DNA from: Oscillospiraceae bacterium
GTDB taxonomy: Bacteria; Bacillota; Clostridia; Oscillospirales; Ruminococcaceae
Assembly (NCBI GenBank): GCA_014799385.1
Contig: JAAVIC010000015.1
Location: forward strand, 1 to 54,545
Direction of reading: 5' to 3'
DNA: 54,545 nt
This document shows positions 1-54,545 of this stretch, piece after piece. The notes below the pieces were generated by a model. The model made no database searches. It was not told the origin of the DNA and saw only the letters and a list, made by a program, of their open reading frames with translations. Within the stretch, counting starts at the first letter, position 1; each line of letters opens with the position of its first letter. The translations under genes and the position numbers were made by a program.

Positions 1-108
1 CTAATGACTTTGAAAATATGTACAATTTTTCCCCTCATTCCGCCTTCAATTTTGTAGGGTGATCCAATCTTTTGCTTTTTGGTCTGTTTATTTTGTGTTT
101 TTTATTGA

Positions 109-532
109 CATAAGAGCAGTTCAATTCTCTGCGAAGAAATAAAGTTCACCGATTTAAGCTCATTTTTGTACTACGATTTCTTCCGTGGGATTGCTCGGAA
201 CTATCTGCCGAACCGTTGCAAGAACTGTGGAAAGTATTTTTTGATTCGCGGAGCGTGGTATTATACATACTGCGACAATTCGCTTGCTGATGCTCCCGAC
301 AAGACTTGCCGTGGCGTGGGTTCTAAGCGTCGTTACGATGACAAATGCAAAAATAATCCTATATGGCAGACCTATAATCGTGCTTATAAAGCTCACTATG
401 CAAGGTATATGAAAAAGAAAATGACGGTTGCGGAGTTTGAAGGAGTGGTCGCGGTTTGCGTCCGAAATTCGGGATAAAGCGCTTGCCGGAGAGATTCCGT
501 TTGAACAATATTATACTGATATCCGGAAGTAA
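109..532 (+). pseudogene. Degraded DUF6076-type zinc-finger protein gene
   Basis: An open frame runs from just after a stop at 106-108 and carries the Cys pairs CKNCGKYF and YCDNSL..TC seen in the small zinc-ribbon proteins (DUF6076-like) of clostridial mobile elements. Near 443 the frame is lost. The continuation EWSRFASEIRDKA...YYTDIRK lies in another frame and ends at 530-532, so one extra base appears to have been inserted. The N-terminal half of the family is missing upstream. The gene is therefore truncated at the 5' end and frameshifted at the 3' end, and is probably dead. The family call is from memory of the motif; the frameshift is directly visible. Confidence 0.7.
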
Positions 533-627
533 AACAATGGGGTGGCGAATCACCACTCCGGATAAATTTTTTATGCCTATTCTTTGCTTTATGTGGTGCA
601 AATTTTGACACAAACCGATGATAATAG

Positions 628-1146
628 AAAATCAAGCTGTTCAATTTTGCAGTATCATTTTGGTCTAACAAGGAACTGTGGTTCACGGTGGGCTGCGTGG
701 AGTACGGTCGTTTTGGCGGAATTTCCGCAATGGACAAAGCAGAGATGCACACTCACGACATTTTGGGCAATCCGAATGCCCGGATTTGCGGCAGTATTGA
801 TTGGAATCTAATTATTGATGCCAAGGGCGGTCCGAACCACATGGGAAATTATTACGAGTTACCTGTCATGCTGATTGAGGACGGCACGGATTTTGTTCTG
901 CAAAGCGAATACTATTACATCGGTCATTTCAGCCGATATATACGTCCCGGTGCGATTTGCCTGGGAACGTCTTCGTGGAATTCAAATGTTGAGGTAACTG
1001 CGTTTGAAAATACGGACAGCAGCCGAGTGCTTGTCGCACTCAATTGTACAGATACACCATTCCCGCTCTCTGTTACCGAAACCGACGACACCACCGTTGA
1101 TTTTGAACTTCCAAAGCATGCCATTGCTACGATACTTTTCTCCTAA
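628..1146 (+). pseudogene. C-terminal remnant of a GH30 family glycoside hydrolase
   Basis: The frame opens after a stop at 625-627 and encodes NKELWFT.GCVEYGRF followed by HDILGNPNARICGSIDWN and a C-terminal beta-sandwich ending at 1146. This matches the end of glucosylceramidase-type GH30 enzymes: the catalytic-glutamate strand (here ..WFTVGCVEY, Glu in CVEY), then the GSIDWNL strand. The family is about 450 residues; only about 170 remain and the barrel start is absent. No ribosome site precedes it. It is a relic, sitting next to another broken gene. Confidence 0.75.
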
Positions 1147-1301
1147 TAGGATAGATATACCCTCAAAAAGCAATAAGACCGTCATATGACAATGGCGATC
1201 CTATTGTTTTATAGCAGGGGAGATGAAGAGCTTACCGTCAAAATATTGGGATTCCCTAAGCATTTAAATATTCTATATATGAAAATCGCGATCTTATTTT
1301 G

Positions 1302-1376
1302 GATGTATGCCGCCGTATTCTTTGTTTAATGCAAACCATTTTTTGATCCGCAAGGAAATTCTGTTGTGTGATCTGC
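1302..1376 (+). repeat. Direct repeat, copy 1 (partner at 7575-7648)
   Basis: The first 36 bases (GATGTATGCCGCCG... to AAACC) are identical to 7575-7610. Beyond that the two copies are similar with scattered changes and one length difference. The copies have the same orientation and bracket the MMPL/GLUG gene pair. Read on the minus strand, both have the look of an old coding tail (ITQQNF.. and FALNKEYGGIH..), but no intact gene is visible. Confidence 0.75.
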
Positions 1377-1412
1377 AATTTGGTGGTCAAATAAAAAGGC
1401 TCGCCGCTTTTT

Positions 1413-4400
1413 TTATTTGTTTGCTACCTTGGATTTCCCGTGCTTTTTCTTTCGCACTGCCACCAATATAACGATTACGATTATTAATATCACCGACAAG
1501 CCCGCTATCAGCAATATTGGCAGCCAAGCTATTTCCATCGGTTGAATACAGAAGGTTCCACTCATGCCGTTCATCTCCAACAGCAGATACTTTCCGCTGA
1601 CAGTGCTGTCGACCCGCGTCCAGCTGCCGTTATCAAGTCGCCAGACCGCGGCGTTCTTTCCTCCTGTATTCAGCAGCCTTATCGGCACGGTTCCCATTTC
1701 CGCGTCCGCTCCCGTGAGCGTGATATTCAGAACGCGTGCGTCTCCACGCACGGGAGGCTCGACAGTGCTGTCCTCCGCGTGAAGAACCGTTTCATCGGTA
1801 AATCTGCCCTCCGCGAGAGCAAGCGCAAGCTTATCTTGTGTTTCCTCACTCGCGACTATCGTTATCCACGGCGCGTACACCGCTTCAAGCGTAATGTCCG
1901 ACATCACTCCGGACTTATCAAATTCGTTCCATCTGCCGAAGCAGCCCTCAAAAACGGGAACTTCGGGCAATTCGATATTAGACAGATCATCGCCGTATCT
2001 AAACGGTATTTTTCCGATAACTTTACCGTCCGCCGTAAGCGTAATTCCAAATTCCGTAAATTCCTTGGGAACGCCCCCGAGCTTCTCCAGTTCGGAAAAT
2101 TCTATCGGCTCTGCGCGACCCTCGTAACTTATGCCGTCAATGCCCGCTGTTCCCGTATCGACAAATCGGTTTTCTCTCAGTGTACCGTCCTTTGCTATAC
2201 TGCCCGCAACAGCCCCGACATATTCTCCGCCGTCCTTTACGGTAACTATCGCGAAATTATTGCGCAGATCGTTCGCTCTTCCTGTGATACCGCCTATGTA
2301 GCTTCCGCCCGAAAGCACGCTCTTGGCGTAACAATTTCGCACTACTGCGTCGGAATATCCCGCGATACCGCCGACATAACTGCCGCCGCTGCTCGATATT
2401 TCGCCGTAGCCGCCGCACGAAATGACCGTTCCGAGATCCATACGTCCGGCTATGCCGCCCGCGCAGTCCTTTTTCGCGGTTATCATGCCGAAGTTTTTAC
2501 TGTTCTGCAATACCGCCTTGGTCTCGTATGTAGCACCGAAACGGACGTTTTCGGAAAGGTCGCTCTCGGGGTCGAGGTCGAATTCAACAGCCATCGCGCC
2601 GACAATGCCGCCGATATTGTGGTCGCCCGACACCGTGCCGCTGTTAACGCAATCCGTGACTTTGCCCTGTCTTGTCGCGGCGATATCCTCATCGGAAGTA
2701 TCAAGAAATCCGTCCCCGATAGTTGGTGTCGACGCTGTATCCAACAACTCGGAAACCGCGTCTATAACCATATCCGAGACAACCTCGAGCTGAGCGTTAA
2801 TGGCGCGCAGGTCGTCCGCGACCACTCCGCTGTTCGCGTTAAGCTGTCTGTTCAGTGCCTCCATATCGTCCGTCATTGCGGTAACAGAGCCGTGCAGCCT
2901 GTTCCCCGCGCTGCGGAAATCATCGCCAAGCCGCCTGAAACTTTCGGGACCGTCCTCCGTAAGCACGCGCACCGCGTCCCCTATATCGGTAAACGAACGC
3001 TGAAGCGTTTTCCCTATCGCCGAAGCCGCGTCCGCAGCTCCCTCAAAGCGGTCAAGTGCTTTATTAAACCCGTTCGAAACACCGTCAAGCTTTTCTGCCG
3101 CGTTTTGCAGCTTCGAGAACGCGCTGCTCAAACTTTCCGCCGCATCGAGCATAGCCTCGGAGGCATTTTTCAGCGGAGTTTTTGCTTTATTCCAGTTATC
3201 CTCGATTGTTTTCAGTATATCCGATATATCGCCGATGTCAAAATCATCGTTGTCCTCGGGAGTTTCGGGCGCGTTATTCTCATCGCCCGAGCCGCCTTCA
3301 CGGGTAATGCCGCCGACAGTCACCTCATCGATAAGACCCGCGTTGGCGAGTGCTCCGCCGAGAGCGTCCGCCGCTTCCGCAACGTCCTCCAATGCGCTGC
3401 TCAACGAATCCGCCGCGTTTTCAATATCCTTGGCGGCAGACGACTGCTGCTCCTTATCGCTCGAAACAACGCCGTCCGTCATTGCGTCAATGGCGGTTCT
3501 GAAATACTCCGCCGCGTCCGAGAGACTGTCCGAAGCGTTTTTCAGGTCGTCAAGCGCAGCCCGTATATCGCGCATAGCCGCGTCACCGATGTCCGCAACG
3601 TCTTTGAGCGACTCAAACGCCGCGCCGAGGTCATCGGACATATCGCTCAGACTTCCGCCCGCCGCCGCGATTTCATCAATTGCGGGAGCTATCTTGTCAA
3701 GCGCGTTGGTTATATCCGCGACCATAGTGTTGACGGTATCAACGTTTTCATCGACAAAACCCGTTACTTCGTCAAGCATTTCCTTGCAGCTGTTTTCGGC
3801 TGTGTCGGTGTACTTCTTCATTGCGGTAAGCCGCTCGGAAACGTCATCGCCCGTGCCCTGAACATCGTTAAGAGCCTTGTCGATAAGGTCGTTCAGCGTG
3901 TGCAGTTCGGCGCGTAGCTCCTCAAGCGTCTCTTTGCCCGGGTCAATCGTAAGGTACGGCTCTGCCTGACCAACGATACCGCCAACGTCCTTTCTGCCGT
4001 TTATCGTGCCGCTGTTGGTGCAGCCCGCCAGATATCCGCTCTGCCGCCCCGCAATGCCGCCGATATTGTATCCAACGTGCGGATATCCCACGTTGCCCGT
4101 ATTGTCACAGCTCTGCACTATTCCGCCCGTATAGCCGACAATACCGCCCACATCGGTATGGCTGTTGAGGAGGTCCGGCTCGCTTCCGTCCGGGCTGATG
4201 TAGCTCTCGGGATCAAATTCTATCATATTCTCCGAATTATCGGGAATCGTAAGGTTTATACCCGCTGAATTGGTACATTTCAGCAGAGTACCCTCGCTTC
4301 GCCCCGCAATACCGCCTGCGGCACTCTTTCCGATAACCGTGCCCGAGGCGGAACATTCGATAATGCTTCCCGTCTCGCTGTTTGCTCCGGCGATTCCGCC

Positions 4401-4880
4401 AACCGCGCTCTCGCCGCGCACGGTACCTCGGAATGTGCAGTTTCTTATCGTTCCCGCGTTCTCGCCGACGATACCGCCGACCTCCGAACGGCTTCCGCTC
4501 GGAACTATCACGCCTATAACGTTCAAATCTCTGACAACGGCGCTTTTTTCAAGATATCTGAATAATCCTTGATGTGAGCCTGTCTCATCAATTCTCACAC
4601 CCGAGACGGTATGTCCGCCGCCGTCAAATGTTCCTCCAAAGATAGGCACGGGTGTAAAGTCCATGCCCGACAGACTGATATCGGCGGTAAGCGTCACGGT
4701 TTTTCCGTGCGACCATTTGTCAAGAGAACAGCTTTTCGCGAAGTCAATAAATTCCTCGGCGGAGGATATCGTAACGGAATCATTCTGCGGTTCTTGCGCG
4801 AACGCGGGCGCGGCAAGCGTTATAAACAGACTTGTAGCCGCAATCAGCGAGGTTATCTTATAAAACAGGCGATTCTTCAT
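1413..4880 (-). CDS. Secreted, membrane-anchored GLUG-repeat protein with coiled-coil core
   Basis: Starting at the ATG at 4880 gives 1155 aa with a good ribosome site (GGAGAGGAG) and a signal peptide (MKNRLFYKIT..APAFAQ). Residues ~110-310 contain GLUG-type repeats (GGIVGENAG, GGIAGRSEG, GGIVGYTGG). Residues ~320-710 are a long helical, coiled-coil-like region rich in Ala/Asp/Ser. A second GLUG block follows (~725-880), then a beta repeat resembling InlB B-repeats. Residues ~1117-1140 form a membrane anchor with a KKKHGKSK tail. It is thus a cell-surface protein. The start overlaps the end of the upstream MMPL transporter gene by 23 nt, which suggests translational coupling and a joint role in export or envelope assembly. 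The exact function is unknown. Confidence 0.85.
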   Translation of the reverse strand: MKNRLFYKITSLIAATSLFITLAAPAFAQEPQNDSVTISSAEEFIDFAKSCSLDKWSHGKTVTLTADISLSGMDFTPVPIFGGTFDGGGHTVSGVRIDETGSHQGLFRYLEKSAVVRDLNVIGVIVPSGSRSEVGGIVGENAGTIRNCTFRGTVRGESAVGGIAGANSETGSIIECSASGTVIGKSAAGGIAGRSEGTLLKCTNSAGINLTIPDNSENMIEFDPESYISPDGSEPDLLNSHTDVGGIVGYTGGIVQSCDNTGNVGYPHVGYNIGGIAGRQSGYLAGCTNSGTINGRKDVGGIVGQAEPYLTIDPGKETLEELRAELHTLNDLIDKALNDVQGTGDDVSERLTAMKKYTDTAENSCKEMLDEVTGFVDENVDTVNTMVADITNALDKIAPAIDEIAAAGGSLSDMSDDLGAAFESLKDVADIGDAAMRDIRAALDDLKNASDSLSDAAEYFRTAIDAMTDGVVSSDKEQQSSAAKDIENAADSLSSALEDVAEAADALGGALANAGLIDEVTVGGITREGGSGDENNAPETPEDNDDFDIGDISDILKTIEDNWNKAKTPLKNASEAMLDAAESLSSAFSKLQNAAEKLDGVSNGFNKALDRFEGAADAASAIGKTLQRSFTDIGDAVRVLTEDGPESFRRLGDDFRSAGNRLHGSVTAMTDDMEALNRQLNANSGVVADDLRAINAQLEVVSDMVIDAVSELLDTASTPTIGDGFLDTSDEDIAATRQGKVTDCVNSGTVSGDHNIGGIVGAMAVEFDLDPESDLSENVRFGATYETKAVLQNSKNFGMITAKKDCAGGIAGRMDLGTVISCGGYGEISSSGGSYVGGIAGYSDAVVRNCYAKSVLSGGSYIGGITGRANDLRNNFAIVTVKDGGEYVGAVAGSIAKDGTLRENRFVDTGTAGIDGISYEGRAEPIEFSELEKLGGVPKEFTEFGITLTADGKVIGKIPFRYGDDLSNIELPEVPVFEGCFGRWNEFDKSGVMSDITLEAVYAPWITIVASEETQDKLALALAEGRFTDETVLHAEDSTVEPPVRGDARVLNITLTGADAEMGTVPIRLLNTGGKNAAVWRLDNGSWTRVDSTVSGKYLLLEMNGMSGTFCIQPMEIAWLPILLIAGLSVILIIVIVILVAVRKKKHGKSKVANK

Positions 4881-7359
4881 TCTGCGTCTCCTCTCCCATA
4901 AATTCGGCGGGCAGTGCTTCCGTTTGCTCCCGTAATACCGCGCCCGACTCCACACGCGCGTTCAGCGTGCCATTGATAAGTCCGCTGAAATCACCGTCCA
5001 CAACGCCCGCGATATATCCGCGAACATGTCCGTCAAGCCGCATAACTCCCGAATGATTTTGCAGCGGAAGACGGCGTTTGAGCGTAATCGCGGTCTTTTC
5101 AATGATTACGTCGCCCAGCAGCAGTATCTGCGGGAGTATTCCCATAACAAGGAATATCGAGATGAGCGTTCCGCGACCGAGACATACGCCGATAGATGCG
5201 ATAGACGGCGTAGTTGACAGAAAGCCTATCAGAACACCCGCGGACGCAAGTATCGTACCCGAGGTGACGATAGTCGGAAACGCTTGGTTGAGCGATTCGA
5301 TGACCGCTTTTTTCCGAGGCATTATCTGTCTTAGCTCCACGTAACGGTTTGCTATAACTATTGCGTAGTCGATATTGGCTCCCATCTGAATGGAACTTAC
5401 CACCAGATAGCTCAGGAAGAACAGCGGCTCCTGCTGCAAATAAGGGAACGAGAAGTTTATCCATACCGAGCCCTGAATAACCAATATAAGTAATATCGGC
5501 AGTCCCGAGGATTTGAACGTGAACACCAGAACCAACACAACAAATACGATAGTCAGCACACCTATCAGCAGATTGTCGTTGCCGAATGAGGTGGACAGAT
5601 CGAAGTCGCTGGTGGAGTTTCCGACAAGGAAGCTGTTCTCGGGATAATATTTCGCGGCAGTTTTGTGCAGAGTATCGAGGAACGCGAAGGTTTCCTCGCT
5701 CTCCTCGGGAAGATTGAGCGTGAGCACAAGGCGGCTGTAATTCTCGCCGAGGAGCTGCAATTTCGCATCGGAAAGCTGCTCGTGCAGATCCTCAATTGTC
5801 TCGGTCATTTCATCGTCAAGCGTGACATAGCCCTCCTGCATTTGGTCATACAGGAACATAAACATATCTATAAGCGGCACGCCATAGCTGTCCACTCCCG
5901 ATACGAGCTGCCCGTAGGTCTCATGGTTTACCGCGTAAGCGGAATACAGCAGCCGCGCGACTTCAACGTCGAGATCGGTCATCTCGGCAAACTGCCGCGG
6001 CGTTAGCCTGTCGGTGAGCACATAGTCGTCCATTGCGTCAACATTAGCCAGTCCGAGGACGGTATCGGTCTCGGACATACGCTCCAGTTCGCGTAAAAGC
6101 TGTCCCTCCCTTTCGTAGTCGCCGTTAGGCACCAGAATCGCCAGCGTATTGACACTGCCGAAGGTATCGTTGACGCGCTCAACAGCGATCTGCGATTCGT
6201 TCTTGCGCGTAGTCGTAAGTCCCGTCTGTCCATAGGCATAGGGGCATTTGTTCGATAATATGAAGCCCGCGATTATCAGCACCACAAACAGCGGCGGCAT
6301 TATAAAACGCGTTCTCACCGCCAGCTTGCCCCAGCCCGTAATCTGCGGGACGAAGTTCTTGTGGTGGGTCTTGTCGATAAGACCGCTGAAGCTCATCAGC
6401 AGCCCCGGCATAAGCGTAAATACCGCCAACAGGCTGAGTATGATAGCCTTTATCAGCACCAAGCCCAAGTCCTTGCCGATACCGAAGCGCATAAAGCACA
6501 TCGCTCCGAGACCCGAAAGCGTTGTCATGGAACTGCCCGCAATCTCGGGTATTGCCTTTGAAAGTGCGATAACGACAGCCTCATGTGCCTCAAGATGAGT
6601 ACGCTCTTCGGTGTATCGGTGACAGAGGATTATCGCGTAGTCGATAGCGAGCGCGAGCTGAAGCACTACCGCAACGGAATCCGAAACAAATGATATTTCG
6701 CCGAAAATGAAATTCGTGCCCTTATTCATAAGTGCCGCCATACCAAACGTAGCTATCAGTACGGGTATCTCCATATATGTATGGGAGGTAAACAGCAGCA
6801 CCAACAGTATAATGACCACCGCGATCACCATTACAACCTGCATTTCCGCCGCAAGCCCCGCCGACGCGGAGTCGCCCGTATCGCCCGTGACATACACGTC
6901 GTAGCCGTCGAGTAGGTTTTCTACCTCAGCGAGCGCGTTTATGCTCACCTCGTCGGTCGCGGTGCCGTTGTAGGTTATCGAGAATAGCGCCGCGCCGTTC
7001 TTGAAGTGATCCTCCGTGCCGTCAAATTCCACGGATTTTACGCCGCCGATTCCTTCGATTTGCTCCGAAAGCTCCTCCGCCTTGGCAAGCGAGATATTGT
7101 CGACCATTATACGACTCGTGCCGAAGGTCACAAATTCGTCCTCCATTATTGTGAGTCCCTGACGCGTTTCGGTGGTATCGGGCAGATAGCTTGTAAGGTC
7201 GTCGTTGACCCTCGTCCAACCGCTCGAAAAAATACAGAAAATTGCAACGCCGATATACAGCAGATAAAACGCCTTGCGCTTATCCACTATAAAAGCCGCC
7301 ACGCGTTCAAGCGGGCTTTGCTTTTCGGAGTCGCTGTTATATTGATCATTCACAAGCAT
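4858..7359 (-). CDS. MMPL-family RND transporter
   Basis: The 833-aa product has the RND/MMPL plan: an N-terminal membrane segment (FYLLYIGVAIFCIF), a first ectodomain, a helix bundle (~170-370), a second ectodomain and a second bundle (~600-780). Characteristic stretches such as LALAIDYAIILCHRYTEER and MGANIDYAIVIANRYVELR are present, the Asp being the proton-relay residue of the family. Such proteins export lipids or hydrophobic compounds using proton flow. The start is preceded by AAAGGA. The gene is first in a two-gene unit with the GLUG surface protein. A promoter at 7476-7505 fits. Substrate unknown. Confidence 0.9.
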   Translation of the reverse strand: MLVNDQYNSDSEKQSPLERVAAFIVDKRKAFYLLYIGVAIFCIFSSGWTRVNDDLTSYLPDTTETRQGLTIMEDEFVTFGTSRIMVDNISLAKAEELSEQIEGIGGVKSVEFDGTEDHFKNGAALFSITYNGTATDEVSINALAEVENLLDGYDVYVTGDTGDSASAGLAAEMQVVMVIAVVIILLVLLFTSHTYMEIPVLIATFGMAALMNKGTNFIFGEISFVSDSVAVVLQLALAIDYAIILCHRYTEERTHLEAHEAVVIALSKAIPEIAGSSMTTLSGLGAMCFMRFGIGKDLGLVLIKAIILSLLAVFTLMPGLLMSFSGLIDKTHHKNFVPQITGWGKLAVRTRFIMPPLFVVLIIAGFILSNKCPYAYGQTGLTTTRKNESQIAVERVNDTFGSVNTLAILVPNGDYEREGQLLRELERMSETDTVLGLANVDAMDDYVLTDRLTPRQFAEMTDLDVEVARLLYSAYAVNHETYGQLVSGVDSYGVPLIDMFMFLYDQMQEGYVTLDDEMTETIEDLHEQLSDAKLQLLGENYSRLVLTLNLPEESEETFAFLDTLHKTAAKYYPENSFLVGNSTSDFDLSTSFGNDNLLIGVLTIVFVVLVLVFTFKSSGLPILLILVIQGSVWINFSFPYLQQEPLFFLSYLVVSSIQMGANIDYAIVIANRYVELRQIMPRKKAVIESLNQAFPTIVTSGTILASAGVLIGFLSTTPSIASIGVCLGRGTLISIFLVMGILPQILLLGDVIIEKTAITLKRRLPLQNHSGVMRLDGHVRGYIAGVVDGDFSGLINGTLNARVESGAVLREQTEALPAEFMGEETQNEESPVL

Positions 7360-7475
7360 CGCATCCTTTCACAGCGAGATAATTCTCGGTTTGTTGCTTA
7401 CAAAGCCTTTAAGCACAAGCGTCCGCACTGTGCTGTCGTAAAAAACGGATATTGGTGAGGACTTCTTGTTGAGAT

Positions 7476-7505
7476 ATTATACCACATTTGTGCATTATTT
7501 GTCAA
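7476..7505 (-). promoter_or_regulatory. Promoter of the MMPL/GLUG operon
   Basis: On the minus strand TTGACA (7500-7505) is followed after 18 bp by TATAAT (7476-7481), about 115 bp upstream of the transporter start. Confidence 0.75.
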
Positions 7506-7574
7506 TACCTTTGGAATATAAACAACAAAAAAGCAAAAAAATGATGTTTAGACAACGTTTTGCGATACACTGTT

Positions 7575-7648
7575 GATGTATGCCGCCGTATTCTTTGTTT
7601 AATGCAAACCTTTTTTGAATCACAAAGAAATTTTGTTGAGTAATCTAC
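7575..7648 (+). repeat. Direct repeat, copy 2 (partner at 1302-1376)
   Basis: See copy 1: 36 identical bases followed by a diverged half. It lies just upstream of the MMPL operon promoter, so the two copies enclose the transporter/GLUG unit. Confidence 0.75.
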
Positions 7649-7735
7649 AGTATCTCAATATTGCATTCAAGCCAGCTGCTGTTCATTATATCCAGCTTGA
7701 TTCTTGTTTACTTTTACGCTATAATAATATCATAA

Positions 7736-7867
7736 ATCGGTGGTAATGCTCTCGCTGCCTTTATCAAAAATGACCACATATCTGACCATAGACAGAGTTG
7801 GAGCACACGGAAACAACGGATACAAGACCGCCAAAGAGCATTTCTCACGGAACGGAAACGGCTATAA
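7736..7867 (+). pseudogene. Possible C-terminal coding relic
   Basis: An open stretch of 43 codons (GGNALAAFIKND..SWSTRKQRIQDRQ..) follows a stop and ends at 7865-7867. Its composition looks protein-like, but there is no start or ribosome site. It ends some 40 bp before the tRNA-Pro fragment and may be the tail of a gene from an earlier integrated element. I do not recognise the family. Confidence 0.25.
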
Positions 7868-7904
7868 AAAGCCATTCGTAACGAAGAGGGCTTTTCTCCT
7901 ACTC

Positions 7905-7949
7905 TTCGGGACGCAGAGGCCGTGGGTTCGAATCCCGTCGCCTCGACCA
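7905..7949 (+). repeat. tRNA-Pro 3'-half fragment (att-like)
   Basis: These 45 bases match the anticodon loop through CCA end of the complete tRNA-Pro(CGG) at 29762-29838 with one mismatch (AGGCCG versus AGGTCG). The 5' half of the tRNA is absent; upstream sequence instead forms an unrelated hairpin (CGAAGAG..CTCTTCG). A 3' tRNA half beside a broken integrase is the usual scar of tRNA-targeted integration. It lies in inverted orientation to the intact tRNA. Confidence 0.85.
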
Positions 7950-8150
7950 CACATAAACCGTCTTGTAGAGCCGTTTTGCAGCTTGCAAGGCGGTTTTTAA
8001 TTTTACAAGAAATTAACGCTTTGTGCGCTGTTTGTGCGCTATTTCCATTAAACAATATGAAACAATACGGACTGCACTCTATTGAGGTACAGTCCGTTTC
8101 TTTATGCCAATTTAATGTGCTTGCTGCTTTGAGGTGCTGGGTTCAGCATA

Positions 8151-8512
8151 TCACCGAGAATATTTACGGTGCTTCAATCCATTCCGCGCGAGAAACTTGC
8201 TGAATTGTTTCGTAGGTGTCATTGGGTTCATCATCTTGCCGTTCCATTGAGTAAAGACCCAATTGCCGCAGGGTAACCTTTGGTTATTCGTCCATTGAGA
8301 ACCGAGACGCTGTGCGTTCTCAATTTTCTCGACTTTGAGCATTTTCAAGAGTTCAACACAGCCTTCGTTGATGGTAACGGTTCGCGTTTCATTGTCCTTA
8401 GGGGGCTTGGTAGCGAGCGGCTGACCTTTGTCTCAATCGTGATTTTGTGTTGATCGAAATCAATATCCGAGAATTTCAGCGAGACCAGCTCCCCGCGCCG
8501 CGCATTGCGCCT
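8151..8512 (-). pseudogene. Broken tyrosine-family integrase
   Basis: On the minus strand the pieces RRGELVSLKFSDIDF, DNETRTVTINEGCVELL and VFTQWNGKMMNPMTP..FSKFLARNGLKH match the middle of phage-type tyrosine recombinases in order. The first Arg of the catalytic set (ARRGEL) is present. A frameshift occurs near 8415, and the gene stops before the HxLRH..Y catalytic end. The N-terminal arm-binding domain is also missing. It lies ~200 bp from the tRNA-Pro fragment, as expected for an element end. Confidence 0.85.
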
Positions 8513-8588
8513 ATCCCGTTTCGTTGAAGTTTTCAGTAAATTGCAGTTACGGATGTGATATACTGGAAAAAGAAAGGAAGTGGTGCTT

Positions 8589-9314
8589 ATGGGTTTTGTA
8601 CAGCTTTCGGACGACTTGACAAACTGGGAGTGGCTAGAAGATAAGAACACTGTTTACGTTTATATTCGTCTGCTCTTGGCGGCAAGCTGGGGCGAGAAAG
8701 ATTATAAGGGTGTACACTTACAGCGCGGACAGCTGATAATCTCACAGCGCGAATTTGCCGAAAAATGCGGTATGTCACGGCAAGAGTTGAGGACAATTTT
8801 AGACCGTTTGATAGCAACCCACAAGATAACCCAGACATCAACCCACAAATTCAGCTTAATAACGCTGATTGAGTATGATTGTGCAACCCAGCCGCCAACC
8901 CGTAGCGCACCCGAAAAGCAACCCACTATCAACCCACCTACTTTATTAAGAACAAACATACAGAATATCAAACAACCAAACAACGCGCTTGCGCGCGAGG
9001 GCGGCGGATTAAACAGCAGCTTTGAAAAATTCTGGGCTGCTTATCCGAAGAAAACCGCAAAACAGAACGCTCTTAAATGCTGGATAAAGCTGAATCCCAA
9101 TGAGGAATTAACCGCTAAAATCCTTGCGTCTTTGGAACAGCAAAAACGCTCCGTTCAGTGGACGAAGGACAACGGGCAATTCATTCCTTATCCAGCGACT
9201 TGGCTCAACGGCAAACGTTGGGAAGACGAATTACAGGAGGTAAACGAAAATGGAAAACATAACCGAGATATTAGCAGCCGTTCAAAATCGGATTGGCTTG
9301 CAGGTTTCGAATAA
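8589..9314 (+). CDS. Phage-type replisome organizer (DnaD/O-like)
   Basis: Starting at the ATG at 8589, eight bases after AAAGGAAG, gives 241 aa. The N-terminal part is a winged-helix domain (MGFVQLSDDLTNW..LIISQREFAEKCGMS), then a low-complexity linker, then a C-terminal segment FEKFWAAYPKK...FIPYPATWLNGKRW typical of replication-initiation proteins of clostridial phages and integrative elements. It overlaps the downstream DnaC-like gene by 65 bp. The pair probably opened and loaded helicase at the element's origin. Confidence 0.85.
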   Translation: MGFVQLSDDLTNWEWLEDKNTVYVYIRLLLAASWGEKDYKGVHLQRGQLIISQREFAEKCGMSRQELRTILDRLIATHKITQTSTHKFSLITLIEYDCATQPPTRSAPEKQPTINPPTLLRTNIQNIKQPNNALAREGGGLNSSFEKFWAAYPKKTAKQNALKCWIKLNPNEELTAKILASLEQQKRSVQWTKDNGQFIPYPATWLNGKRWEDELQEVNENGKHNRDISSRSKSDWLAGFE

Positions 9315-9972
9315 CAGCGAAACTCAAGGGAATTTTGTTGATTCCGAGAGCTTTGCGCCCCCGCCCGAATCGCCCAAACAGCTGCGGGAGCGTTTAATCG
9401 CAAGCGGATTCCCGGAGGACTACATAGACCGCTCCCCCGCCGAATATCAGGTGGACGATAACAATCGCGAGGCAATGGAGAAAGCAAAGGAATTTGTGAA
9501 TGAGCCAAACGGCGCGAAAGGACTGTACATCTGCGGACCGTATGGAACGGGCAAAACGTGGCTCGCCGTACTTATCGGGCGAAAAATGGCGGAGCGCGGG
9601 AAGTGGGTCGCTTTCGGAACGTTCAGCCAAATCACAAACAATTTGCAGCGTGCGCTTAAATCCAACGGCGAATACGAACGGCTGTGGGCGCGTTACACCG
9701 AAAAAGCCGAATTGCTTATTATTGACGATATGGGCAAGGAAAAGCCCTCGGAGTGGAAATTACAGACCCTGTTTGACATTATCGACGCTCGCGAACATAA
9801 AAAACTATTCACGGTTTTTACGTCCAATTACAACCTTGCGGAGCTTTGCGAACGTATAGCCCCCTCCGATAGCGACAATATCACAGCGGGAGCTATTCGT
9901 TCACGTCTTGGAGGAAAGCATTCCTCCGAAAAATACGTGCCGCTTGTTTTGGGCGGCGAGGACAGGCGTTAA
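9250..9972 (+). CDS. DnaC-like ATP-dependent helicase loader
   Basis: The 240-aa AAA+ protein starts after AGGAGG. Walker A is GPYGTGKTW (~residue 95), Walker B is LLIIDDMGKE (~155), and the sensor region is FTVFTSNYN, followed by IRSRLGG (arginine finger). These match DnaC/IstB-type loaders that deliver replicative helicase to an organizer such as the product encoded just upstream. It is a normal length and appears intact. Confidence 0.9.
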   Translation: MENITEILAAVQNRIGLQVSNNSETQGNFVDSESFAPPPESPKQLRERLIASGFPEDYIDRSPAEYQVDDNNREAMEKAKEFVNEPNGAKGLYICGPYGTGKTWLAVLIGRKMAERGKWVAFGTFSQITNNLQRALKSNGEYERLWARYTEKAELLIIDDMGKEKPSEWKLQTLFDIIDAREHKKLFTVFTSNYNLAELCERIAPSDSDNITAGAIRSRLGGKHSSEKYVPLVLGGEDRR

Positions 9973-9987
9973 ACGAGAAACGCGCTT

Positions 9988-10039
9988 AAAGTGCTTTGTG
10001 CCGCTGATGTTGGGCGGAGGTAGCAGGCGCGGAAAATAA
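9988..10039 (+). pseudogene. Duplicated tail of a DnaC-like gene
   Basis: Just after the dnaC-like stop, a frame reads KCFVPLMLGGGSRRGK and stops near 10039. It closely parallels the true end KYVPLVLGGEDRR at 9930-9972. It looks like the last codons of a second dnaC paralogue left by recombination. Confidence 0.5.
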
Positions 10040-10182
10040 TACATGGCTTGACGACATAAGCACACGTCTTATTTACATTGCTGCTGTTTGTATGAAATAA
10101 AAATGCTCCGAAAGCCAATGCAGCCCCCGAAGCGAAAACTTGTCCCAATTTTATTATACACGAAAATCGGGGGGGCTGTCAA

Positions 10183-10278
10183 GTGACTTGCGAAACTATT
10201 GCGGAATTGATTAATGAAGCTAAATCCCTAAAGCACACAAGCCCCATAAAACGCAAATTTGAGCGTCTGCGGCGGTGA
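10183..10278 (+). CDS. Possible 31-aa small protein
   Basis: The GTG at 10183 follows a GGGGGG run by seven bases and opens a 31-codon frame (MTCETIAELINEAKSLKH..KFERLRR). The product would be short, charged and helical. A TATTATACA sequence ~25 bp upstream could be a -10 box. Nothing confirms translation; codon use resembles neighbouring element genes. Confidence 0.35.
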   Translation: MTCETIAELINEAKSLKHTSPIKRKFERLRR

Positions 10279-10285
10279 GCAATAA

Positions 10286-10314
10286 AAGCCGCTCCCCAAT
10301 CCGGAGAGCGGCTT
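10286..10314 (-). terminator. Intrinsic terminator of the RHH/DUF4160 operon
   Basis: AAGCCGCTC pairs with GAGCGGCTT. On the minus strand it is followed by TTTTATT, immediately after the last gene of the operon. Confidence 0.75.
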
Positions 10315-10317
10315 GTG

Positions 10318-10551
10318 TTATTCAATTCCTAATTCTTTCTTCAATGACTTAATGAGTACTTCGGAAAGATCGATACCCAATTCATCAACTTTATCCGCTA
10401 ACCATTTCGGCAGTTCGACCTCGACAGTCACAAGCTCCTCGCTGAATACCGTTTTATCCCCAACGAGCGGCTTGAAAAGTGTAACAAAGGCTTCAAGCTG
10501 TTCTTCTGAAAAGTTATCAATAATAATCCGTGCTTCTTCTCTGATGTTCAT
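10318..10551 (-). CDS. Small antitoxin-like protein
   Basis: The ATG at 10551 is preceded by AAGAAAGAG and gives 77 aa. The N-terminal half (MNIREEARIIIDNFSEEQLEAF) resembles short helical segments found in Firmicutes addiction proteins. The C-terminal half (VTVEVELPKWLADKVDELGI..) looks like a ribbon-helix-helix or dimerisation unit. It is the last gene of a four-gene minus-strand operon, 15 bp behind the DUF2442 gene. A role as antitoxin or regulator is inferred from size and context only. Confidence 0.6.
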   Translation of the reverse strand: MNIREEARIIIDNFSEEQLEAFVTLFKPLVGDKTVFSEELVTVEVELPKWLADKVDELGIDLSEVLIKSLKKELGIE

Positions 10552-10566
10552 TAAAATCACTCTTTC

Positions 10567-10863
10567 TTACGAAATCGCTCGGAACTGTTCCGTAACATCT
10601 GTGCAGCTTTCAATTGTGAACGGATCTATATCAATACATTCCGATGGGTCGCAGTTTCCCGACATATCCCAAGCAACGGTATCATTCAAAACCGTAAGCC
10701 GCTCGGCAAAAAACTCTTTATCACGCAATTTCTCAAAAATGCCGCCTTTGCTTATCAGCGGCTTAGCGTCATATCGCTTTATTGTGCCGTTTGCCATATA
10801 TGCGAATACGATGTAATCTTCACCGGCAACAGCTTGAACAACAGCAGGGAAAATATTCTCCAT
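10567..10863 (-). CDS. DUF2442-type protein
   Basis: The 98-aa product starts after GGAGGATTTATT. It contains the small beta-rich fold with YIVFAYMANGTIKRYDAKPL and FNDTVAWDMSG-like segments (here LNDTVAWDMSGNCD..IDIDP) typical of DUF2442. In many bacteria DUF2442 sits next to DUF4160, as here (12 bp downstream of it), and the pair has been proposed as toxin-antitoxin. No catalytic residues are evident. Confidence 0.75.
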   Translation of the reverse strand: MENIFPAVVQAVAGEDYIVFAYMANGTIKRYDAKPLISKGGIFEKLRDKEFFAERLTVLNDTVAWDMSGNCDPSECIDIDPFTIESCTDVTEQFRAIS

Positions 10864-10875
10864 AATAAATCCTCC

Positions 10876-11136
10876 TTACTTCAAGGGCTGTATTTTGAAT
10901 AAAGGCTGTCCGCGTTTTGCAAGCTCCCAATCGTCCATTAGCTCGGTTTGGCGAAGTACACACCAACCCAAGACAAGTTTCAACTGACTGTTTGGGAGTG
11001 CGCCGCGCAGCACAACCGCGTTTTTGATATCAATCAACGCTTTATTTCCCGCATATTCAACGTGGAAATGCGGCGGGTTATGGTCATCATAGTACATTGT
11101 ACATCTTATTCCGTGAAAGGAACTTATTTCGGGCAT
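10876..11136 (-). CDS. DUF4160-type protein, putative toxin-antitoxin partner
   Basis: The ATG at 11136 follows AGGGAG by eight bases, five bases after the stop of the RHH gene, and encodes 86 aa. The signature MYYDDHNPPHFHVEYAG with conserved His/Pro is diagnostic of DUF4160, followed by LKLVLGWCVLRQTELMDDW. The order RHH regulator, DUF4160, DUF2442, small antitoxin-like protein suggests a compact stabilisation module on the former mobile element. Confidence 0.8.
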   Translation of the reverse strand: MPEISSFHGIRCTMYYDDHNPPHFHVEYAGNKALIDIKNAVVLRGALPNSQLKLVLGWCVLRQTELMDDWELAKRGQPLFKIQPLK

Positions 11137-11141
11137 TATTA

Positions 11142-11348
11142 TCACTCCCTATTCTCTCTTTCTGCGCTTTGTATGTCCTGCTCCAAGAGGTCAACTATGA
11201 GCCCTGTGAGGCTTTTGCCACGCTTCTGGGCGTGTGTCTTGTAACGGTCCTTATCCCCGAGCGGAAGATTTAATGTTAGTTTATCACGCTTTTCACGCAT
11301 ATATTTCATTGTTGCTTGTTTTGCACTATCATTATACACACCATTCAC
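11142..11348 (-). CDS. Ribbon-helix-helix regulator
   Basis: A GTG near 11348 (11339 is an alternative) gives ~68 aa: NGVYNDSAKQATMKYMREK followed by DKLTLNLPLGDKDRYKTHAQ and GKSLTGLIVDLLEQDI. The beta strand plus two helices is an Arc/MetJ-like fold. It heads the operon and overlaps repeated ACACGnCTATAT boxes at its promoter, so autoregulation is likely. Start choice is uncertain because the purine-rich AAGGTGG lies close to several GTG codons. Confidence 0.7.
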   Translation of the reverse strand: MNGVYNDSAKQATMKYMREKRDKLTLNLPLGDKDRYKTHAQKRGKSLTGLIVDLLEQDIQSAERENRE

Positions 11349-11383
11349 CACCTTACTGCTTTTATTATAGCATTTTTTTATAA

Positions 11384-11468
11384 ACACGTCTATATACAAA
11401 ATGCACAAATACACGGCTATATTTTTGTTAATATTTTTTCAAAACCCTCTCGAAATATAGCCGTGTAT
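11384..11468. promoter_or_regulatory. Operator array between divergent genes
   Basis: ATACACGGCTATATTT (11409-11424) is repeated as a perfect inverted copy at 11453-11468. A third half-site (ACACGTCTATATAC) lies at 11384-11397 over the RHH promoter (-10 TATAAT on the minus strand at 11364-11369). A rightward TATAAT is at 11473-11478. The layout fits binding by the RHH protein to control both directions. Confidence 0.65.
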
Positions 11469-11529
11469 ATGTTATAATATAATTACAGAAAGGGAAAGGA
11501 AAATCCCAAACACCAGAAAGGCTAACGCA

Positions 11530-11788
11530 ATGAGTATGAACGAACTTACCAAGAAGGTGCGCGAGTTGAAAGAACTCAAAACTCGCCGCCGAAATCACTG
11601 CCATAGAGGACAACCTCAAGGCGGAAATGACGGCTCAGGGAGTGGAGGAAATGCAAGTAGATGTTTTCAAGCTCCGCTACAAGACCGTAGTTTCCGGCCG
11701 CTTTGGCAGCAAGGCTTTCAAGGCAACACACAAGGAACTCTACAAGCAGTACAGCAAACCCACAGAGTGCCGCCGCTTCACGGCTTGA
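11530..11788 (+). pseudogene. Frameshifted small phage/ICE protein
   Basis: The first frame reads MSMNELTKKVRELKELK, then a 1-nt insertion in an AAAA run near 11580 moves the rest into another frame: LAAEITAIEDNLKAEM...FKLRYKTVVSGRFGSKAFK...CRRFTA, stopping at 11786-11788. Joined, this is a ~86-aa protein of a family common in clostridial integrative elements (helical N-terminus, KYK..V..SRFD/GS motif). It follows the operator array. A sequencing or assembly error is possible but the locus is otherwise decayed. Confidence 0.7.
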
Positions 11789-11879
11789 TGAATGCTCTTT
11801 GCTAGCGCATTTTTGCGCGTTCCGCACTGAAAATGCAGCTTTCAGCTTGTATGTGTCTGAGCCAACAATGATAATCTTC

Positions 11880-11922
11880 CAGACTGTAAAAAAGTCAATT
11901 TAATTCGCATTTCTCGACAGTC
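11880..11922 (+). repeat. Dispersed 45-bp repeat, copy 1
   Basis: CAGACTGTA..AAGTCAATTTAATTCG..TTTCTCGACAGTC is ~85% identical to the reverse complement of 33861-33906. Its ends (ACTGT/ACAGT) are inverted, so it can form a hairpin. Confidence 0.6.
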
Positions 11923-11935
11923 CGGATAATCTTCT

Positions 11936-12268
11936 TTAGCTTTTCTTAATACATCGACCGATTTTACTTACAGCAACACAGAGTACAATCGTGATCACCA
12001 TATCCGGTAAAGTGTTGCCTACAACAATATCGACTCTCATCAGCAGTCGGTAGATAATAAATCCCACAATCCAGATAATCAGATTTTGTATGTTGAACTT
12101 TCTCTCGCCGCTGTCCTTCTTCAAAATAAAAAAGTCCGCGATCTGAATAGCGATCATAGGCGCAAATACCGAGCCGATAAAATACAAGAAATCGGTAATA
12201 TCGGTAAGCGGCAAAAATATAGCGCCGACAGTGCCGATGACTGCCGCTGCGATTGCCACCCATTTTCC
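11936..12268 (-). pseudogene. cytX: 3' part of cytX, fused in frame to a thiD fragment
   Basis: The last ~111 codons of an NCS1-type permease of the CytX (hydroxymethylpyrimidine transport) group remain: IGTVGAIFLPLTDITDFLYF, then SVFAPMIAIQIADFFILKK and two further membrane helices. The first ~300 residues are gone; the reading frame instead continues upstream into ThiD at NPNT|GKW. With most transmembrane helices lost it cannot be a working permease. The CytX assignment rests on these motifs and the thi context. Confidence 0.75.
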
Positions 12269-12700
12269 AGTGTTGGGATTATCGATACGCTTGCCCTCAA
12301 ACCAATGATATTCACCGTTTGCATACAAAAGGTCATTGGCATCATTGACGCTGTGTCCGCCCTTCAACAGAACCGCGCAGCCGTAATCGTCACCGATTCG
12401 CTTGGCGGCTGCAAGCATATCCTCCTCCGTTTTAATTTCAAGCTCCGAGAGAATCTGCGCCTCGGGAATATTCGGCGTAATGAGTGCGGCAATGGGCAGA
12501 AGTTCGTCGATAAGGGTCTGCACTGCGTCTGTCTTCATAAGAGAAGAGCCGCTGGTTGCCACCATAACGGGGTCTACTACCACATTTTTTGCCTTATGGT
12601 ATCTCAGTCTTTCCGCAATTACACGGATAAGTTTATCGGAGGATACCATACCTATCTTGACCGCGTCGGGGAAAATATCCTCAAATACCGCGTCAATTTT
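12269..12700 (-). pseudogene. thiD: Internal fragment of thiD
   Basis: About 144 codons of HMP/HMP-P kinase survive: DIFPDAVKIGMVSSDKLI, VVVDPVMVATSGSSLM, LITPNIPEAQIL and CAVLLKGGHSVNDANDLLY, ending at RIDNPNT. The N-terminal substrate region is missing, and so is the C-terminal GTGCTLSS motif that contains the catalytic Cys/Asp. The fragment is joined to thiE upstream (different frame) and to cytX downstream (same frame), each by a deletion. The kinase step is therefore absent from this locus. Confidence 0.85.
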
Positions 12701-12702
12701 GC

Positions 12703-13185
12703 GTTTGCGGGAATGGGAACGGCACTGCATATGTCTCTCAGCGTATCGACAGATGTAAGTACGGTTTTTACCTTTGTGGTTGTGGGAAAAATCGCTCCCA
12801 CGCCGAGATAATCCGCGCCTTGTTCATAAGCGTCTTTCGCCCACGGAACGGTCTTGGCAGTTGCACCGACTATTTTATTATCGCCCATCAGCTTTCGAGC
12901 CGCAGAAACAGGCATATCGCTTGTTCCCACGTGAACCCCCTCTGCGTCAACGGCAAGCGCAACGTCCACGCGGTCGTCTATAATAAGCGGAACATTATAC
13001 CTCGTGGAAATTGCGTGAACCTTTTCTGCGAGGTCGATATATTCACGGGTGCTTTTCTCCTTTTCGCGGAGCTGTAACAGCGTTACGCCGCCCGTTAATG
13101 CCTGTTCCACGCGAAACAGAAATTCCTCCTCGCCGTAATTCGTGCTGTCGGTTATAAAATATAAACTTGAATCAAACTTTTTCAT
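12703..13185 (-). pseudogene. thiE: 5' part of thiE (thiamine-phosphate synthase), truncated
   Basis: The ATG at 13185 follows GAGGGAAC. Residues 1-161 match ThiE: LYFITDST, GGVTLLQLREKEKSTREYI, LIIDDRVDVALAVDAEGVH, VGATAKT and GADYLGVGAIFPTTTK. At ..CSAVPIPAN the family sequence stops and a 16-residue unrelated tail reads through the thiD fragment. The final strands and the phosphate-binding GG..I loop are lost, so activity is doubtful. It sits 9 bp behind thiH. Confidence 0.85.
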
Positions 13186-13194
13186 TTTGTTCCC

Positions 13195-14449
13195 TCACAA
13201 ATAAAGATAGTCGTTCAGGACGGGCTGCAAGCCCTCGCTCTCGATATCCTTGTACATTTTATCAAGGCTGCGGCTGTCATCTATCTCAAACTGCTCGCCG
13301 CCCTGAACTTCGTCCGATTCTTTTCCCGTGTATTTGCTTTCGTGGTCGCCGATTCCGGTGGAAACGCCTGCGGAAACCTTGGTCGCCGCTATTTTTACAA
13401 TACCGTTTCGGAACTCGGCGCTTTCGCGGGAGGATACCGTAATTCCGACAAAGGGGAGGAAAATGCGATATGCGCAAAGCACCTGACAAAGCTGTTTTTC
13501 GTGAACGTCAAGAGGATTTATCTTGTCGTTGTTGATGATAGGTCTTAACCTTGGACAAGAAAGCGACATCTCCGCGTGAGGATATTTCCGTTGAAGATAA
13601 TAAACGTGCAAGGCACTCGCCAAAGCGTCCTTGCGGAAATCGGAAAGTCCCAAAAGCGCCGAGAACGCAACTCCGCGCATTCCGCCCATCAAAGCGCGCT
13701 CCTGTGCGTCAAAACGGTACGGTCACACACGCTTATGCCCCAATAGATGTAACTGTTCATATCTGTCGGAATCATAGGTTTCTTGAAAAACGGTGACATA
13801 ATCCGCGCCGCATTCGTGAAGATACTTGTATTCGTCCGTATTGACGGGATATATCTCAAGCCCCACCATACGGAAATATTTCCTCGCCAATTTACAAGCC
13901 TCGCCGATGTATTCCACATTGCTCTGACATCTGCTCTCGCCGGTTAGGATAAGTATCTCTTCCATTCCGCTGTCGGCAATGACCTTCATCTCTTTTTCGA
14001 TTTGCTCCGGCGAGAGCTTCATACGGCTGATGTGATTATAGCAGTTAAAGCCGCAATAAACGCAGTAGTTCTCGCAATAATTCGCTATGTAAAGCGGAGT
14101 AAAAAGGTACACCGTATTTCCGAAATGTCTGCTTGTTTCAAGCCTTGCCCTCTGCGCCATTTCCTCAAGAAAAGGCTCCGCCGCCGGAGAAAGAAGCGCC
14201 TTGAAGTCCTCAATTGTACAGATGTCGTGCTCCAATGCCGCTTTTACATCTTTGGCAGTGTATTTTGAATAGTCGTAGGAGTTTATCTGCTCCATAACGC
14301 TGGCGCACACGTTTGATTCGATTTTTTCCATTCCGGGCAGATATTCCATATGGTTTTTGCGCGCGGACGGGTCGGTTTCAAGCCGGTGGTTTCTTTTGAA
14401 GTGCTTCGGGAGATAAATGCTCCGAATCCACGAAAAACTGATTTTCCAT
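13195..14449 (-). pseudogene. thiH: thiH (2-iminoacetate synthase), two frameshifts
   Basis: Reading starts at ATG 14449 after GAGGGGG (MENQFFVDSEHLSPEALQKK). The frame breaks near 14372, resumes as ETDPSARKNHMEYLPG.., runs through the radical SAM motif CENYCVYCGF, then breaks again near 13720 after HLLGHKRV. It continues in another frame as RALMGGMRGVAF to ..NDYLYL at 13195. The joined product would be the full tyrosine lyase that makes dehydroglycine for the thiazole ring. Both breaks are in otherwise well-conserved sequence, so the gene is recently inactivated or affected by sequencing errors. Confidence 0.85.
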
Positions 14450-14460
14450 ATATCCCCCTC

Positions 14461-14622
14461 ATACTAATTTACAATCTACGTATAGACATCTTTGCGTCAA
14501 TCTTGCGCCTACCACTGCGTCAACGCTCCTTAACGTACATACAGTACGCTTGCGTCGCGTTTTCTTGCGCTAGACGCAATCTTGCCGCAAATCTTGTCTA
14601 TACTACGATTGCAAATTAGTAT
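14461..14622. mobile_element. MITE-like inverted-repeat element (thiG-thiH gap)
   Basis: About 162 bp bounded by ATACTAATTT and AAATTAGTAT, with imperfect terminal repeats extending ~35 bp (TACAATC..GTATAGACA../..TTGTCTATAC..GATTGCA). It has no coding capacity. Its right edge touches the last base of the thiG stop codon. It is non-autonomous if mobile; no matching transposase is seen here. Confidence 0.65.
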
Positions 14623-15392
14623 TAATCACGTAAAAATCCCGTAAGCGGGTCGGACGCGGACGCGCCGCGCGTGAGAACTCTTCCAAGCCCCGCAAGGTAC
14701 GCCTTGCGCCCCGCCTCAATCGCGCTTTTGAACGCGGCAGCCATCATAGGAAGGTCGCCTGCTGTAGCAAGCGCGGTATTTGCCATAATAGCGGCAGCTC
14801 CCATTTCCATAGCCTCGCAAGCCTGAGAGGGTCTGCCGATACCCGCGTCCACAATAATGGGCAGGTCGATTTCGTCAATGAGGATTTGGATAAACTCTTT
14901 TGTTGCCAGTCCCTTATTTGAACCAATCGGCGAGGCAAGCGGCATAACGGCGGCTGCTCCCGCGTTTACAAGGTCGCGCGCGGTATTCAGGTCGGGATAC
15001 ATATACGGCATTACCACAAAGCCGTCCTTGGCAAGGGTTTCCGTGGCTTTAATCGTTTCCTGATTGTCGGGGAGCAGATACTTGGAATCTCTCATAATTT
15101 CGATCTTCACGAAGTTTCCGCAGCCAAGCTCACGCGCCAGACGCGCAATGCGGACAGCCTCATCGGCTGTTCTTGCGCCGCTGGTATTGGGGAGCAGCGT
15201 CACACCCTCGGGGATAAAGTCCAGAATGTTCTCCTGCTCCTTGGTGTTGGCGCGGCGGACGGCAAGCGTAATGATCTCCGCGCCCGCGTCCTTTACCGCT
15301 GCTTCAATGAGCTTCATTGAATATTTCCCCGAACCGAGAATAAAGCGGGAATCAAATTCATGACCGCCTATGATAAGTTTATCGTTGTTCAT
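14622..15392 (-). CDS. thiG: Thiazole synthase ThiG
   Basis: The ATG at 15392 follows GAAGGAAAATCA and gives 256 aa, the usual length. ThiG joins deoxyxylulose phosphate, dehydroglycine and ThiS thiocarboxylate into the thiazole phosphate. Visible features include [14 protein letters not shown], the catalytic lysine in FVKIEIMRD, the (beta-alpha)8 strand [12 protein letters not shown] and [12 protein letters not shown]. The gene appears intact. However, its partner thiH is frameshifted and the downstream thiE/thiD are truncated, so pathway output depends on genes elsewhere. Confidence 0.95.
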
Positions 15393-15480
15393 TGATTTTC
15401 CTTCTTTCTTCATAGATAGCTTTATTTTATGCGGTTTTCCCCGCCTCCGGCGGAGAAAACCGACATTAAATCAGTGCTTC

Positions 15481-15679
15481 CTTAAGGCAACACCGCACAA
15501 AGACCGCCTAACGGCTTTGCACGCATCTTGCTTGCATATTTTCCGTCATTTTCGCCCAAAACTCCTCGTAATACGTCAGTATTACTTCGTCGTTTTGGGC
15601 AATCCTGGGGGCAGCTTCTGCCTGACGAAAAATCTGACTGCGCAATATGCGCACAATCTTTGTGCGGTGTTGCCTTAAG
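15481..15679. mobile_element. MITE with 23-bp perfect terminal inverted repeats (thiF-thiG gap)
   Basis: CTTAAGGCAACACCGCACAA.. (15481-15503) is exactly repeated in inverse at 15657-15679. Inner sequence contains further nested palindromes (GCCCAAAAC..GTTTTGGGC, GTAATACG..AGTATTAC), so the 199 bp can fold into one long hairpin. There is no open frame of note. The right terminal repeat supplies the thiF stop codon. Confidence 0.85.
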
Positions 15680-16310
15680 TTTCAAATTCACCTGCTAAAA
15701 TTCGCAAAACCATGTGAGCCTGATGCGCGGCGCAGAGCATAACGCGCGAGGATACAAGTCTTCCCGTTTCCGCAACATCGCTTACCTCATCGCCGCACAG
15801 GTAAAAACGGTTTGTTACTTTTCGGGTCTTTATAGCGTTTGCGCTGCCAAGCCCCGCCATACCCGAAGCGGCGATGAGATACTTGTCCGGCAGCCGTTCC
15901 GGCACGATATTCGTGAGCATCGCCTTGCATTCGGCGTTGTCAAAAGCCTCGCATATGATGTCGGCATTTTGCAGCAGAGCGGTTGCATTATCCTCCGTTA
16001 TTTTGACATTATAAGTCTCAAACTCAATGTACGGCGCAATCTCTTTAAGGTTTTCGGGCAGAGCCTTTGACTTGTATTCACCGATCTGTGATGCCTTATA
16101 TTGCTGACGGTGCAGATTCGTAACGTCAACGCGGTCAAAATCAATGAGGATCAGCTTGCCGATTCCCGCACGGGCGAGAGAAACGGCGATATTGGAGCCA
16201 AGCCCTCCAAGTCCACACACGGCGACCGCCGCGGACGAAAACCTTTTTTGAAGCTCCTTGCCGTGCCGCTGTTCCAGAGCGGAGAGCCATTCTTCTTTTG
16301 TAGGAATCAA
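15675..16310 (-). CDS. thiF: ThiS adenylyltransferase ThiF
   Basis: The best start is a TTG at 16310, two bases from the thiS stop, with GGGAGGCGG placed correctly; this gives 211 aa. The Rossmann nucleotide site GLGGLGSNIAVSLARAG and DFDRVDVTNLHRQQY mark the E1-like ThiF/MoeB fold, which adenylates the ThiS C-terminal glycine. The paired Cys zinc motif of longer MoeB/ThiF forms is absent, as in the short clostridial form. The last codons run into a MITE that provides the stop, so the natural C-terminus may be altered slightly. Confidence 0.9.
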   Translation of the reverse strand: MIPTKEEWLSALEQRHGKELQKRFSSAAVAVCGLGGLGSNIAVSLARAGIGKLILIDFDRVDVTNLHRQQYKASQIGEYKSKALPENLKEIAPYIEFETYNVKITEDNATALLQNADIICEAFDNAECKAMLTNIVPERLPDKYLIAASGMAGLGSANAIKTRKVTNRFYLCGDEVSDVAETGRLVSSRVMLCAAHQAHMVLRILAGEFET

Positions 16311-16311
16311 T

Positions 16312-16506
16312 TTAACCGCCTCCCACAAAGCTGACGATTTCAATAATGTCGCCGTCTTTCAGAACTGTTTCGCCGTACTGTGATTTCGGAACAATATCTC
16401 CGTTGCGTTCTACCGCAATTCTCTTTGGGTCGTAATTTGTGTCTGCAAGATAATAGGCAAGCGTCTTATCTGCAATATCAAATTCTTTTCCGTTGATTTT
16501 TATCAT
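16312..16506 (-). CDS. thiS: Sulfur carrier protein ThiS
   Basis: The ATG at 16506 lies after GGAGGTGAACGCA and yields 64 aa: MIKINGKEFDIADKT to IIEIVSFVGGG. The ubiquitin-like length, KDGDIIEIVSFVGGG and the di-glycine C-terminus identify ThiS, which carries sulfur as a thiocarboxylate to ThiG. It is the first gene after the TPP riboswitch. Confidence 0.95.
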   Translation of the reverse strand: MIKINGKEFDIADKTLAYYLADTNYDPKRIAVERNGDIVPKSQYGETVLKDGDIIEIVSFVGGG

Positions 16507-16533
16507 TGCGTTCACCTCCATATAAAATAAAAA

Positions 16534-16562
16534 CGGGAAATCACCCATTCGGTAATTTCCCG
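16534..16562 (-). terminator. Riboswitch-controlled terminator
   Basis: CGGGAAATTACC pairs with GGTGATTTCCCG and is followed by TTTTTATTTT on the minus strand. It stands between the TPP aptamer and thiS and is the likely off-switch when TPP is bound. Confidence 0.8.
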
Positions 16563-16585
16563 TTAAAAATACGCTTTATGTTCAG

Positions 16586-16668
16586 GTATTCCCTACGTTG
16601 GCATTATCCAAATCAGGTTATCGGTCGAAGGTCATACCTTCCTCTCAGCCTGTCATACAAGCTCCCGT
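16586..16668 (-). promoter_or_regulatory. TPP riboswitch (THI box)
   Basis: The minus strand carries the conserved core: GGGAGC, ACAGGCTGAGAGG, ACCTGATTTGGATAATGCC and CGTAGGGAA, in the correct order and spacing. It binds thiamine pyrophosphate and here precedes a terminator hairpin and thiS. It is intact although several downstream genes are broken. Confidence 0.97.
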
Positions 16669-16728
16669 CTGTTAAATTGTCAATAATATTAAAGTCAAGT
16701 GGTTTTGGAAAAATAATATGTTCTTTGC

Positions 16729-16773
16729 GTTTAACAAAATCCCCTCGGCACAGTCGAGGAGATTTTGTTAAAC
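16729..16773. terminator. Long hairpin between thi operon and recombinase gene
   Basis: GTTTAACAAAATC..CCTCG pairs with CGAGG..GATTTTGTTAAAC around a short loop. It can act as a terminator in the leftward direction for the recombinase transcript. Confidence 0.6.
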
Positions 16774-16798
16774 TGTGATGTTGTGACCAAAAAGATTT

Positions 16799-18397
16799 TT
16801 ATAAGAGAAGATTAACCCCGCGCAGTTTTTGCGGCATTTTGCGCGAAGCGCAAAATCGAATTGCCGTTAGGGCAATTCGCGCAAATGCCTTTACATCGAG
16901 CAAAAATCCCCTTGCGTAAGCAAGGGGATTTTCCTCGACTGGTGCCCCCAATATCGTCAAAGGAGAAACATCACCCTTTAAATTGCGAGGAATCACCTCG
17001 GATTCCTCGCGGCAATTAAAGTTCATAACAAATTTATCGTCATAAACATGAATTGAATTTACAAAAGTGTTAATAACGCGCTGTTTGTTATCGGTATTCG
17101 ATAAATCCAGCTTCTCCATATTTTTAAGCCAGAACTCGACCTGTTCTTTTGTCAAAATCTGCGTTTGGATTTCTTCCCTTGCGATTTTGACCTCCAAGTC
17201 GGTTTGTAAGGTTTCCAATTCCGTCAAGCGTTTTTTAGTCGTTGAAGTGATAATACCCTGTTCTATTGCTGCCATAACATTGGCAATATTTTTCTCCACA
17301 TCAGCCAATTCTCGTTGGTAGATAAGAACGGTTGTGTTCTCTTTCTCCTGCCAATCCGTCACGCGTTTGGATATTTCGGATATAACCTCGTCAACAAAAA
17401 CGTATTTTACTATTGTATTGAAAATCGTTTTTTCAACGGAGTCTTTCTTTATAGCCTTTTTGTTACAGCCATCAAACTTTTTAGCCTTTACACATTTGTA
17501 GTAATGGTACTTGCTGCCTGTTCGACCTGTGCCGCTCTCACCCGCATAAACCGAGCCGCAATTTCCGCACATCAACTTGCCCGTCAATAAGTACTTGACC
17601 TCAGACCGTGACGCGGACGGAGCGTATTTATTCTGTGCTATACGCTGCTGCACAAGCGCGAACAATTCCTTTGAGATTATTGAGGGTATTCCGTCCGGTA
17701 TGATTATATCACGAAAATGATATTCGCCTATGTACTTTCGATTTTGTAAAACCGTATTCATCGAAGTTTTAGTAAGCTTCTTTCCTCGTGAAGAAACAAT
17801 ACCGTTATCGCTGAGGTACTCTACAATATCTTTGATCTTCTTTCCGCTCGCATACATAAGGAACGCTTCTTTAACGAACGGCGCGACCAGCTCGTCAACT
17901 TTAAAGTGGTGGTCTTTGTCGATCTTGTAGCCAACGGGAATAGACCCACCATTGTACTTACATTTGAGCGCGTTCTCGGTCATACCTCTTATGACTTTCT
18001 CGGATAACTCAGCGGAGTAATATTCCGCATACCCCTCAAGCACCGATTCGAGGATAATTCCCTCAGCACCCTCGGATATGACCTCCGTAGCAGAAACAAC
18101 TTTCACTCCATTTTTGCGGAGTGCTGCTTTGTAGTGTGCGCTGTCGTAGCGGTTGCGAGCAAAACGGTCGAGTTTCCAAACGATAACCATATCGAAAAGC
18201 CCGCCGGAACTCTCCTTGACCATTCTCTGAAATTCGGGACGATTGTCGGTCTTTGCCGACACCGCTCTGTCAATGTACGAGTCGACGAGCGTGTAACCCT
18301 TACGGGTAGCAAACTCGCGGCACTCACGCAACTGCCCCTCGATACTTTCCTCGCGTTGGTTATCGCAGGAGTACCGCGCATAAATTACTGCCCTCAC
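16799..18397 (-). CDS. Large serine recombinase
   Basis: The GTG at 18397, eight bases after AAGGAGG, gives ~532 aa. The N-terminal resolvase domain begins RAVIYARYS (catalytic Ser ~10) with SIEGQLRECREFA, WKLDRFARNRYDSA. A recombinase domain and a zinc ribbon follow (CGNCGSVYAG..YYKC..C, ~300-335). A coiled-coil C-terminal region completes the family plan for integrative elements. The final ~45 residues (..LTILGAPVEENPLAYARG..) run through a strong hairpin at 16903-16932 and look atypical, perhaps because the 3' end was recombined at an attachment site. Its element context here is fragmentary. Confidence 0.9.
   Translation of the reverse strand: MRAVIYARYSCDNQREESIEGQLRECREFATRKGYTLVDSYIDRAVSAKTDNRPEFQRMVKESSGGLFDMVIVWKLDRFARNRYDSAHYKAALRKNGVKVVSATEVISEGAEGIILESVLEGYAEYYSAELSEKVIRGMTENALKCKYNGGSIPVGYKIDKDHHFKVDELVAPFVKEAFLMYASGKKIKDIVEYLSDNGIVSSRGKKLTKTSMNTVLQNRKYIGEYHFRDIIIPDGIPSIISKELFALVQQRIAQNKYAPSASRSEVKYLLTGKLMCGNCGSVYAGESGTGRTGSKYHYYKCVKAKKFDGCNKKAIKKDSVEKTIFNTIVKYVFVDEVISEISKRVTDWQEKENTTVLIYQRELADVEKNIANVMAAIEQGIITSTTKKRLTELETLQTDLEVKIAREEIQTQILTKEQVEFWLKNMEKLDLSNTDNKQRVINTFVNSIHVYDDKFVMNFNCREESEVIPRNLKGDVSPLTILGAPVEENPLAYARGFLLDVKAFARIALTAIRFCASRKMPQKLRGVNLLL
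16903..16932. terminator. Perfect hairpin inside the recombinase 3' end
   Basis: AAAATCCCCTTGC and GCAAGGGGATTTT form a 13-bp perfect stem with a 4-nt loop, followed by U-rich sequence. It lies within the reading frame, which suggests the annotated C-terminus is an extension past an original terminator. Confidence 0.6.
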
Positions 18398-18468
18398 ATT
18401 AACGACCTCCTTGTTATACATTATAATTATATAGTCTGTCAAAAACTTTTCCATCATTCTTTAATATG

Positions 18469-18497
18469 ATTATACCACACCCGAAAGCGGTTGTCAA
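18469..18497 (-). promoter_or_regulatory. Promoter of the serine recombinase
   Basis: On the minus strand TTGACA (18492-18497), 17 bp, TATAAT (18469-18474), about 70 bp upstream of the GTG start. Confidence 0.8.
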
Positions 18498-18719
18498 CAC
18501 TTTAAAGCAATAAATCCAAAAGTGTTATGCGATTACGATTTAGATTTCAATTATAAATTGCTCACACATACCCCCTTATATATTACGGTCAATTGTACCC
18601 CAATTTTTTAACCCCCGGTTGGATATTTTATATAAATTTATAAATATTTTTTGATAGGATAACCCATACAGACAAAATTTTTTAAAATATAGAATTCGTA
18701 TTTTTTGGTTTTTTCTCAT

Positions 18720-18965
18720 CATAGCAAGCACAGAAAGTTGACCATACTTTGTCAACTTTTCCTAATTTGAGTGGACACCCCCTCTAAATTTTTTAGTGAT
18801 CCCCAGCCCTAAAATTCTTTCCGTATCAAAAATGATAGCAGACCCCAATTTATCACTACATAACCTCCGATAAAAAGCAATGAATAACTATTCGTTTTGA
18901 ACTATCAGCAAGCCATAGAAAGTCCCGTATACTTTGGGACTTTTTTACAATTTAAGCGAACACCC
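18720..18965. repeat. Two tandem hairpin units in a ~600 bp gene-free gap
   Basis: Unit 1 has AAAGTTGAC/GTCAACTTT (18734-18759) and unit 2 has AAAGTCCC/GGGACTTT (18919-18943). Both loops contain ATACTTT, both are preceded by AGCAAGC(A)CA.AG, and both are followed by AATTTnAGnGnACACCC. The stems differ by paired changes. The rest of 18498-19035 is AT-rich with no convincing gene. Confidence 0.6.
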
Positions 18966-19035
18966 ATCAAATTTGTTCTAGAGACCTCGCCGCTCTAAAA
19001 CACCACTATGGTAAAAGACGCAATAAAAAATTTTT

Positions 19036-19067
19036 GACCGCTCCAAAGCCTAAACTAAAGAGCGGTC
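19036..19067 (-). terminator. Terminator of the sigma-like gene
   Basis: GACCGCTC pairs with GAGCGGTC, followed on the minus strand by AAAAATTTTTTATT, 38 bp past the gene's stop codon. Confidence 0.7.
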
Positions 19068-19104
19068 AACTTTATTCAGATCACATTTGCAAGGTGCTAT
19101 CTAT

Positions 19105-19569
19105 TCAGAACTCGTTCTTGTACAATTCTGTCATAACCCTCTTGAATTTGACAATGCTTTTATGAACTGCTGTTGCTGAAACTCCCTCGATATCAGCTAT
19201 CTCGCATTGTGTTATTCCATTAAGATAGTACATTATTCCACGATTATAAACTTTGTCGTCAAAGAAACGCTTGATGTATTCAAGATACAGTTTATCCTCG
19301 ACAGCTTCATCGGGCGCGTTTGTTACAAGACCAAGCGCTGCATCGAAACTCTCACTCTCTCCAAGATAGATGTTGCTGCCATGTCTGCGCCTGCGCGACC
19401 TCTCGCGTTCCCGCTCACGATTCGACTGCCTAAAAACTTCCAGCACATCATCGTCCACGATAACGGTTTTCCGAGCTGAACAGTTATGCTGATAAACGCT
19501 GGAAAGCACGAGAAGAATTTTCCCGTCCTCGGTCTTGCTGTATTCAAGCTTGATTTCCTTGTCTGCCAT
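19105..19569 (-). CDS. Sigma-70 region-4-like factor of an integrative element
   Basis: The ATG at 19569 follows GGAGGTTTATT and encodes 154 aa. The C-terminal part (YLEYIKRFFDDKVYNRGIMYYLNGITQCEIADIEGVSATAVHKSIVKFKRVM) has a sigma region 4 helix-turn-helix; the N-terminal half holds an Arg/Glu-rich stretch (RERERERSRRRRHG). Such sigma-like proteins are common next to recombinases in clostridial conjugative elements and probably control their genes. The ribosome site lies inside a perfect hairpin (19576-19620). Confidence 0.8.
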   Translation of the reverse strand: MADKEIKLEYSKTEDGKILLVLSSVYQHNCSARKTVIVDDDVLEVFRQSNRERERERSRRRRHGSNIYLGESESFDAALGLVTNAPDEAVEDKLYLEYIKRFFDDKVYNRGIMYYLNGITQCEIADIEGVSATAVHKSIVKFKRVMTELYKNEF

Positions 19570-19575
19570 AATAAA

Positions 19576-19620
19576 CCTCCGAAAATTTGAATTGAGTTAT
19601 AGGGATCAAATTTTCGGAGG
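19576..19620 (-). promoter_or_regulatory. Hairpin that sequesters the sigma-like gene's ribosome site
   Basis: CCTCCGAAAATTTGA (19576-19590) and TCAAATTTTCGGAGG (19606-19620) form a perfect 15-bp stem with a 15-nt loop. In the transcript the GGAGG that should bind the ribosome is in the 3' arm, seven bases before the start codon. Confidence 0.75.
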
Positions 19621-19663
19621 GCGGGGAACGGCAGCGTTTTACCCTATTTTGTGTAAAATAAAA

Positions 19664-19705
19664 TATCCCCTTATGTTGCAAAATCCATTGCAACATAAGG
19701 GGATA
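19664..19705. terminator. Perfect 18-bp hairpin
   Basis: TATCCCCTTATGTTGCAA and its exact complement surround a 6-nt loop. A-rich and T-rich flanks make it a possible bidirectional terminator or an operator. A weaker hairpin (ATCCCTC..GAGGGAT) follows at ~19858-19888. Confidence 0.6.
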
Positions 19706-20036
19706 AAATTGTACACTTGCACTATTGAGAACCAAAAGTTCATCATCGTAATAAGAAAATCACGTCACATACAACGGGATTTTTTTGATGATATATTTGA
19801 CTTATAGGTCTTGCCGCAAATAAGCAGCAAAACTTGAAATCCACTACAACGCAAAAAAATCCCTCCAATCCAAACGGATTAGAGGGATAGGCATAACGAA
19901 AACACCCTTCGCTAAAATCGCGTTTTTTTAAAGGGCATATTTCTATGCGAACAATACGTTCTATTTTTTGAAATTTTATGCCATTACACTAAGGACAGTA
20001 TATGGTATATAATTTGAAAAGGGAGGTGAACCCATA

Positions 20037-20384
20037 ATGCAAAAAACTGCACCTGATAACCTCGGAGCGATAGTCAAGGAGGCACGGGAAAACGCAAAGA
20101 TTACAGTGGAAAGCCTTGCAGAGCAACTTAATGTAACAGAACGTTACATATACAGAATTGAAAACGAGGGCAAAAAGCCGAGTTTTGAAATTTTGTACAA
20201 GCTCATTAGAATACTTTCAATAAATCCGGATGCGATCTTCTACCCCGAAAAACCGTCTAAAGAACTCGAAGTAGAAAATCTCACCCGTTTGCTACACAAC
20301 TGCGATGAACGTAAACTTGAAATTATCAAAGCCGCCGTATATGCCTCAATCAGAACAGCTCCAGAAAAGCTAGCTGTCACATAA
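20037..20384 (+). CDS. XRE-family transcriptional regulator
   Basis: The ATG at 20037 follows GGGAGGTGAACCCATA; a -10 box TATAAT is at 20008-20013. The 115-aa product starts with a Cro/C1-type helix-turn-helix (LGAIVKEARENAKITVESLAEQ, then VTERYIYRIENEGKKPSFEILYKLIRIL). The C-terminal ~45 residues form a helical tail (LTRLLHNCDERKLEIIKAAVYA). Regulators like this are typical of integrative elements; target unknown. Confidence 0.9.
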   Translation: MQKTAPDNLGAIVKEARENAKITVESLAEQLNVTERYIYRIENEGKKPSFEILYKLIRILSINPDAIFYPEKPSKELEVENLTRLLHNCDERKLEIIKAAVYASIRTAPEKLAVT

Positions 20385-20390
20385 CAAAAA

Positions 20391-20434
20391 AGAGCCGATG
20401 AACTTCGGAATTATCCCGTTTGTTCATCGGCTCT
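20391..20434 (-). terminator. Terminator between XRE and KTR genes
   Basis: AGAGCCGATGAAC pairs with GTTCATCGGCTCT; on the minus strand it is followed by TTTTTTGTT. The stem overlaps the last codons of the KTR gene. Confidence 0.75.
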
Positions 20435-20609
20435 GCGTCTTTGCATCCGGCTCTTTGATGACTGTTATTTGTAAATGCTTTGCTTCAATCAGCGTTGTCT
20501 TTTTACACTTAGGACAATAAAGAGGAAGATTTTTTAGTTCCGTGTCCTCTCTTATTTGCAACCTGGTTTTATTGCCGCAAACAGGGCATAATACCCATTC
20601 TGTTGTCAT
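20424..20609 (-). CDS. Cysteine-rich KTR-domain protein
   Basis: The ATG at 20609 is seven bases after AAAGGAG and gives 61 aa. It contains CPVCGNKTRLQIREDT and LYCPKCKKTTLIEA, two zinc-knuckle CxxC pairs flanking the KTR motif. This small protein is a familiar passenger of Tn916-like and other conjugative elements. Function is unknown; nucleic acid binding is plausible. It supports this stretch being element debris. Confidence 0.9.
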   Translation of the reverse strand: MTTEWVLCPVCGNKTRLQIREDTELKNLPLYCPKCKKTTLIEAKHLQITVIKEPDAKTQSR

Positions 20610-20646
20610 ATCATATCTCCTTTTCAAATAGTGCTGTCACAAAAAT

Positions 20647-22002
20647 TTATGAGGTCATTGATTTTTCCATTTCAATAAGCCTCTTGTGAAGCGGCACCGC
20701 CATAAAAGCCGTCACTATAACAGCCAATATATCCGCAATCGGTTGCGCATACAATATCCCGTCAATTTTCATTATTATTGGAAGAATAAGTATTAGAGGA
20801 ATAAAGCAAATCCCCTGTCGGCAAGCGCCGAGAATAAATCCTTCTCTACCCTTTCCGAGGGCGAGAAACAGCGATGAGTACACAGTATGGAAGCCGAAAA
20901 GCATAAATGAAATTCCGTTCGCGCGGAGTGCTTTTGCTCCGATCTCGATCATTTGCAGATCGTCTTTGGTGAATTTTGAAATTATTTGCGAGGGAAAAAT
21001 TATAAATAGCGTTCCAACTATAACGCAGAATATCGTAGACCAAAGCACGGATATTTTTATCGAATTCCGCAGCCTATCAAACTTTTTCGCGCCGAAGCTG
21101 AAACCCGCGATAGGCTGAAAACCCTTGATAAATCCGAAAACCGATAAGCTGCCCATTGAAACAAGCCGCGTTACCGCGCCCATTCCGGCAATTGCGGGAT
21201 CTCCGTATGGGTTTATAGCGTTATTTGTAAGAGTTATTGAAACGCTTGTGAGCATTTGAAAAACAAATACCGGAATACCGATTTTGAATATTTCGGAGAA
21301 AATTTCTATGGAAAATTTGCAATCATTTAATTTGAAAGTGAAATTGCTCTTTTTACCGAAAATGTAAAACAGATACACAACAGCCGAGGCAGCTTGCGAG
21401 ATCGCTGTTGCTATCGCCGCTCCCGAAATCCCCAGATCAAACACATATATGAAAAGCGGATTTAATACGCAATTCAGAACAGCTCCCAAAAGCAAAGCAA
21501 GCATTGATATTTTCGCCGCACCCTCGCTTGTGATAATGCTGCTCACGGAAACGTTAAACACATTAAGAATACAGGATATCACATAAATTCGTGAATACCG
21601 GAGAGCAAACGGCAAAATGCTTTCGCTTGCTCCGAGAAGTGACAATATGGGCTTTAAGAAAATTACCGAAAACAGTATAAATACCGCTCCGACCGCTAAG
21701 CCGCTGTATAATGCGGTGCTTGCCGCTTTGTTGGCTGTTTCTTTATCGCCGCGTCCGAGAAGTCTGGATATGTACGAACCTGATCCGTTTCCGAATAAAA
21801 GTCCAAGCCCGACAATAAGCTGTCCGAGCGGAAACACTACCGAGATCGCGCCCATTTGACTTTCGCCCAGTCCGCCGACAAAGTACGCGTCAACAAGATT
21901 GTACAGCGCGTTTATCAGCATACCGATCATTGTCGGTATTCCCATTGCGAGAAGTGCTTTCGGGATTGGTGCGTTGCCTAAAAGTTCCGTTTTTTTGTTC
22001 AT
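20647..22002 (-). CDS. MATE-family multidrug efflux transporter
   Basis: The ATG at 22002 follows AGGAAGGGGC. The 451-aa protein has the twelve-helix MATE layout with repeated signatures (IPTMIGMLINALYNLVDAYFVG near the start, GMGAVTRLVSMGSLSVFGFIKG in the second half). It would use Na+ or H+ to expel cationic compounds. It is transcribed divergently from a PadR regulator with a palindromic operator between, so PadR control is likely. Confidence 0.92.
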   Translation of the reverse strand: MNKKTELLGNAPIPKALLAMGIPTMIGMLINALYNLVDAYFVGGLGESQMGAISVVFPLGQLIVGLGLLFGNGSGSYISRLLGRGDKETANKAASTALYSGLAVGAVFILFSVIFLKPILSLLGASESILPFALRYSRIYVISCILNVFNVSVSSIITSEGAAKISMLALLLGAVLNCVLNPLFIYVFDLGISGAAIATAISQAASAVVYLFYIFGKKSNFTFKLNDCKFSIEIFSEIFKIGIPVFVFQMLTSVSITLTNNAINPYGDPAIAGMGAVTRLVSMGSLSVFGFIKGFQPIAGFSFGAKKFDRLRNSIKISVLWSTIFCVIVGTLFIIFPSQIISKFTKDDLQMIEIGAKALRANGISFMLFGFHTVYSSLFLALGKGREGFILGACRQGICFIPLILILPIIMKIDGILYAQPIADILAVIVTAFMAVPLHKRLIEMEKSMTS

Positions 22003-22080
22003 TTTTAGCCCCTTCCTCTTGACAAATCAAGAAAAATATAGTAGTATAATATATAGCAGTATTCACTTCATTAACTATAA

Positions 22081-22097
22081 TACTATAAATTATAGTA
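22081..22097. promoter_or_regulatory. PadR-type palindromic operator
   Basis: TACTATAA-A-TTATAGTA is a perfect 8+1+8 palindrome in the divergent region between MATE and PadR genes. Related ATAGTAGTATAAT sequence lies at 22038-22050. The spacing suits control of both promoters. Confidence 0.65.
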
Positions 22098-22184
22098 CTT
22101 GTCAATATAGTATAGGAGCATTTCGTTTAATTTGAACAAATAAATTTTAAACAGCATTAGTTTTTTGTGCAAAAAGGAGGAACT

Positions 22185-22715
22185 ATGGCAACGATTGATC
22201 TTATCGTTCTCGGTATGCTGAAAAAAGAAAGTATGGGAGCATACGATATTCAAAAGCAAGTGGAGTATCGTCAAATTTCAAAATGGGTGAAAATCAGTAC
22301 GCCCTCGATCTATAAAAAGGTCATTCAGCTTGAGGAAAAAGGGTTTATAACGAGCCGCACCGAAAAAGACGGAAAAATGCCCGAAAAATCGGTGTATACG
22401 CTTACCAAAGCCGGCGAACGGGAATTTGAGAGGCTTATGGAAGAAACTTCGCTTGCTCCGGTGAATGTTTTTCTTGATTTTAACGCGGTGATCGTTAATC
22501 TCGACAGCGTTTCCGATGATCTAAAAGCAGAGTATATCGGGAATATTGAGAACAGTGTGAAATCATTGCTGGCGACTATTGAGGAAAATATCTCCGCGAA
22601 AGAAAACGATGAAAAAATCCCCGAAACTGGCAAGACCGTTCTACGGCAGCAGTATGCGCTTGTAAAGGCGATTGAGGATTGGATAGCGGAACTGAAAAAA
22701 GGGATAAAGCCATAA
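22185..22715 (+). CDS. PadR-family regulator
   Basis: The ATG at 22185 follows AAAGGAGGAACT, giving 176 aa. The winged helix is MATIDLIVLGMLKKESMGAYDIQ..ISKWVKISTPSIYKKVIQLEEKGFI, with the C-terminal dimerisation helices beyond residue 90. PadR proteins repress transporters and are released by drugs or phenolics; the divergent MATE gene is the obvious target. Confidence 0.9.
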   Translation: MATIDLIVLGMLKKESMGAYDIQKQVEYRQISKWVKISTPSIYKKVIQLEEKGFITSRTEKDGKMPEKSVYTLTKAGEREFERLMEETSLAPVNVFLDFNAVIVNLDSVSDDLKAEYIGNIENSVKSLLATIEENISAKENDEKIPETGKTVLRQQYALVKAIEDWIAELKKGIKP

Positions 22716-22808
22716 CAAATGTGCTAAAATTTTATTCACCTTGACAGATCAGAAATATACTTAATGATATAAATATAACCTATCCAATTACCGAAAAAAT
22801 ATTTCATC

Positions 22809-24464
22809 TTAACGGTTGATTTTTTCAGCGGTTCTGCCGTTTTCCAATGTATACACTTTGTCACAAATTTCGACTGTCGAGGGATCGTGTGTGACTATTA
22901 TGCAGATGTTATCGTGTGACAGTTTTTTTACTGTCGATTTAAACATTTCAACAGACGCTTGATCAAGATTTGCGGTAGGTTCATCAAAAACAAACACACC
23001 GCTATCCTTGTAGATCGCTCTCGCAATTGCAATACGCTGAGCTTGTCCGCTTGATACGGTGTTTCCACCCTCTCCGAGAACGGAATTAAATCCGTCAGCC
23101 AGAGATTGAATATAATCGGATATGTTTGCGCCTGCGGCAGCCATATTGATTTTATCGTTGTCACATTTGTTATCGGACATTATGATATTCTCCGCAATTG
23201 TTCCCGAAAACAAGTAATCCTCCGGCGGAACATAAGCGACTTGCGATATTATATCCTCTCCCGAAAAAGCTTCCGCTCCACATTTTAGCTTAACATTACC
23301 GCCCGTTGGTGAATACAATCCCATAAGCAATTTCAACAGCGTACTCTTTCCGCTGCCGCTTTTTCCCACAATTCCCGTTATCTCGCCTTTTTGGAATGAC
23401 AAATTTATTCCGGTCAGAATATCCTCCTGTGGCAAGTATGAAAAGCAGAGATTTTCCGCAACAAGTTCGCTCGGTTTTGACGGCTTTGATTTGCTTGCGG
23501 TTTCTTCCGGCAGATCATATATACTTCCAATTCGTTCTGCCGAAGCCGATGCTTGACCTATCTGCGCGACCGCCGCCGGGAACTTGGCAATAGGTGTTAC
23601 AATATAATTTAAAAGCTGCACTATCATTATAAGGCTGCCGACGGTTGTTTCACCTTTAAGGACAAAGTAAGACCCCAAGCCCAATGTGACTAATGACATA
23701 ACGTTTCCCGAAAGCGCGCCAAGAAAAGCACCAAAGCCCTCTAACACGCCTAACCGCATTCCGCTCTTTAATTTATCTTTATAAGAACTCTCAACCTTAT
23801 CGACCGTTGCGGTCTGCATTGAATATGCTTTTATCAGAGTGAGCCTGTTCAGGTTTTCCTGCATTATGTTTCGGTTTGCTTCGTCATTTGTTTTGTCAAT
23901 AACACTTATTTTTTGTATTTTGGGAGTAAGCGCACCCATTAAAAACATCATCAGCGGAGTAAGTATAAGGAGTATTATCGCAATCTTCCAATTCAAGAAA
24001 AACAATGCCGCTGCCGCAAACAGAGCAGATGCCAGACCGCCTATAATGTTATCGGAGATTACCGAATAACACGAACTAACCGTTTGAACGTCTGCGGTAA
24101 GTCTGGTCATCAGCTCGCCGCTATGCTGTTTGGATATGTCAAGCAGTTTTCTTGTTGTGATAACGCTCATAAGTTCGGTTCTTATCTCGCGTTCGGTCGT
24201 GCCGTAGATGAACTTCGCAAGCACAGAATTTATCATTGTTACGATGCCGCCCGCTATGATCGCTGCGATACTGAACAAGGCAGCATTAAGCAATGAATTT
24301 TCCGAATTACCGGTAGCAATATCAATAAACATCTTCATAAAGTATGCAAAAAGCAACTGAATGACCGGCATACAAAGTGACAAAAAAGTATAGACGATCA
24401 TCTGCGGTCTGCATTTTTGGGTATTCGCCATTATCCACTTAATTCCGTACTTATTATTTTTCAT
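22809..24464 (-). CDS. ABC exporter (permease-ATPase fusion) with unusual Q-loop
   Basis: The ATG at 24464 follows GGAGGTGATACCG; 551 aa. Six membrane helices (~20-300) are followed by an ATPase with Walker A GKSGSGKST, Walker B GVFVFDEPTA and H-loop IVTHDPS. The signature is VSSGQAQR rather than LSGGQ, and the Q-loop reads YVPPEDYLFSGT with Pro where the Gln normally stands. The gene begins inside the end of the TetR gene (11-nt overlap), so the two are co-transcribed. It is probably a drug or peptide exporter acting as a homodimer. Confidence 0.9.
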   Translation of the reverse strand: MKNNKYGIKWIMANTQKCRPQMIVYTFLSLCMPVIQLLFAYFMKMFIDIATGNSENSLLNAALFSIAAIIAGGIVTMINSVLAKFIYGTTEREIRTELMSVITTRKLLDISKQHSGELMTRLTADVQTVSSCYSVISDNIIGGLASALFAAAALFFLNWKIAIILLILTPLMMFLMGALTPKIQKISVIDKTNDEANRNIMQENLNRLTLIKAYSMQTATVDKVESSYKDKLKSGMRLGVLEGFGAFLGALSGNVMSLVTLGLGSYFVLKGETTVGSLIMIVQLLNYIVTPIAKFPAAVAQIGQASASAERIGSIYDLPEETASKSKPSKPSELVAENLCFSYLPQEDILTGINLSFQKGEITGIVGKSGSGKSTLLKLLMGLYSPTGGNVKLKCGAEAFSGEDIISQVAYVPPEDYLFSGTIAENIIMSDNKCDNDKINMAAAGANISDYIQSLADGFNSVLGEGGNTVSSGQAQRIAIARAIYKDSGVFVFDEPTANLDQASVEMFKSTVKKLSHDNICIIVTHDPSTVEICDKVYTLENGRTAEKINR

Positions 24465-25119
24465 CGGTATCACCTCCGGCAGTTTTTTTGGAAACATCCG
24501 CGATGAAAGCCTCGGCGTTTCCTTTTATTTCATCATCCATCAATACCAAGCCCATTTTTGCGAGTGCCTCAACGATAAATTCAAACTTGTGCGCTATTTC
24601 TTCGGCAGTCGCGGGAAATATTGACGGCATTAACCAGAAATTGATAAGCGGGAGCAGTTCGGCGATCTCTTTTGCGTATTCCGTTTTAATTGAACCGTCG
24701 CGCTGTCCTTCTTCAATAAGTTCAAGCCATTTTGGGGTAAGGTATTCCCTGTTTGACTTGATCGCGTTCATAAGAATATGCGGGTCTTTCAAGATAGGAA
24801 TTGCCTGCATATTGAATTGATTGCGTTCGGTATCGGAGCCGTTGATTTTCAGAAGTTCCTTGATTTTCTGCAAGCCGTTCAGATCAGATCGTTTCTCTAC
24901 TGCTTCAAAAGGATTGTTTTCAAAGAACATACGGTCGCCCAATGTCTGCATAATTTCTTCCTTGGACTTGAAGTGATGATAGATCGCGCCTTTGGAAAGA
25001 CCGCATTTTTCCATAATATCCTGCATAGTAGCCGCATCGTAACCCTTCTGGGCAAATACCTCGCTTGCTGCTGTAAGGATTTTATTCTTAGCTAATAGTG
25101 ATTTTTCTTCTTGTTTCAT
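24454..25119 (-). CDS. TetR-family regulator
   Basis: The ATG at 25119 follows GGAGG. The 221-aa protein has a classic TetR N-terminus (AASEVFAQKGYDAATMQDIMEKCGLSKGAIYHHFKSKEEIM) and a helical ligand domain. A perfect palindrome at 25131-25169 directly upstream is its likely operator, giving autoregulation of the regulator and the overlapping ABC exporter gene. Confidence 0.92.
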   Translation of the reverse strand: MKQEEKSLLAKNKILTAASEVFAQKGYDAATMQDIMEKCGLSKGAIYHHFKSKEEIMQTLGDRMFFENNPFEAVEKRSDLNGLQKIKELLKINGSDTERNQFNMQAIPILKDPHILMNAIKSNREYLTPKWLELIEEGQRDGSIKTEYAKEIAELLPLINFWLMPSIFPATAEEIAHKFEFIVEALAKMGLVLMDDEIKGNAEAFIADVSKKTAGGDTDEK

Positions 25120-25130
25120 CTATTTTCCTC

Positions 25131-25169
25131 CACAATTAAAACAAACCGACTATCGGTTTGTTTTAATTG
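25131..25169. promoter_or_regulatory. TetR operator palindrome
   Basis: ACAATTAAAACAAACCGA-CTA-TCGGTTTGTTTTAATTGT: 18-bp perfect arms around a 3-nt centre, 11 bp upstream of the TetR start. Confidence 0.85.
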
Positions 25170-25257
25170 TACAATATTTTATTTAAAATGTCAAGAGTAA
25201 AATTAAAAAAATTGCTTGTGTTTTTTTACCACAAACAGCAACAATTATATTCGTTGA

Positions 25258-25327
25258 ACAAACACAGCTCTTTCGGGAAAACAAATAAAGGAGAACCGCC
25301 TTGGCAGTTCTCCTTTGTTCGGTATGT
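25258..25327 (+). repeat. Copy of the tRNA-Pro downstream flank
   Basis: ACAAACACAGCTCTTTCGGG.., the hairpin AAAGGAGAAC..GTTCTCCTTT and GTTCGGTATG closely parallel 29690-29761, which lies directly downstream of tRNA-Pro. Same orientation, ~80% alike by eye. It also works as a terminator for the PIN gene. It marks the left edge of the AT-rich island. Confidence 0.65.
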
Positions 25328-25363
25328 CAAACACTACAAAAAATTTTTCTTTTACCCCCACAA

Positions 25364-27196
25364 TTAGCTGTTTAAAGCGGATTCGATAATTTCGACGATT
25401 TTTGCTTCTTTTTCGGCAAGTTGGTTTTGCTCAATTATAAAGCAATCTAATTCCTTGATTATTTCATCAAATTCATATTCAATTTCATCGTTTGCACCAT
25501 CAGAAACACCACCATCCTCATCGAAATCCAGATAACCAACTAATAATTTGACATAACCGCCTATTTTGTCGCCTTGATTGTTCGTCAAATTGATATTGAT
25601 GAATTCTTCGTTCCCTTCAATGGGGCATATCTTGATTTCGTCAATAGTAAAAATTAGTTCACTACCATCTATTCCTTTGATAACAACACTTTCCCCATAA
25701 TTGAGAGTATCAGTTAAAGAATCTTCTTCAGAAATTTCAGATGCTTTTTCATATTTGTCGTTTAACCATTTTTTTATTTCTTCCACTTCGGAATCTTTAA
25801 TGTTATCTACATTGACAATATGGGGAATATCTGATATATCTGACAAATTCTCATATATGGATTTGATTGTTTTTTGAGAATTGGAATTATTAAGTTCATC
25901 TAATAACAAATCGTAAATATTGCAAAAATCTTCAAATTTACGATGTAGCTCATTAACGGTTTCAAATCTTTCAAGTATTTCGCTGGAAAGTTCTGAATCA
26001 GGCAGGGCATCCTCCAAATATGACTCGTAGCTTCCAAGTGGAATAAATCCAAGATATTCTCTATCCATATCATGAATTTCCTGCTCATAATTATCGACAG
26101 AATTCCCTTTAATTTCATATCTATCTTTTCTTGAATCTCCACCCAAAATAATTGTGAACGGTAATATTTTAAATGATTTTGTTGCACGCTCAAGATCAAT
26201 TCTACATCCAAAGTATGCGCAGTGTTCTTCTCTCATTTGGATATTCTCAACAAACAAATAGTCTTTTGTTTCAGAATCCCAAGGAGCATTCTCATAATCT
26301 TCGTAATAACAATCAACAGAAATGTTAGCATTACATAACAGAGTGACTTTCGATGTATCTTTTGATATTTCGTCTACAGAATGAACCCTAAATGTTATAT
26401 CCGAAATGTTATTTAGATAGAACTCATCGTAATCAAAACCGGAAACAATCCCGTCCTTATCATATGAGAGCCCTCTAACATCAATGTTTTCGTTAAGTTT
26501 GATATATTCTAATACAGCGGCGCTGATACGGAATTGCAACTCTTTTATTTGGTTCATTGTTTCCGTATATGCTGCATCTTCTTTATTTAATGAATCAAAT
26601 AACTCACCTAACGAATTAAAGAAGATGTGGTTTTTGGTTTGGCAGCAAGCCTTTTTAAATCCTTCATCGTTACTTACTATAACCACGTCTTCGGTTTCAC
26701 CAAAACGTTTTTTTATCTGATCGGCAATAAAGGCATCAGGAAATTCTTTTCTCTTTTTCTCTCCCTCTTCAAATGGCGGATTAATTTCAAAATAATCATC
26801 TATTATTCTTTCCAAGTTTATTAAATCCGTGCCAAGAATTTCCGCATTGATTTCATGAGTGAAATCATCAAATAGTTCCTCGCTTTTTTTGACAAGAGTA
26901 TCTTTATCTTTTGAAATCTCCAGCAATCTGTTTAAACCTATATAGTTTACTAAATGCTCTGTGGATTCCTGCAATACTTCTGTCCTTAATTTCCTCGCAA
27001 TGCTACATACTTTTTTTACTTGCTTAGCAATGTGCTTTTTTGATTCTCTAACTACAATGTTGCTTAAAACTACTTTGATCAATCCCTTGTCAACATAATT
27101 TTTGAGAAGTCTAAGTGTGCTGCCTTCACTTAAATCATATTTGGCAGCATCAAATATATTTGTATCAATAGTAACTGCTATCGGATATTTGAACAT
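25364..27196 (-). CDS. Large PIN-domain protein (DUF4935-like), putative RNase
   Basis: The ATG at 27196 follows AAAGGAG by eight bases, giving 610 aa. The first ~200 residues form a PIN-like nuclease domain: AVTIDTNIFDAA (Asp11), LSNIVVRESKKHI (Glu51), FPDAFIADQI (Asp154) and VVIVSNDEGFKKA (Asp177), a full acidic set. The remaining ~400 residues are acidic, without recognised motifs; they include a beta-rich block and helical segments and may sense a ligand. It lies 275 bp downstream of the radical SAM gene in the same direction. PIN proteins cleave RNA; target unknown. Base composition is much more AT-rich than that of flanking genes. Confidence 0.85.
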   Translation of the reverse strand: MFKYPIAVTIDTNIFDAAKYDLSEGSTLRLLKNYVDKGLIKVVLSNIVVRESKKHIAKQVKKVCSIARKLRTEVLQESTEHLVNYIGLNRLLEISKDKDTLVKKSEELFDDFTHEINAEILGTDLINLERIIDDYFEINPPFEEGEKKRKEFPDAFIADQIKKRFGETEDVVIVSNDEGFKKACCQTKNHIFFNSLGELFDSLNKEDAAYTETMNQIKELQFRISAAVLEYIKLNENIDVRGLSYDKDGIVSGFDYDEFYLNNISDITFRVHSVDEISKDTSKVTLLCNANISVDCYYEDYENAPWDSETKDYLFVENIQMREEHCAYFGCRIDLERATKSFKILPFTIILGGDSRKDRYEIKGNSVDNYEQEIHDMDREYLGFIPLGSYESYLEDALPDSELSSEILERFETVNELHRKFEDFCNIYDLLLDELNNSNSQKTIKSIYENLSDISDIPHIVNVDNIKDSEVEEIKKWLNDKYEKASEISEEDSLTDTLNYGESVVIKGIDGSELIFTIDEIKICPIEGNEEFININLTNNQGDKIGGYVKLLVGYLDFDEDGGVSDGANDEIEYEFDEIIKELDCFIIEQNQLAEKEAKIVEIIESALNS

Positions 27197-27407
27197 TTTC
27201 AGCACTCCTTTGCCATAAGTTTCTTGATATGTACACAATATGTTTTATAAGTTCCCCAAAGCTATGCGAATTTTCAGCATCCAAATCTGGCTTTGGGTAA
27301 TTCGGTTTCTGCCGCTTTTTATTTTTAGTATTGCTTTTGAGCAGTTTTATTTTGGTATCTAGTTTGAAATCTAGACCAATCACTGTAAAACCGTATTTAA
27401 AAAGCAA

Positions 27408-27435
27408 TTATAACAAAATGCTTGCGATTATCGCA
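27408..27435 (-). promoter_or_regulatory. Possible promoter/operator before the PIN gene
   Basis: A minus-strand TATAAT lies at 27408-27413 and a perfect palindrome TGCGAT-T-ATCGCA at 27423-27435, inside the radical SAM-PIN gap. No clear -35 box is present, so the site may need an activator or be controlled through the palindrome. The rest of the 274-bp gap shows no convincing gene. Confidence 0.45.
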
Positions 27436-27470
27436 CCTGCATTAGTAAGATATCGACAAAAGATTAACCT

Positions 27471-28559
27471 TTAAGGAATTACTTCGGTATCATAAATTTC
27501 GGCGTGAAAGTTGGACAAGTCCATATTTTGGTTAGAAACAATTTGTTCAATTTTTTCAATAGATTCCACAACCATATCAACTAATATTCGTGTGAGCTTA
27601 CAATATACCCTAATATTATTCTGCGGCTGAGTTTCTAACATTTTTCTGCACCTTCCCAGGCAAATTGATGCTATACGGCACTGCGAACAATCACCGAATA
27701 AATTAAAATGATTTTTGTGACTTATTAAGTTGTGGTTGTCATCATATATTGTTCCCAGAGAATTATTGGCATTCTCTATATATTCATCGCACAGATAAAT
27801 ATTTCCATCAACATCAATAGCTTGAATCGTAGATCCGCATCCACATCTAAATGAAGCTAAAGCCTCATTCGATAAAAGTGAAAGCACAATTCTGTTGAAA
27901 GGAATAATATTTAAAACAACACCAGATGAAAGAGCGTCAATCCAATCTCTAAACAAACGCTGTAAATTTTGCTTATATTCTGCAATAAATTTTTCAGGGT
28001 TGTTAAAATTCTCTTTGTTTACAATTTGCCAATGCACAAAATCAAACGAATTCAACAAGTTTTTGACAGAATAATAAAGATTTGAATTTTCCTCAAGTGT
28101 TATTCTCCCAATAACTTGGGCTTTAGTCTTGCCCTTAATTGCCCTTACGTTATTCAGTATTGTTTCATAACTTCCGACAGGTTTGAATTTCTCATGATTT
28201 TCTTTATCTCCATCAACGGCAACTAATATTGTCTGCAATTTTTTCAAAATAAAATCTGGAAGCCTGTCAAGTAGCAAACCATTAGAGTAAATTGAATAAT
28301 TCAATCTCAAATGCTCAGTTCGTTTGATTATTTCCTCAATAATATTCGGAACCAAGCTTGGTTCTCCACCAAAAAAAACAATACTGTTATTTTCGCAGTG
28401 ATTAATTTTTATATCTCTCTCAATATATTTGCATATACTTATTATTTTATCTTGTGTAATTGATAATGTGTTTTTTTCCCTATTATGTACTAGATTTTTG
28501 GCAAAACAATATTCACAATTTAGATTGCAACGATATGTGAGAAATATAATATATTCCAC
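27471..28559 (-). CDS. Radical SAM/SPASM-domain enzyme
   Basis: The GTG at 28559 begins two bases after the cyclase stop, so the two are translationally linked. The 362-aa protein opens with IIFLTYRCNLNCEYC (Cys11, 15, 18 bind the SAM cluster) and has VFFGGEPSLVP, the GGEP motif. The C-terminal ~110 residues hold a SPASM-like set of cysteines (CGCG..YLCDEY..CSQC..CLGRC..C) for auxiliary Fe-S clusters. Such enzymes modify peptides or proteins; it resembles the AF1577-type peptide-modifying group, but no precursor peptide is evident nearby. The substrate could be the PIN protein, the cyclase or a small unannotated peptide. Confidence 0.88.
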   Translation of the reverse strand: MEYIIFLTYRCNLNCEYCFAKNLVHNREKNTLSITQDKIISICKYIERDIKINHCENNSIVFFGGEPSLVPNIIEEIIKRTEHLRLNYSIYSNGLLLDRLPDFILKKLQTILVAVDGDKENHEKFKPVGSYETILNNVRAIKGKTKAQVIGRITLEENSNLYYSVKNLLNSFDFVHWQIVNKENFNNPEKFIAEYKQNLQRLFRDWIDALSSGVVLNIIPFNRIVLSLLSNEALASFRCGCGSTIQAIDVDGNIYLCDEYIENANNSLGTIYDDNHNLISHKNHFNLFGDCSQCRIASICLGRCRKMLETQPQNNIRVYCKLTRILVDMVVESIEKIEQIVSNQNMDLSNFHAEIYDTEVIP

Positions 28560-28561
28560 CC

Positions 28562-29230
28562 TTAATTTCCGCCTTTCTTCAATGATATTGGGTCTTCTGG
28601 ATCCTTAGGATTTCCAAAATTCTTTCCTTCATACTGCCCATAGAAATTGTACACTTTTAATGTTTCACCATGTTTAATTTCAAATTCCTTACCAGGCAAG
28701 GCATGAATCTCACTATGATCTCGTTGCCTTAATATTTCATTTGCAAAATCTTCATGTATTAATATTTGATTTTCCCGAGCAAGCCCCATAACACGATTGG
28801 CCAAATTAATACCATAACCAAAAACATTGTTTTTTTCGTTTTGATCTCGATAGACTTGGCAGGGCCCTTTAGCAAGCCCCATACGAATTTTAAAATCAAT
28901 TTTATCTACAAGGCGACAATAGAACTTCTTGACAATATCAAGAATCTCATCGTTCCTGATTTGCGGATTAAACGCAAAGGAATATCCATCCCCAGTAGGG
29001 ATAAGTATTAAATCATTTTTATCATTCACTTCATTCCAGTTGTAATTATCCCATAACTCATCTACAATCGATGCCTCAATACCACGAATACAATCTTTCA
29101 TTTGATCATTTGTAGTATTTTTAGTAAATCCTACAATATCAAAAAACATAATGACCAAATTTGCTGACTTATATATTCCCTTATTCTCGTTAGGAATAAA
29201 TGCGAATGGATCTCTATTCTTTTTCGACAT
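28562..29230 (-). CDS. Class III nucleotide cyclase with atypical base-recognition residues
   Basis: The ATG at 29230 follows GGGGTG; 222 aa, essentially one catalytic domain. Metal sites are FFDIVGFT (Asp31) and PTGDGYSFAF (Asp81); Asn142 and Arg146 in GINLANR stabilise the transition state. The Lys that usually lies four residues before the second Asp is Ile77, and the Asp of the DxWG-type motif is Asn135 (NNVFGYG), so canonical adenine reading is not expected. Small stand-alone cyclases of this kind include the pyrimidine cyclases of Pycsar phage defence. First gene of a unit with the radical SAM enzyme. Confidence 0.85.
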   Translation of the reverse strand: MSKKNRDPFAFIPNENKGIYKSANLVIMFFDIVGFTKNTTNDQMKDCIRGIEASIVDELWDNYNWNEVNDKNDLILIPTGDGYSFAFNPQIRNDEILDIVKKFYCRLVDKIDFKIRMGLAKGPCQVYRDQNEKNNVFGYGINLANRVMGLARENQILIHEDFANEILRQRDHSEIHALPGKEFEIKHGETLKVYNFYGQYEGKNFGNPKDPEDPISLKKGGN

Positions 29231-29240
29231 CTTTTACACC

Positions 29241-29689
29241 CCACATTAAATTGGTATAGTTGAGATAATATAACAATTATCATCATTGTATTTATAATAA
29301 TTATACCATATGCTAACTAAAAAAACAATCCGTTTTCTAACTGGAAATTGCCAATCTACAACGTCTTTGCGTAAGATGTCGATATTTTGCGTGAAATGCA
29401 CGATTTTTGTATTTTTTGTCATATTTTCATCTAAAACTTTGTTAATTTTAAATATAACAAAAGCCCCTGAAAATTACCAATTTTGACACATTTAGTTACA
29501 GCTAATCATGCAGTAATGAATTTTGCCACAAAACAAAAAAACGCCCGCAGCTTCATCACGCCGCAGACGATTTTAAAGGTAGACCACCACGAACACAGTG
29601 TTACCGGGATAAAATATCAACAAATTCACATCCTCGTGATTGTTTGTATTTATCCGATTTGGATTACGCTATACTCTTGGAACTACCAC
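29241..29689. other. Gap between cyclase and tRNA-Pro flank
   Basis: AT-rich non-coding sequence. A minus-strand TATAAT near 29305 (GGTATAATTATT) may drive the cyclase. A degenerate third copy of the AACACAG..CCGGGATAAA motif (see 29690-29761) occurs at ~29592-29615. No gene is supported. Confidence 0.5.
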
Positions 29690-29761
29690 ACCAAACACAG
29701 CTTTTCCGGGATAAAAAACAAACAAAGGAGAGCCATCCAAGTGGTTCTCCTTTGTTCGATA
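29690..29761 (-). terminator. tRNA-Pro terminator and flank (repeat partner of 25258-25327)
   Basis: AAAGGAGAACCA..TGGCTCTCCTTT followed by GTTTGTTTTTT on the minus strand terminates the tRNA transcript (stem 29724-29753). The same block recurs at 25258-25327 in direct orientation. Confidence 0.75.
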
Positions 29762-29838
29762 TGGTCGAGGCGACGGGATTCGAACCCACGACCTCTGCGT
29801 CCCGAACGCAGCGCTCTACCAAGCTGAGCCACGCCTCG
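29762..29838 (-). tRNA. tRNA-Pro (CGG)
   Basis: Complete cloverleaf on the minus strand: acceptor CGAGGCG/CGCCTCG, D arm GCTC..GAGC, anticodon stem CTGCG/CGCAG with loop TTCGGGA (anticodon CGG), T loop GTTCGAATC, and encoded CCA end. Its 3' half is repeated in inverted orientation at 7905-7949. tRNA 3' ends are preferred integration sites. Confidence 0.97.
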
Positions 29839-29913
29839 ACATACGAAACCAACGGAACGATTCCCTGAAGTTTCCAAATCGTGGAAAATCATAGCATTCC
29901 GTCAACAATAAAC

Positions 29914-29942
29914 ATTATAACATATCTTTTTGAAAAAATCAA
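29914..29942 (-). promoter_or_regulatory. tRNA-Pro promoter
   Basis: Minus strand TTGATT (29937-29942), 17 bp, TATAAT (29914-29919), ~75 bp before the tRNA. Confidence 0.7.
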
Positions 29943-29979
29943 GTACTTTTTCAAAATTTTTTTATTTTTCTAAATGTTC

Positions 29980-30008
29980 TTGACAAAATGAATATTATGT
30001 GATATAAT
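29980..30008 (+). promoter_or_regulatory. Consensus promoter for a non-coding RNA
   Basis: TTGACA (29980-29985), 17 bp, TATAAT (30003-30008). No reading frame with a ribosome site follows for 600 bp. Confidence 0.85.
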
Positions 30009-30014
30009 AAAACT

Positions 30015-30245
30015 GCATATATTCCGTTTTTCGCGCGCTTGACCGCGGGCGGAGCGGTGGGCTGCGCACCAATAGGTAAGCGTATCGCTTTTATATGTGC
30101 GACAGGGATTACTCATTCAGGGTCCCCTATGGGTTACGTGCAGGTCTGACCACCTGTTACCTCGGTTCGAATCCGAATTGTATCTCTCAAAAGGATACAG
30201 ACATCGATAGCCTGAAAAACTATCACTTTCGTGGAAGAAAGCAAT
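30015..30245 (+). ncRNA. Candidate structured RNA
   Basis: After the promoter comes a run of compact hairpins: CAGGT..ACCTG (30140-30155), CGG-TTCGAAT-CCG (T-loop-like, ~30163-30176), GTATC..GATAC (~30180-30198), GATAG..CTATC (~30206-30224) and CTTTC..GAAAG (~30226-30241). An outer GCATATA../..TATATGTGC pairing is possible near the 5' end. I do not see SRP, RNase P, tmRNA or 6S signatures. A raiA-type RNA, frequent in clostridia, is one possibility from general appearance only. Confidence 0.55.
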
Positions 30246-30569
30246 GAATTTCCGCTCTCGGCGGTGGGGTTCGCTCCGCCGCAATACCGCGTGCGCCTTG
30301 TCGGTTCGGGGATACCGCGTGGGGACGCGTTCCGCCATTCTCGGGATTATCTCCGCAGAACCGCGCTTCGCCGACCCGCGCTTAACCGTGCCGCCGCCCG
30401 CGCGGTATGGGAGCGGAATCCGTAAATTACGCGCAAATGCGCTTGAATATATGAATAACGGACAATTACCGTATATGAACTTGCAATTTATCACAGCGCG
30501 GAGGGCTTGTGCAGACCCTTGAAAATCAAATGAATCACCGATTGAGCACTTCGCGTTCAATCGGCGATT
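30246..30569. other. GC-rich palindromic spacer
   Basis: Non-coding, GC-rich block with inverted ends TTCCGCTC (~30248) and GAGCGGAA (~30411) and inner palindromes (GCGGTGGGG..CTCCGCCGC). It ends in hairpin AATCACCGATTGA..TCAATCGGCGATT (30533-30569) before the next gene. No gene supported. Confidence 0.5.
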
Positions 30570-30611
30570 TACAAGTAAGAGGGCAAACCCGGAAAAAGAG
30601 AGGATAATTTC

Positions 30612-31019
30612 ATGGGCAAATGGGTTATTTTTATCGGAGATGAGAAGTTCACTCCGCAAGTAATAAAGGAAATGACTTTTGAAGGGAACACGGTCACGAG
30701 GGATTACGGAGAAAAACAGTTTGACGTTTTATATGATGAGGATTATGTGAGTTTCCAATTTGATTATGACGGAATGCTTGCTGCCGATTATCCGCCCGAA
30801 TTTGTTAAAACTCTTCCCTTTGACAGCCCGAATTTCATTCTGGCGAAATATTCCAAACAAAGTCTGTTGGAGAGGGTAATATCGTCAAAGGATTTTCCGA
30901 AAGACGTTTTAATTGACTGCGATGGAGTTGAACTCGGATTGGAGCGGCTTGTTGACGAGTCGCGGCTGGTGCATTGGGACGAAGACGATTACCTTAATCA
31001 TATTATAATCGGTTTATAA
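30612..31019 (+). CDS. Hypothetical protein, 135 aa
   Basis: The ATG follows GAGAGGATAATTTC. The acidic protein (MGKWVIFIGDEKFTPQVIKE.. to DEDDYLNHIIIGL) has no signal peptide or membrane helix. Predominantly beta/alpha soluble composition. I do not recognise the family; it has the size and charge of small immunity or accessory proteins, but nothing proves it. Confidence 0.7.
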   Translation: MGKWVIFIGDEKFTPQVIKEMTFEGNTVTRDYGEKQFDVLYDEDYVSFQFDYDGMLAADYPPEFVKTLPFDSPNFILAKYSKQSLLERVISSKDFPKDVLIDCDGVELGLERLVDESRLVHWDEDDYLNHIIIGL

Positions 31020-31061
31020 CGATGTCCGTAATGTTGAACAATACTAGGGGGTTCGGTTCTG

Positions 31062-31346
31062 ATGACGCCTGATAAAATCTCGGATTCCGCACAAGAATCC
31101 GATTGGAGAATTAACGGTCAGGAAGAATTTTTAATGAACAAAACCCTTGTCAGGGCATATTACACCAAGAGCGGTCACGAGCATTGCACGTTTTGCTGGC
31201 AGAAATTTATGAGCGAAAGCGAACGTCCGTTTTATCCCGATGTGGATTTCGTGAGCGAGGGTTACATAACGCTTGACAGCAAATATTGGATTTGCGGGAA
31301 ATGCTGTGACGATTTCAAGGAACGGTTCAATTGGAAGATATTGTGA
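31062..31346 (+). CDS. Small zinc-site hypothetical protein
   Basis: The ATG at 31062 follows GGGGG by about ten bases. The 94-aa product has two CxxC pairs, HCTFCWQKF and WICGKCCDDF, likely binding one zinc. The core YYTKSGHEHCTFC..SEGYITLDSKYWICGKC suggests a small independent fold. An internal ATG (MNKTLVRAYY, 31134) is an alternative start. Family not recognised. Confidence 0.7.
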   Translation: MTPDKISDSAQESDWRINGQEEFLMNKTLVRAYYTKSGHEHCTFCWQKFMSESERPFYPDVDFVSEGYITLDSKYWICGKCCDDFKERFNWKIL

Positions 31347-31384
31347 CGCGGTGAATTATCCGCACCGGAGTGAAACTCAGAGGC

Positions 31385-31560
31385 GCAAAACCCAAAACAA
31401 CCTGTCGGCGACCGGTGCAAATCCAAAATGCGAGCAGCTCAAAACTCAAAACAACCTACCGGCGACCAGTGCAAGTTCGGCAAGCCGCCGTGGAAGCGCA
31501 GCGCAGCGGAGCTTTCACGGCGAGGCTAGTGCAAGCGCAAAGCGCTTGCACGGTGCCGAA
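31385..31560. repeat. 54-bp tandem duplication and palindromes
   Basis: CAAAACAACCTnnCGGCGACCnGTGCAA occurs twice with a 54-bp period (31385-31422 and 31439-31476). Further hairpins follow (CCGTGGAAGC..GCTTTCACGG; GCAAGCGC..GCGCTTGC). Non-coding. Confidence 0.65.
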
Positions 31561-31585
31561 TTTGCTATTAAAATAAGGAGATATT

Positions 31586-32689
31586 ATGAAGGTAATTATT
31601 AACGACAATCAAAAGGGCTTGCTGTTCAAAAACGGCATATTGACGGAATTGCTCAATGCGGGAAAGTACAGCGTGAATAAAGCGAAAACCATTGAAACCA
31701 TCAACATCGATGATGAAATCAAGTCTGAAAAGGCGGTTCTCGCGAAGATTCTGGAAATTCCCGGGGTGAGGGAATCGGTAAGCGAAGTCACCGTAAAAGA
31801 CGGCGAAATCGGTCTGCATTATCTGGACGGAATCTTCAAGGGTGTGTTGACGGCGGGTCGTCACGCGTTCTGGAATGAGGCAGGCAGTCACGAGTTTAAG
31901 ATTTACAACACCGCCGAACCTCGCGTTTCGGATATTCCTATGCAGATAATGAAGCAAATAATCGGCGGGGAATATGCCGAAAGTCTGACTATTGGCTCCA
32001 ACAAACGCGGAATCGTGTACTATAACGGAAAGCCCACGGAATACCTCTCCGAGGGTACGTATTATTACTGGAAAGGCGGCGTTTCGGTTACTTACCGCCC
32101 GTATGATATGTCGGTTCAGGAGCTGCGGATAAACAATCAGGAGATACTCACTAAGGATAAGGTGGGGGTTCGCGTTAATTTTGCGATGAACTGGAAAATT
32201 CTGGACTATAAGAAGATTGCCGAGGAATACGGTTCAATTGATGACGCCTTGTACACGGCGGCACAGCTTGCTTTACGGGATTATCTCGGCGGCAAGACGA
32301 TGGACGAGTTGTTGTCTGAACGGGAAAATCTCGGAAATGAGATGCTGGAGATACTAAAAAACCGCACGGAGAAAATGCATGTCGAGGTGATTTCGGCGGG
32401 TATCAGGGACGTAATTCTCCCGGGAGAGATCTCCGCGATTATGAACAGCGTCCTTGCGGCGGAGAAACGCGCTCAGGCGAACGTTATCACGCGCCGCGAG
32501 GAGGTAGCGTCCACGCGGTCGCTGCTGAACACCGCCAAGCTGATGGACGAAAACGCAACTCTCCGCCGTTTGAAGGAGCTGGAGTACATCGAGCGAATCT
32601 GCGAGAATGTCGGCGAAATCACCGTAGACGCGCGCAGCAGCCTTTTGACGCAGCTCAGCGGTATTCTGGGCGGCGGAAAGGACGATTAA
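31586..32689 (+). CDS. SPFH/slipin-family membrane-associated protein
   Basis: The ATG follows AAGGAGATATT; 367 aa. Central residues ~90-280 form an SPFH/band-7 domain (RGIVYYNGKPTEYLSEGTYYYW, QELRINNQEILTKDKVGVRVNFAMNWKI), with a C-terminal coiled coil (SVLAAEKRAQANVITRREEVASTRSLLNTAKLM). The usual N-terminal hydrophobic hairpin is missing, so membrane association may be indirect. The stop codon is directly followed by the start of a CPBP protease gene, suggesting joint membrane-quality functions. Confidence 0.88.
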   Translation: MKVIINDNQKGLLFKNGILTELLNAGKYSVNKAKTIETINIDDEIKSEKAVLAKILEIPGVRESVSEVTVKDGEIGLHYLDGIFKGVLTAGRHAFWNEAGSHEFKIYNTAEPRVSDIPMQIMKQIIGGEYAESLTIGSNKRGIVYYNGKPTEYLSEGTYYYWKGGVSVTYRPYDMSVQELRINNQEILTKDKVGVRVNFAMNWKILDYKKIAEEYGSIDDALYTAAQLALRDYLGGKTMDELLSERENLGNEMLEILKNRTEKMHVEVISAGIRDVILPGEISAIMNSVLAAEKRAQANVITRREEVASTRSLLNTAKLMDENATLRRLKELEYIERICENVGEITVDARSSLLTQLSGILGGGKDD

Positions 32690-33688
32690 ATGAGAACGGT
32701 TTTTCAAGGCGAACATTTCACGGACGAGGTTCGCTCCGCGCAGAGAAAGCCGCACCCGCTGCTGATGATCCTAATATTTATCGTGATATTGGCGGTGTCG
32801 CAGCTTGTTCCGATGGCTATCGAGATTCCGCTCGGCCGTGTGATGTCTCGCGTGTTTGAGGATTCTCAGGCACTGTACAGCGGCTTTATGACGGGAATCA
32901 GCCTGATTCTCACGGCAGTGGGAATAATCACGGCGATTCTCTATTGTCGGCTGATCGAGCGGCGTTCCCTTGCAGGTATGGGGCTGGTTCGCGGCAAATG
33001 CGTTCGGTATTACGTATTGGGAGCGGCTCTCGGAACGATGATGTTCTCCGCGTCTGTTGGAATCTGCGTAATCACGGGAGCGGTGCGCTATATCGGCACG
33101 GATGTGTACAGTGCGCCGATTTTCGTCCTGATATGCGTTGGGTGGCTGATTCAGGGCGCGGAGGAGGAGATTCTCTGCCGAGGGCTGCTTATGGGGAGCC
33201 TTTGTGCTTACAATTCTTCAAGGAAGGATATATCCTTACAGCAAGCATCGTTAGATTCAAATCAAGGCGATATTGGGGACAAGCAGCGGCAGCTTGCCGC
33301 AGCGCGAATGCCCTTGTGGGGAGCGGTGTTGATAAATTCCGTGTTTTTCGCGGTTCTGCACGTATTCAACGGCGGGTTCAATCCGATCGCGTTCGTGAAT
33401 CTGACTCTGTTCAGGCTGTTTATGTCGGTTATGGCACTGCGGTTCAACAGCATTATTCCGTGCTGCGCGGCGCATTCGCTGTGGAATCTCGCGCAAGGAA
33501 ACATCTTCGGCTTGCCAGTAAGCGGCGCGACATCGGGTCCATCGGTGTGGCGGTTCGAGCTGCTGCCGGATATGGCGCTGTGGACGGGCGGCGAGTTCGG
33601 CATAGAGGGCGGCTTGGGCACGACTGCCGTGCTTGCAGTTATGACGGCGTGCTTGATGTTCTCGCCCGCAAAGAATGATAAGCAATAA
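32690..33688 (+). CDS. CPBP-family intramembrane metalloprotease
   Basis: The ATG abuts the slipin stop (TAAATG). The 332-aa protein has ~7 membrane helices and the CPBP/Abi motifs: EEEILCRGLL (Glu-Glu-x3-Arg), FFAVLHVFNGG (His) and CCAAHSLWN (His). Between the first and second motifs lies an extra ~30 residues (SSRKDISLQQASLDSNQGD..) in place of a short loop, containing at DNA level the palindrome AAGGATATATCCTT. Role may be processing of membrane peptides or self-immunity. Confidence 0.88.
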   Translation: MRTVFQGEHFTDEVRSAQRKPHPLLMILIFIVILAVSQLVPMAIEIPLGRVMSRVFEDSQALYSGFMTGISLILTAVGIITAILYCRLIERRSLAGMGLVRGKCVRYYVLGAALGTMMFSASVGICVITGAVRYIGTDVYSAPIFVLICVGWLIQGAEEEILCRGLLMGSLCAYNSSRKDISLQQASLDSNQGDIGDKQRQLAAARMPLWGAVLINSVFFAVLHVFNGGFNPIAFVNLTLFRLFMSVMALRFNSIIPCCAAHSLWNLAQGNIFGLPVSGATSGPSVWRFELLPDMALWTGGEFGIEGGLGTTAVLAVMTACLMFSPAKNDKQ

Positions 33689-33695
33689 TAACGGA

Positions 33696-33716
33696 AATCC
33701 GCCGATTTGGCGGATT
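33696..33716 (+). terminator. Terminator hairpin after CPBP gene
   Basis: AATCCGCC-gattt-GGCGGATT. A twin hairpin with a T tract is found at 33907-33931 beyond an inserted palindromic element. Confidence 0.6.
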
Positions 33717-33906
33717 CAGACTGTCGATAAACCCTCGCACCGCCCCGCCGCAAAGCGGCGGGGCTTACTTCGTCAAGCGGCTTGCGTCAGGCATAAAGCC
33801 TAGCCGCAAGCCGCAGGGTGTCCGCAAAGCGGACATTCGTCCTCGTCTGCGAGTGTTTCTCGACAGTCTGGGAAATACGAATTAAATTGACTTTTTATAC
33901 AGCCTG
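33717..33906. repeat. Palindromic MITE/REP-like element
   Basis: The ends CAGACTGTCGATAAAC.CTCGCA and TGCGAG.GTTTCTCGACAGTCTG are inverted (33718-33863). Inside are hairpins CCCCGCCGC..GCGGCGGGG, CGGCTTGCG..CGCAAGCCG and GTCCGC..GCGGAC. The last 45 bp (33861-33906) recur inverted at 11880-11922. Confidence 0.65.
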
Positions 33907-33931
33907 AAATCCGCCTTTTGGCGGATTTTTT
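33907..33931 (+). terminator. Intrinsic terminator
   Basis: AAATCCGCC-tttt-GGCGGATTTTTT, a good stem with a T tract upstream of the aspS promoter. Confidence 0.75.
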
Positions 33932-33953
33932 GTCGAAAAATCCCATTACCCCC

Positions 33954-33982
33954 TTGAAAAACGTGGAAAAATGTGTTATAAT
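33954..33982 (+). promoter_or_regulatory. aspS promoter
   Basis: TTGAAA (33954-33959), 17 bp, TATAAT (33977-33982). The ~200-nt leader is packed with palindromes, and a second TGTGTTATAATAA copy occurs at 34132-34144. Confidence 0.75.
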
Positions 33983-34181
33983 AAAAACAGCGGCAAAACC
34001 GCAAGCGGTTTTGTGACGGTGCTTTGCACCTCGGCGGCTTCGCCGCCCGCCGTTTTTATTGAAACATTAAATTGTTTTCGCTTCGCGAAAACGCGGTGCT
34101 TCGCACCGTAGCGGCTTTGCCGCTTGAATTTGTGTTATAATAACAATATATGTAATAAAAAACCGAATCGAGGTATACGAT

Positions 34182-35948
34182 ATGGATAATATGAAGGGTA
34201 TGAAGCGAACCTGCTATTGCGGCGAGGTCACGCTTGAAATGTCGGAGGTTACCGTTGGCGGCTGGACTGCGCGTGTGCGCGACAAGGGCGGAATCATTTT
34301 CATTGATTTGCGCGACAGAACGGGTCTGGTGCAGCTCGTATTTGATGAAACCACGGAGAAGTCCGTGTTTGAAAAGGCGAAAACTATCCGCAGCGAGGAC
34401 GTGCTGATGGTTCGCGGCGCGGTTCGCGCCCGTGAGAGCGTCAATAACGAGATCAAGACGGGCGGGCTGGAAATTCTTGTCAGCGAGTTGAGAGTCCTCG
34501 GAAAGTCGGAAACTCCGCCGTTCGAGATCGTTCCCAACTCCAAGACCAACGAGGAACTGCGCTTGAAATACCGTTATCTGGATTTGCGCCGCAAGCCGCT
34601 TCAGGACAACCTGATTATGCGTCACAATATCGCGAGAGTAGCGCGCGAGTATTTCTACGAGAACGGATTCCTCGAAATCGAAACCCCGATGATGATGAAA
34701 TCCACGCCCGAGGGCGCGAGAGATTACCTCGTGCCGTCAAGAATCCACAACGGCAAGTTCTACGCGCTGCCGCAGTCGCCGCAGATGTACAAGCAGCTTT
34801 TGATGATTTCGGGGTTTGACAAATATATCCAGATTGCGCGGTGCTTCCGTGACGAAGATTTACGCGCCGACCGTCAGCCCGAGTTCACTCAAATCGACCT
34901 CGAGATGAGCTTTGTTGATACGGACGACATTCTTGAGGTGCTTGAGGGCTTTATCCACCGCCTGTATAAGGAGATTCTGAACGTGGATATTGCCGTTCCG
35001 CTGCCCAGACTTACCTATGACGAGGCTATGCGGAGATTCGGTTCGGACAAGCCCGACACCCGTTTCGGAATGGAGATTACGGATATTTCCGATGTTGTTC
35101 GCGATACCGATTTCGTGGTGTTCAAGAGCGCATTAGAGAATGGCTCGGTTCGCGGAATCGTGGCGAAAAACGCGGCGGGAACGCTCACGCGTAAGGAAAT
35201 CGACAAGCTCACCGAATATGTCAAGGGAATCGGCGCAAAGGGGCTTGCTTACGTGCGTTGGGTCGATGACGCTCCGTCTTGCTCGTTCGCGAAGTTCCTT
35301 AAAGAGGGCGAGCTGGAGAAAATCCTCGGCGCGCTCGGTTGCGAAAAGGGCGATGTCGCGCTGATCGTTGCCGATAAGGATAAGGTTACGCTGCCGACTC
35401 TCGGAGCGTTGCGCTTAAAGGTCGCGAAACAGCTTGATATAATACCGGAGGGTTGGGATTTCCTTTGGATTACGGAGTTCCCGTTCTTTGAGTACGATGA
35501 CGAAAAGGGCGAATGGCTTGCAATGCACCACCCGTTCACTATGCCGCTTGACGAGCATATTCAGTATCTCGACACGGACAAATCCAAGGTTCGCGCGAAG
35601 TGCTACGATTTGGTGCTGAACGGCACGGAGCTGCTTTCGGGTTCGATTCGTATCACCGACCCCGAGCTGCAGCAGCATATGTTCGAGATGTTGGGAATGA
35701 CGGAAGAGGAGATTGCCGCGAAGTTCGGATTCCTTGTGGACGCGTACAAGTATGCCGCTCCTCCGCACGGCGGCGCGGGAATCGGTCTGGACAGACTGGC
35801 TATGCTGATGTGCGGCTCGGATAATCTGCGCGATGTGGTTGCATTCCCGAAAGTTCAGAACGCGTCCGAGCTGATGAGCGAGGCACCGTCCACCGTTTCC
35901 GAGGAGCAGCTTGCCGAGCTTGGGATAAGGATAGTTGAAAATGATTAA
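34182..35948 (+). CDS. aspS: Aspartyl-tRNA synthetase
   Basis: The ATG follows GAGGTATACG. The 588-aa enzyme is of bacterial length: OB-fold anticodon domain (~1-110), class II core with GFLEIETPMMMKSTPEGARDYLVPSR and FRDEDLRADRQPEFTQIDLE (motif 2), the GAD insertion (~290-410) and motif 3 (GGAGIGLDRLAML). It charges tRNA-Asp. The coding region is intact; a broken GNAT gene overlaps its stop. Confidence 0.97.
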   Translation: MDNMKGMKRTCYCGEVTLEMSEVTVGGWTARVRDKGGIIFIDLRDRTGLVQLVFDETTEKSVFEKAKTIRSEDVLMVRGAVRARESVNNEIKTGGLEILVSELRVLGKSETPPFEIVPNSKTNEELRLKYRYLDLRRKPLQDNLIMRHNIARVAREYFYENGFLEIETPMMMKSTPEGARDYLVPSRIHNGKFYALPQSPQMYKQLLMISGFDKYIQIARCFRDEDLRADRQPEFTQIDLEMSFVDTDDILEVLEGFIHRLYKEILNVDIAVPLPRLTYDEAMRRFGSDKPDTRFGMEITDISDVVRDTDFVVFKSALENGSVRGIVAKNAAGTLTRKEIDKLTEYVKGIGAKGLAYVRWVDDAPSCSFAKFLKEGELEKILGALGCEKGDVALIVADKDKVTLPTLGALRLKVAKQLDIIPEGWDFLWITEFPFFEYDDEKGEWLAMHHPFTMPLDEHIQYLDTDKSKVRAKCYDLVLNGTELLSGSIRITDPELQQHMFEMLGMTEEEIAAKFGFLVDAYKYAAPPHGGAGIGLDRLAMLMCGSDNLRDVVAFPKVQNASELMSEAPSTVSEEQLAELGIRIVEND

Positions 35949-36042
35949 GTTAATTAAGCCGTCTGCCGATTACGCGGAGGATATAATGGCTTTCCGGGCG
36001 GAAGAGCAATGAAAAGATTTTGGATAAATATGCAGTTCTAGT
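35941..36042 (+). pseudogene. Collapsed GNAT acetyltransferase remnant
   Basis: An ATG overlapping the aspS end encodes MIKLIKPSADYAEDIMAFRAEE, a typical start of a GNAT acetyltransferase, then stops at 36010-36012. Directly after, another frame reads MKRFWINMQF, like the C-terminal RFWI strand of the same family. The middle ~140 codons appear deleted. Confidence 0.5.
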
Positions 36043-36062
36043 TTTTGCAATTAAGGAGTAGT

Positions 36063-38873
36063 ATGAACAAGAAGGAATACAAGGAGCTTAGTTCTTTGGC
36101 AGCGAACGGCGATGCTAAGGCGTTTTCGCGGCTGTATGAAACGGTTTACGGCGCGATGTACTACACCGCGTTCTACTCGCTTGCGTCCGAGGCGGATTCT
36201 ATTGAGGTAGTTCTGGGAACGGCGCGCGATGCATTTAACACGATAAATCGACTTCACAATGAGGAATCGTTCCGCGTGTTTATTCTCAAGACGCTCTGCG
36301 CGCGTATTCGCACGTTCTTTAAGGACTACGGCGACACGATGAACGACAGGGATTACGGAAGCGAGATTAAGAACGCGCTGTTCACGTTGGATAACCTCGA
36401 CAGAATGTGTGTTGTGATGAGTATCGCCGCGAAGTTCACTCCCGAAGAGATTTCGTTCTATTCGGGAATGTCAAAACGCGCCGTGAAAAAGCGTATCACA
36501 CGCGCGTTAAACTCCGCCGAGATTCTGAACCACAAGGACACCCGCCGCGAAATGCTCCATAAGGTAGTGCCCGAGGACGTTCTGCCGCAGAACATCATCA
36601 ATCTGATGATTGACGAAACCGCAGAACCGCCCGAGCCCGATGCGTTCACGTTTTTGATGCGTTTGCGTGATTTGGGTATCGGAAGCACGGATTTTCTGTA
36701 TCTGTTGGAGGGATGCGGCGCTCCCGAGTCTGCGGTGGAGCGGATTCGTTCCAATCCCGCGATGAGTCTTCAGGGTCTTATTCTGACGTTGGAAAATTCC
36801 GGATTGACCGGCGAGGACTACACGCGTATGCTGTACACTGCGCGCCAAATCTGGGAGAGAACGCTGACTATGCGGTTGGAGCGCACCGAACAGATCTCCG
36901 AGGGGGAATATCCCGATGAAATCGACGATGTGGACGAATCCGATGAAATCGCCGATGAGGAGCAGTTTGACGAGGCTTCTTTTACCGAGGTGTTCGACAA
37001 AATAAACGGCGAGCTGTGCGAGCCTGTCGGCGAATCTGCCGCGTCTGAGGCTGATGAACCCGCAGAACAAGGATTCATCGAATATGAGGAACGGGAATCC
37101 GCTACCGAATACGAGGCTGCAGAGCCGTTGGCGGAGCAAAGAGGGAGCTTTACCGAAACGTTTGACAGAATCACCGTTGAGGCGGCGGAATCCGTTTCAA
37201 ATCCTGTTCCTGCTGCTGCGGAGGAAATTCCCGAAACAGCAGGGGAGAGCTTTACAGAAGCGTTTGACAGAGTTACCGAGGAAGTGATGGGGTCTGCGCC
37301 GAGCGGATATAGCGGCGATACAACAATGATTGTGAAAATCGACCCCGAACAGATTCGCGAGGAGCTTGCAAGGCTTACGGAGGGCGGAGAGGAAGAGGAA
37401 TACGAGGATTCGCCGCTGCCCGAGGAGTTTGAGGAGCGCACTCCGTCGCCCTATCATAAACGCGCGCTGTTTATCGGAGCGGCGGGCGCGGCGGCGGTTA
37501 TCGCGTGCGGCGCGGCTGCGGGAATGCTCTTTGCGCCGCGCGGCACGGTTTCCTATGCGGCGGACGAGCGCGAGGTCTTTGCGGATATTTACGATTCCTA
37601 CTATGCGGGTGTTGCGGGCGGAGAGAACGTCTGCGCGTTTCCCGAGGGGAATTGCGAGGTCTTTGGTGATTTGCTGATAAGTTCCGAAGGGCTGGGCGTC
37701 TTTACCGATGGGAATTGCATATATGATGTTGGGTATGAAACTATCTCCGTGAACTTGTTCGCGGACGGAAATCTCACTGTCAGCGAGGATTTGATTCCGC
37801 CCGAAAACTCGCGGTTTGTCGCCGCGTTTGATGACAACGGCGCGCTTATTGCCGTGTTTAGCGGCAAGCAGAGCGGCTTTATGCGTATCGATGACGGAAA
37901 AACGCAATACATAGCGCGGCAGGACGGTGTTCTTACGGATTACCGTGCCGAGAACGGAAAAATCACGCTTGCGACCGTCTACACACCGACATTCACGCAC
38001 TCGTTTACGGCGAACGATACTAATGTGTATCTGCCGTGCTTCGGGTTGGACGAGGTAAAGCCGATTCCCGCGAAAAACGTTATCCTGAGCGGTACGGCGG
38101 GTTACTCCTATGCGGTGAACGCTGCTTATAAGACGGCGGACGGCGCGGTAGAATCCTCGGCGGCAGCACTCGGAAATCCGCTTTTCGCAAGCGCGGACGG
38201 GCGCTGCGTGATGATCGGCGATGACGGTATGATCCTCGAAATGGGCGATAAACCGTCTTTTGTGAAGTGCGGCAAGGCGACTCTTGCGGCATTTTGCGAA
38301 AACGGTTCTGCCACTCTTGAGGACGGAACTGTTTACATTCGCGACAAAAAAGGAAAAACCACCGCGAAAGTTGAGAATCTCGCGGAAGCTCCGCAATCGC
38401 TGTGGTTCTCGGGGGATTTCTTGATTATAAGCGGCAAAGAAAAGGTGATTTTGTCGTTGGATTGCTCGGATATTAAAAATCCCAAAACCGCTGAGCTGAG
38501 GGCGGTTCAAGGTAAGGTGAGCGGGGATTCCGCAGTGGTGTTGGAATCCGCAGACTCGTCCGTGACTTTAACGCGTTACGCTTCGGAAAACGGGAAACCC
38601 AAGGCGGTGGCAAATGTTACCAAAAACATATCCGGCGATACGGATTCAAAGCCAAGGGTTATCGCGAACACGGTTGTTTTCACCGAGGATTCCTGCATTG
38701 CGGCATTTGACTACTTTGACGGAGTTTCGGTGGTTTCGCAGCTTGAGCTGTTCGGCAAGGAGCAAAAGTCCTTAACGCTGTATGACGACAAGACGGGTTT
38801 TGCTTTCGCATTCGTTCAAAACGGCAAGTTTTATGCGGTTAGTTCGAGCGGAATAAACGACATTTTGAAATAG
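36063..38873 (+). CDS. Sigma-like domain fused to a membrane-anchored ectodomain
   Basis: The ATG at 36063 follows AAGGAG and gives 936 aa. Residues 1-~165 resemble an ECF sigma factor (LAANGDAKAFSRLYETVYGAMYYTA; HTH FTPEEISFYSGMSKRAVKKRI). An acidic, disordered-looking region follows with three spaced SFTE(V/T/A)FD(K/R) repeats (~305, ~365, ~398). One membrane helix (ALFIGAAGAAAVIACGAAAGM, ~466-487) leads to a ~450-residue beta-rich extracellular domain. So a possible DNA/RNA-polymerase-binding head is tethered to an outside sensor. Function unknown; the head may no longer act as a true sigma. Confidence 0.8.
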   Translation: MNKKEYKELSSLAANGDAKAFSRLYETVYGAMYYTAFYSLASEADSIEVVLGTARDAFNTINRLHNEESFRVFILKTLCARIRTFFKDYGDTMNDRDYGSEIKNALFTLDNLDRMCVVMSIAAKFTPEEISFYSGMSKRAVKKRITRALNSAEILNHKDTRREMLHKVVPEDVLPQNIINLMIDETAEPPEPDAFTFLMRLRDLGIGSTDFLYLLEGCGAPESAVERIRSNPAMSLQGLILTLENSGLTGEDYTRMLYTARQIWERTLTMRLERTEQISEGEYPDEIDDVDESDEIADEEQFDEASFTEVFDKINGELCEPVGESAASEADEPAEQGFIEYEERESATEYEAAEPLAEQRGSFTETFDRITVEAAESVSNPVPAAAEEIPETAGESFTEAFDRVTEEVMGSAPSGYSGDTTMIVKIDPEQIREELARLTEGGEEEEYEDSPLPEEFEERTPSPYHKRALFIGAAGAAAVIACGAAAGMLFAPRGTVSYAADEREVFADIYDSYYAGVAGGENVCAFPEGNCEVFGDLLISSEGLGVFTDGNCIYDVGYETISVNLFADGNLTVSEDLIPPENSRFVAAFDDNGALIAVFSGKQSGFMRIDDGKTQYIARQDGVLTDYRAENGKITLATVYTPTFTHSFTANDTNVYLPCFGLDEVKPIPAKNVILSGTAGYSYAVNAAYKTADGAVESSAAALGNPLFASADGRCVMIGDDGMILEMGDKPSFVKCGKATLAAFCENGSATLEDGTVYIRDKKGKTTAKVENLAEAPQSLWFSGDFLIISGKEKVILSLDCSDIKNPKTAELRAVQGKVSGDSAVVLESADSSVTLTRYASENGKPKAVANVTKNISGDTDSKPRVIANTVVFTEDSCIAAFDYFDGVSVVSQLELFGKEQKSLTLYDDKTGFAFAFVQNGKFYAVSSSGINDILK

Positions 38874-38876
38874 CTC

Positions 38877-38906
38877 TTGACAAACGGCATATTAATGTGG
38901 TATAAT
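38877..38906 (+). promoter_or_regulatory. purA promoter
   Basis: TTGACA (38877-38882), 18 bp, TATAAT (38901-38906), right after the preceding stop codon. Confidence 0.85.
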
Positions 38907-38959
38907 AAAAAATGGGGTTGCCGTGTTTGGCTTTGCTATCAAAATCAGGAGGACAAAAG

Positions 38960-40243
38960 ATGGGTTCAAAGGTTATTGTCGGCTCGCAATGGGGCGATGA
39001 GGGCAAGGGAAAGATTATCGACATAATGGCGGCTAAGGCGGATCTGGTGGTGCGTTCAAGCGGCGGAAACAACGCGGGGCACACTGTGGTTCACGGCGAT
39101 GAGGTATATAAGCTGCATCTGCTGCCTTCGGGGATTCTTTACCCCGATACGGTTTGCTTGATTGGAAGCGGCGTGGTGGTCGACCCGGCGGTGCTTCTCG
39201 GTGAGATTACGGAGATGAACAAACGCGGCGTTACCTGTGATAATCTGCGGATCGACGCACGTGCGGACATCATTATGCCGTGGCATCGCGAGCTTGATAA
39301 GCTCGAAGAGGAGTTCAAGCAGCGTCAAACGGGCGTAAACGTGGGAACTACCGGTCGCGGAATCGGTCCGTGCTACACCGATAAGGCGCAGCGAATCGGA
39401 ATCCGTATGTACGACCTTGTTCACCCCGAGTGTCTGAAAAAGCTCATCAAGAACACGGGTGAGCTTAAAAATCTGATGATAGAAAAGGTATACGGCGGTA
39501 AGCCGTTGGATTTGGACGCGATTTTCGAGGAGTACAAGGCATACGGCGAGAAACTCGCGAAATATATGGCGGACGGCTCGGTTATCACGTTTGATATGTA
39601 TAAAGATGGAAAAGAAGTCTTGTTTGAGGGCGCGCAGGCGACTTTGCTTGACATCGACTTCGGAACATATCCGTTCGTAACCTCCAGTCACCCGATTGCG
39701 GGCGGCGCGTGCGTGGGTACGGGCGTAGGTCCCAAGATGATCGATGAGGTTATCGGTGTGGCGAAAAGCTACACCACGCGCGTGGGCAACGGTCCGTTCC
39801 CGACTGAGCTTAATGACGAATTGGGCGACACTATCCGCAACCGCGGCGGGGAGTTCGGCACTACCACGGGCAGACCCCGCAGAACGGGCTGGTTTGACAC
39901 GGTGATTATGCGGCACGCTGTTCGTGTAAACGGGCTTACCGCAATCGCGATAAACAAGTTCGACACTCTGGCGGATATTGGAACTCTGAAGGTATGCACG
40001 GCATATCAAAAGTCGGACGGCACTGTGCTGAAGGACTTCCCCGTGACGCTGGAGGAGCTTGAGGACTGTAAGCCCATTTATGAGGAGATTGAGGGATACA
40101 GCGGCGATTTGTCCGGCTGCCGCAGCTTTGACGAGCTGCCCGAAAAGTGCCGCGCTTACATCTCACGTCTTGAGGAGCTGTGTGGATGCCCGATTACGAT
40201 AATCGGCGTTGGTCCGGGCCGCGACCAGGTGATTTTCAGATAA
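38960..40243 (+). CDS. purA: Adenylosuccinate synthetase
   Basis: The ATG at 38960 follows AGGAGGACAAAAG; 427 aa. The P-loop GSQWGDEGKGKI, GGNNAGHTV, TTGRGIGPCY and DKAQRIGIRM motifs are present. The enzyme converts IMP and aspartate to adenylosuccinate with GTP. It overlaps the next gene by one base (TAATG). Confidence 0.97.
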   Translation: MGSKVIVGSQWGDEGKGKIIDIMAAKADLVVRSSGGNNAGHTVVHGDEVYKLHLLPSGILYPDTVCLIGSGVVVDPAVLLGEITEMNKRGVTCDNLRIDARADIIMPWHRELDKLEEEFKQRQTGVNVGTTGRGIGPCYTDKAQRIGIRMYDLVHPECLKKLIKNTGELKNLMIEKVYGGKPLDLDAIFEEYKAYGEKLAKYMADGSVITFDMYKDGKEVLFEGAQATLLDIDFGTYPFVTSSHPIAGGACVGTGVGPKMIDEVIGVAKSYTTRVGNGPFPTELNDELGDTIRNRGGEFGTTTGRPRRTGWFDTVIMRHAVRVNGLTAIAINKFDTLADIGTLKVCTAYQKSDGTVLKDFPVTLEELEDCKPIYEEIEGYSGDLSGCRSFDELPEKCRAYISRLEELCGCPITIIGVGPGRDQVIFR

Positions 40244-41016
40244 TGAACATCGTATTTATCGGTGATGTGGTCGGGTCTGCCGGGGTAAACGCGCTGGCAG
40301 AGCACCTCCGCGAAATCAAGCGCGAATTTGGCGCGGATATGGTGATAGTCAACGGCGAGAACTCCGCCGAGGGCAACGGAATAGACGCGCGCTCCGCAGA
40401 GGCGATTTACAACGCTGGCGCGGACGTTATCACCACAGGGAATCACTCGTTCCGCAAGCATTCAATCGAGGCGGAATATGAGCGGCGCGATACGCTGCTG
40501 CGTCCCGCGAATTTCGGCGAGAATCTGCCCGGCAAAGGTGTGTGCGAACTGGATTTCGGCGCGTACAGCGTTGCGGTTGTGAATCTGATCGGTACGGCAT
40601 TTATGCAGCCCGTTGATAACCCGTTTAAGTGCGTTGAACGGCTGTTGGAGGGAATTTCCGCGAGAGTGATAATCGTGGACTTCCATGCCGAGGCGACCAG
40701 CGAGAAACGCGCGATGGGATATTTCCTCGCGGGGAGGGTTTCGGCAGTTCTCGGAACACATACACACGTCCAGACCGCCGATGAGCAGATCATTGACGGC
40801 ACGGGGTATATCACCGATGTGGGTATGACAGGTCCGCGCGAATCCGTATTGGGCGTGGAAAAAGATATAATAATCGAAAAGTTTGTGACTTATTATCCGC
40901 GAAGGCACGTTTTCGCGAGCGGCGAGTGCGACATCTGCGGCTGCTGCGTGACGGTTGACCCAAAGAGCGGAAAATGTACGGAAATCAGGCGGTTTTGCAA
41001 ACGTTGTGGCAAATGA
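40243..41016 (+). CDS. YmdB-type metallophosphoesterase
   Basis: The ATG at 40243 shares a base with the purA stop; 257 aa. Motifs FIGDVVGSAG, NGENSAEGNGI, TTGNHSFRK, VDFHAEATSEKRA and GTHTHVQTADE define the TIGR00282/YmdB family of metal-dependent phosphodiesterases (2',3'-cyclic nucleotide activity in B. subtilis). The C-terminus adds a Cys-rich end (CDICGCC..CTEIRRFCKRCGK). Confidence 0.93.
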   Translation: MNIVFIGDVVGSAGVNALAEHLREIKREFGADMVIVNGENSAEGNGIDARSAEAIYNAGADVITTGNHSFRKHSIEAEYERRDTLLRPANFGENLPGKGVCELDFGAYSVAVVNLIGTAFMQPVDNPFKCVERLLEGISARVIIVDFHAEATSEKRAMGYFLAGRVSAVLGTHTHVQTADEQIIDGTGYITDVGMTGPRESVLGVEKDIIIEKFVTYYPRRHVFASGECDICGCCVTVDPKSGKCTEIRRFCKRCGK

Positions 41017-41095
41017 GGGCAATCCGCGTGAATTATATATTTATACTATATATAGAAAGGCGAAAACGTTTTTAACGATGCGAAAGGTGAGGAAA

Positions 41096-41356
41096 ATGGA
41101 AGTAGTTAAGGTTTCGGCACACTCTATACCTAAGTCGGTAGCAGGTGCAATTGCGGCGGTTATCCGCGAAAACAGAGAGGTTGAGGTTCAGGCGGTCGGC
41201 GCGGGCGCGGCAAATCAGGCTGTAAAGTCCATCGCTATCGCGCGCAGCTATATGGCTCTTGTCGGCGTGGATCTGATCTGCATTCCCGCATTTACGACCG
41301 TTATCATTGACGGCGAGGAACGCACGGCAATGAAGTTCATTGTTGAGCCGAGATAA
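41096..41356 (+). CDS. spoVS: Stage V sporulation protein S
   Basis: The ATG at 41096 follows AAGGTGAGGAAA; 86 aa. The sequence EVVKVSAHSIPKSVAGAIAA..EVQAVGAGAANQAVKSIAIAR is strongly conserved SpoVS, an Alba-like protein needed in spore coat assembly and septation control. It sits behind the YmdB gene, the arrangement seen in many sporulating Firmicutes. Confidence 0.97.
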   Translation: MEVVKVSAHSIPKSVAGAIAAVIRENREVEVQAVGAGAANQAVKSIAIARSYMALVGVDLICIPAFTTVIIDGEERTAMKFIVEPR

Positions 41357-41366
41357 TCGGGATAGA

Positions 41367-42302
41367 ATGAGGAAAATTCTCGTTATCGGCACGGGCGGAA
41401 CTATCTCTTGTGCGAAAGGCGAAAACGGTCTTGAACCCGCGCTTTCGGTGAGCGAGCTGCTGCGCGGTGTGGAAATTCCTGTGGAGCTTCATACAGAGCA
41501 GCCGTTCAATCTGGACAGCACGAATATTCTCCCGCGCCACTGGGAAACCTTGGCGCGGCTTATTCGCACGCGTTATGACGAATTTGACGGGTTTGTGATT
41601 CTCCACGGCACGGATACTATGGCTTATGCCGCCGCGTCCTTGTCTTGTCTGATTCAAAATTCGCGTAAGCCAATCGTGTTTACGGGGAGTATGAAGCCGA
41701 TGACGGCAGAGGACTCGGACGCTTCGATAAATTTGCGTGACGCAATAAAATTCGCTGCGGACGAACGCTCGTTCGGCGTGCGTGTGGTATTTGACGGCGC
41801 GATTATTGACGGCAGGTGTGCTCACAAGTACGAAACGGAAGATATTGACTCGTTTGACAGTGTTAACAATGACGATTACGGATTTTTCAATGTTGACGGA
41901 GCGATATACTTTTCTGAGGAATATTCGGGCGAAACCCGATTTTACGAGCGTTTGTCTGATGAGGTTTTCCTTGTCAAGCTGATTCCGGGGCAGGTGCTGT
42001 GCGTTCCAAGCAATGTGAGAGCGCTGATTCTTGAGAGCTATGGCGCGGGAGGGATTCCCGATTACTTGACGGGGGAGATTTCCAAACTCGCGGAATCGGG
42101 AGTTTATATCATCGTGACTACGCAATGCGCATACGGCGGCACGAATCTCGGCGAATACGCGGTCGGTCATACGAATTTCCCCGTGACAGAGGCGGGGAAG
42201 TACACCGTGGAATATGCCGTGGCACGGGCGCGGTGGGCGCTTACCGAGTCACACAATTACCAAGAGTTTACAGATTTATTCAGAGGAGCGGACAACATAT
42301 GA
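41367..42302 (+). CDS. L-asparaginase
   Basis: The ATG at 41367 follows GGGATAGA; 311 aa. The two catalytic threonine motifs are visible: VIGTGGTISC (~8) and LHGTDTMAYAA (~85), with TGSMKPM..DSDAS between. Type I (cytoplasmic) enzymes have no signal peptide, as here. It releases ammonia from asparagine. Its stop overlaps the next start (ATGA). Confidence 0.93.
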   Translation: MRKILVIGTGGTISCAKGENGLEPALSVSELLRGVEIPVELHTEQPFNLDSTNILPRHWETLARLIRTRYDEFDGFVILHGTDTMAYAAASLSCLIQNSRKPIVFTGSMKPMTAEDSDASINLRDAIKFAADERSFGVRVVFDGAIIDGRCAHKYETEDIDSFDSVNNDDYGFFNVDGAIYFSEEYSGETRFYERLSDEVFLVKLIPGQVLCVPSNVRALILESYGAGGIPDYLTGEISKLAESGVYIIVTTQCAYGGTNLGEYAVGHTNFPVTEAGKYTVEYAVARARWALTESHNYQEFTDLFRGADNI

Positions 42303-43210
42303 AATGCGTTTCGATTGAACAGCTTAACAACGCGGTAAGCAATCCGCAAAAGTTCATAAGTGAGAGCGAGAAGGTCTACGGAGAGCAGATTTCCGCAGTT
42401 GCGGAGAAGATTTACGAACAGCGCAGCGAGCGTCCGATCGTGCTGATTTCGGGACCGTCCGGCTCGGGAAAGACCACCTCGGCGGCATGGCTGGCGAGCT
42501 GTCTGCGTGAAAAAGGCTGCAAGGCGCACACCATCTCGATGGACAACTATTTCTTGCCGATGGAGATGAACGAGGCGGCGCGCGACAAGGACGGCAAAAT
42601 CGACTTTGAAAGCCCTTATCGTATGGATATTGAGCTGTTTAAGGAACATCTTGAAAAGCTGTTTCACGAGGTCGAAATTGAGATTCCGACATTTGATTTC
42701 GCCGAGCAGGCGCGTCACGCGGGTTATCCGCTGAAACGCGAGGACGGCGATTTGGTCATCATTGAAGGAATCCACGCGCTGAATCCGCTGTTGACAGGGG
42801 AGTGCGAGGTTTTTACGCAAGGCGTTTATGTCAGCGTTCGTACGCGAATCCAAAGCGGTGAGGAGCTGCTCCACCCATCGAAAATCCGTCTTATGCGGCG
42901 GCTGATGCGCGATAAGCTGTATCGCGGACGTTCTCTTTCCGAAACGTTTGAGTTTTTCAAGTCGGTGGAGCGCGGCGAGAATCTGTATATAATGCCGTAC
43001 AAGGATCGCGCGGATTTCGATATCGACACGTTTATCGAGTACGAGGCTCCTGTTTACCGTGATATTCTGCTGCCCGAGCTGGAGAGTGCCTCCAAGGAGT
43101 ATGCGGATTACGCGCAGTATGCGGACATTGAGAAGTTCTTGAAATTGCTTAAACCGATTGATAGGGAATTTGTTCCCAAGGACGCGCTTGTTCGCGAGTT
43201 TATTGGGTAA
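42299..43210 (+). CDS. Uridine kinase-like nucleoside kinase
   Basis: The ATG at 42299 overlaps the asparaginase stop and follows GAGGAG; 303 aa. The P-loop ISGPSGSGKTTSA (~50), SMDNYFLPM, FDFAEQAR and VIIEGIHALNPLL identify the PRK/UDK family. The N-terminal ~40 residues are a clostridial extension (the full TGS-UDK form is longer). Likely phosphorylates uridine/cytidine. Confidence 0.9.
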   Translation: MKCVSIEQLNNAVSNPQKFISESEKVYGEQISAVAEKIYEQRSERPIVLISGPSGSGKTTSAAWLASCLREKGCKAHTISMDNYFLPMEMNEAARDKDGKIDFESPYRMDIELFKEHLEKLFHEVEIEIPTFDFAEQARHAGYPLKREDGDLVIIEGIHALNPLLTGECEVFTQGVYVSVRTRIQSGEELLHPSKIRLMRRLMRDKLYRGRSLSETFEFFKSVERGENLYIMPYKDRADFDIDTFIEYEAPVYRDILLPELESASKEYADYAQYADIEKFLKLLKPIDREFVPKDALVREFIG

Positions 43211-43218
43211 AAAACCTC

Positions 43219-43247
43219 TTGACAACGCCTAGAATTTGTGTTAAACT
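43219..43247 (+). promoter_or_regulatory. Promoter of the 56-aa gene
   Basis: TTGACA (43219-43224), 17 bp, TAAACT (43242-43247), followed by GGAGGTG and the start codon. Confidence 0.65.
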
Positions 43248-43280
43248 ATATAAAAGGCTTATGTTTTTGGAGGTGTTATA

Positions 43281-43451
43281 ATGTCAAGTGAAATTGAAAT
43301 CAGAGATCGGCTTATTGACGATTATAAGCGGTTTAGGGACTTGCGAAAAATCGCCGAGAAGGAAGGCGCGGTTGAAACGGTTAAGAAAATTGACGAGGAG
43401 ATTCGCTTTATAAAGCTGAAGCTTCAGCCGTTGGAATTACCCGAAGATTAA
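43281..43451 (+). CDS. Conserved-looking 56-aa helical protein
   Basis: The ATG at 43281 has a strong GGAGGTG site. The product, MSSEIEIRDRLIDDYKRF..KKIDEEIRFIKLKLQPLELPED, is charged and almost wholly helical. It has its own promoter and is followed by a terminator at 43463-43487, so it is a genuine single-gene unit. Function unknown. Confidence 0.75.
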   Translation: MSSEIEIRDRLIDDYKRFRDLRKIAEKEGAVETVKKIDEEIRFIKLKLQPLELPED

Positions 43452-43462
43452 GAAAATTAAGC

Positions 43463-43487
43463 CCCCTCAATTAGAGGGGACTTTTTT
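43463..43487 (+). terminator. Intrinsic terminator
   Basis: CCCCTC-aatta-GAGGGG followed by ACTTTTTT. It also faces the end of the ABC operon. Confidence 0.8.
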
Positions 43488-43496
43488 GTTGTTTGT

Positions 43497-45431
43497 TTAT
43501 TCCAGCTCGAACGCGCCTGTGTAGAGCCTGTAATACTGACCCTTTTCGGAAATCAGTTTTTCGTGGCTGCCACGCTCTATGATTCTGCCTTGTTCGAGAA
43601 CCATAATTACATCGGAGTTTTTGACCGTAGAGAGACGGTGTGCAATAACGAATACCGTGCGCCCTTTCATCAGCGCGTCCATTCCCGCTTGTACTATGGA
43701 TTCCGTGCGTGTATCAATAGAGCTTGTCGCCTCGTCCAGAATCATTACGGGCGGGTCGGCAACCGCCGCGCGCGCTATCGAAATAAGCTGCCGCTGACCT
43801 TGCGAAAGTCCGCTGCCGTCACCCTTGAGAACGGTGTTGTAGCCGTTGGGCAGCATTCGGATAAAGCCGTCCGCGTTGGCGAGTTTTGCCGCCGCAACGC
43901 ATTCCTCATCGGTCGCATCGGGTTTGCCGTAACGGAGATTGTCCATAACCGTACCCGTGAAAAGGTTTACGTCCTGAAGAACGATTCCGAGGGAGCGGCG
44001 CAAATCCGCTTTTTTTATCTTGTTGATGTTGATTCCGTCATAGCGAATTTTACCGTCCGCGATGTCATAGAAACGGTTTATCAAGTTGGTGATGGTGGTT
44101 TTGCCCGCGCCTGTTGCACCGACAAACGCGACTTTCTGTCCCGGTTCGGCGTAGAGCTTGATATTGTGGAGCACCGTTTTTTCGGGAACATAGCCGAAAT
44201 CCACATCGTCAAGCACGACATTGCCTGTAAGCTCGGTGTAGGTGACAGAGCCGTCTGCGGTGTGGGGGTGTTTCCAAGCCCAGAGGTGGGTGCGTTCCTC
44301 GGTTTCGACCAACTCGCCGTTGACGCGTTTTGCGTTTACAAGCGTTACATAGCCGTCATCGGTTTCGGGCTGCTCGTCAAGCAGCGTGAAGATTCGCTCC
44401 GCGCCCGCCATTGCCATAGCTACCGAGTTGAGCTGCTGCGATACCTGACCTATCGGACCTACCAGACTTCTCGAAAGCTGGAGGAAGGATACGATAGAAC
44501 CGAGAGAAAGAACATTCATCGTAAAGCAGGCAACGTTCGGAATTTCCTTTATTGCAAAGAATGCGCCGACTACCGCGAGTATGACATACAGCAAGTATCC
44601 GAGAAAGTTGTTAATCGGCATGAGCGCGTTGGCAAACGAGTTCGCCATATAAATGTCCTCGCACAGCGCGGAGTTTTTGCCGTCAAATCCCGCTTTCGCC
44701 TTTTCCTCGTGGCAGAACACCTTGACAACCTTTTGACCGTTGATCATTTCCTCGATGTAGCCGTTTACGTCCGCAAGGGATTTCTGCTGGCGCATAAAGA
44801 ACGCGCCGGATTTTCCCGCGACTTTTGCGGTAACGATCATCATCAGACCGAGAACGACAATTACAATCAGCGTCATCCATACAGACAGGGCGAGCATAGA
44901 GCAGAACACCGCGATTATCGTAACTCCAGAGGACATTACGCTGGGAATCGCCTGTGAGAGCATTTGCTGCATTGCGTCAGCGTCGTTGGTGTAAAAGCTC
45001 ATTACATCGCCGTGGGTGTGGGTGTCGAAATATCCGATAGGCAGCGACTGCATATGCGTGAACATTTCGTCACGGATTTTTTTGATCATTCCCTGTGATA
45101 CGACCGCCATAATCCGTTGGGAAAACAGTGCGCTTAACGCGCCTATCAAGAAAAGCCCAGCCATAAAAATGATGGCTCTCAGCAGACCGCTGTAATCGGG
45201 ATTTGCCGCCGCGACAAGCGGAAGAATGTAATCATCTATCAACTTTTTGAGGAACAGTGATGAACTTACAGACGCGCCAGCCGTCAGGAGAGTGCAGACG
45301 GCAACTATTATCATTCTGCCGCGATAGGGCTTCATATAGCCTAAAAGCCGCTTGATGACGTTCGCGTCGAACTTCATCGGCATACGCGCGCCGCGCGGCG
45401 GCTTGTTCATTGGCATTTTGTTGTTACTCAT
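43497..45431 (-). CDS. ABC exporter subunit (catalytic half)
   Basis: The ATG at 45431 follows AAAGGGGGCGG and overlaps the preceding ABC gene by 8 nt; 644 aa. Six helices are followed by an ATPase with Walker A GATGAGKTT, Q-loop VLQDVNLFTGT, signature LSQGQRQ and Walker B PVMILDEATSSID with the catalytic Glu intact. A ~45-residue insertion lies before the ATPase (..EERTHLWAWKHPHTADGS..). It pairs with the upstream subunit as a heterodimeric multidrug or lipid exporter. Confidence 0.92.
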   Translation of the reverse strand: MSNNKMPMNKPPRGARMPMKFDANVIKRLLGYMKPYRGRMIIVAVCTLLTAGASVSSSLFLKKLIDDYILPLVAAANPDYSGLLRAIIFMAGLFLIGALSALFSQRIMAVVSQGMIKKIRDEMFTHMQSLPIGYFDTHTHGDVMSFYTNDADAMQQMLSQAIPSVMSSGVTIIAVFCSMLALSVWMTLIVIVVLGLMMIVTAKVAGKSGAFFMRQQKSLADVNGYIEEMINGQKVVKVFCHEEKAKAGFDGKNSALCEDIYMANSFANALMPINNFLGYLLYVILAVVGAFFAIKEIPNVACFTMNVLSLGSIVSFLQLSRSLVGPIGQVSQQLNSVAMAMAGAERIFTLLDEQPETDDGYVTLVNAKRVNGELVETEERTHLWAWKHPHTADGSVTYTELTGNVVLDDVDFGYVPEKTVLHNIKLYAEPGQKVAFVGATGAGKTTITNLINRFYDIADGKIRYDGININKIKKADLRRSLGIVLQDVNLFTGTVMDNLRYGKPDATDEECVAAAKLANADGFIRMLPNGYNTVLKGDGSGLSQGQRQLISIARAAVADPPVMILDEATSSIDTRTESIVQAGMDALMKGRTVFVIAHRLSTVKNSDVIMVLEQGRIIERGSHEKLISEKGQYYRLYTGAFELE

Positions 45432-47175
45432 CGTTATCCGCCCCCTTTGTCTGGCTGTCATAGATTTCGGTGTAGATTCCGCCGCGAGCGTACAACTCGT
45501 CATGAGTGCCCATATCGGCGATTTTACCATCGTCCATAATGATTATTTTGTCCGCGTCGCAGACAGAGCTTACACGCTGGGCAATGATGATTTTGGTAGT
45601 GTTCGGAATCTCCTCGCGGAACGCCTTGCGAATCATCGCGTCCGTATGTGTATCAACCGCGCTGGTGGAATCGTCCAGAATCAGTATTTTCGGGTGCTTT
45701 AAGAGAGCGCGCGCAATGCACAGACGCTGCTTTTGTCCGCCCGAAACATTTGAGCCGCCCTGTTCTATATAAGTATCGTACTTGTCGGGGAACTTCTGAA
45801 CAAATTCGTCCGCGCAAGCGAGCTTGCAGGCGTGGTGAACCTGTTCGTCGGTTGCGTTTTCATCGCCCCAACGAATGTTCTCGTAAATCGTTCCGCTGAA
45901 CAGCGTGTTTTTCTGCAATACCACCGCAACATTGTTTCGCAGAGACTCAAGATTGTAATCGCGGACGTTCTCGCCGCCAACCAGAACCTCGCCATCTGTA
46001 ACGTCATACAGGCGCGGAATCATCTGCACCAATGTGGATTTGGAAGAACCCGTTCCGCCGATGATTCCCACGGTTTCGCCGGACTTTATCGTGAGATTTA
46101 TGGAATCAAGCGCGTTGCTTTCCGCCTTATCCGAGTATTTGAACGAAACGTTTCTGAACTCTATCGAGCCGTCTTTAAGCTCGGTAAGGTTGCGTTCGCC
46201 ATCGTTTATATCGCTTGTTTCGTTAAGAACCTCCGCAACGCGGTCGCCGCTTGCTTTACTCATAGTCATCATTACGAAGATCATCGAAATCATCATAAGA
46301 CTGATGAGGATCTGCATAGTGTAGCTGAACATTGAGGTAAGTCCGCCGGTGGTAAGTCCGAGAGCTTCGTTGTTGCCCGATGCAACAACAGCATGCGCAC
46401 CCAACCACGAAATCGCAATAATGCACGCGTAAACAGTCACTTGCATTGCGGGGGCATTAAACGCAACGGTTTTCTCCGCCTTGGTGAACAGACCGTAAAT
46501 CTTTTTGGAGATTTTATTAAACTTGGAAATCTCGTGCTCCTCTTGAACAAAGCTCTTAACCACGCGGATTCCGCGAACGTTTTCCTCAACGACCTCGTTC
46601 AGCTCGTCATACGCGGTGAATGTTTTTGTAAATACCGGGAAAGCGAGCCTTATGATGACCACCAACACTATCGCCAAGAACGGAATCGCGTACAGGAACA
46701 CAGTCGCCAATTGACGGTTGGTGTTGAAAGAGAACACAAACGCGAAGATAAGCATTGCGGGCGCGCGGAAGGTGATTCTCGTAATCATCTGGAATGCCAT
46801 CTGAACACGCGTTACGTCTGTGGTAAGACGTGTTACAAGGCTGGCGGGCGAGAATTTGTCAATGCTTGTAAATGTAAAATGCTGGATATTGTAATACATA
46901 TCCTGCCGCAGATTCCGCGAGAACCGCGAGCTTGCGCGAGAGGCGGTAACTCCCGACATTACGCCGAAGAATACCGCGCATAGCGTCAATACAAGCAGAA
47001 TCGCGCCGTATTTCACCACTACGTCTACATTTCCGGGTGTGATTCCCTCGTCTATCATGTTAGCCATCACCGTAGGAATGGACACCTCAATAAGTGCCTC
47101 AATCAACACCAGAATCGGCGTTAAAATTGCGGGAACAGCCGCATCGCGAATACATCGCGCCAAGGTTTTAATCAT
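45424..47175 (-). CDS. ABC exporter subunit (degenerate site half)
   Basis: The ATG at 47175 follows AAGGAGAGATACTA; 583 aa. Membrane domain then ATPase: Walker A GGTGSSKST, Q-loop VLQKNTLFSGT, signature NVSGGQKQR, Walker B KILILDDSTSAVD. Asp replaces the catalytic Glu, as in one half of heterodimeric exporters (BmrC/D-like). Second gene of a MarR-headed operon. Confidence 0.92.
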   Translation of the reverse strand: MIKTLARCIRDAAVPAILTPILVLIEALIEVSIPTVMANMIDEGITPGNVDVVVKYGAILLVLTLCAVFFGVMSGVTASRASSRFSRNLRQDMYYNIQHFTFTSIDKFSPASLVTRLTTDVTRVQMAFQMITRITFRAPAMLIFAFVFSFNTNRQLATVFLYAIPFLAIVLVVIIRLAFPVFTKTFTAYDELNEVVEENVRGIRVVKSFVQEEHEISKFNKISKKIYGLFTKAEKTVAFNAPAMQVTVYACIIAISWLGAHAVVASGNNEALGLTTGGLTSMFSYTMQILISLMMISMIFVMMTMSKASGDRVAEVLNETSDINDGERNLTELKDGSIEFRNVSFKYSDKAESNALDSINLTIKSGETVGIIGGTGSSKSTLVQMIPRLYDVTDGEVLVGGENVRDYNLESLRNNVAVVLQKNTLFSGTIYENIRWGDENATDEQVHHACKLACADEFVQKFPDKYDTYIEQGGSNVSGGQKQRLCIARALLKHPKILILDDSTSAVDTHTDAMIRKAFREEIPNTTKIIIAQRVSSVCDADKIIIMDDGKIADMGTHDELYARGGIYTEIYDSQTKGADNDE

Positions 47176-47199
47176 TAGTATCTCTCCTTATCTTAAAAT

Positions 47200-47292
47200 C
47201 AAATTCAAAATCGTGCACGCTTCGCGCGCACTCGCCTGCGTGACGCGACCCACCGCTTCGCAGTGTGCCGCGTCACGCGCGTTTTGAATTTG
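47200..47292. repeat. Short palindromic element with CAAATTCAAAA ends, copy 1
   Basis: CAAATTCAAAA and TTTTGAATTTG bound ~93 bp containing inner GCGTGACGCG..CGCGTCACGC pairing. A second member is at 49623-49737. It lies in the MarR-ABC gap of one operon. Confidence 0.7.
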
Positions 47293-47319
47293 CATATGAT
47301 TTTATTGTGTTTATGGAAA

Positions 47320-47778
47320 TTACTCGGAATCCTCAAGATTCTCCATAATGCGGTTTAGGAAGCCATAGAACATCTCCAGTTCGATTTCTGAGAATCCCTT
47401 TTTGAGGTGACGTTCCATTTCGGCGGAACGTTCGCCGATTTCACGGCTCAGCTTGCGCGATTTATCGGTAAGCACTATCTTCTTCATTCGCCCGTCATGC
47501 TCCGCTTGTGTGCGCTTTAGCAGCTCCTTTTTCTCCAACAGCGTGAGAACCTTTGACGCTGTGGAGCGCGTGATTCCGAAATCCTTTTCAAAGTCGCGCT
47601 GATACACGGTCTTACCCTGTGTTTCCATTTCATACAAATACGCGATGATCCAGCCATTCGAGCAGGTAAGGTGCTTGATTTCGTCCATTCGGGTCTTAAA
47701 CTCCGCGTTGCGGTCGATCCATCGCCGAACAGCGTTGTTTACCATTCTAAGGTGCATTCCGATTCCTCGGTTGTCCAT
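47320..47778 (-). CDS. MarR-family regulator
   Basis: The ATG at 47778 follows GGGGGTGAATTT; 152 aa. The winged helix is YQRDFEKDFGITRSTASKVLTLLEKKELLKRT..DGRMKKIVLTDKS. It leads the operon with the two ABC subunits, the common MarR-ABC arrangement. The palindrome CAAATTATATAATTTG in its promoter is a likely binding site. Confidence 0.92.
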   Translation of the reverse strand: MDNRGIGMHLRMVNNAVRRWIDRNAEFKTRMDEIKHLTCSNGWIIAYLYEMETQGKTVYQRDFEKDFGITRSTASKVLTLLEKKELLKRTQAEHDGRMKKIVLTDKSRKLSREIGERSAEMERHLKKGFSEIELEMFYGFLNRIMENLEDSE

Positions 47779-47817
47779 AAATTCACCCCCGCTCAAATAT
47801 TTTGTTGGATATAAAAC

Positions 47818-47846
47818 ATTATATAGCAAATTATATAATTTGTCAA
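47818..47846 (-). promoter_or_regulatory. MarR operon promoter with operator
   Basis: Minus strand TTGACA (47841-47846), 17 bp, TATAAT (47818-47823). The perfect palindrome CAAATTATATAATTTG (47827-47842) fills the spacer, so bound MarR would block the polymerase. Confidence 0.8.
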
Positions 47847-48690
47847 GGGGCTTTTTGTGAAAAATTTATGAATAAATCCGCCAAAATTTAGTTGATTTGC
47901 ACAAACCGGAATTTTCGCGCCCCGAGGAGTGGGGGACAAGCTCTCGGGGGGGTTGCCCCGAACCCCCGCGTTTCAGCAGTGGGACAACCCTTCGGGGGTA
48001 AAGGCTCACTCTTCGCGATGGGATAGTTATTAAGTTTTCACTCTCGGGAGCGATGTTTATGTACACTAAGCAGTTGTTACGTTCCTTCGCTGTGGGAGCG
48101 TACTGCCCGATGGTAAGACGAGTTGCGGATAGGCGCGCTGTAACTAACATCAACTTCCCCGAAACAACACAGGAAAAAGGGGGTGGGTCAGCTCTCGGGC
48201 TGCGCCCGAGAGCTTAGCGTTTTTGGCTGATTCGCGCTACGCGCGAAACCGCCAAAAGCCGCAACCGCGCCCAATGGGGCGGGCTTTTCCGTCCCGAGGG
48301 TTTGCTGAGCATTTTTCGCGCAGCGAAAAATGCAAAAGCTTGGCAACAACGCTCTGCGCCGTAGGCGCAGTAAGCATTGTCCAAGACTTAGCCCGCCCCC
48401 GAAGGGTTGTCCCCCCGCTAAAACGCGGCGGGAGTCCCCGCATTGGGTCGCAGGGATTGTCCCCCGCTAAAACGCGGCGAGAGTTCCCGCATTGGGTCGC
48501 AGGGATTGTCCCCCGCTAAAACGCGGCGAGAGTTCCCCGCATTGGGTCGTAGGGGTTCGCCCCAATGCGGGGTTCGGGGCAACTCCCCGAGCGGACATAT
48601 ACAGTTTAAGGTAATTAAAATTTTTTGTCAAGTAGTTTTTTGTGAAAAATTTATGAATAATCCCCCCGAAATTTGGGTCGATTTGCACAA
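47844..48690. repeat. Repeat-rich spacer bounded by ~65-bp direct repeats
   Basis: TTGTCAAG..TTTTTGTGAAAAATTTATGAATAA..ATTTGCACAAA occurs at ~47844-47909 and ~48624-48690. Between lie dense palindromes (GCTCTCGGGC..GCCCGAGAGC at 48191-48213, GCATTTTTCGC..GCGAAAAATGC at ~48309-48333). No gene is supported in this ~850 bp. Confidence 0.7.
48406..48553 (+). repeat. Three tandem 49-bp repeats
   Basis: The unit contains CCCCCGCTAAAACGCGGCG and CGCATTGGGTCGCAGG and repeats with starts near 48406, 48455 and 48504. Copies differ at a few positions. Each can form a small GC-rich hairpin (CGC..GCG). Not CRISPR: there are no unique spacers. Confidence 0.8.
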
Positions 48691-48698
48691 AAAAGCTA

Positions 48699-48727
48699 TT
48701 GAAATTTCCTCCGTGATGTGATAAAAT
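48699..48727 (+). promoter_or_regulatory. nfnA promoter
   Basis: TTGAAA (48699-48704), 17 bp, TAAAAT (48722-48727). Confidence 0.7.
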
Positions 48728-48770
48728 ATAAATGTTGATGTTTGTAATAATATCGGGAGGATATATTATA

Positions 48771-49607
48771 ATGTATAAAATTGTAAGAAAGCAAGTACTT
48801 AATCCCACCGTCACTCTGATGGAGGTGGACGCTCCGCTTATCGCAAAGAAAGCAGAGCCGGGACAGTTCATTATTCTTCGAGTTGATGAAGAGGGCGAGC
48901 GTATTCCGCTGACTGTGGCGGATTTCGACCGCGAAAAGGGAACAATTACCATTATTTTCCAGATTGTGGGGGCAACTACCGAAAAGCTCAATCATTTGAA
49001 TGAGGGCGAGTTTATCCACGATTTCGTGGGTCCTTTGGGCACTCCGTCACACACCGAGGGACTGAAAAAGGTTGCTGTGGTCGGCGGCGGCGTGGGCTGC
49101 GCGATTGCGTATCCGATTGCCAAAAAGCTCCATAACAACGGTTGTGAGGTTCACTCTATTGTTGGATTCAGGAACAAAGACCTTGTGATTCTTGAGGACG
49201 AGTTTAAGGCGGCATCAAACGTGATGAAGATGATGACGGACGATGGCTCTTACGGCGAGAAGGGCTTGGTTACAGACGCGCTGAAATCTTTGATCGACGC
49301 GGGGAATCAGTATGACGAGGTAATCGCTATCGGTCCGCTTGTAATGATGAAGTTCGTCTGCAAGCTCACCAAGGAATACGGAATAAAAACGGTGGTTTCG
49401 ATGAACCCCATTATGATTGACGGCACGGGAATGTGCGGCGGCTGCCGCTTGACGGTCGGCGGCGAAACGAAGTTCGCGTGCGTGGACGGTCCCGATTTTG
49501 ACGGTCATCTGGTAGACTTTGACGAGGCTCTCGAACGCGGCGCGATGTACAAGGAGTTTGAAACCGCCAAGCGTGAGGAAGTTTGCAACTTGTTCAAGTC
49601 CGTTTAA
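48771..49607 (+). CDS. nfnA: NfnA-type FAD/NAD-binding subunit with [2Fe-2S] cluster
   Basis: The ATG at 48771 follows GGGAGGATATATTATA; 278 aa. Features: FAD site ERIPLTVADFD, NAD site VGGGVGCAIAYPIAKKL, and the C-terminal iron-sulfur site GTGMCGGCRLTVGG..FACVDGPDFDG. With the gltA-like gene downstream it forms the NADH-dependent ferredoxin:NADP oxidoreductase (electron-bifurcating) of anaerobes. Also annotated as sulfide dehydrogenase or ferredoxin-NADP reductase alpha. Confidence 0.9.
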   Translation: MYKIVRKQVLNPTVTLMEVDAPLIAKKAEPGQFIILRVDEEGERIPLTVADFDREKGTITIIFQIVGATTEKLNHLNEGEFIHDFVGPLGTPSHTEGLKKVAVVGGGVGCAIAYPIAKKLHNNGCEVHSIVGFRNKDLVILEDEFKAASNVMKMMTDDGSYGEKGLVTDALKSLIDAGNQYDEVIAIGPLVMMKFVCKLTKEYGIKTVVSMNPIMIDGTGMCGGCRLTVGGETKFACVDGPDFDGHLVDFDEALERGAMYKEFETAKREEVCNLFKSV

Positions 49608-49622
49608 CCTACCGGTAGCTAA

Positions 49623-49737
49623 TGCAAATTCAAAACGCAAGCGGCGCGCAACATCACGAAGTTATGTTGCGGGTCGCTTAGCGAATGCTCTCGAAATGCC
49701 GCGCAGCGGAATTTCGAGAGCGTGGTTTTGAATTTGC
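49623..49737. repeat. Short palindromic element with CAAATTCAAAA ends, copy 2
   Basis: GCAAATTCAAAAC and GTTTTGAATTTGC bound ~115 bp with inner hairpins (CTCTCGAAAT..ATTTCGAGAG). Same end sequence as 47200-47292, again between two genes of one operon. Confidence 0.75.
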
Positions 49738-49758
49738 CATTTAGATAAGGAGAAGATT

Positions 49759-51147
49759 ATGCCTAATATGAGTTTGAAAAAGAACGAAATGCCCGTTCAG
49801 AAGCCGAACGTCCGCAACAAGAATTTCAGCGAGGTTGCGCTCGGTTATACCGAAGAACAGGCAGTTGACGAGGCGGAACGCTGCCTGAATTGCAAGAACA
49901 AGCCTTGCACCGGCGGCTGCCCCGTGTCTATCGATATTCCTGCGTTTATCGCGAAAATCAAGGAGCGCGACTTTGAGGGCGCATATCAAGTGATTTCCAA
50001 GAGCAGCTCGCTGCCCGCAGTCTGCGGACGCGTTTGCCCTCAGGAAACGCAATGTGAATCAAAGTGCGTTCGCGGAATTAAGGGTGAGCCTGTCGCAATC
50101 GGCAGACTGGAGCGTTTTGTGGCTGACTGGCACAACGCGCATTCCACCGAGGCATCCGCCGTTCTCGCGAAAAACGGTCACAAGTGCGCGGTTATCGGCG
50201 CAGGTCCTTCGGGTCTGACTTGCGCGGGAGATCTCGCGAAGATGGGCTATGACGTGACGGTTTTTGAGGCTCTGCACCTCGCGGGCGGAGTTCTTGTATA
50301 CGGAATCCCCGAGTTCAGGCTGCCGAAGTCTATCGTTCAGCACGAGGTGGACAACCTGAAAGCTCTCGGAGTTAAGGTGGAAACCAACGTTGTAATCGGG
50401 CGGACTATCGAGGTTGACGAGCTGTTCGAGCAGGGGTTCGAGGCGATTTTCATCGGTTCGGGCGCGGGTCTGCCGAGATTTATGAATATCCCCGGTGAGA
50501 ATTTCAAGGGCGTGTACTCCGCGAATGAGTTCCTCACGCGCGTTAATCTGATGAAAGCTTACAAAGAGGGCAGCGACACACCTATTAAAAAGAATACCTC
50601 CGTGGCGGTTGTCGGCGGCGGAAATGTCGCAATGGACGCGGCGCGCTGCGCGAAGCGCCTGGGTGCGGAGAACGTCTACATAGTTTACCGCAGAGGCGAG
50701 GAGGAGATGCCCGCGCGTAACGAGGAAATCGAGCACGCGAAAGAAGAGGGTATCATCTTTAAGACGCTGAACAATCCCGTAGAGATTCTCGGTAACGAGC
50801 ATAAATTTGTTACAGGAATGAAGTGCATAGAGATGGAGCTTGGTGAACCCGATGCAAGCGGTCGCCGCAGACCCGTGGAAAAGCCCGGCAGCGAGTTCGT
50901 TCTGGACGTGGACTGTGTGGTTATGTCTATCGGAACTTCACCGAATCCGTTGATTCGTAACACCACAGAGGGTTTGGATACCAACAAGCACGGCTGCTTT
51001 ATCGCGGACGAGAACGGCGCGACCTCGCGCGAGGGCGTGTTCGCGGGCGGTGACGCGGTTACCGGCGCGGCAACGGTAATCCTTGCGATGGGCGCGGGCA
51101 AGACCGCAGCCAAGGCGATGGACGAATACATCAAGAATAAAAAGTAA
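49759..51147 (+). CDS. nfnB: NfnB / GltA-type NADPH-binding subunit
   Basis: The ATG at 49759 follows AAGGAGAAG; 462 aa. The N-terminal domain binds two [4Fe-4S] clusters (CLNCKNKPCTGGCPVSIDIP; CGRVCPQETQCESKC). Two Rossmann sites follow: AVIGAGPSGLTCAGDLAKMGY (FAD) and AVVGGGNVAMDAAR (NADPH), then GVFAGGDAVTGAATV. It is commonly annotated NADPH-dependent glutamate synthase (gltA), but the adjacent NfnA partner supports an NfnAB complex. Confidence 0.92.
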   Translation: MPNMSLKKNEMPVQKPNVRNKNFSEVALGYTEEQAVDEAERCLNCKNKPCTGGCPVSIDIPAFIAKIKERDFEGAYQVISKSSSLPAVCGRVCPQETQCESKCVRGIKGEPVAIGRLERFVADWHNAHSTEASAVLAKNGHKCAVIGAGPSGLTCAGDLAKMGYDVTVFEALHLAGGVLVYGIPEFRLPKSIVQHEVDNLKALGVKVETNVVIGRTIEVDELFEQGFEAIFIGSGAGLPRFMNIPGENFKGVYSANEFLTRVNLMKAYKEGSDTPIKKNTSVAVVGGGNVAMDAARCAKRLGAENVYIVYRRGEEEMPARNEEIEHAKEEGIIFKTLNNPVEILGNEHKFVTGMKCIEMELGEPDASGRRRPVEKPGSEFVLDVDCVVMSIGTSPNPLIRNTTEGLDTNKHGCFIADENGATSREGVFAGGDAVTGAATVILAMGAGKTAAKAMDEYIKNKK

Positions 51148-51155
51148 CATTTTTT

Positions 51156-51203
51156 AGACTGTATATAAATTTCGGATTATTACTGCGGGTTTATATACAG
51201 TCT
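51156..51203 (+). terminator. nfnAB terminator
   Basis: AGACTGTATATAAA pairs with TTTATATACAGTCT and is followed by GAATTTTTTT. Confidence 0.8.
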
Positions 51204-51286
51204 GAATTTTTTTCGTATTGTGTTAAGAGGCTTTCTATGTATGGTTGTCAACCTGGTTTTGACAATCTGTCATATTTTTCAACAAA

Positions 51287-51313
51287 ATGCCGCATTGTAA
51301 TCACAATGCGGCA
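51287..51313 (-). terminator. Terminator of the DUF6514-type gene
   Basis: GTGCCGCATTGT..ACAATGCGGCAT followed by TTTTG on the minus strand. Confidence 0.65.
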
Positions 51314-51318
51314 CGTTG

Positions 51319-51519
51319 CTATCTTCCCAAAAAATCTTCAACCAGATCATAGGCGTGTAATTCCGATGCGTCAAGGCGGTTTAACAACTCGACAAATTTT
51401 TCTGTTTCTTCCTTGTCGAGCGAGATGTCATCAATTACGGTCGAATTTATCTTGATTCCGTAGCTCTCGAACACCTCACCGCTCTCGGACCGCACACGGG
51501 CTGTTGTCATCTGCCACAC
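51319..51519 (-). CDS. DUF6514-type small protein
   Basis: A GTG at 51519, eight bases after GGAGG, gives 66 aa: ..TTARVRSESGEVFESYGIKI..VIDDISLDKEETEKFVELLNRLDASELHAYDLVEDFLGR. The pattern YGI..I.DIS.D......LV.L.NRLD....HL.DV.EDFL is the clostridial DUF6514 family. A longer frame from a TTG at 51567 exists but lacks a ribosome site. Function unknown. Transcribed alone. Confidence 0.7.
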   Translation of the reverse strand: MWQMTTARVRSESGEVFESYGIKINSTVIDDISLDKEETEKFVELLNRLDASELHAYDLVEDFLGR

Positions 51520-51627
51520 GTCATAATCCTCCGGGTGTAAAAATTTGATAGCGGTTTCCCGCTCCAAAAATAATTATAACATTTTTGCAGTCCGATTTAC
51601 AGAAAGGATAATAACAGATTTCAAATT

Positions 51628-51840
51628 TCTGTCAACAAATTGCAAAATATGTAGAAAAATATACCTATGGTAATTGATTTGTGTTGCAATCTAACGTTAT
51701 TTTCCTCCCCATTTATGGCGGAGAAAAATCACAAATCTATATGTGTTATGGGCGGGAGAGAAACTAATATTTGTAAATAGTCCGATAATATGTCAACAAG
51801 TTGCAAATTATGAGAGAAATTATACTTTTGGTAATTCAAC
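51628..51840. repeat. Paired ~52-bp repeats in the DUF6514-yerC gap
   Basis: TGTCAACAAnTTGCAAAnTATG..AGAAA.ATA.C...GGTAATT occurs at 51631-51680 and 51790-51838. In each, a minus-strand TTGACA is embedded. The first copy gives TTGACA (51630-51635), 16 bp, TATTAT (51608-51613), a promoter for the DUF6514-type gene. The remaining sequence to 51860 is AT-rich with no gene. Confidence 0.65.
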
Positions 51841-51866
51841 CCGTAATCATTTTTGCACAAAAGGGC

Positions 51867-51895
51867 TTGACTTTTTTGCTTTATTGTGGTAAAAT
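51867..51895 (+). promoter_or_regulatory. yerC operon promoter
   Basis: TTGACT (51867-51872), 17 bp, TAAAAT (51890-51895). Confidence 0.7.
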
Positions 51896-51916
51896 AAAAT
51901 CAAAGGGGGCGTTTTT

Positions 51917-52204
51917 ATGAAAGCAAATGTTGGTATGGATCTGCTTTACAAGGCAATTTTATCGCTGAAAAACGAGGACGAGTGCGCGAAATTTCTTGAA
52001 GATTTGTGCACTCCGCAAGAGCTTCAGTCAATCTCACAGCGGCTTAAAGTTGCTGAAATGCTTCGCGGCGGGAAAAATTATAACGCCATCGTTGAGGAGA
52101 CAAGCGCGTCAACCGCAACGATTTCGCGCGTTAACAAGACGTTGACTTATCAGACCGCGGGCGGGTACGAAATCGTGTTCGAGCGTCTCGAGAGCGGCAA
52201 GTAA
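51917..52204 (+). CDS. YerC/YecD family TrpR-related protein
   Basis: The ATG follows AAAGGGGGCG; 95 aa. LKNEDECAKFLEDLCTPQEL and SISQRLKVAEMLRGGKNYNAIVEETSASTATISRVNKTL form the TrpR-like helix-turn-helix of the YerC/YecD group. Its regulated genes are not known from sequence. The stop overlaps the next start (TAATG). Confidence 0.93.
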   Translation: MKANVGMDLLYKAILSLKNEDECAKFLEDLCTPQELQSISQRLKVAEMLRGGKNYNAIVEETSASTATISRVNKTLTYQTAGGYEIVFERLESGK

Positions 52205-52935
52205 TGGCGGGTTACGAGATTTTCGCGAATTGCTACGATGCGCTTACGTTCAATGTGCCGTATGACGAAATAGCCAAATACTATGCGTCTATTTTGTCTA
52301 AAATGACGGACGGAAAGCAGGTTCTCGATATGGGGTGCGGCACGGGAAATCTTACCGTGCGGCTGGAGAAGCTCGGTTTTGAGATGATAGGTCAGGAAGC
52401 ATCGGTGAATATGCTGACGTATGCGGCTGAAAAGTCGAACAAGGTGACGTGGATATGTCAGAAAATGGAAAACACTGATCTGCCTTATCCTGTTGACGCG
52501 GTAATTTCCACGCTGGACAGCATAAATCATCTTGAAAGCCGAGAGGATATTTCCAAATGCTTCCAACGCGTGTCTAAGAATTTGAAACGCGGGGGAGCGT
52601 TCGTTTTTGACGTGAATACTCCGTTTAAGCATCGTGAAATTCTCGGTGAAAACACGTTTGTTTACGATGTTGACGGGGTTTACTGCGTTTGGCAGAACAC
52701 CTTCTGCGCCGAGGATTGCGGCGTGGACATTGATTTGGACTTGTTTTTCGAGGACGAGGACGGGCGGTATTCGCGCGGCGAGGAGCACTTCCGTGAGATT
52801 GCGCTTTCGAATGGAGAAATTTGCCGCTTGCTTGAAGAAACTGGATTTGAGGTTGTCAATATCTGGGAGTACCTGACGTTTGATGATCCGAAATTCGACA
52901 GCGAAAAGTTGCTTGTTTCGGCAAAAAGACTGTGA
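52204..52935 (+). CDS. Class I SAM-dependent methyltransferase
   Basis: The ATG at 52204 shares a base with the yerC stop; 243 aa. Motif I QVLDMGCGTGNLTVRLE (~40), post-I region GQEASVNMLTYA, and DAVISTLDSINHL identify a YxiB/Mtf-like Rossmann methyltransferase. The C-terminal half carries a beta insertion found in clostridial homologues. Substrate unknown. Confidence 0.92.
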   Translation: MAGYEIFANCYDALTFNVPYDEIAKYYASILSKMTDGKQVLDMGCGTGNLTVRLEKLGFEMIGQEASVNMLTYAAEKSNKVTWICQKMENTDLPYPVDAVISTLDSINHLESREDISKCFQRVSKNLKRGGAFVFDVNTPFKHREILGENTFVYDVDGVYCVWQNTFCAEDCGVDIDLDLFFEDEDGRYSRGEEHFREIALSNGEICRLLEETGFEVVNIWEYLTFDDPKFDSEKLLVSAKRL

Positions 52936-52967
52936 ATATTACAAATTGTATAAGGAAATAAAGCGAA

Positions 52968-53819
52968 ATGGGAAAAATTGTTAGAGCTTTGTCCGAGGAC
53001 GGGAGTATGCTGTGCTCGGCTGTGGATTCGACCGATATGGTGCGCGAAATGGCGCGAATGCACGATTTGTCTCAAGCGGTGACGGCTGCGTTGGGGCGCG
53101 TGGTGACGGCGGCGGCGATTATGGGCGCTATGCTGAAATATGAGGGGGACCTTTTAACACTGCGGATCAACGGCGGCGGTCCGTGCGGAACGCTGACGGC
53201 GGTGGCGGACTATCGCGGAAATGTCAAGTGTTATGCGGGTAATCCCAAAGCCGATGCGGCAAGCGTTGAGGAGCTGGTTGGGCGGGACGGCTCACTGACC
53301 GTCATCAAGGATATGGGGCTTAAAGAGCCGTACTGCGGGCAAATTCCGTTGGTTTCCGGGAATATCGCGCAAGATATTACCGCTTATTATTCAAACTCCG
53401 AGCAGCTCCCTACTGTATTTAATATGGGTATACTGTTCGATGAATGCGGCGGAATCAAGGCGGCAGTGGGGTATATGGTGCAGATCGTTCCACCTGTTTC
53501 GGAAAAATCATTGCAGGTTTTGGAGGATAACCTTGCGAAAATGGATAAAATCTCCGATATGCTGAAGCAGAAGTTTGAGCCGGAACATATTGCTTTGGCG
53601 GCGCTTGCAGGACTGGGCGGAGAGGTTCTCGACAGTTGGGACGCGCAATACTTTTGTAATTGCTCACGGGAGAGAACCGAGGGGATTTTGATGTCCTTAG
53701 GCAAGTCAGAGCTGAAAAAACTTGCCGAAGAGCAGGAAATCACCGAGGTTTGTTGTCACTTTTGCAATAAAAAGTATAAATTTTCCACCGAGGATTTGTT
53801 AAAAATGCTGAAAGATTAA
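52968..53819 (+). CDS. hslO: Hsp33 redox-regulated chaperone
   Basis: The ATG at 52968 follows AAGGAAATAAAG; 283 aa. The N-terminal domain (TAALGRVVTAAAIMGAMLK, RINGGGPCGTLTAVAD, YAGNPKAD) and the C-terminal zinc switch CNCSRER..CCHFCNKKY define Hsp33. Oxidation of these cysteines releases zinc and turns on holdase activity. Confidence 0.96.
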   Translation: MGKIVRALSEDGSMLCSAVDSTDMVREMARMHDLSQAVTAALGRVVTAAAIMGAMLKYEGDLLTLRINGGGPCGTLTAVADYRGNVKCYAGNPKADAASVEELVGRDGSLTVIKDMGLKEPYCGQIPLVSGNIAQDITAYYSNSEQLPTVFNMGILFDECGGIKAAVGYMVQIVPPVSEKSLQVLEDNLAKMDKISDMLKQKFEPEHIALAALAGLGGEVLDSWDAQYFCNCSRERTEGILMSLGKSELKKLAEEQEITEVCCHFCNKKYKFSTEDLLKMLKD

Positions 53820-53836
53820 AAATTTCAAAAAAACTA

Positions 53837-53865
53837 TTGACAAATCGAGATAAACGGTGTATAAT
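53837..53865 (+). promoter_or_regulatory. tRNA cluster promoter
   Basis: TTGACA (53837-53842), 17 bp, TATAAT (53860-53865). Confidence 0.9.
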
Positions 53866-53892
53866 ATAATAGTCGCTTGAAGAAAGCGGTTC

Positions 53893-53968
53893 GGAAGTTT
53901 AGCTCAGCTGGGAGAGCATCTGCCTTACAAGCAGAGGGTCACAGGTTCGAGCCCTGTAACTTCCACCA
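53893..53968 (+). tRNA. tRNA-Val (TAC)
   Basis: Full cloverleaf; acceptor GGAAGTT/AACTTCC, anticodon stem TCTGC/GCAGA with loop CTTACAA, encoded CCA. First of five tRNAs. Confidence 0.97.
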
Positions 53969-53995
53969 TATTTCGCGTCTTTCGGGACGCGTTTC

Positions 53996-54072
53996 GGCCC
54001 GGTAGTTCAGTTGGTTAGAACGCCGCCCTGTCACGGCGGAGGTCGAGAGTTCGAGTCTCTTCCGGGTCGCCA
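53996..54072 (+). tRNA. tRNA-Asp (GTC)
   Basis: Anticodon stem CCGCC/GGCGG with loop CTGTCAC; acceptor GGCCCGG/CCGGGTC (one G-U pair); encoded CCA. Confidence 0.97.
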
Positions 54073-54075
54073 AAT

Positions 54076-54151
54076 GCCTTTATAGCTCAGTTGGTAGAGC
54101 AAGGGACTGAAAATCCCTGTGTCGCTGGTTCGATTCCGGCTGAAGGCACCA
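54076..54151 (+). tRNA. tRNA-Phe (GAA)
   Basis: Anticodon stem GGGAC..ATCCC region with loop CTGAAAA (anticodon GAA); T loop GGTTCGATTCC; encoded CCA. Confidence 0.96.
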
Positions 54152-54153
54152 TT

Positions 54154-54229
54154 GCGGATTTAGCTCATCTGGTAGAGCGCCACCTTGCCAAGGTGGAGGT
54201 AGCGAGTTCGAGCCTCGTAATCCGCTCCA
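54154..54229 (+). tRNA. tRNA-Gly (GCC)
   Basis: Anticodon loop TTGCCAA between CCACC and GGTGG; acceptor GCGGATT/AATCCGC; encoded CCA. Confidence 0.97.
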
Positions 54230-54232
54230 TTC

Positions 54233-54306
54233 GGCGCTATAGCCAAGTGGTAAGGCAAGGGTCTGCAACACCCTGATCCCCAGTTCAAATCTGGGTGGCG
54301 CCTCCA
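54233..54306 (+). tRNA. tRNA-Cys (GCA)
   Basis: 74 nt; anticodon loop CTGCAAC; acceptor GGCGCTA/TGGCGCC-type pairing with discriminator U and encoded CCA, typical of tRNA-Cys. Confidence 0.95.
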
Positions 54307-54369
54307 CCCGAAAGGGTCGCATTGATTCGGAGGATGTTGAAATTTTTTGAAAAAATTTCAAAAAACTAC

Positions 54370-54398
54370 TTGACAAGCTCGAAATAATGTGGTATAAT
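54370..54398 (+). promoter_or_regulatory. rRNA operon promoter
   Basis: TTGACA (54370-54375), 17 bp, TATAAT (54393-54398), consensus at both boxes. Confidence 0.9.
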
Positions 54399-54545
54399 GT
54401 AAAAGTTGTCGGAAGCGACGGCGAACAAGCTCCTTGAAAATTGAACAATACTAAAAAGAACGAATTAACATAACCTTGTCGATTCCGGCTTGGAGGAATT
54501 CAAGCGGGAGAGATAAAGAAAATAATTCTGGATAAGCGAAAAGTA
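54399..54545 (+). other. rRNA operon leader (16S gene beyond the edge)
   Basis: The sequence GCTCCTTGAAAATTGAACAA resembles the boxA/antitermination stretch that precedes clostridial 16S rRNA. No mature 16S sequence is yet reached at the window end. Confidence 0.7.

Follow-up and report, generated by a model that had tools for sequence, protein, structure and literature searches.

Next to a tRNA-Pro gene in the window (the whole 54,545-nucleotide stretch of Oscillospiraceae DNA analysed here) a class III nucleotide cyclase gene is followed after 2 nt by a gene for a radical SAM/SPASM enzyme (rSAM). Our best explanation, to which we give a probability of about 35% as a whole, is that the two form a mobile signalling and modification module that was acquired horizontally as cargo 3' of the tRNA. 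The PIN gene further along would most likely be separate cargo sharing the island. The role of the module is probably in conflict with phages or plasmids. The features are as follows.

25259..25326, minus strand: downstream copy of a flanking repeat, a terminator-like hairpin after the PIN gene
25364..27196, minus strand: PIN_12 nuclease-like protein, 610 aa (PIN_12 3e-29, full model; alternative TTG start at 27238)
27471..28559, minus strand: radical SAM/SPASM enzyme, 362 aa, GTG start (Pfam Radical_SAM 5e-13)
28562..29230, minus strand: single-domain class III nucleotide cyclase, 222 aa (Pfam Guanylate_cyc 1e-8)
29692..29763, minus strand: upstream copy of the flanking repeat (tRNA-Pro 3' flank with hairpin)
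29762..29838, minus strand: tRNA-Pro(cgg), with an integration hotspot of the genus on its 3' side

The island beside tRNA-Pro

The open reading frames and coordinates of the three genes were confirmed; all lie on the minus strand, with the tRNA upstream on the same strand, 531 bp from the cyclase start. A reading made from the sequence alone had described three AT-rich genes in one direction near tRNA-Pro, and the composition bears this out: GC3 is 0.28, 0.27 and 0.28 for the cyclase, rSAM and PIN genes, against 44–68% in six flanking genes (0.44–0.46 for the TetR, ABC and MATE genes and the gene at 30612; 0.64–0.68 for aspS and the gene at 31586). The junction between cyclase and rSAM reads TAA-GG-GTG, confirming the 2-nt spacing, and the gap between rSAM and PIN, given as 275 bp in that reading, measures 274 bp. 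Eight terminator-like sites fall between 25100 and 30000, where shuffled sequences give 1.8. Two of them have long coding-strand stems (25316–25287 and 29569–29542) and are outside the three genes; the sites inside the genes or in the rSAM–PIN gap have 5–8 pairs each. The upstream and downstream copies of the flanking repeat (D1/D2) agree at 84% over 31 nt and 80% over 49 nt; they contain terminator hairpins and may be nothing beyond that.

Recombinase-like frames lie directly 3' of tRNA-Pro at about seven of 30 loci (by eye), and 45-nt copies of the 3' half of the tRNA are present elsewhere. The TetR gene, present in two of the 42 other genus genomes, was used to seek an empty island site; synteny ends at the TetR promoter in G014 and is only partly kept in G019, so a clean empty site was not found. 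Plasmid and phage records contain nothing that matches the DNA of the island. The sequence-only reading took an order unique to one strain to tell against a functional system, and among the class and phylum genomes and the plasmid and phage records searched the exact three-gene order occurs in this genome only; the nearest relative of the rSAM stands without a cyclase.

The cyclase and the radical SAM/SPASM enzyme

The Guanylate_cyc match (35.5 bits, cut-off 21.9) and the catalytic residues placed by alignment A1 (D31 and D81, the metal-binding Asp residues, with N142 and R146) allow us to assign the first protein to the class III cyclases, as a one-domain enzyme, in agreement with the earlier description. 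A sensor domain was not found. The protein is the sole PF00211 match in its genome and its best PDB match is adenylate cyclase 4p2f (1.2e-5). Its base-contact positions (I77, T79 and N135, by alignment only) fit none of the residue sets compared, namely Y50/D94/R97, F100/R142/Q144 and F60/K104/F109, as given in the accessible part of PMC11224242. It was found in one of 391 class genomes (its own) and two of 398 phylum genomes (its own and a generic cyclase at 24%); the viral, plasmid and phage collections gave nothing, either with the single query or with alignment A1. The 38 loci comprising the phylum Pfam cyclase loci and eight wider stretches (L002–L039, with short flanks for the first 30) contain no window-like rSAM at E ≤ 0.01. 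The search for the pair in other genomes that had been proposed as a check thus returned no second copy, the cyclase-like domain at locus L073 (see below) being less sure.

The radical SAM motif CX3CX2C (C11, C15 and C18) and seven further cysteines (C239, C257, C291, C294, C300, C304 and C320) are invariant across five rSAMs in alignment A4. This seven-cysteine pattern is typical of SPASM radical SAM enzymes and places all five there, upholding the assignment first made around Cys11; the Pfam SPASM match of the window protein is under the cut-off. TIGR04084 (AF0577), an rSAM/SPASM family, is the best NCBIfam model for all five, but the scores (172 bits for the window protein and 149–197 for the other four) are below its cut-off of 225, and we do not assign them to it. 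The open-licence literature yielded no paper on TIGR04084. The next-best models of the window protein are PapB, in second place (133.6 bits, cut-off 340), and sulfatase-maturase. Neither the single query nor alignment A9 matched viral contigs; the A2 query found 11 loci there, with at most 48 bits to the window rSAM. Matches in 92 plasmid records (21–28% identity among the 30 listed) and 51 phage records (22–26% among the eight listed) look like generic rSAMs.

Within the proposed module, the cyclase and rSAM would be translated from a single message in a coupled manner, for which the 2-nt spacing is suggestive, and the cyclase would make a 3',5'-cyclic nucleotide. The rSAM would be the output or maturation enzyme, carrying out a radical modification of a protein or peptide partner once the module is switched on; the seven-cysteine SPASM region and the PapB and sulfatase-maturase models next after TIGR04084 point to such a substrate.

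Relatives of the radical SAM enzyme and of the PIN protein

The window rSAM belongs to a rare group just under the TIGR04084 cut-off, of which five members were found. Leave-one-out profiles score each of the five at 286–420 bits, and the best of 20 paralogues at 197–230. A signalling gene is close by at four of the five loci, compared with a cyclase or TIR nearby at 0 of the 20 paralogue loci. The window has a class III cyclase, L073 (Methanoperedens) a less certain one, and L074 and L060, from two Clostridia, a TIR gene. Since these last two share one arrangement, only three contexts exist. The nearest relative, at L075, is 44% identical to the window rSAM and has neither cyclase nor TIR. 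The tree does not make the five one clade; at least two changes are required by its starred branches, the five come together in 0% of 200 bootstrap trees, and the tree carries a long-branch warning.

At L073 the cyclase-like domain is the sole match besides the window among frames of at least 70 aa in 25 loci (E 7.5e-4). In single comparisons the protein, of 454 aa, lines up with the cyclase motifs in the same order (hhalign, E 2e-5 at 77% probability; hmmsearch, 9e-7); against the small alignment A1 the hhalign probability is 20%. It has no Pfam match and no BLASTP match to the window cyclase, and BLASTP and two-sequence alignment did not align the motifs, which profile methods alone did; this counts against its being a cyclase as well as for it. 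A glycosyltransferase gene separates it from the rSAM gene, and the genes form an operon-like run in the archaeon.

In the two Clostridia, the TIR and rSAM genes are a convergent pair bounded by perfect inverted repeats of 48 and 45 nt (the longest in 100 simulations each were 14 and 16), which carry an Xer-like core and adjoin an Xer-like recombinase gene, and the pair lies in opposite orientations at the two loci. Together these features make the pair an apparent invertible switch. Phase-variable loci run by tyrosine recombinases are a known kind of locus, and share with these two the long inverted repeats, the Xer-like core and the adjacent recombinase; the switch here differs in pairing whole convergent genes. 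The window has no such arrangement of inverted repeats and recombinase. The surroundings of L060 are of defence type, with matches to DrmMII/type II methylase (538 bits) and to the PADLOC candidate PDC-S31 (106 bits). TIR queries found no matches in viral contigs or plasmids, and the L074 rSAM no plasmid match at E ≤ 1e-20. The relatives of the window rSAM appear to be gated differently: in the archaeal run by a class III cyclase domain and in the Clostridia, apparently, by DNA inversion against TIR. The common logic would then be an rSAM reaction that is normally silent, may be costly and serves in conflict with phages or other mobile elements. It is conceivable, though we hold it as rather doubtful, that this SPASM group is the output of unnamed switchable conflict systems, cyclase-gated in the window and Methanoperedens and alternated with TIR by inversion in the Clostridia.

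The third protein matches PIN_12 (which we take to be DUF4935) over its full length. The complete PIN acidic set noted earlier is well founded: four viral relatives all share D11, E51, D154 and D177 with the window protein (alignment A7), and three plasmid relatives share E51, D154 and D177 (A6), one of the three having Glu in place of D11. As in the PIN_12 proteins of plasmids and prophages, the PIN domain is followed by a second conserved region, common to the plasmid relatives up to about residue 345; the plasmid matches end at residues 314–347 among the 30 of 51 listed. The protein is some 220–245 residues longer than relatives of 366–388 aa, and for residues 340–610 no relative turned up in 122 other genomes of the class or among the plasmids. 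The recurrence of PIN with a cyclase or related rSAM that the sequence-only reading called for was seen at none of the ten PIN relatives scanned (six of 51 plasmid records and all four viral loci, with flanks mostly of 4–5 kb), and no window-like PIN adjoins the other four rSAMs (E ≤ 0.01).

Known systems and competing explanations

The window resembles Pycsar (a PycC pyrimidine cyclase with PycTM or PycTIR) in its small stand-alone class III cyclase and mobile-type island. By alignment its base-contact residues appear unlike all three sets in the accessible part of PMC11224242. It differs in its rSAM partner, not a Pycsar component in that same part, and in its surroundings: no CNBD, PycTM or TIR effector was found in the 13 proteins scanned (the three genes and ten further proteins between 16.8 and 33.7 kb), where the membrane genes are MATE, ABC and Rce1-like, so the adjacent effector of Pycsar is missing there. 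PycC, the one PADLOC model to match the cyclase, does so only at E 0.034 (11.7 bits), and we do not call the locus Pycsar. The VMAP/vWA-MoxR ternary conflict systems, as far as the accessible text of PMC7159879 describes them, resemble the island in that cNMP cyclase, PIN, GNAT, glycosyltransferase and SPASM rSAM are among their components; some conflict systems described there combine cyclases with SPASM enzymes whose predicted substrates are FxSxx peptides. However, vWA, MoxR and VMAP are absent from the 13 proteins, FxsB scores 43 bits against a cut-off of 370, and small frames in the gaps show no FxSxx by eye; we do not assign the island to these systems. A search of the open-licence literature (including the accessible part of PMC10853773) found no paper on a cyclase–rSAM pair.

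The two-gene module is supported by the TAA-GG-GTG junction, the shared foreign composition, the tRNA-Pro hotspot, the leave-one-out profiles, the signalling neighbours, the paralogue control, the inverted repeats around TIR and rSAM and the defence-type setting of L060. It is weakened by the want of a second copy of the pair, by L075, by the doubts over the L073 protein, by the tree, by there being only three contexts, by the poor PycC match and by the lack of an identifiable receptor for the nucleotide. Much of this would suit three unrelated genes gathered at a tRNA hotspot, with cyclase and rSAM adjacent by chance and no pathway between them, and we regard that as possible: the cyclase is rare, the island DNA is unmatched in plasmids and phages, the nearest rSAM lacks a cyclase and the tree does not join the five. 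Such stacking by chance does not readily account for the 2-nt junction, for the archaeal locus where another such rSAM has a cyclase-like domain close by, or for the absence of such neighbours from the paralogue loci. The earlier proposal was a three-part system, running from infection signal through cyclic nucleotide and rSAM maturation to RNA cleavage by PIN. Its cyclase–rSAM adjacency stands, with the signalling neighbours in its favour, and its inclusion of PIN is not supported; common strand and composition, the lack of a long-stem terminator between the genes and a PIN C-terminal part absent from the aligned relatives fit it, but the 274-bp gap and the PIN and rSAM loci elsewhere make it very unlikely.

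Maturation by the rSAM of a small peptide encoded nearby, under regulation by the cyclase in a RiPP-like manner, is suggested by the SPASM region, by PapB as second-best model, by frames of 58 aa (29246–29422, upstream of the cyclase) and 80 aa (27165–27407, in the rSAM–PIN gap) and by the FxSxx-modifying enzymes mentioned above. We consider it unlikely, with neither frame showing a ribosome site or repeated motif by eye, no leader-recognition domain found in the rSAM by Pfam and no small gene common to the rSAM loci in frame lists of 80–100 aa and more; a RiPP locus with a named precursor was rejected as well. Nucleotides or NAD are the substrates of cyclases and TIRs, and the rSAM might likewise act on a nucleotide, at a step upstream or downstream of the cyclase; the signal or poison would then be a modified cyclic nucleotide. 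The rSAM core does match viperin models (pVip 1.5e-17; viperin_w_prok 1.2e-16), but only over residues 5–123, the common rSAM core, and the NCBIfam viperin score is 60.7 bits against a cut-off of 180; we do not identify it as a viperin. Viperins are not known to have SPASM, a region that points to protein or peptide substrates, and nucleotide modification is to us highly improbable.

The two-gene module remains our preferred reading, and the coupled pair at an insertion hotspot hints at unstudied microbial self-defence. The rSAM group, its motifs and the inversion sites offer concrete, cheap tests. If the reading of the rSAM group as a switchable output is true, radical protein modification would itself count as an immune output, a defence-like locus would seemingly pick TIR or rSAM through DNA inversion, and immunity of the cyclic-nucleotide and TIR types would gain radical SAM chemistry, outside the viperins, as an output.

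The island beside tRNA-Pro

The sequence-only reading had placed three genes of one strand next to tRNA-Pro, and the coordinates and Pfam matches confirm this arrangement in the window. The active-site residues are complete.

25364-27196, minus: PIN gene, 610 aa counted from ATG; Pfam PIN_12 3e-29
27471-28559, minus: radical SAM enzyme (rSAM), 362 aa, GTG start; Pfam Radical_SAM 5e-13, SPASM sub-threshold
28562-29230, minus: class III cyclase, 222 aa; Pfam Guanylate_cyc 1e-8
29762-29838: tRNA-Pro(cgg)
25259-25326 and 29692-29763: two copies (80-84% identical) of a hairpin-bearing repeat bounding the island

The cyclase and rSAM genes join at TAA-GG-GTG and a purine-rich, ribosome-site-like stretch lies within the end of the cyclase gene, which suggests that the two are probably co-translated; the gap from rSAM to PIN is 274 bp. 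The composition of the three genes is foreign, with a GC3 of 0.27-0.28 versus 0.44-0.46 in four neighbours and 0.64-0.68 in two others. A 58-aa ATG frame (29246-29422), with no clear ribosome site, immediately precedes the cyclase gene in the same direction and could be a leader or precursor peptide.

The region 3' of tRNA-Pro(cgg) is an integration hotspot. A 226-base probe matches 30 of 43 genus genomes (E ≤ 1e-10; own genome included), and the sequence directly 3' of the tRNA varies widely across the 30 loci read, which include our own and some that stop within 200 bases of the tRNA. Serine- or tyrosine-recombinase-like frames were seen there by eye in about seven of the 30 (L121, L126, L131, L132, L133, L134 and L141). 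Copies of 45 nt of the tRNA 3' half are present elsewhere; the one at 7905-7949 of the window (98% identity, other strand) has replication-type genes behind it (DnaC-like, by eye) and is an att-like remnant of a different mobile element. In sister genomes (L114, L115, L127, L129 and L130) the first 38-39 nt of the tRNA recur once or twice upstream of the intact gene, spaced ∼185-200 nt apart, and may be integration scars or tRNA-derived repeats. No clean empty site for the island was found in the genus genomes compared. Elsewhere in the window, 16802-18457 encodes a large serine recombinase with a zinc ribbon, and 17960-25209 has 87% identity to a sister genome.

The window cyclase matched only itself in 100 relatives and in 391 class genomes, and itself plus a generic cyclase (24%) in 398 phylum genomes, these three sets overlapping; plasmids, phages and viral contigs gave no match. 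Of 299 phylum genomes, 49 have Pfam cyclases, and class III cyclases in general are therefore not rare there. Pfam detects no sensor domain in the protein. By analogy with canonical enzymes (cyclase alignment A1), we take I77, T79 and N135 to be the base-contact positions; these presumably differ from the canonical purine pairs. At these alignment-based positions the residues do not appear to fit the pyrimidine sets in the available portion of PMC11224242.

The PIN gene had been proposed as part of the same system, a proposal that its relatives do not support: none of ten PIN loci scanned (six from the 51 plasmid records plus the four viral ones, with flanks mostly of 4-5 kb) has a cyclase or related rSAM nearby. 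None of the 51 plasmid relatives covers more than 80% of the query; the six viewed have 366-388 aa and lack the C-terminal 220-245 residues that the window protein has. Residues 340-610 of the window protein have no relatives in 122 other class genomes or plasmids. One plasmid relative adjoins a gene annotated as AbiH, and for a prophage relative in a viral contig (L168, 4944-9930) only one gene separates PIN_12 from Thoeris genes, a pair of ThsB (193 bits) and ThsA (668 bits). Such neighbours argue that PIN_12 itself is at home in defence-type cargo, yet in the loci scanned it is not tied to the cyclase/rSAM pair.

Relatives of the rSAM and their neighbours

A search of 148 class genomes gave one rSAM, in locus L060, at 133.8 bits versus 78.5 for the next (25% identity to the window rSAM); its genome, G188, is of the same class, which we infer to be Clostridia. 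Two sequence patterns derived from the rSAMs of the window and of L060 were then scanned against one genome per species (84,980 species), a scan that reaches only entries with at least one pattern; 171 stretches matched, five of them being relatives at E ≤ 1e-3. The close relatives are L075 (Deltaproteobacteria MAG, 44% identity over the alignment), L073 (Methanoperedens, 33%) and L074 (Lachnospiraceae MAG, 31%). L076 and L077 (51-57 bits) fell outside the group and were left out.

All five rSAMs of the group (window, L060, L073, L074 and L075) have TIGR04084 as the top NCBIfam model, at 149-197 bits against a cut-off of 225. They all carry CX3CX2C and the seven SPASM cysteines, together with a D-x-[VI]-[YH]-W-Q segment and E-x-x-P at the C-terminal end. 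In leave-one-out profiles each scores 286-420 bits with the other four, and the best of 20 paralogues 197-230. The tree, to which a long-branch warning applies, counts against a single group because the five do not come out as one (united in 0% of 200 bootstrap trees; starred branches require at least two changes): the window and L075 are grouped, in an open fork that also holds two paralogues, and L073 and L074/L060 are placed elsewhere. Group-type rSAMs occur in two of 245 genomes screened from the class to which Lachnospiraceae belong (that of L074 and G1157, whose match equals that of G188 in coordinates and score), in one of 118 of the L075 phylum (itself, with two weaker paralogues) and in one of 80 Methanoperedens relatives (itself), 29 of which have matches at E ≤ 1e-40, the others reaching at most 228 bits.

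The window rSAM neighbours a class III cyclase. In L073 an operon-like run encodes a hydrolase, a hexapeptide transferase, a protein of 454 aa, a glycosyltransferase 2 and the rSAM; farther out, IS and conjugation-type genes were recognised by eye. For the 454-aa protein neither Pfam nor NCBIfam gives a match, and BLASTP with the window cyclase does not find it; its residues 17-161 are collinear with the D..ST, GDG, R/G..G.V strand and G..V...R elements of a profile of the window cyclase and 31 others. Single comparisons with this profile gave E = 2e-5 and 77% probability (hhalign) and 9e-7 over residues 24-125 (hmmsearch), a smaller profile gave only 20%, and in a screen of frames of at least 70 aa in 25 loci this protein was the only match besides the window (7.5e-4). 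It thus probably, rather than certainly, carries a divergent class III cyclase domain. A second, C-terminal part of ∼250 aa follows this domain (gene at L073 7427-8791).

L074 and L060 each encode a protein of 491-492 aa that begins with a TIR domain (Pfam 2e-20 and 2.5e-19); only that of L074 has a GNAT match, slightly under the cut-off (18.7 versus 20.7 bits). In L075, genes resembling peptide deformylase, fmt, DUF2007 and Sir2 were recognised by eye, with cyclase and TIR absent by profile. A signalling gene is therefore close to the rSAM in four of five loci, which amount to three contexts because L074 and L060 have the same genes. Among 20 control loci (of 34 paralogue places; 3.6-16 kb each) none has a cyclase or TIR frame nearby, a contrast weaker than the count since most are from Methanoperedens relatives and mutually close.

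A candidate TIR/rSAM switch

In L060 and L074 the TIR and rSAM genes are convergent and the pair lies in opposite orientation (L060 7590-10370; L074 9507-12850), such that the gene adjoining the recombinase is the rSAM in one genome and the TIR gene in the other.

L060 7647-9122, plus: TIR
L060 9226 to about 10314, minus: rSAM
L060 10421-11380, minus: Xer-like recombinase
L060 7590-7637 and 10323-10370: inverted repeat, 48 nt, perfect
L074 9608-10693, plus: rSAM, followed by a 174-aa gene (plus)
L074 11294-12772, minus: TIR
L074 12835-13767, minus: recombinase
L074 9519-9563 and 12794-12838: inverted repeat, 45 nt, perfect, inside 57 nt at 91%

The swapped order predicted inverted repeats, which were then found immediately ahead of where the TIR and rSAM genes begin; order-1 simulations, 100 for each locus, gave repeats of at most 14 and 16 nt. 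GGATAA-N7-TTATCC, which we take to resemble an Xer-type core, lies within the repeats (in both arms at L060 and in a single arm at L074) and occurs in five of 170 loci, all from these two genomes, and nowhere in the window with one mismatch allowed. With protein identities of only 50% (TIR), 61% (rSAM) and 53% (recombinase), this arrangement was not copied recently. Promoter scans found sites no more numerous than in shuffles. The pair is a candidate for an invertible switch, apparently alternating TIR with rSAM. The surroundings of L060 are of defence type (DrmMII/type II methylase 538 bits, PDC-S31 106 bits). The rSAMs of the window, L073 and L075 have no flanking repeats of this kind, the one window pair being the terminator repeat.

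Proposed role of the pair

In our reading, the cyclase would produce a cyclic nucleotide, the rSAM would carry out a radical modification on a protein or peptide, and the two would work jointly in conflict with phages or mobile elements. We hold this reading as a whole tentatively, with a probability of about 0.35; the island as such and the pair as a unit are likelier than this, and a defence role less likely. The window pair may work somewhat like Pycsar, but is negative in both the PycC model and effector tests. In the available portion of PMC7159879, the VMAP ternary systems have cNMP cyclases, PIN, GNAT and glycosyltransferases as effector parts and a SPASM rSAM predicted to modify an FxSxx peptide; this is the nearest described scheme, although none of the genes that define it turned up among the window proteins scanned. 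The most interesting lead is the group of rSAMs, together with the apparent switch between TIR and rSAM.
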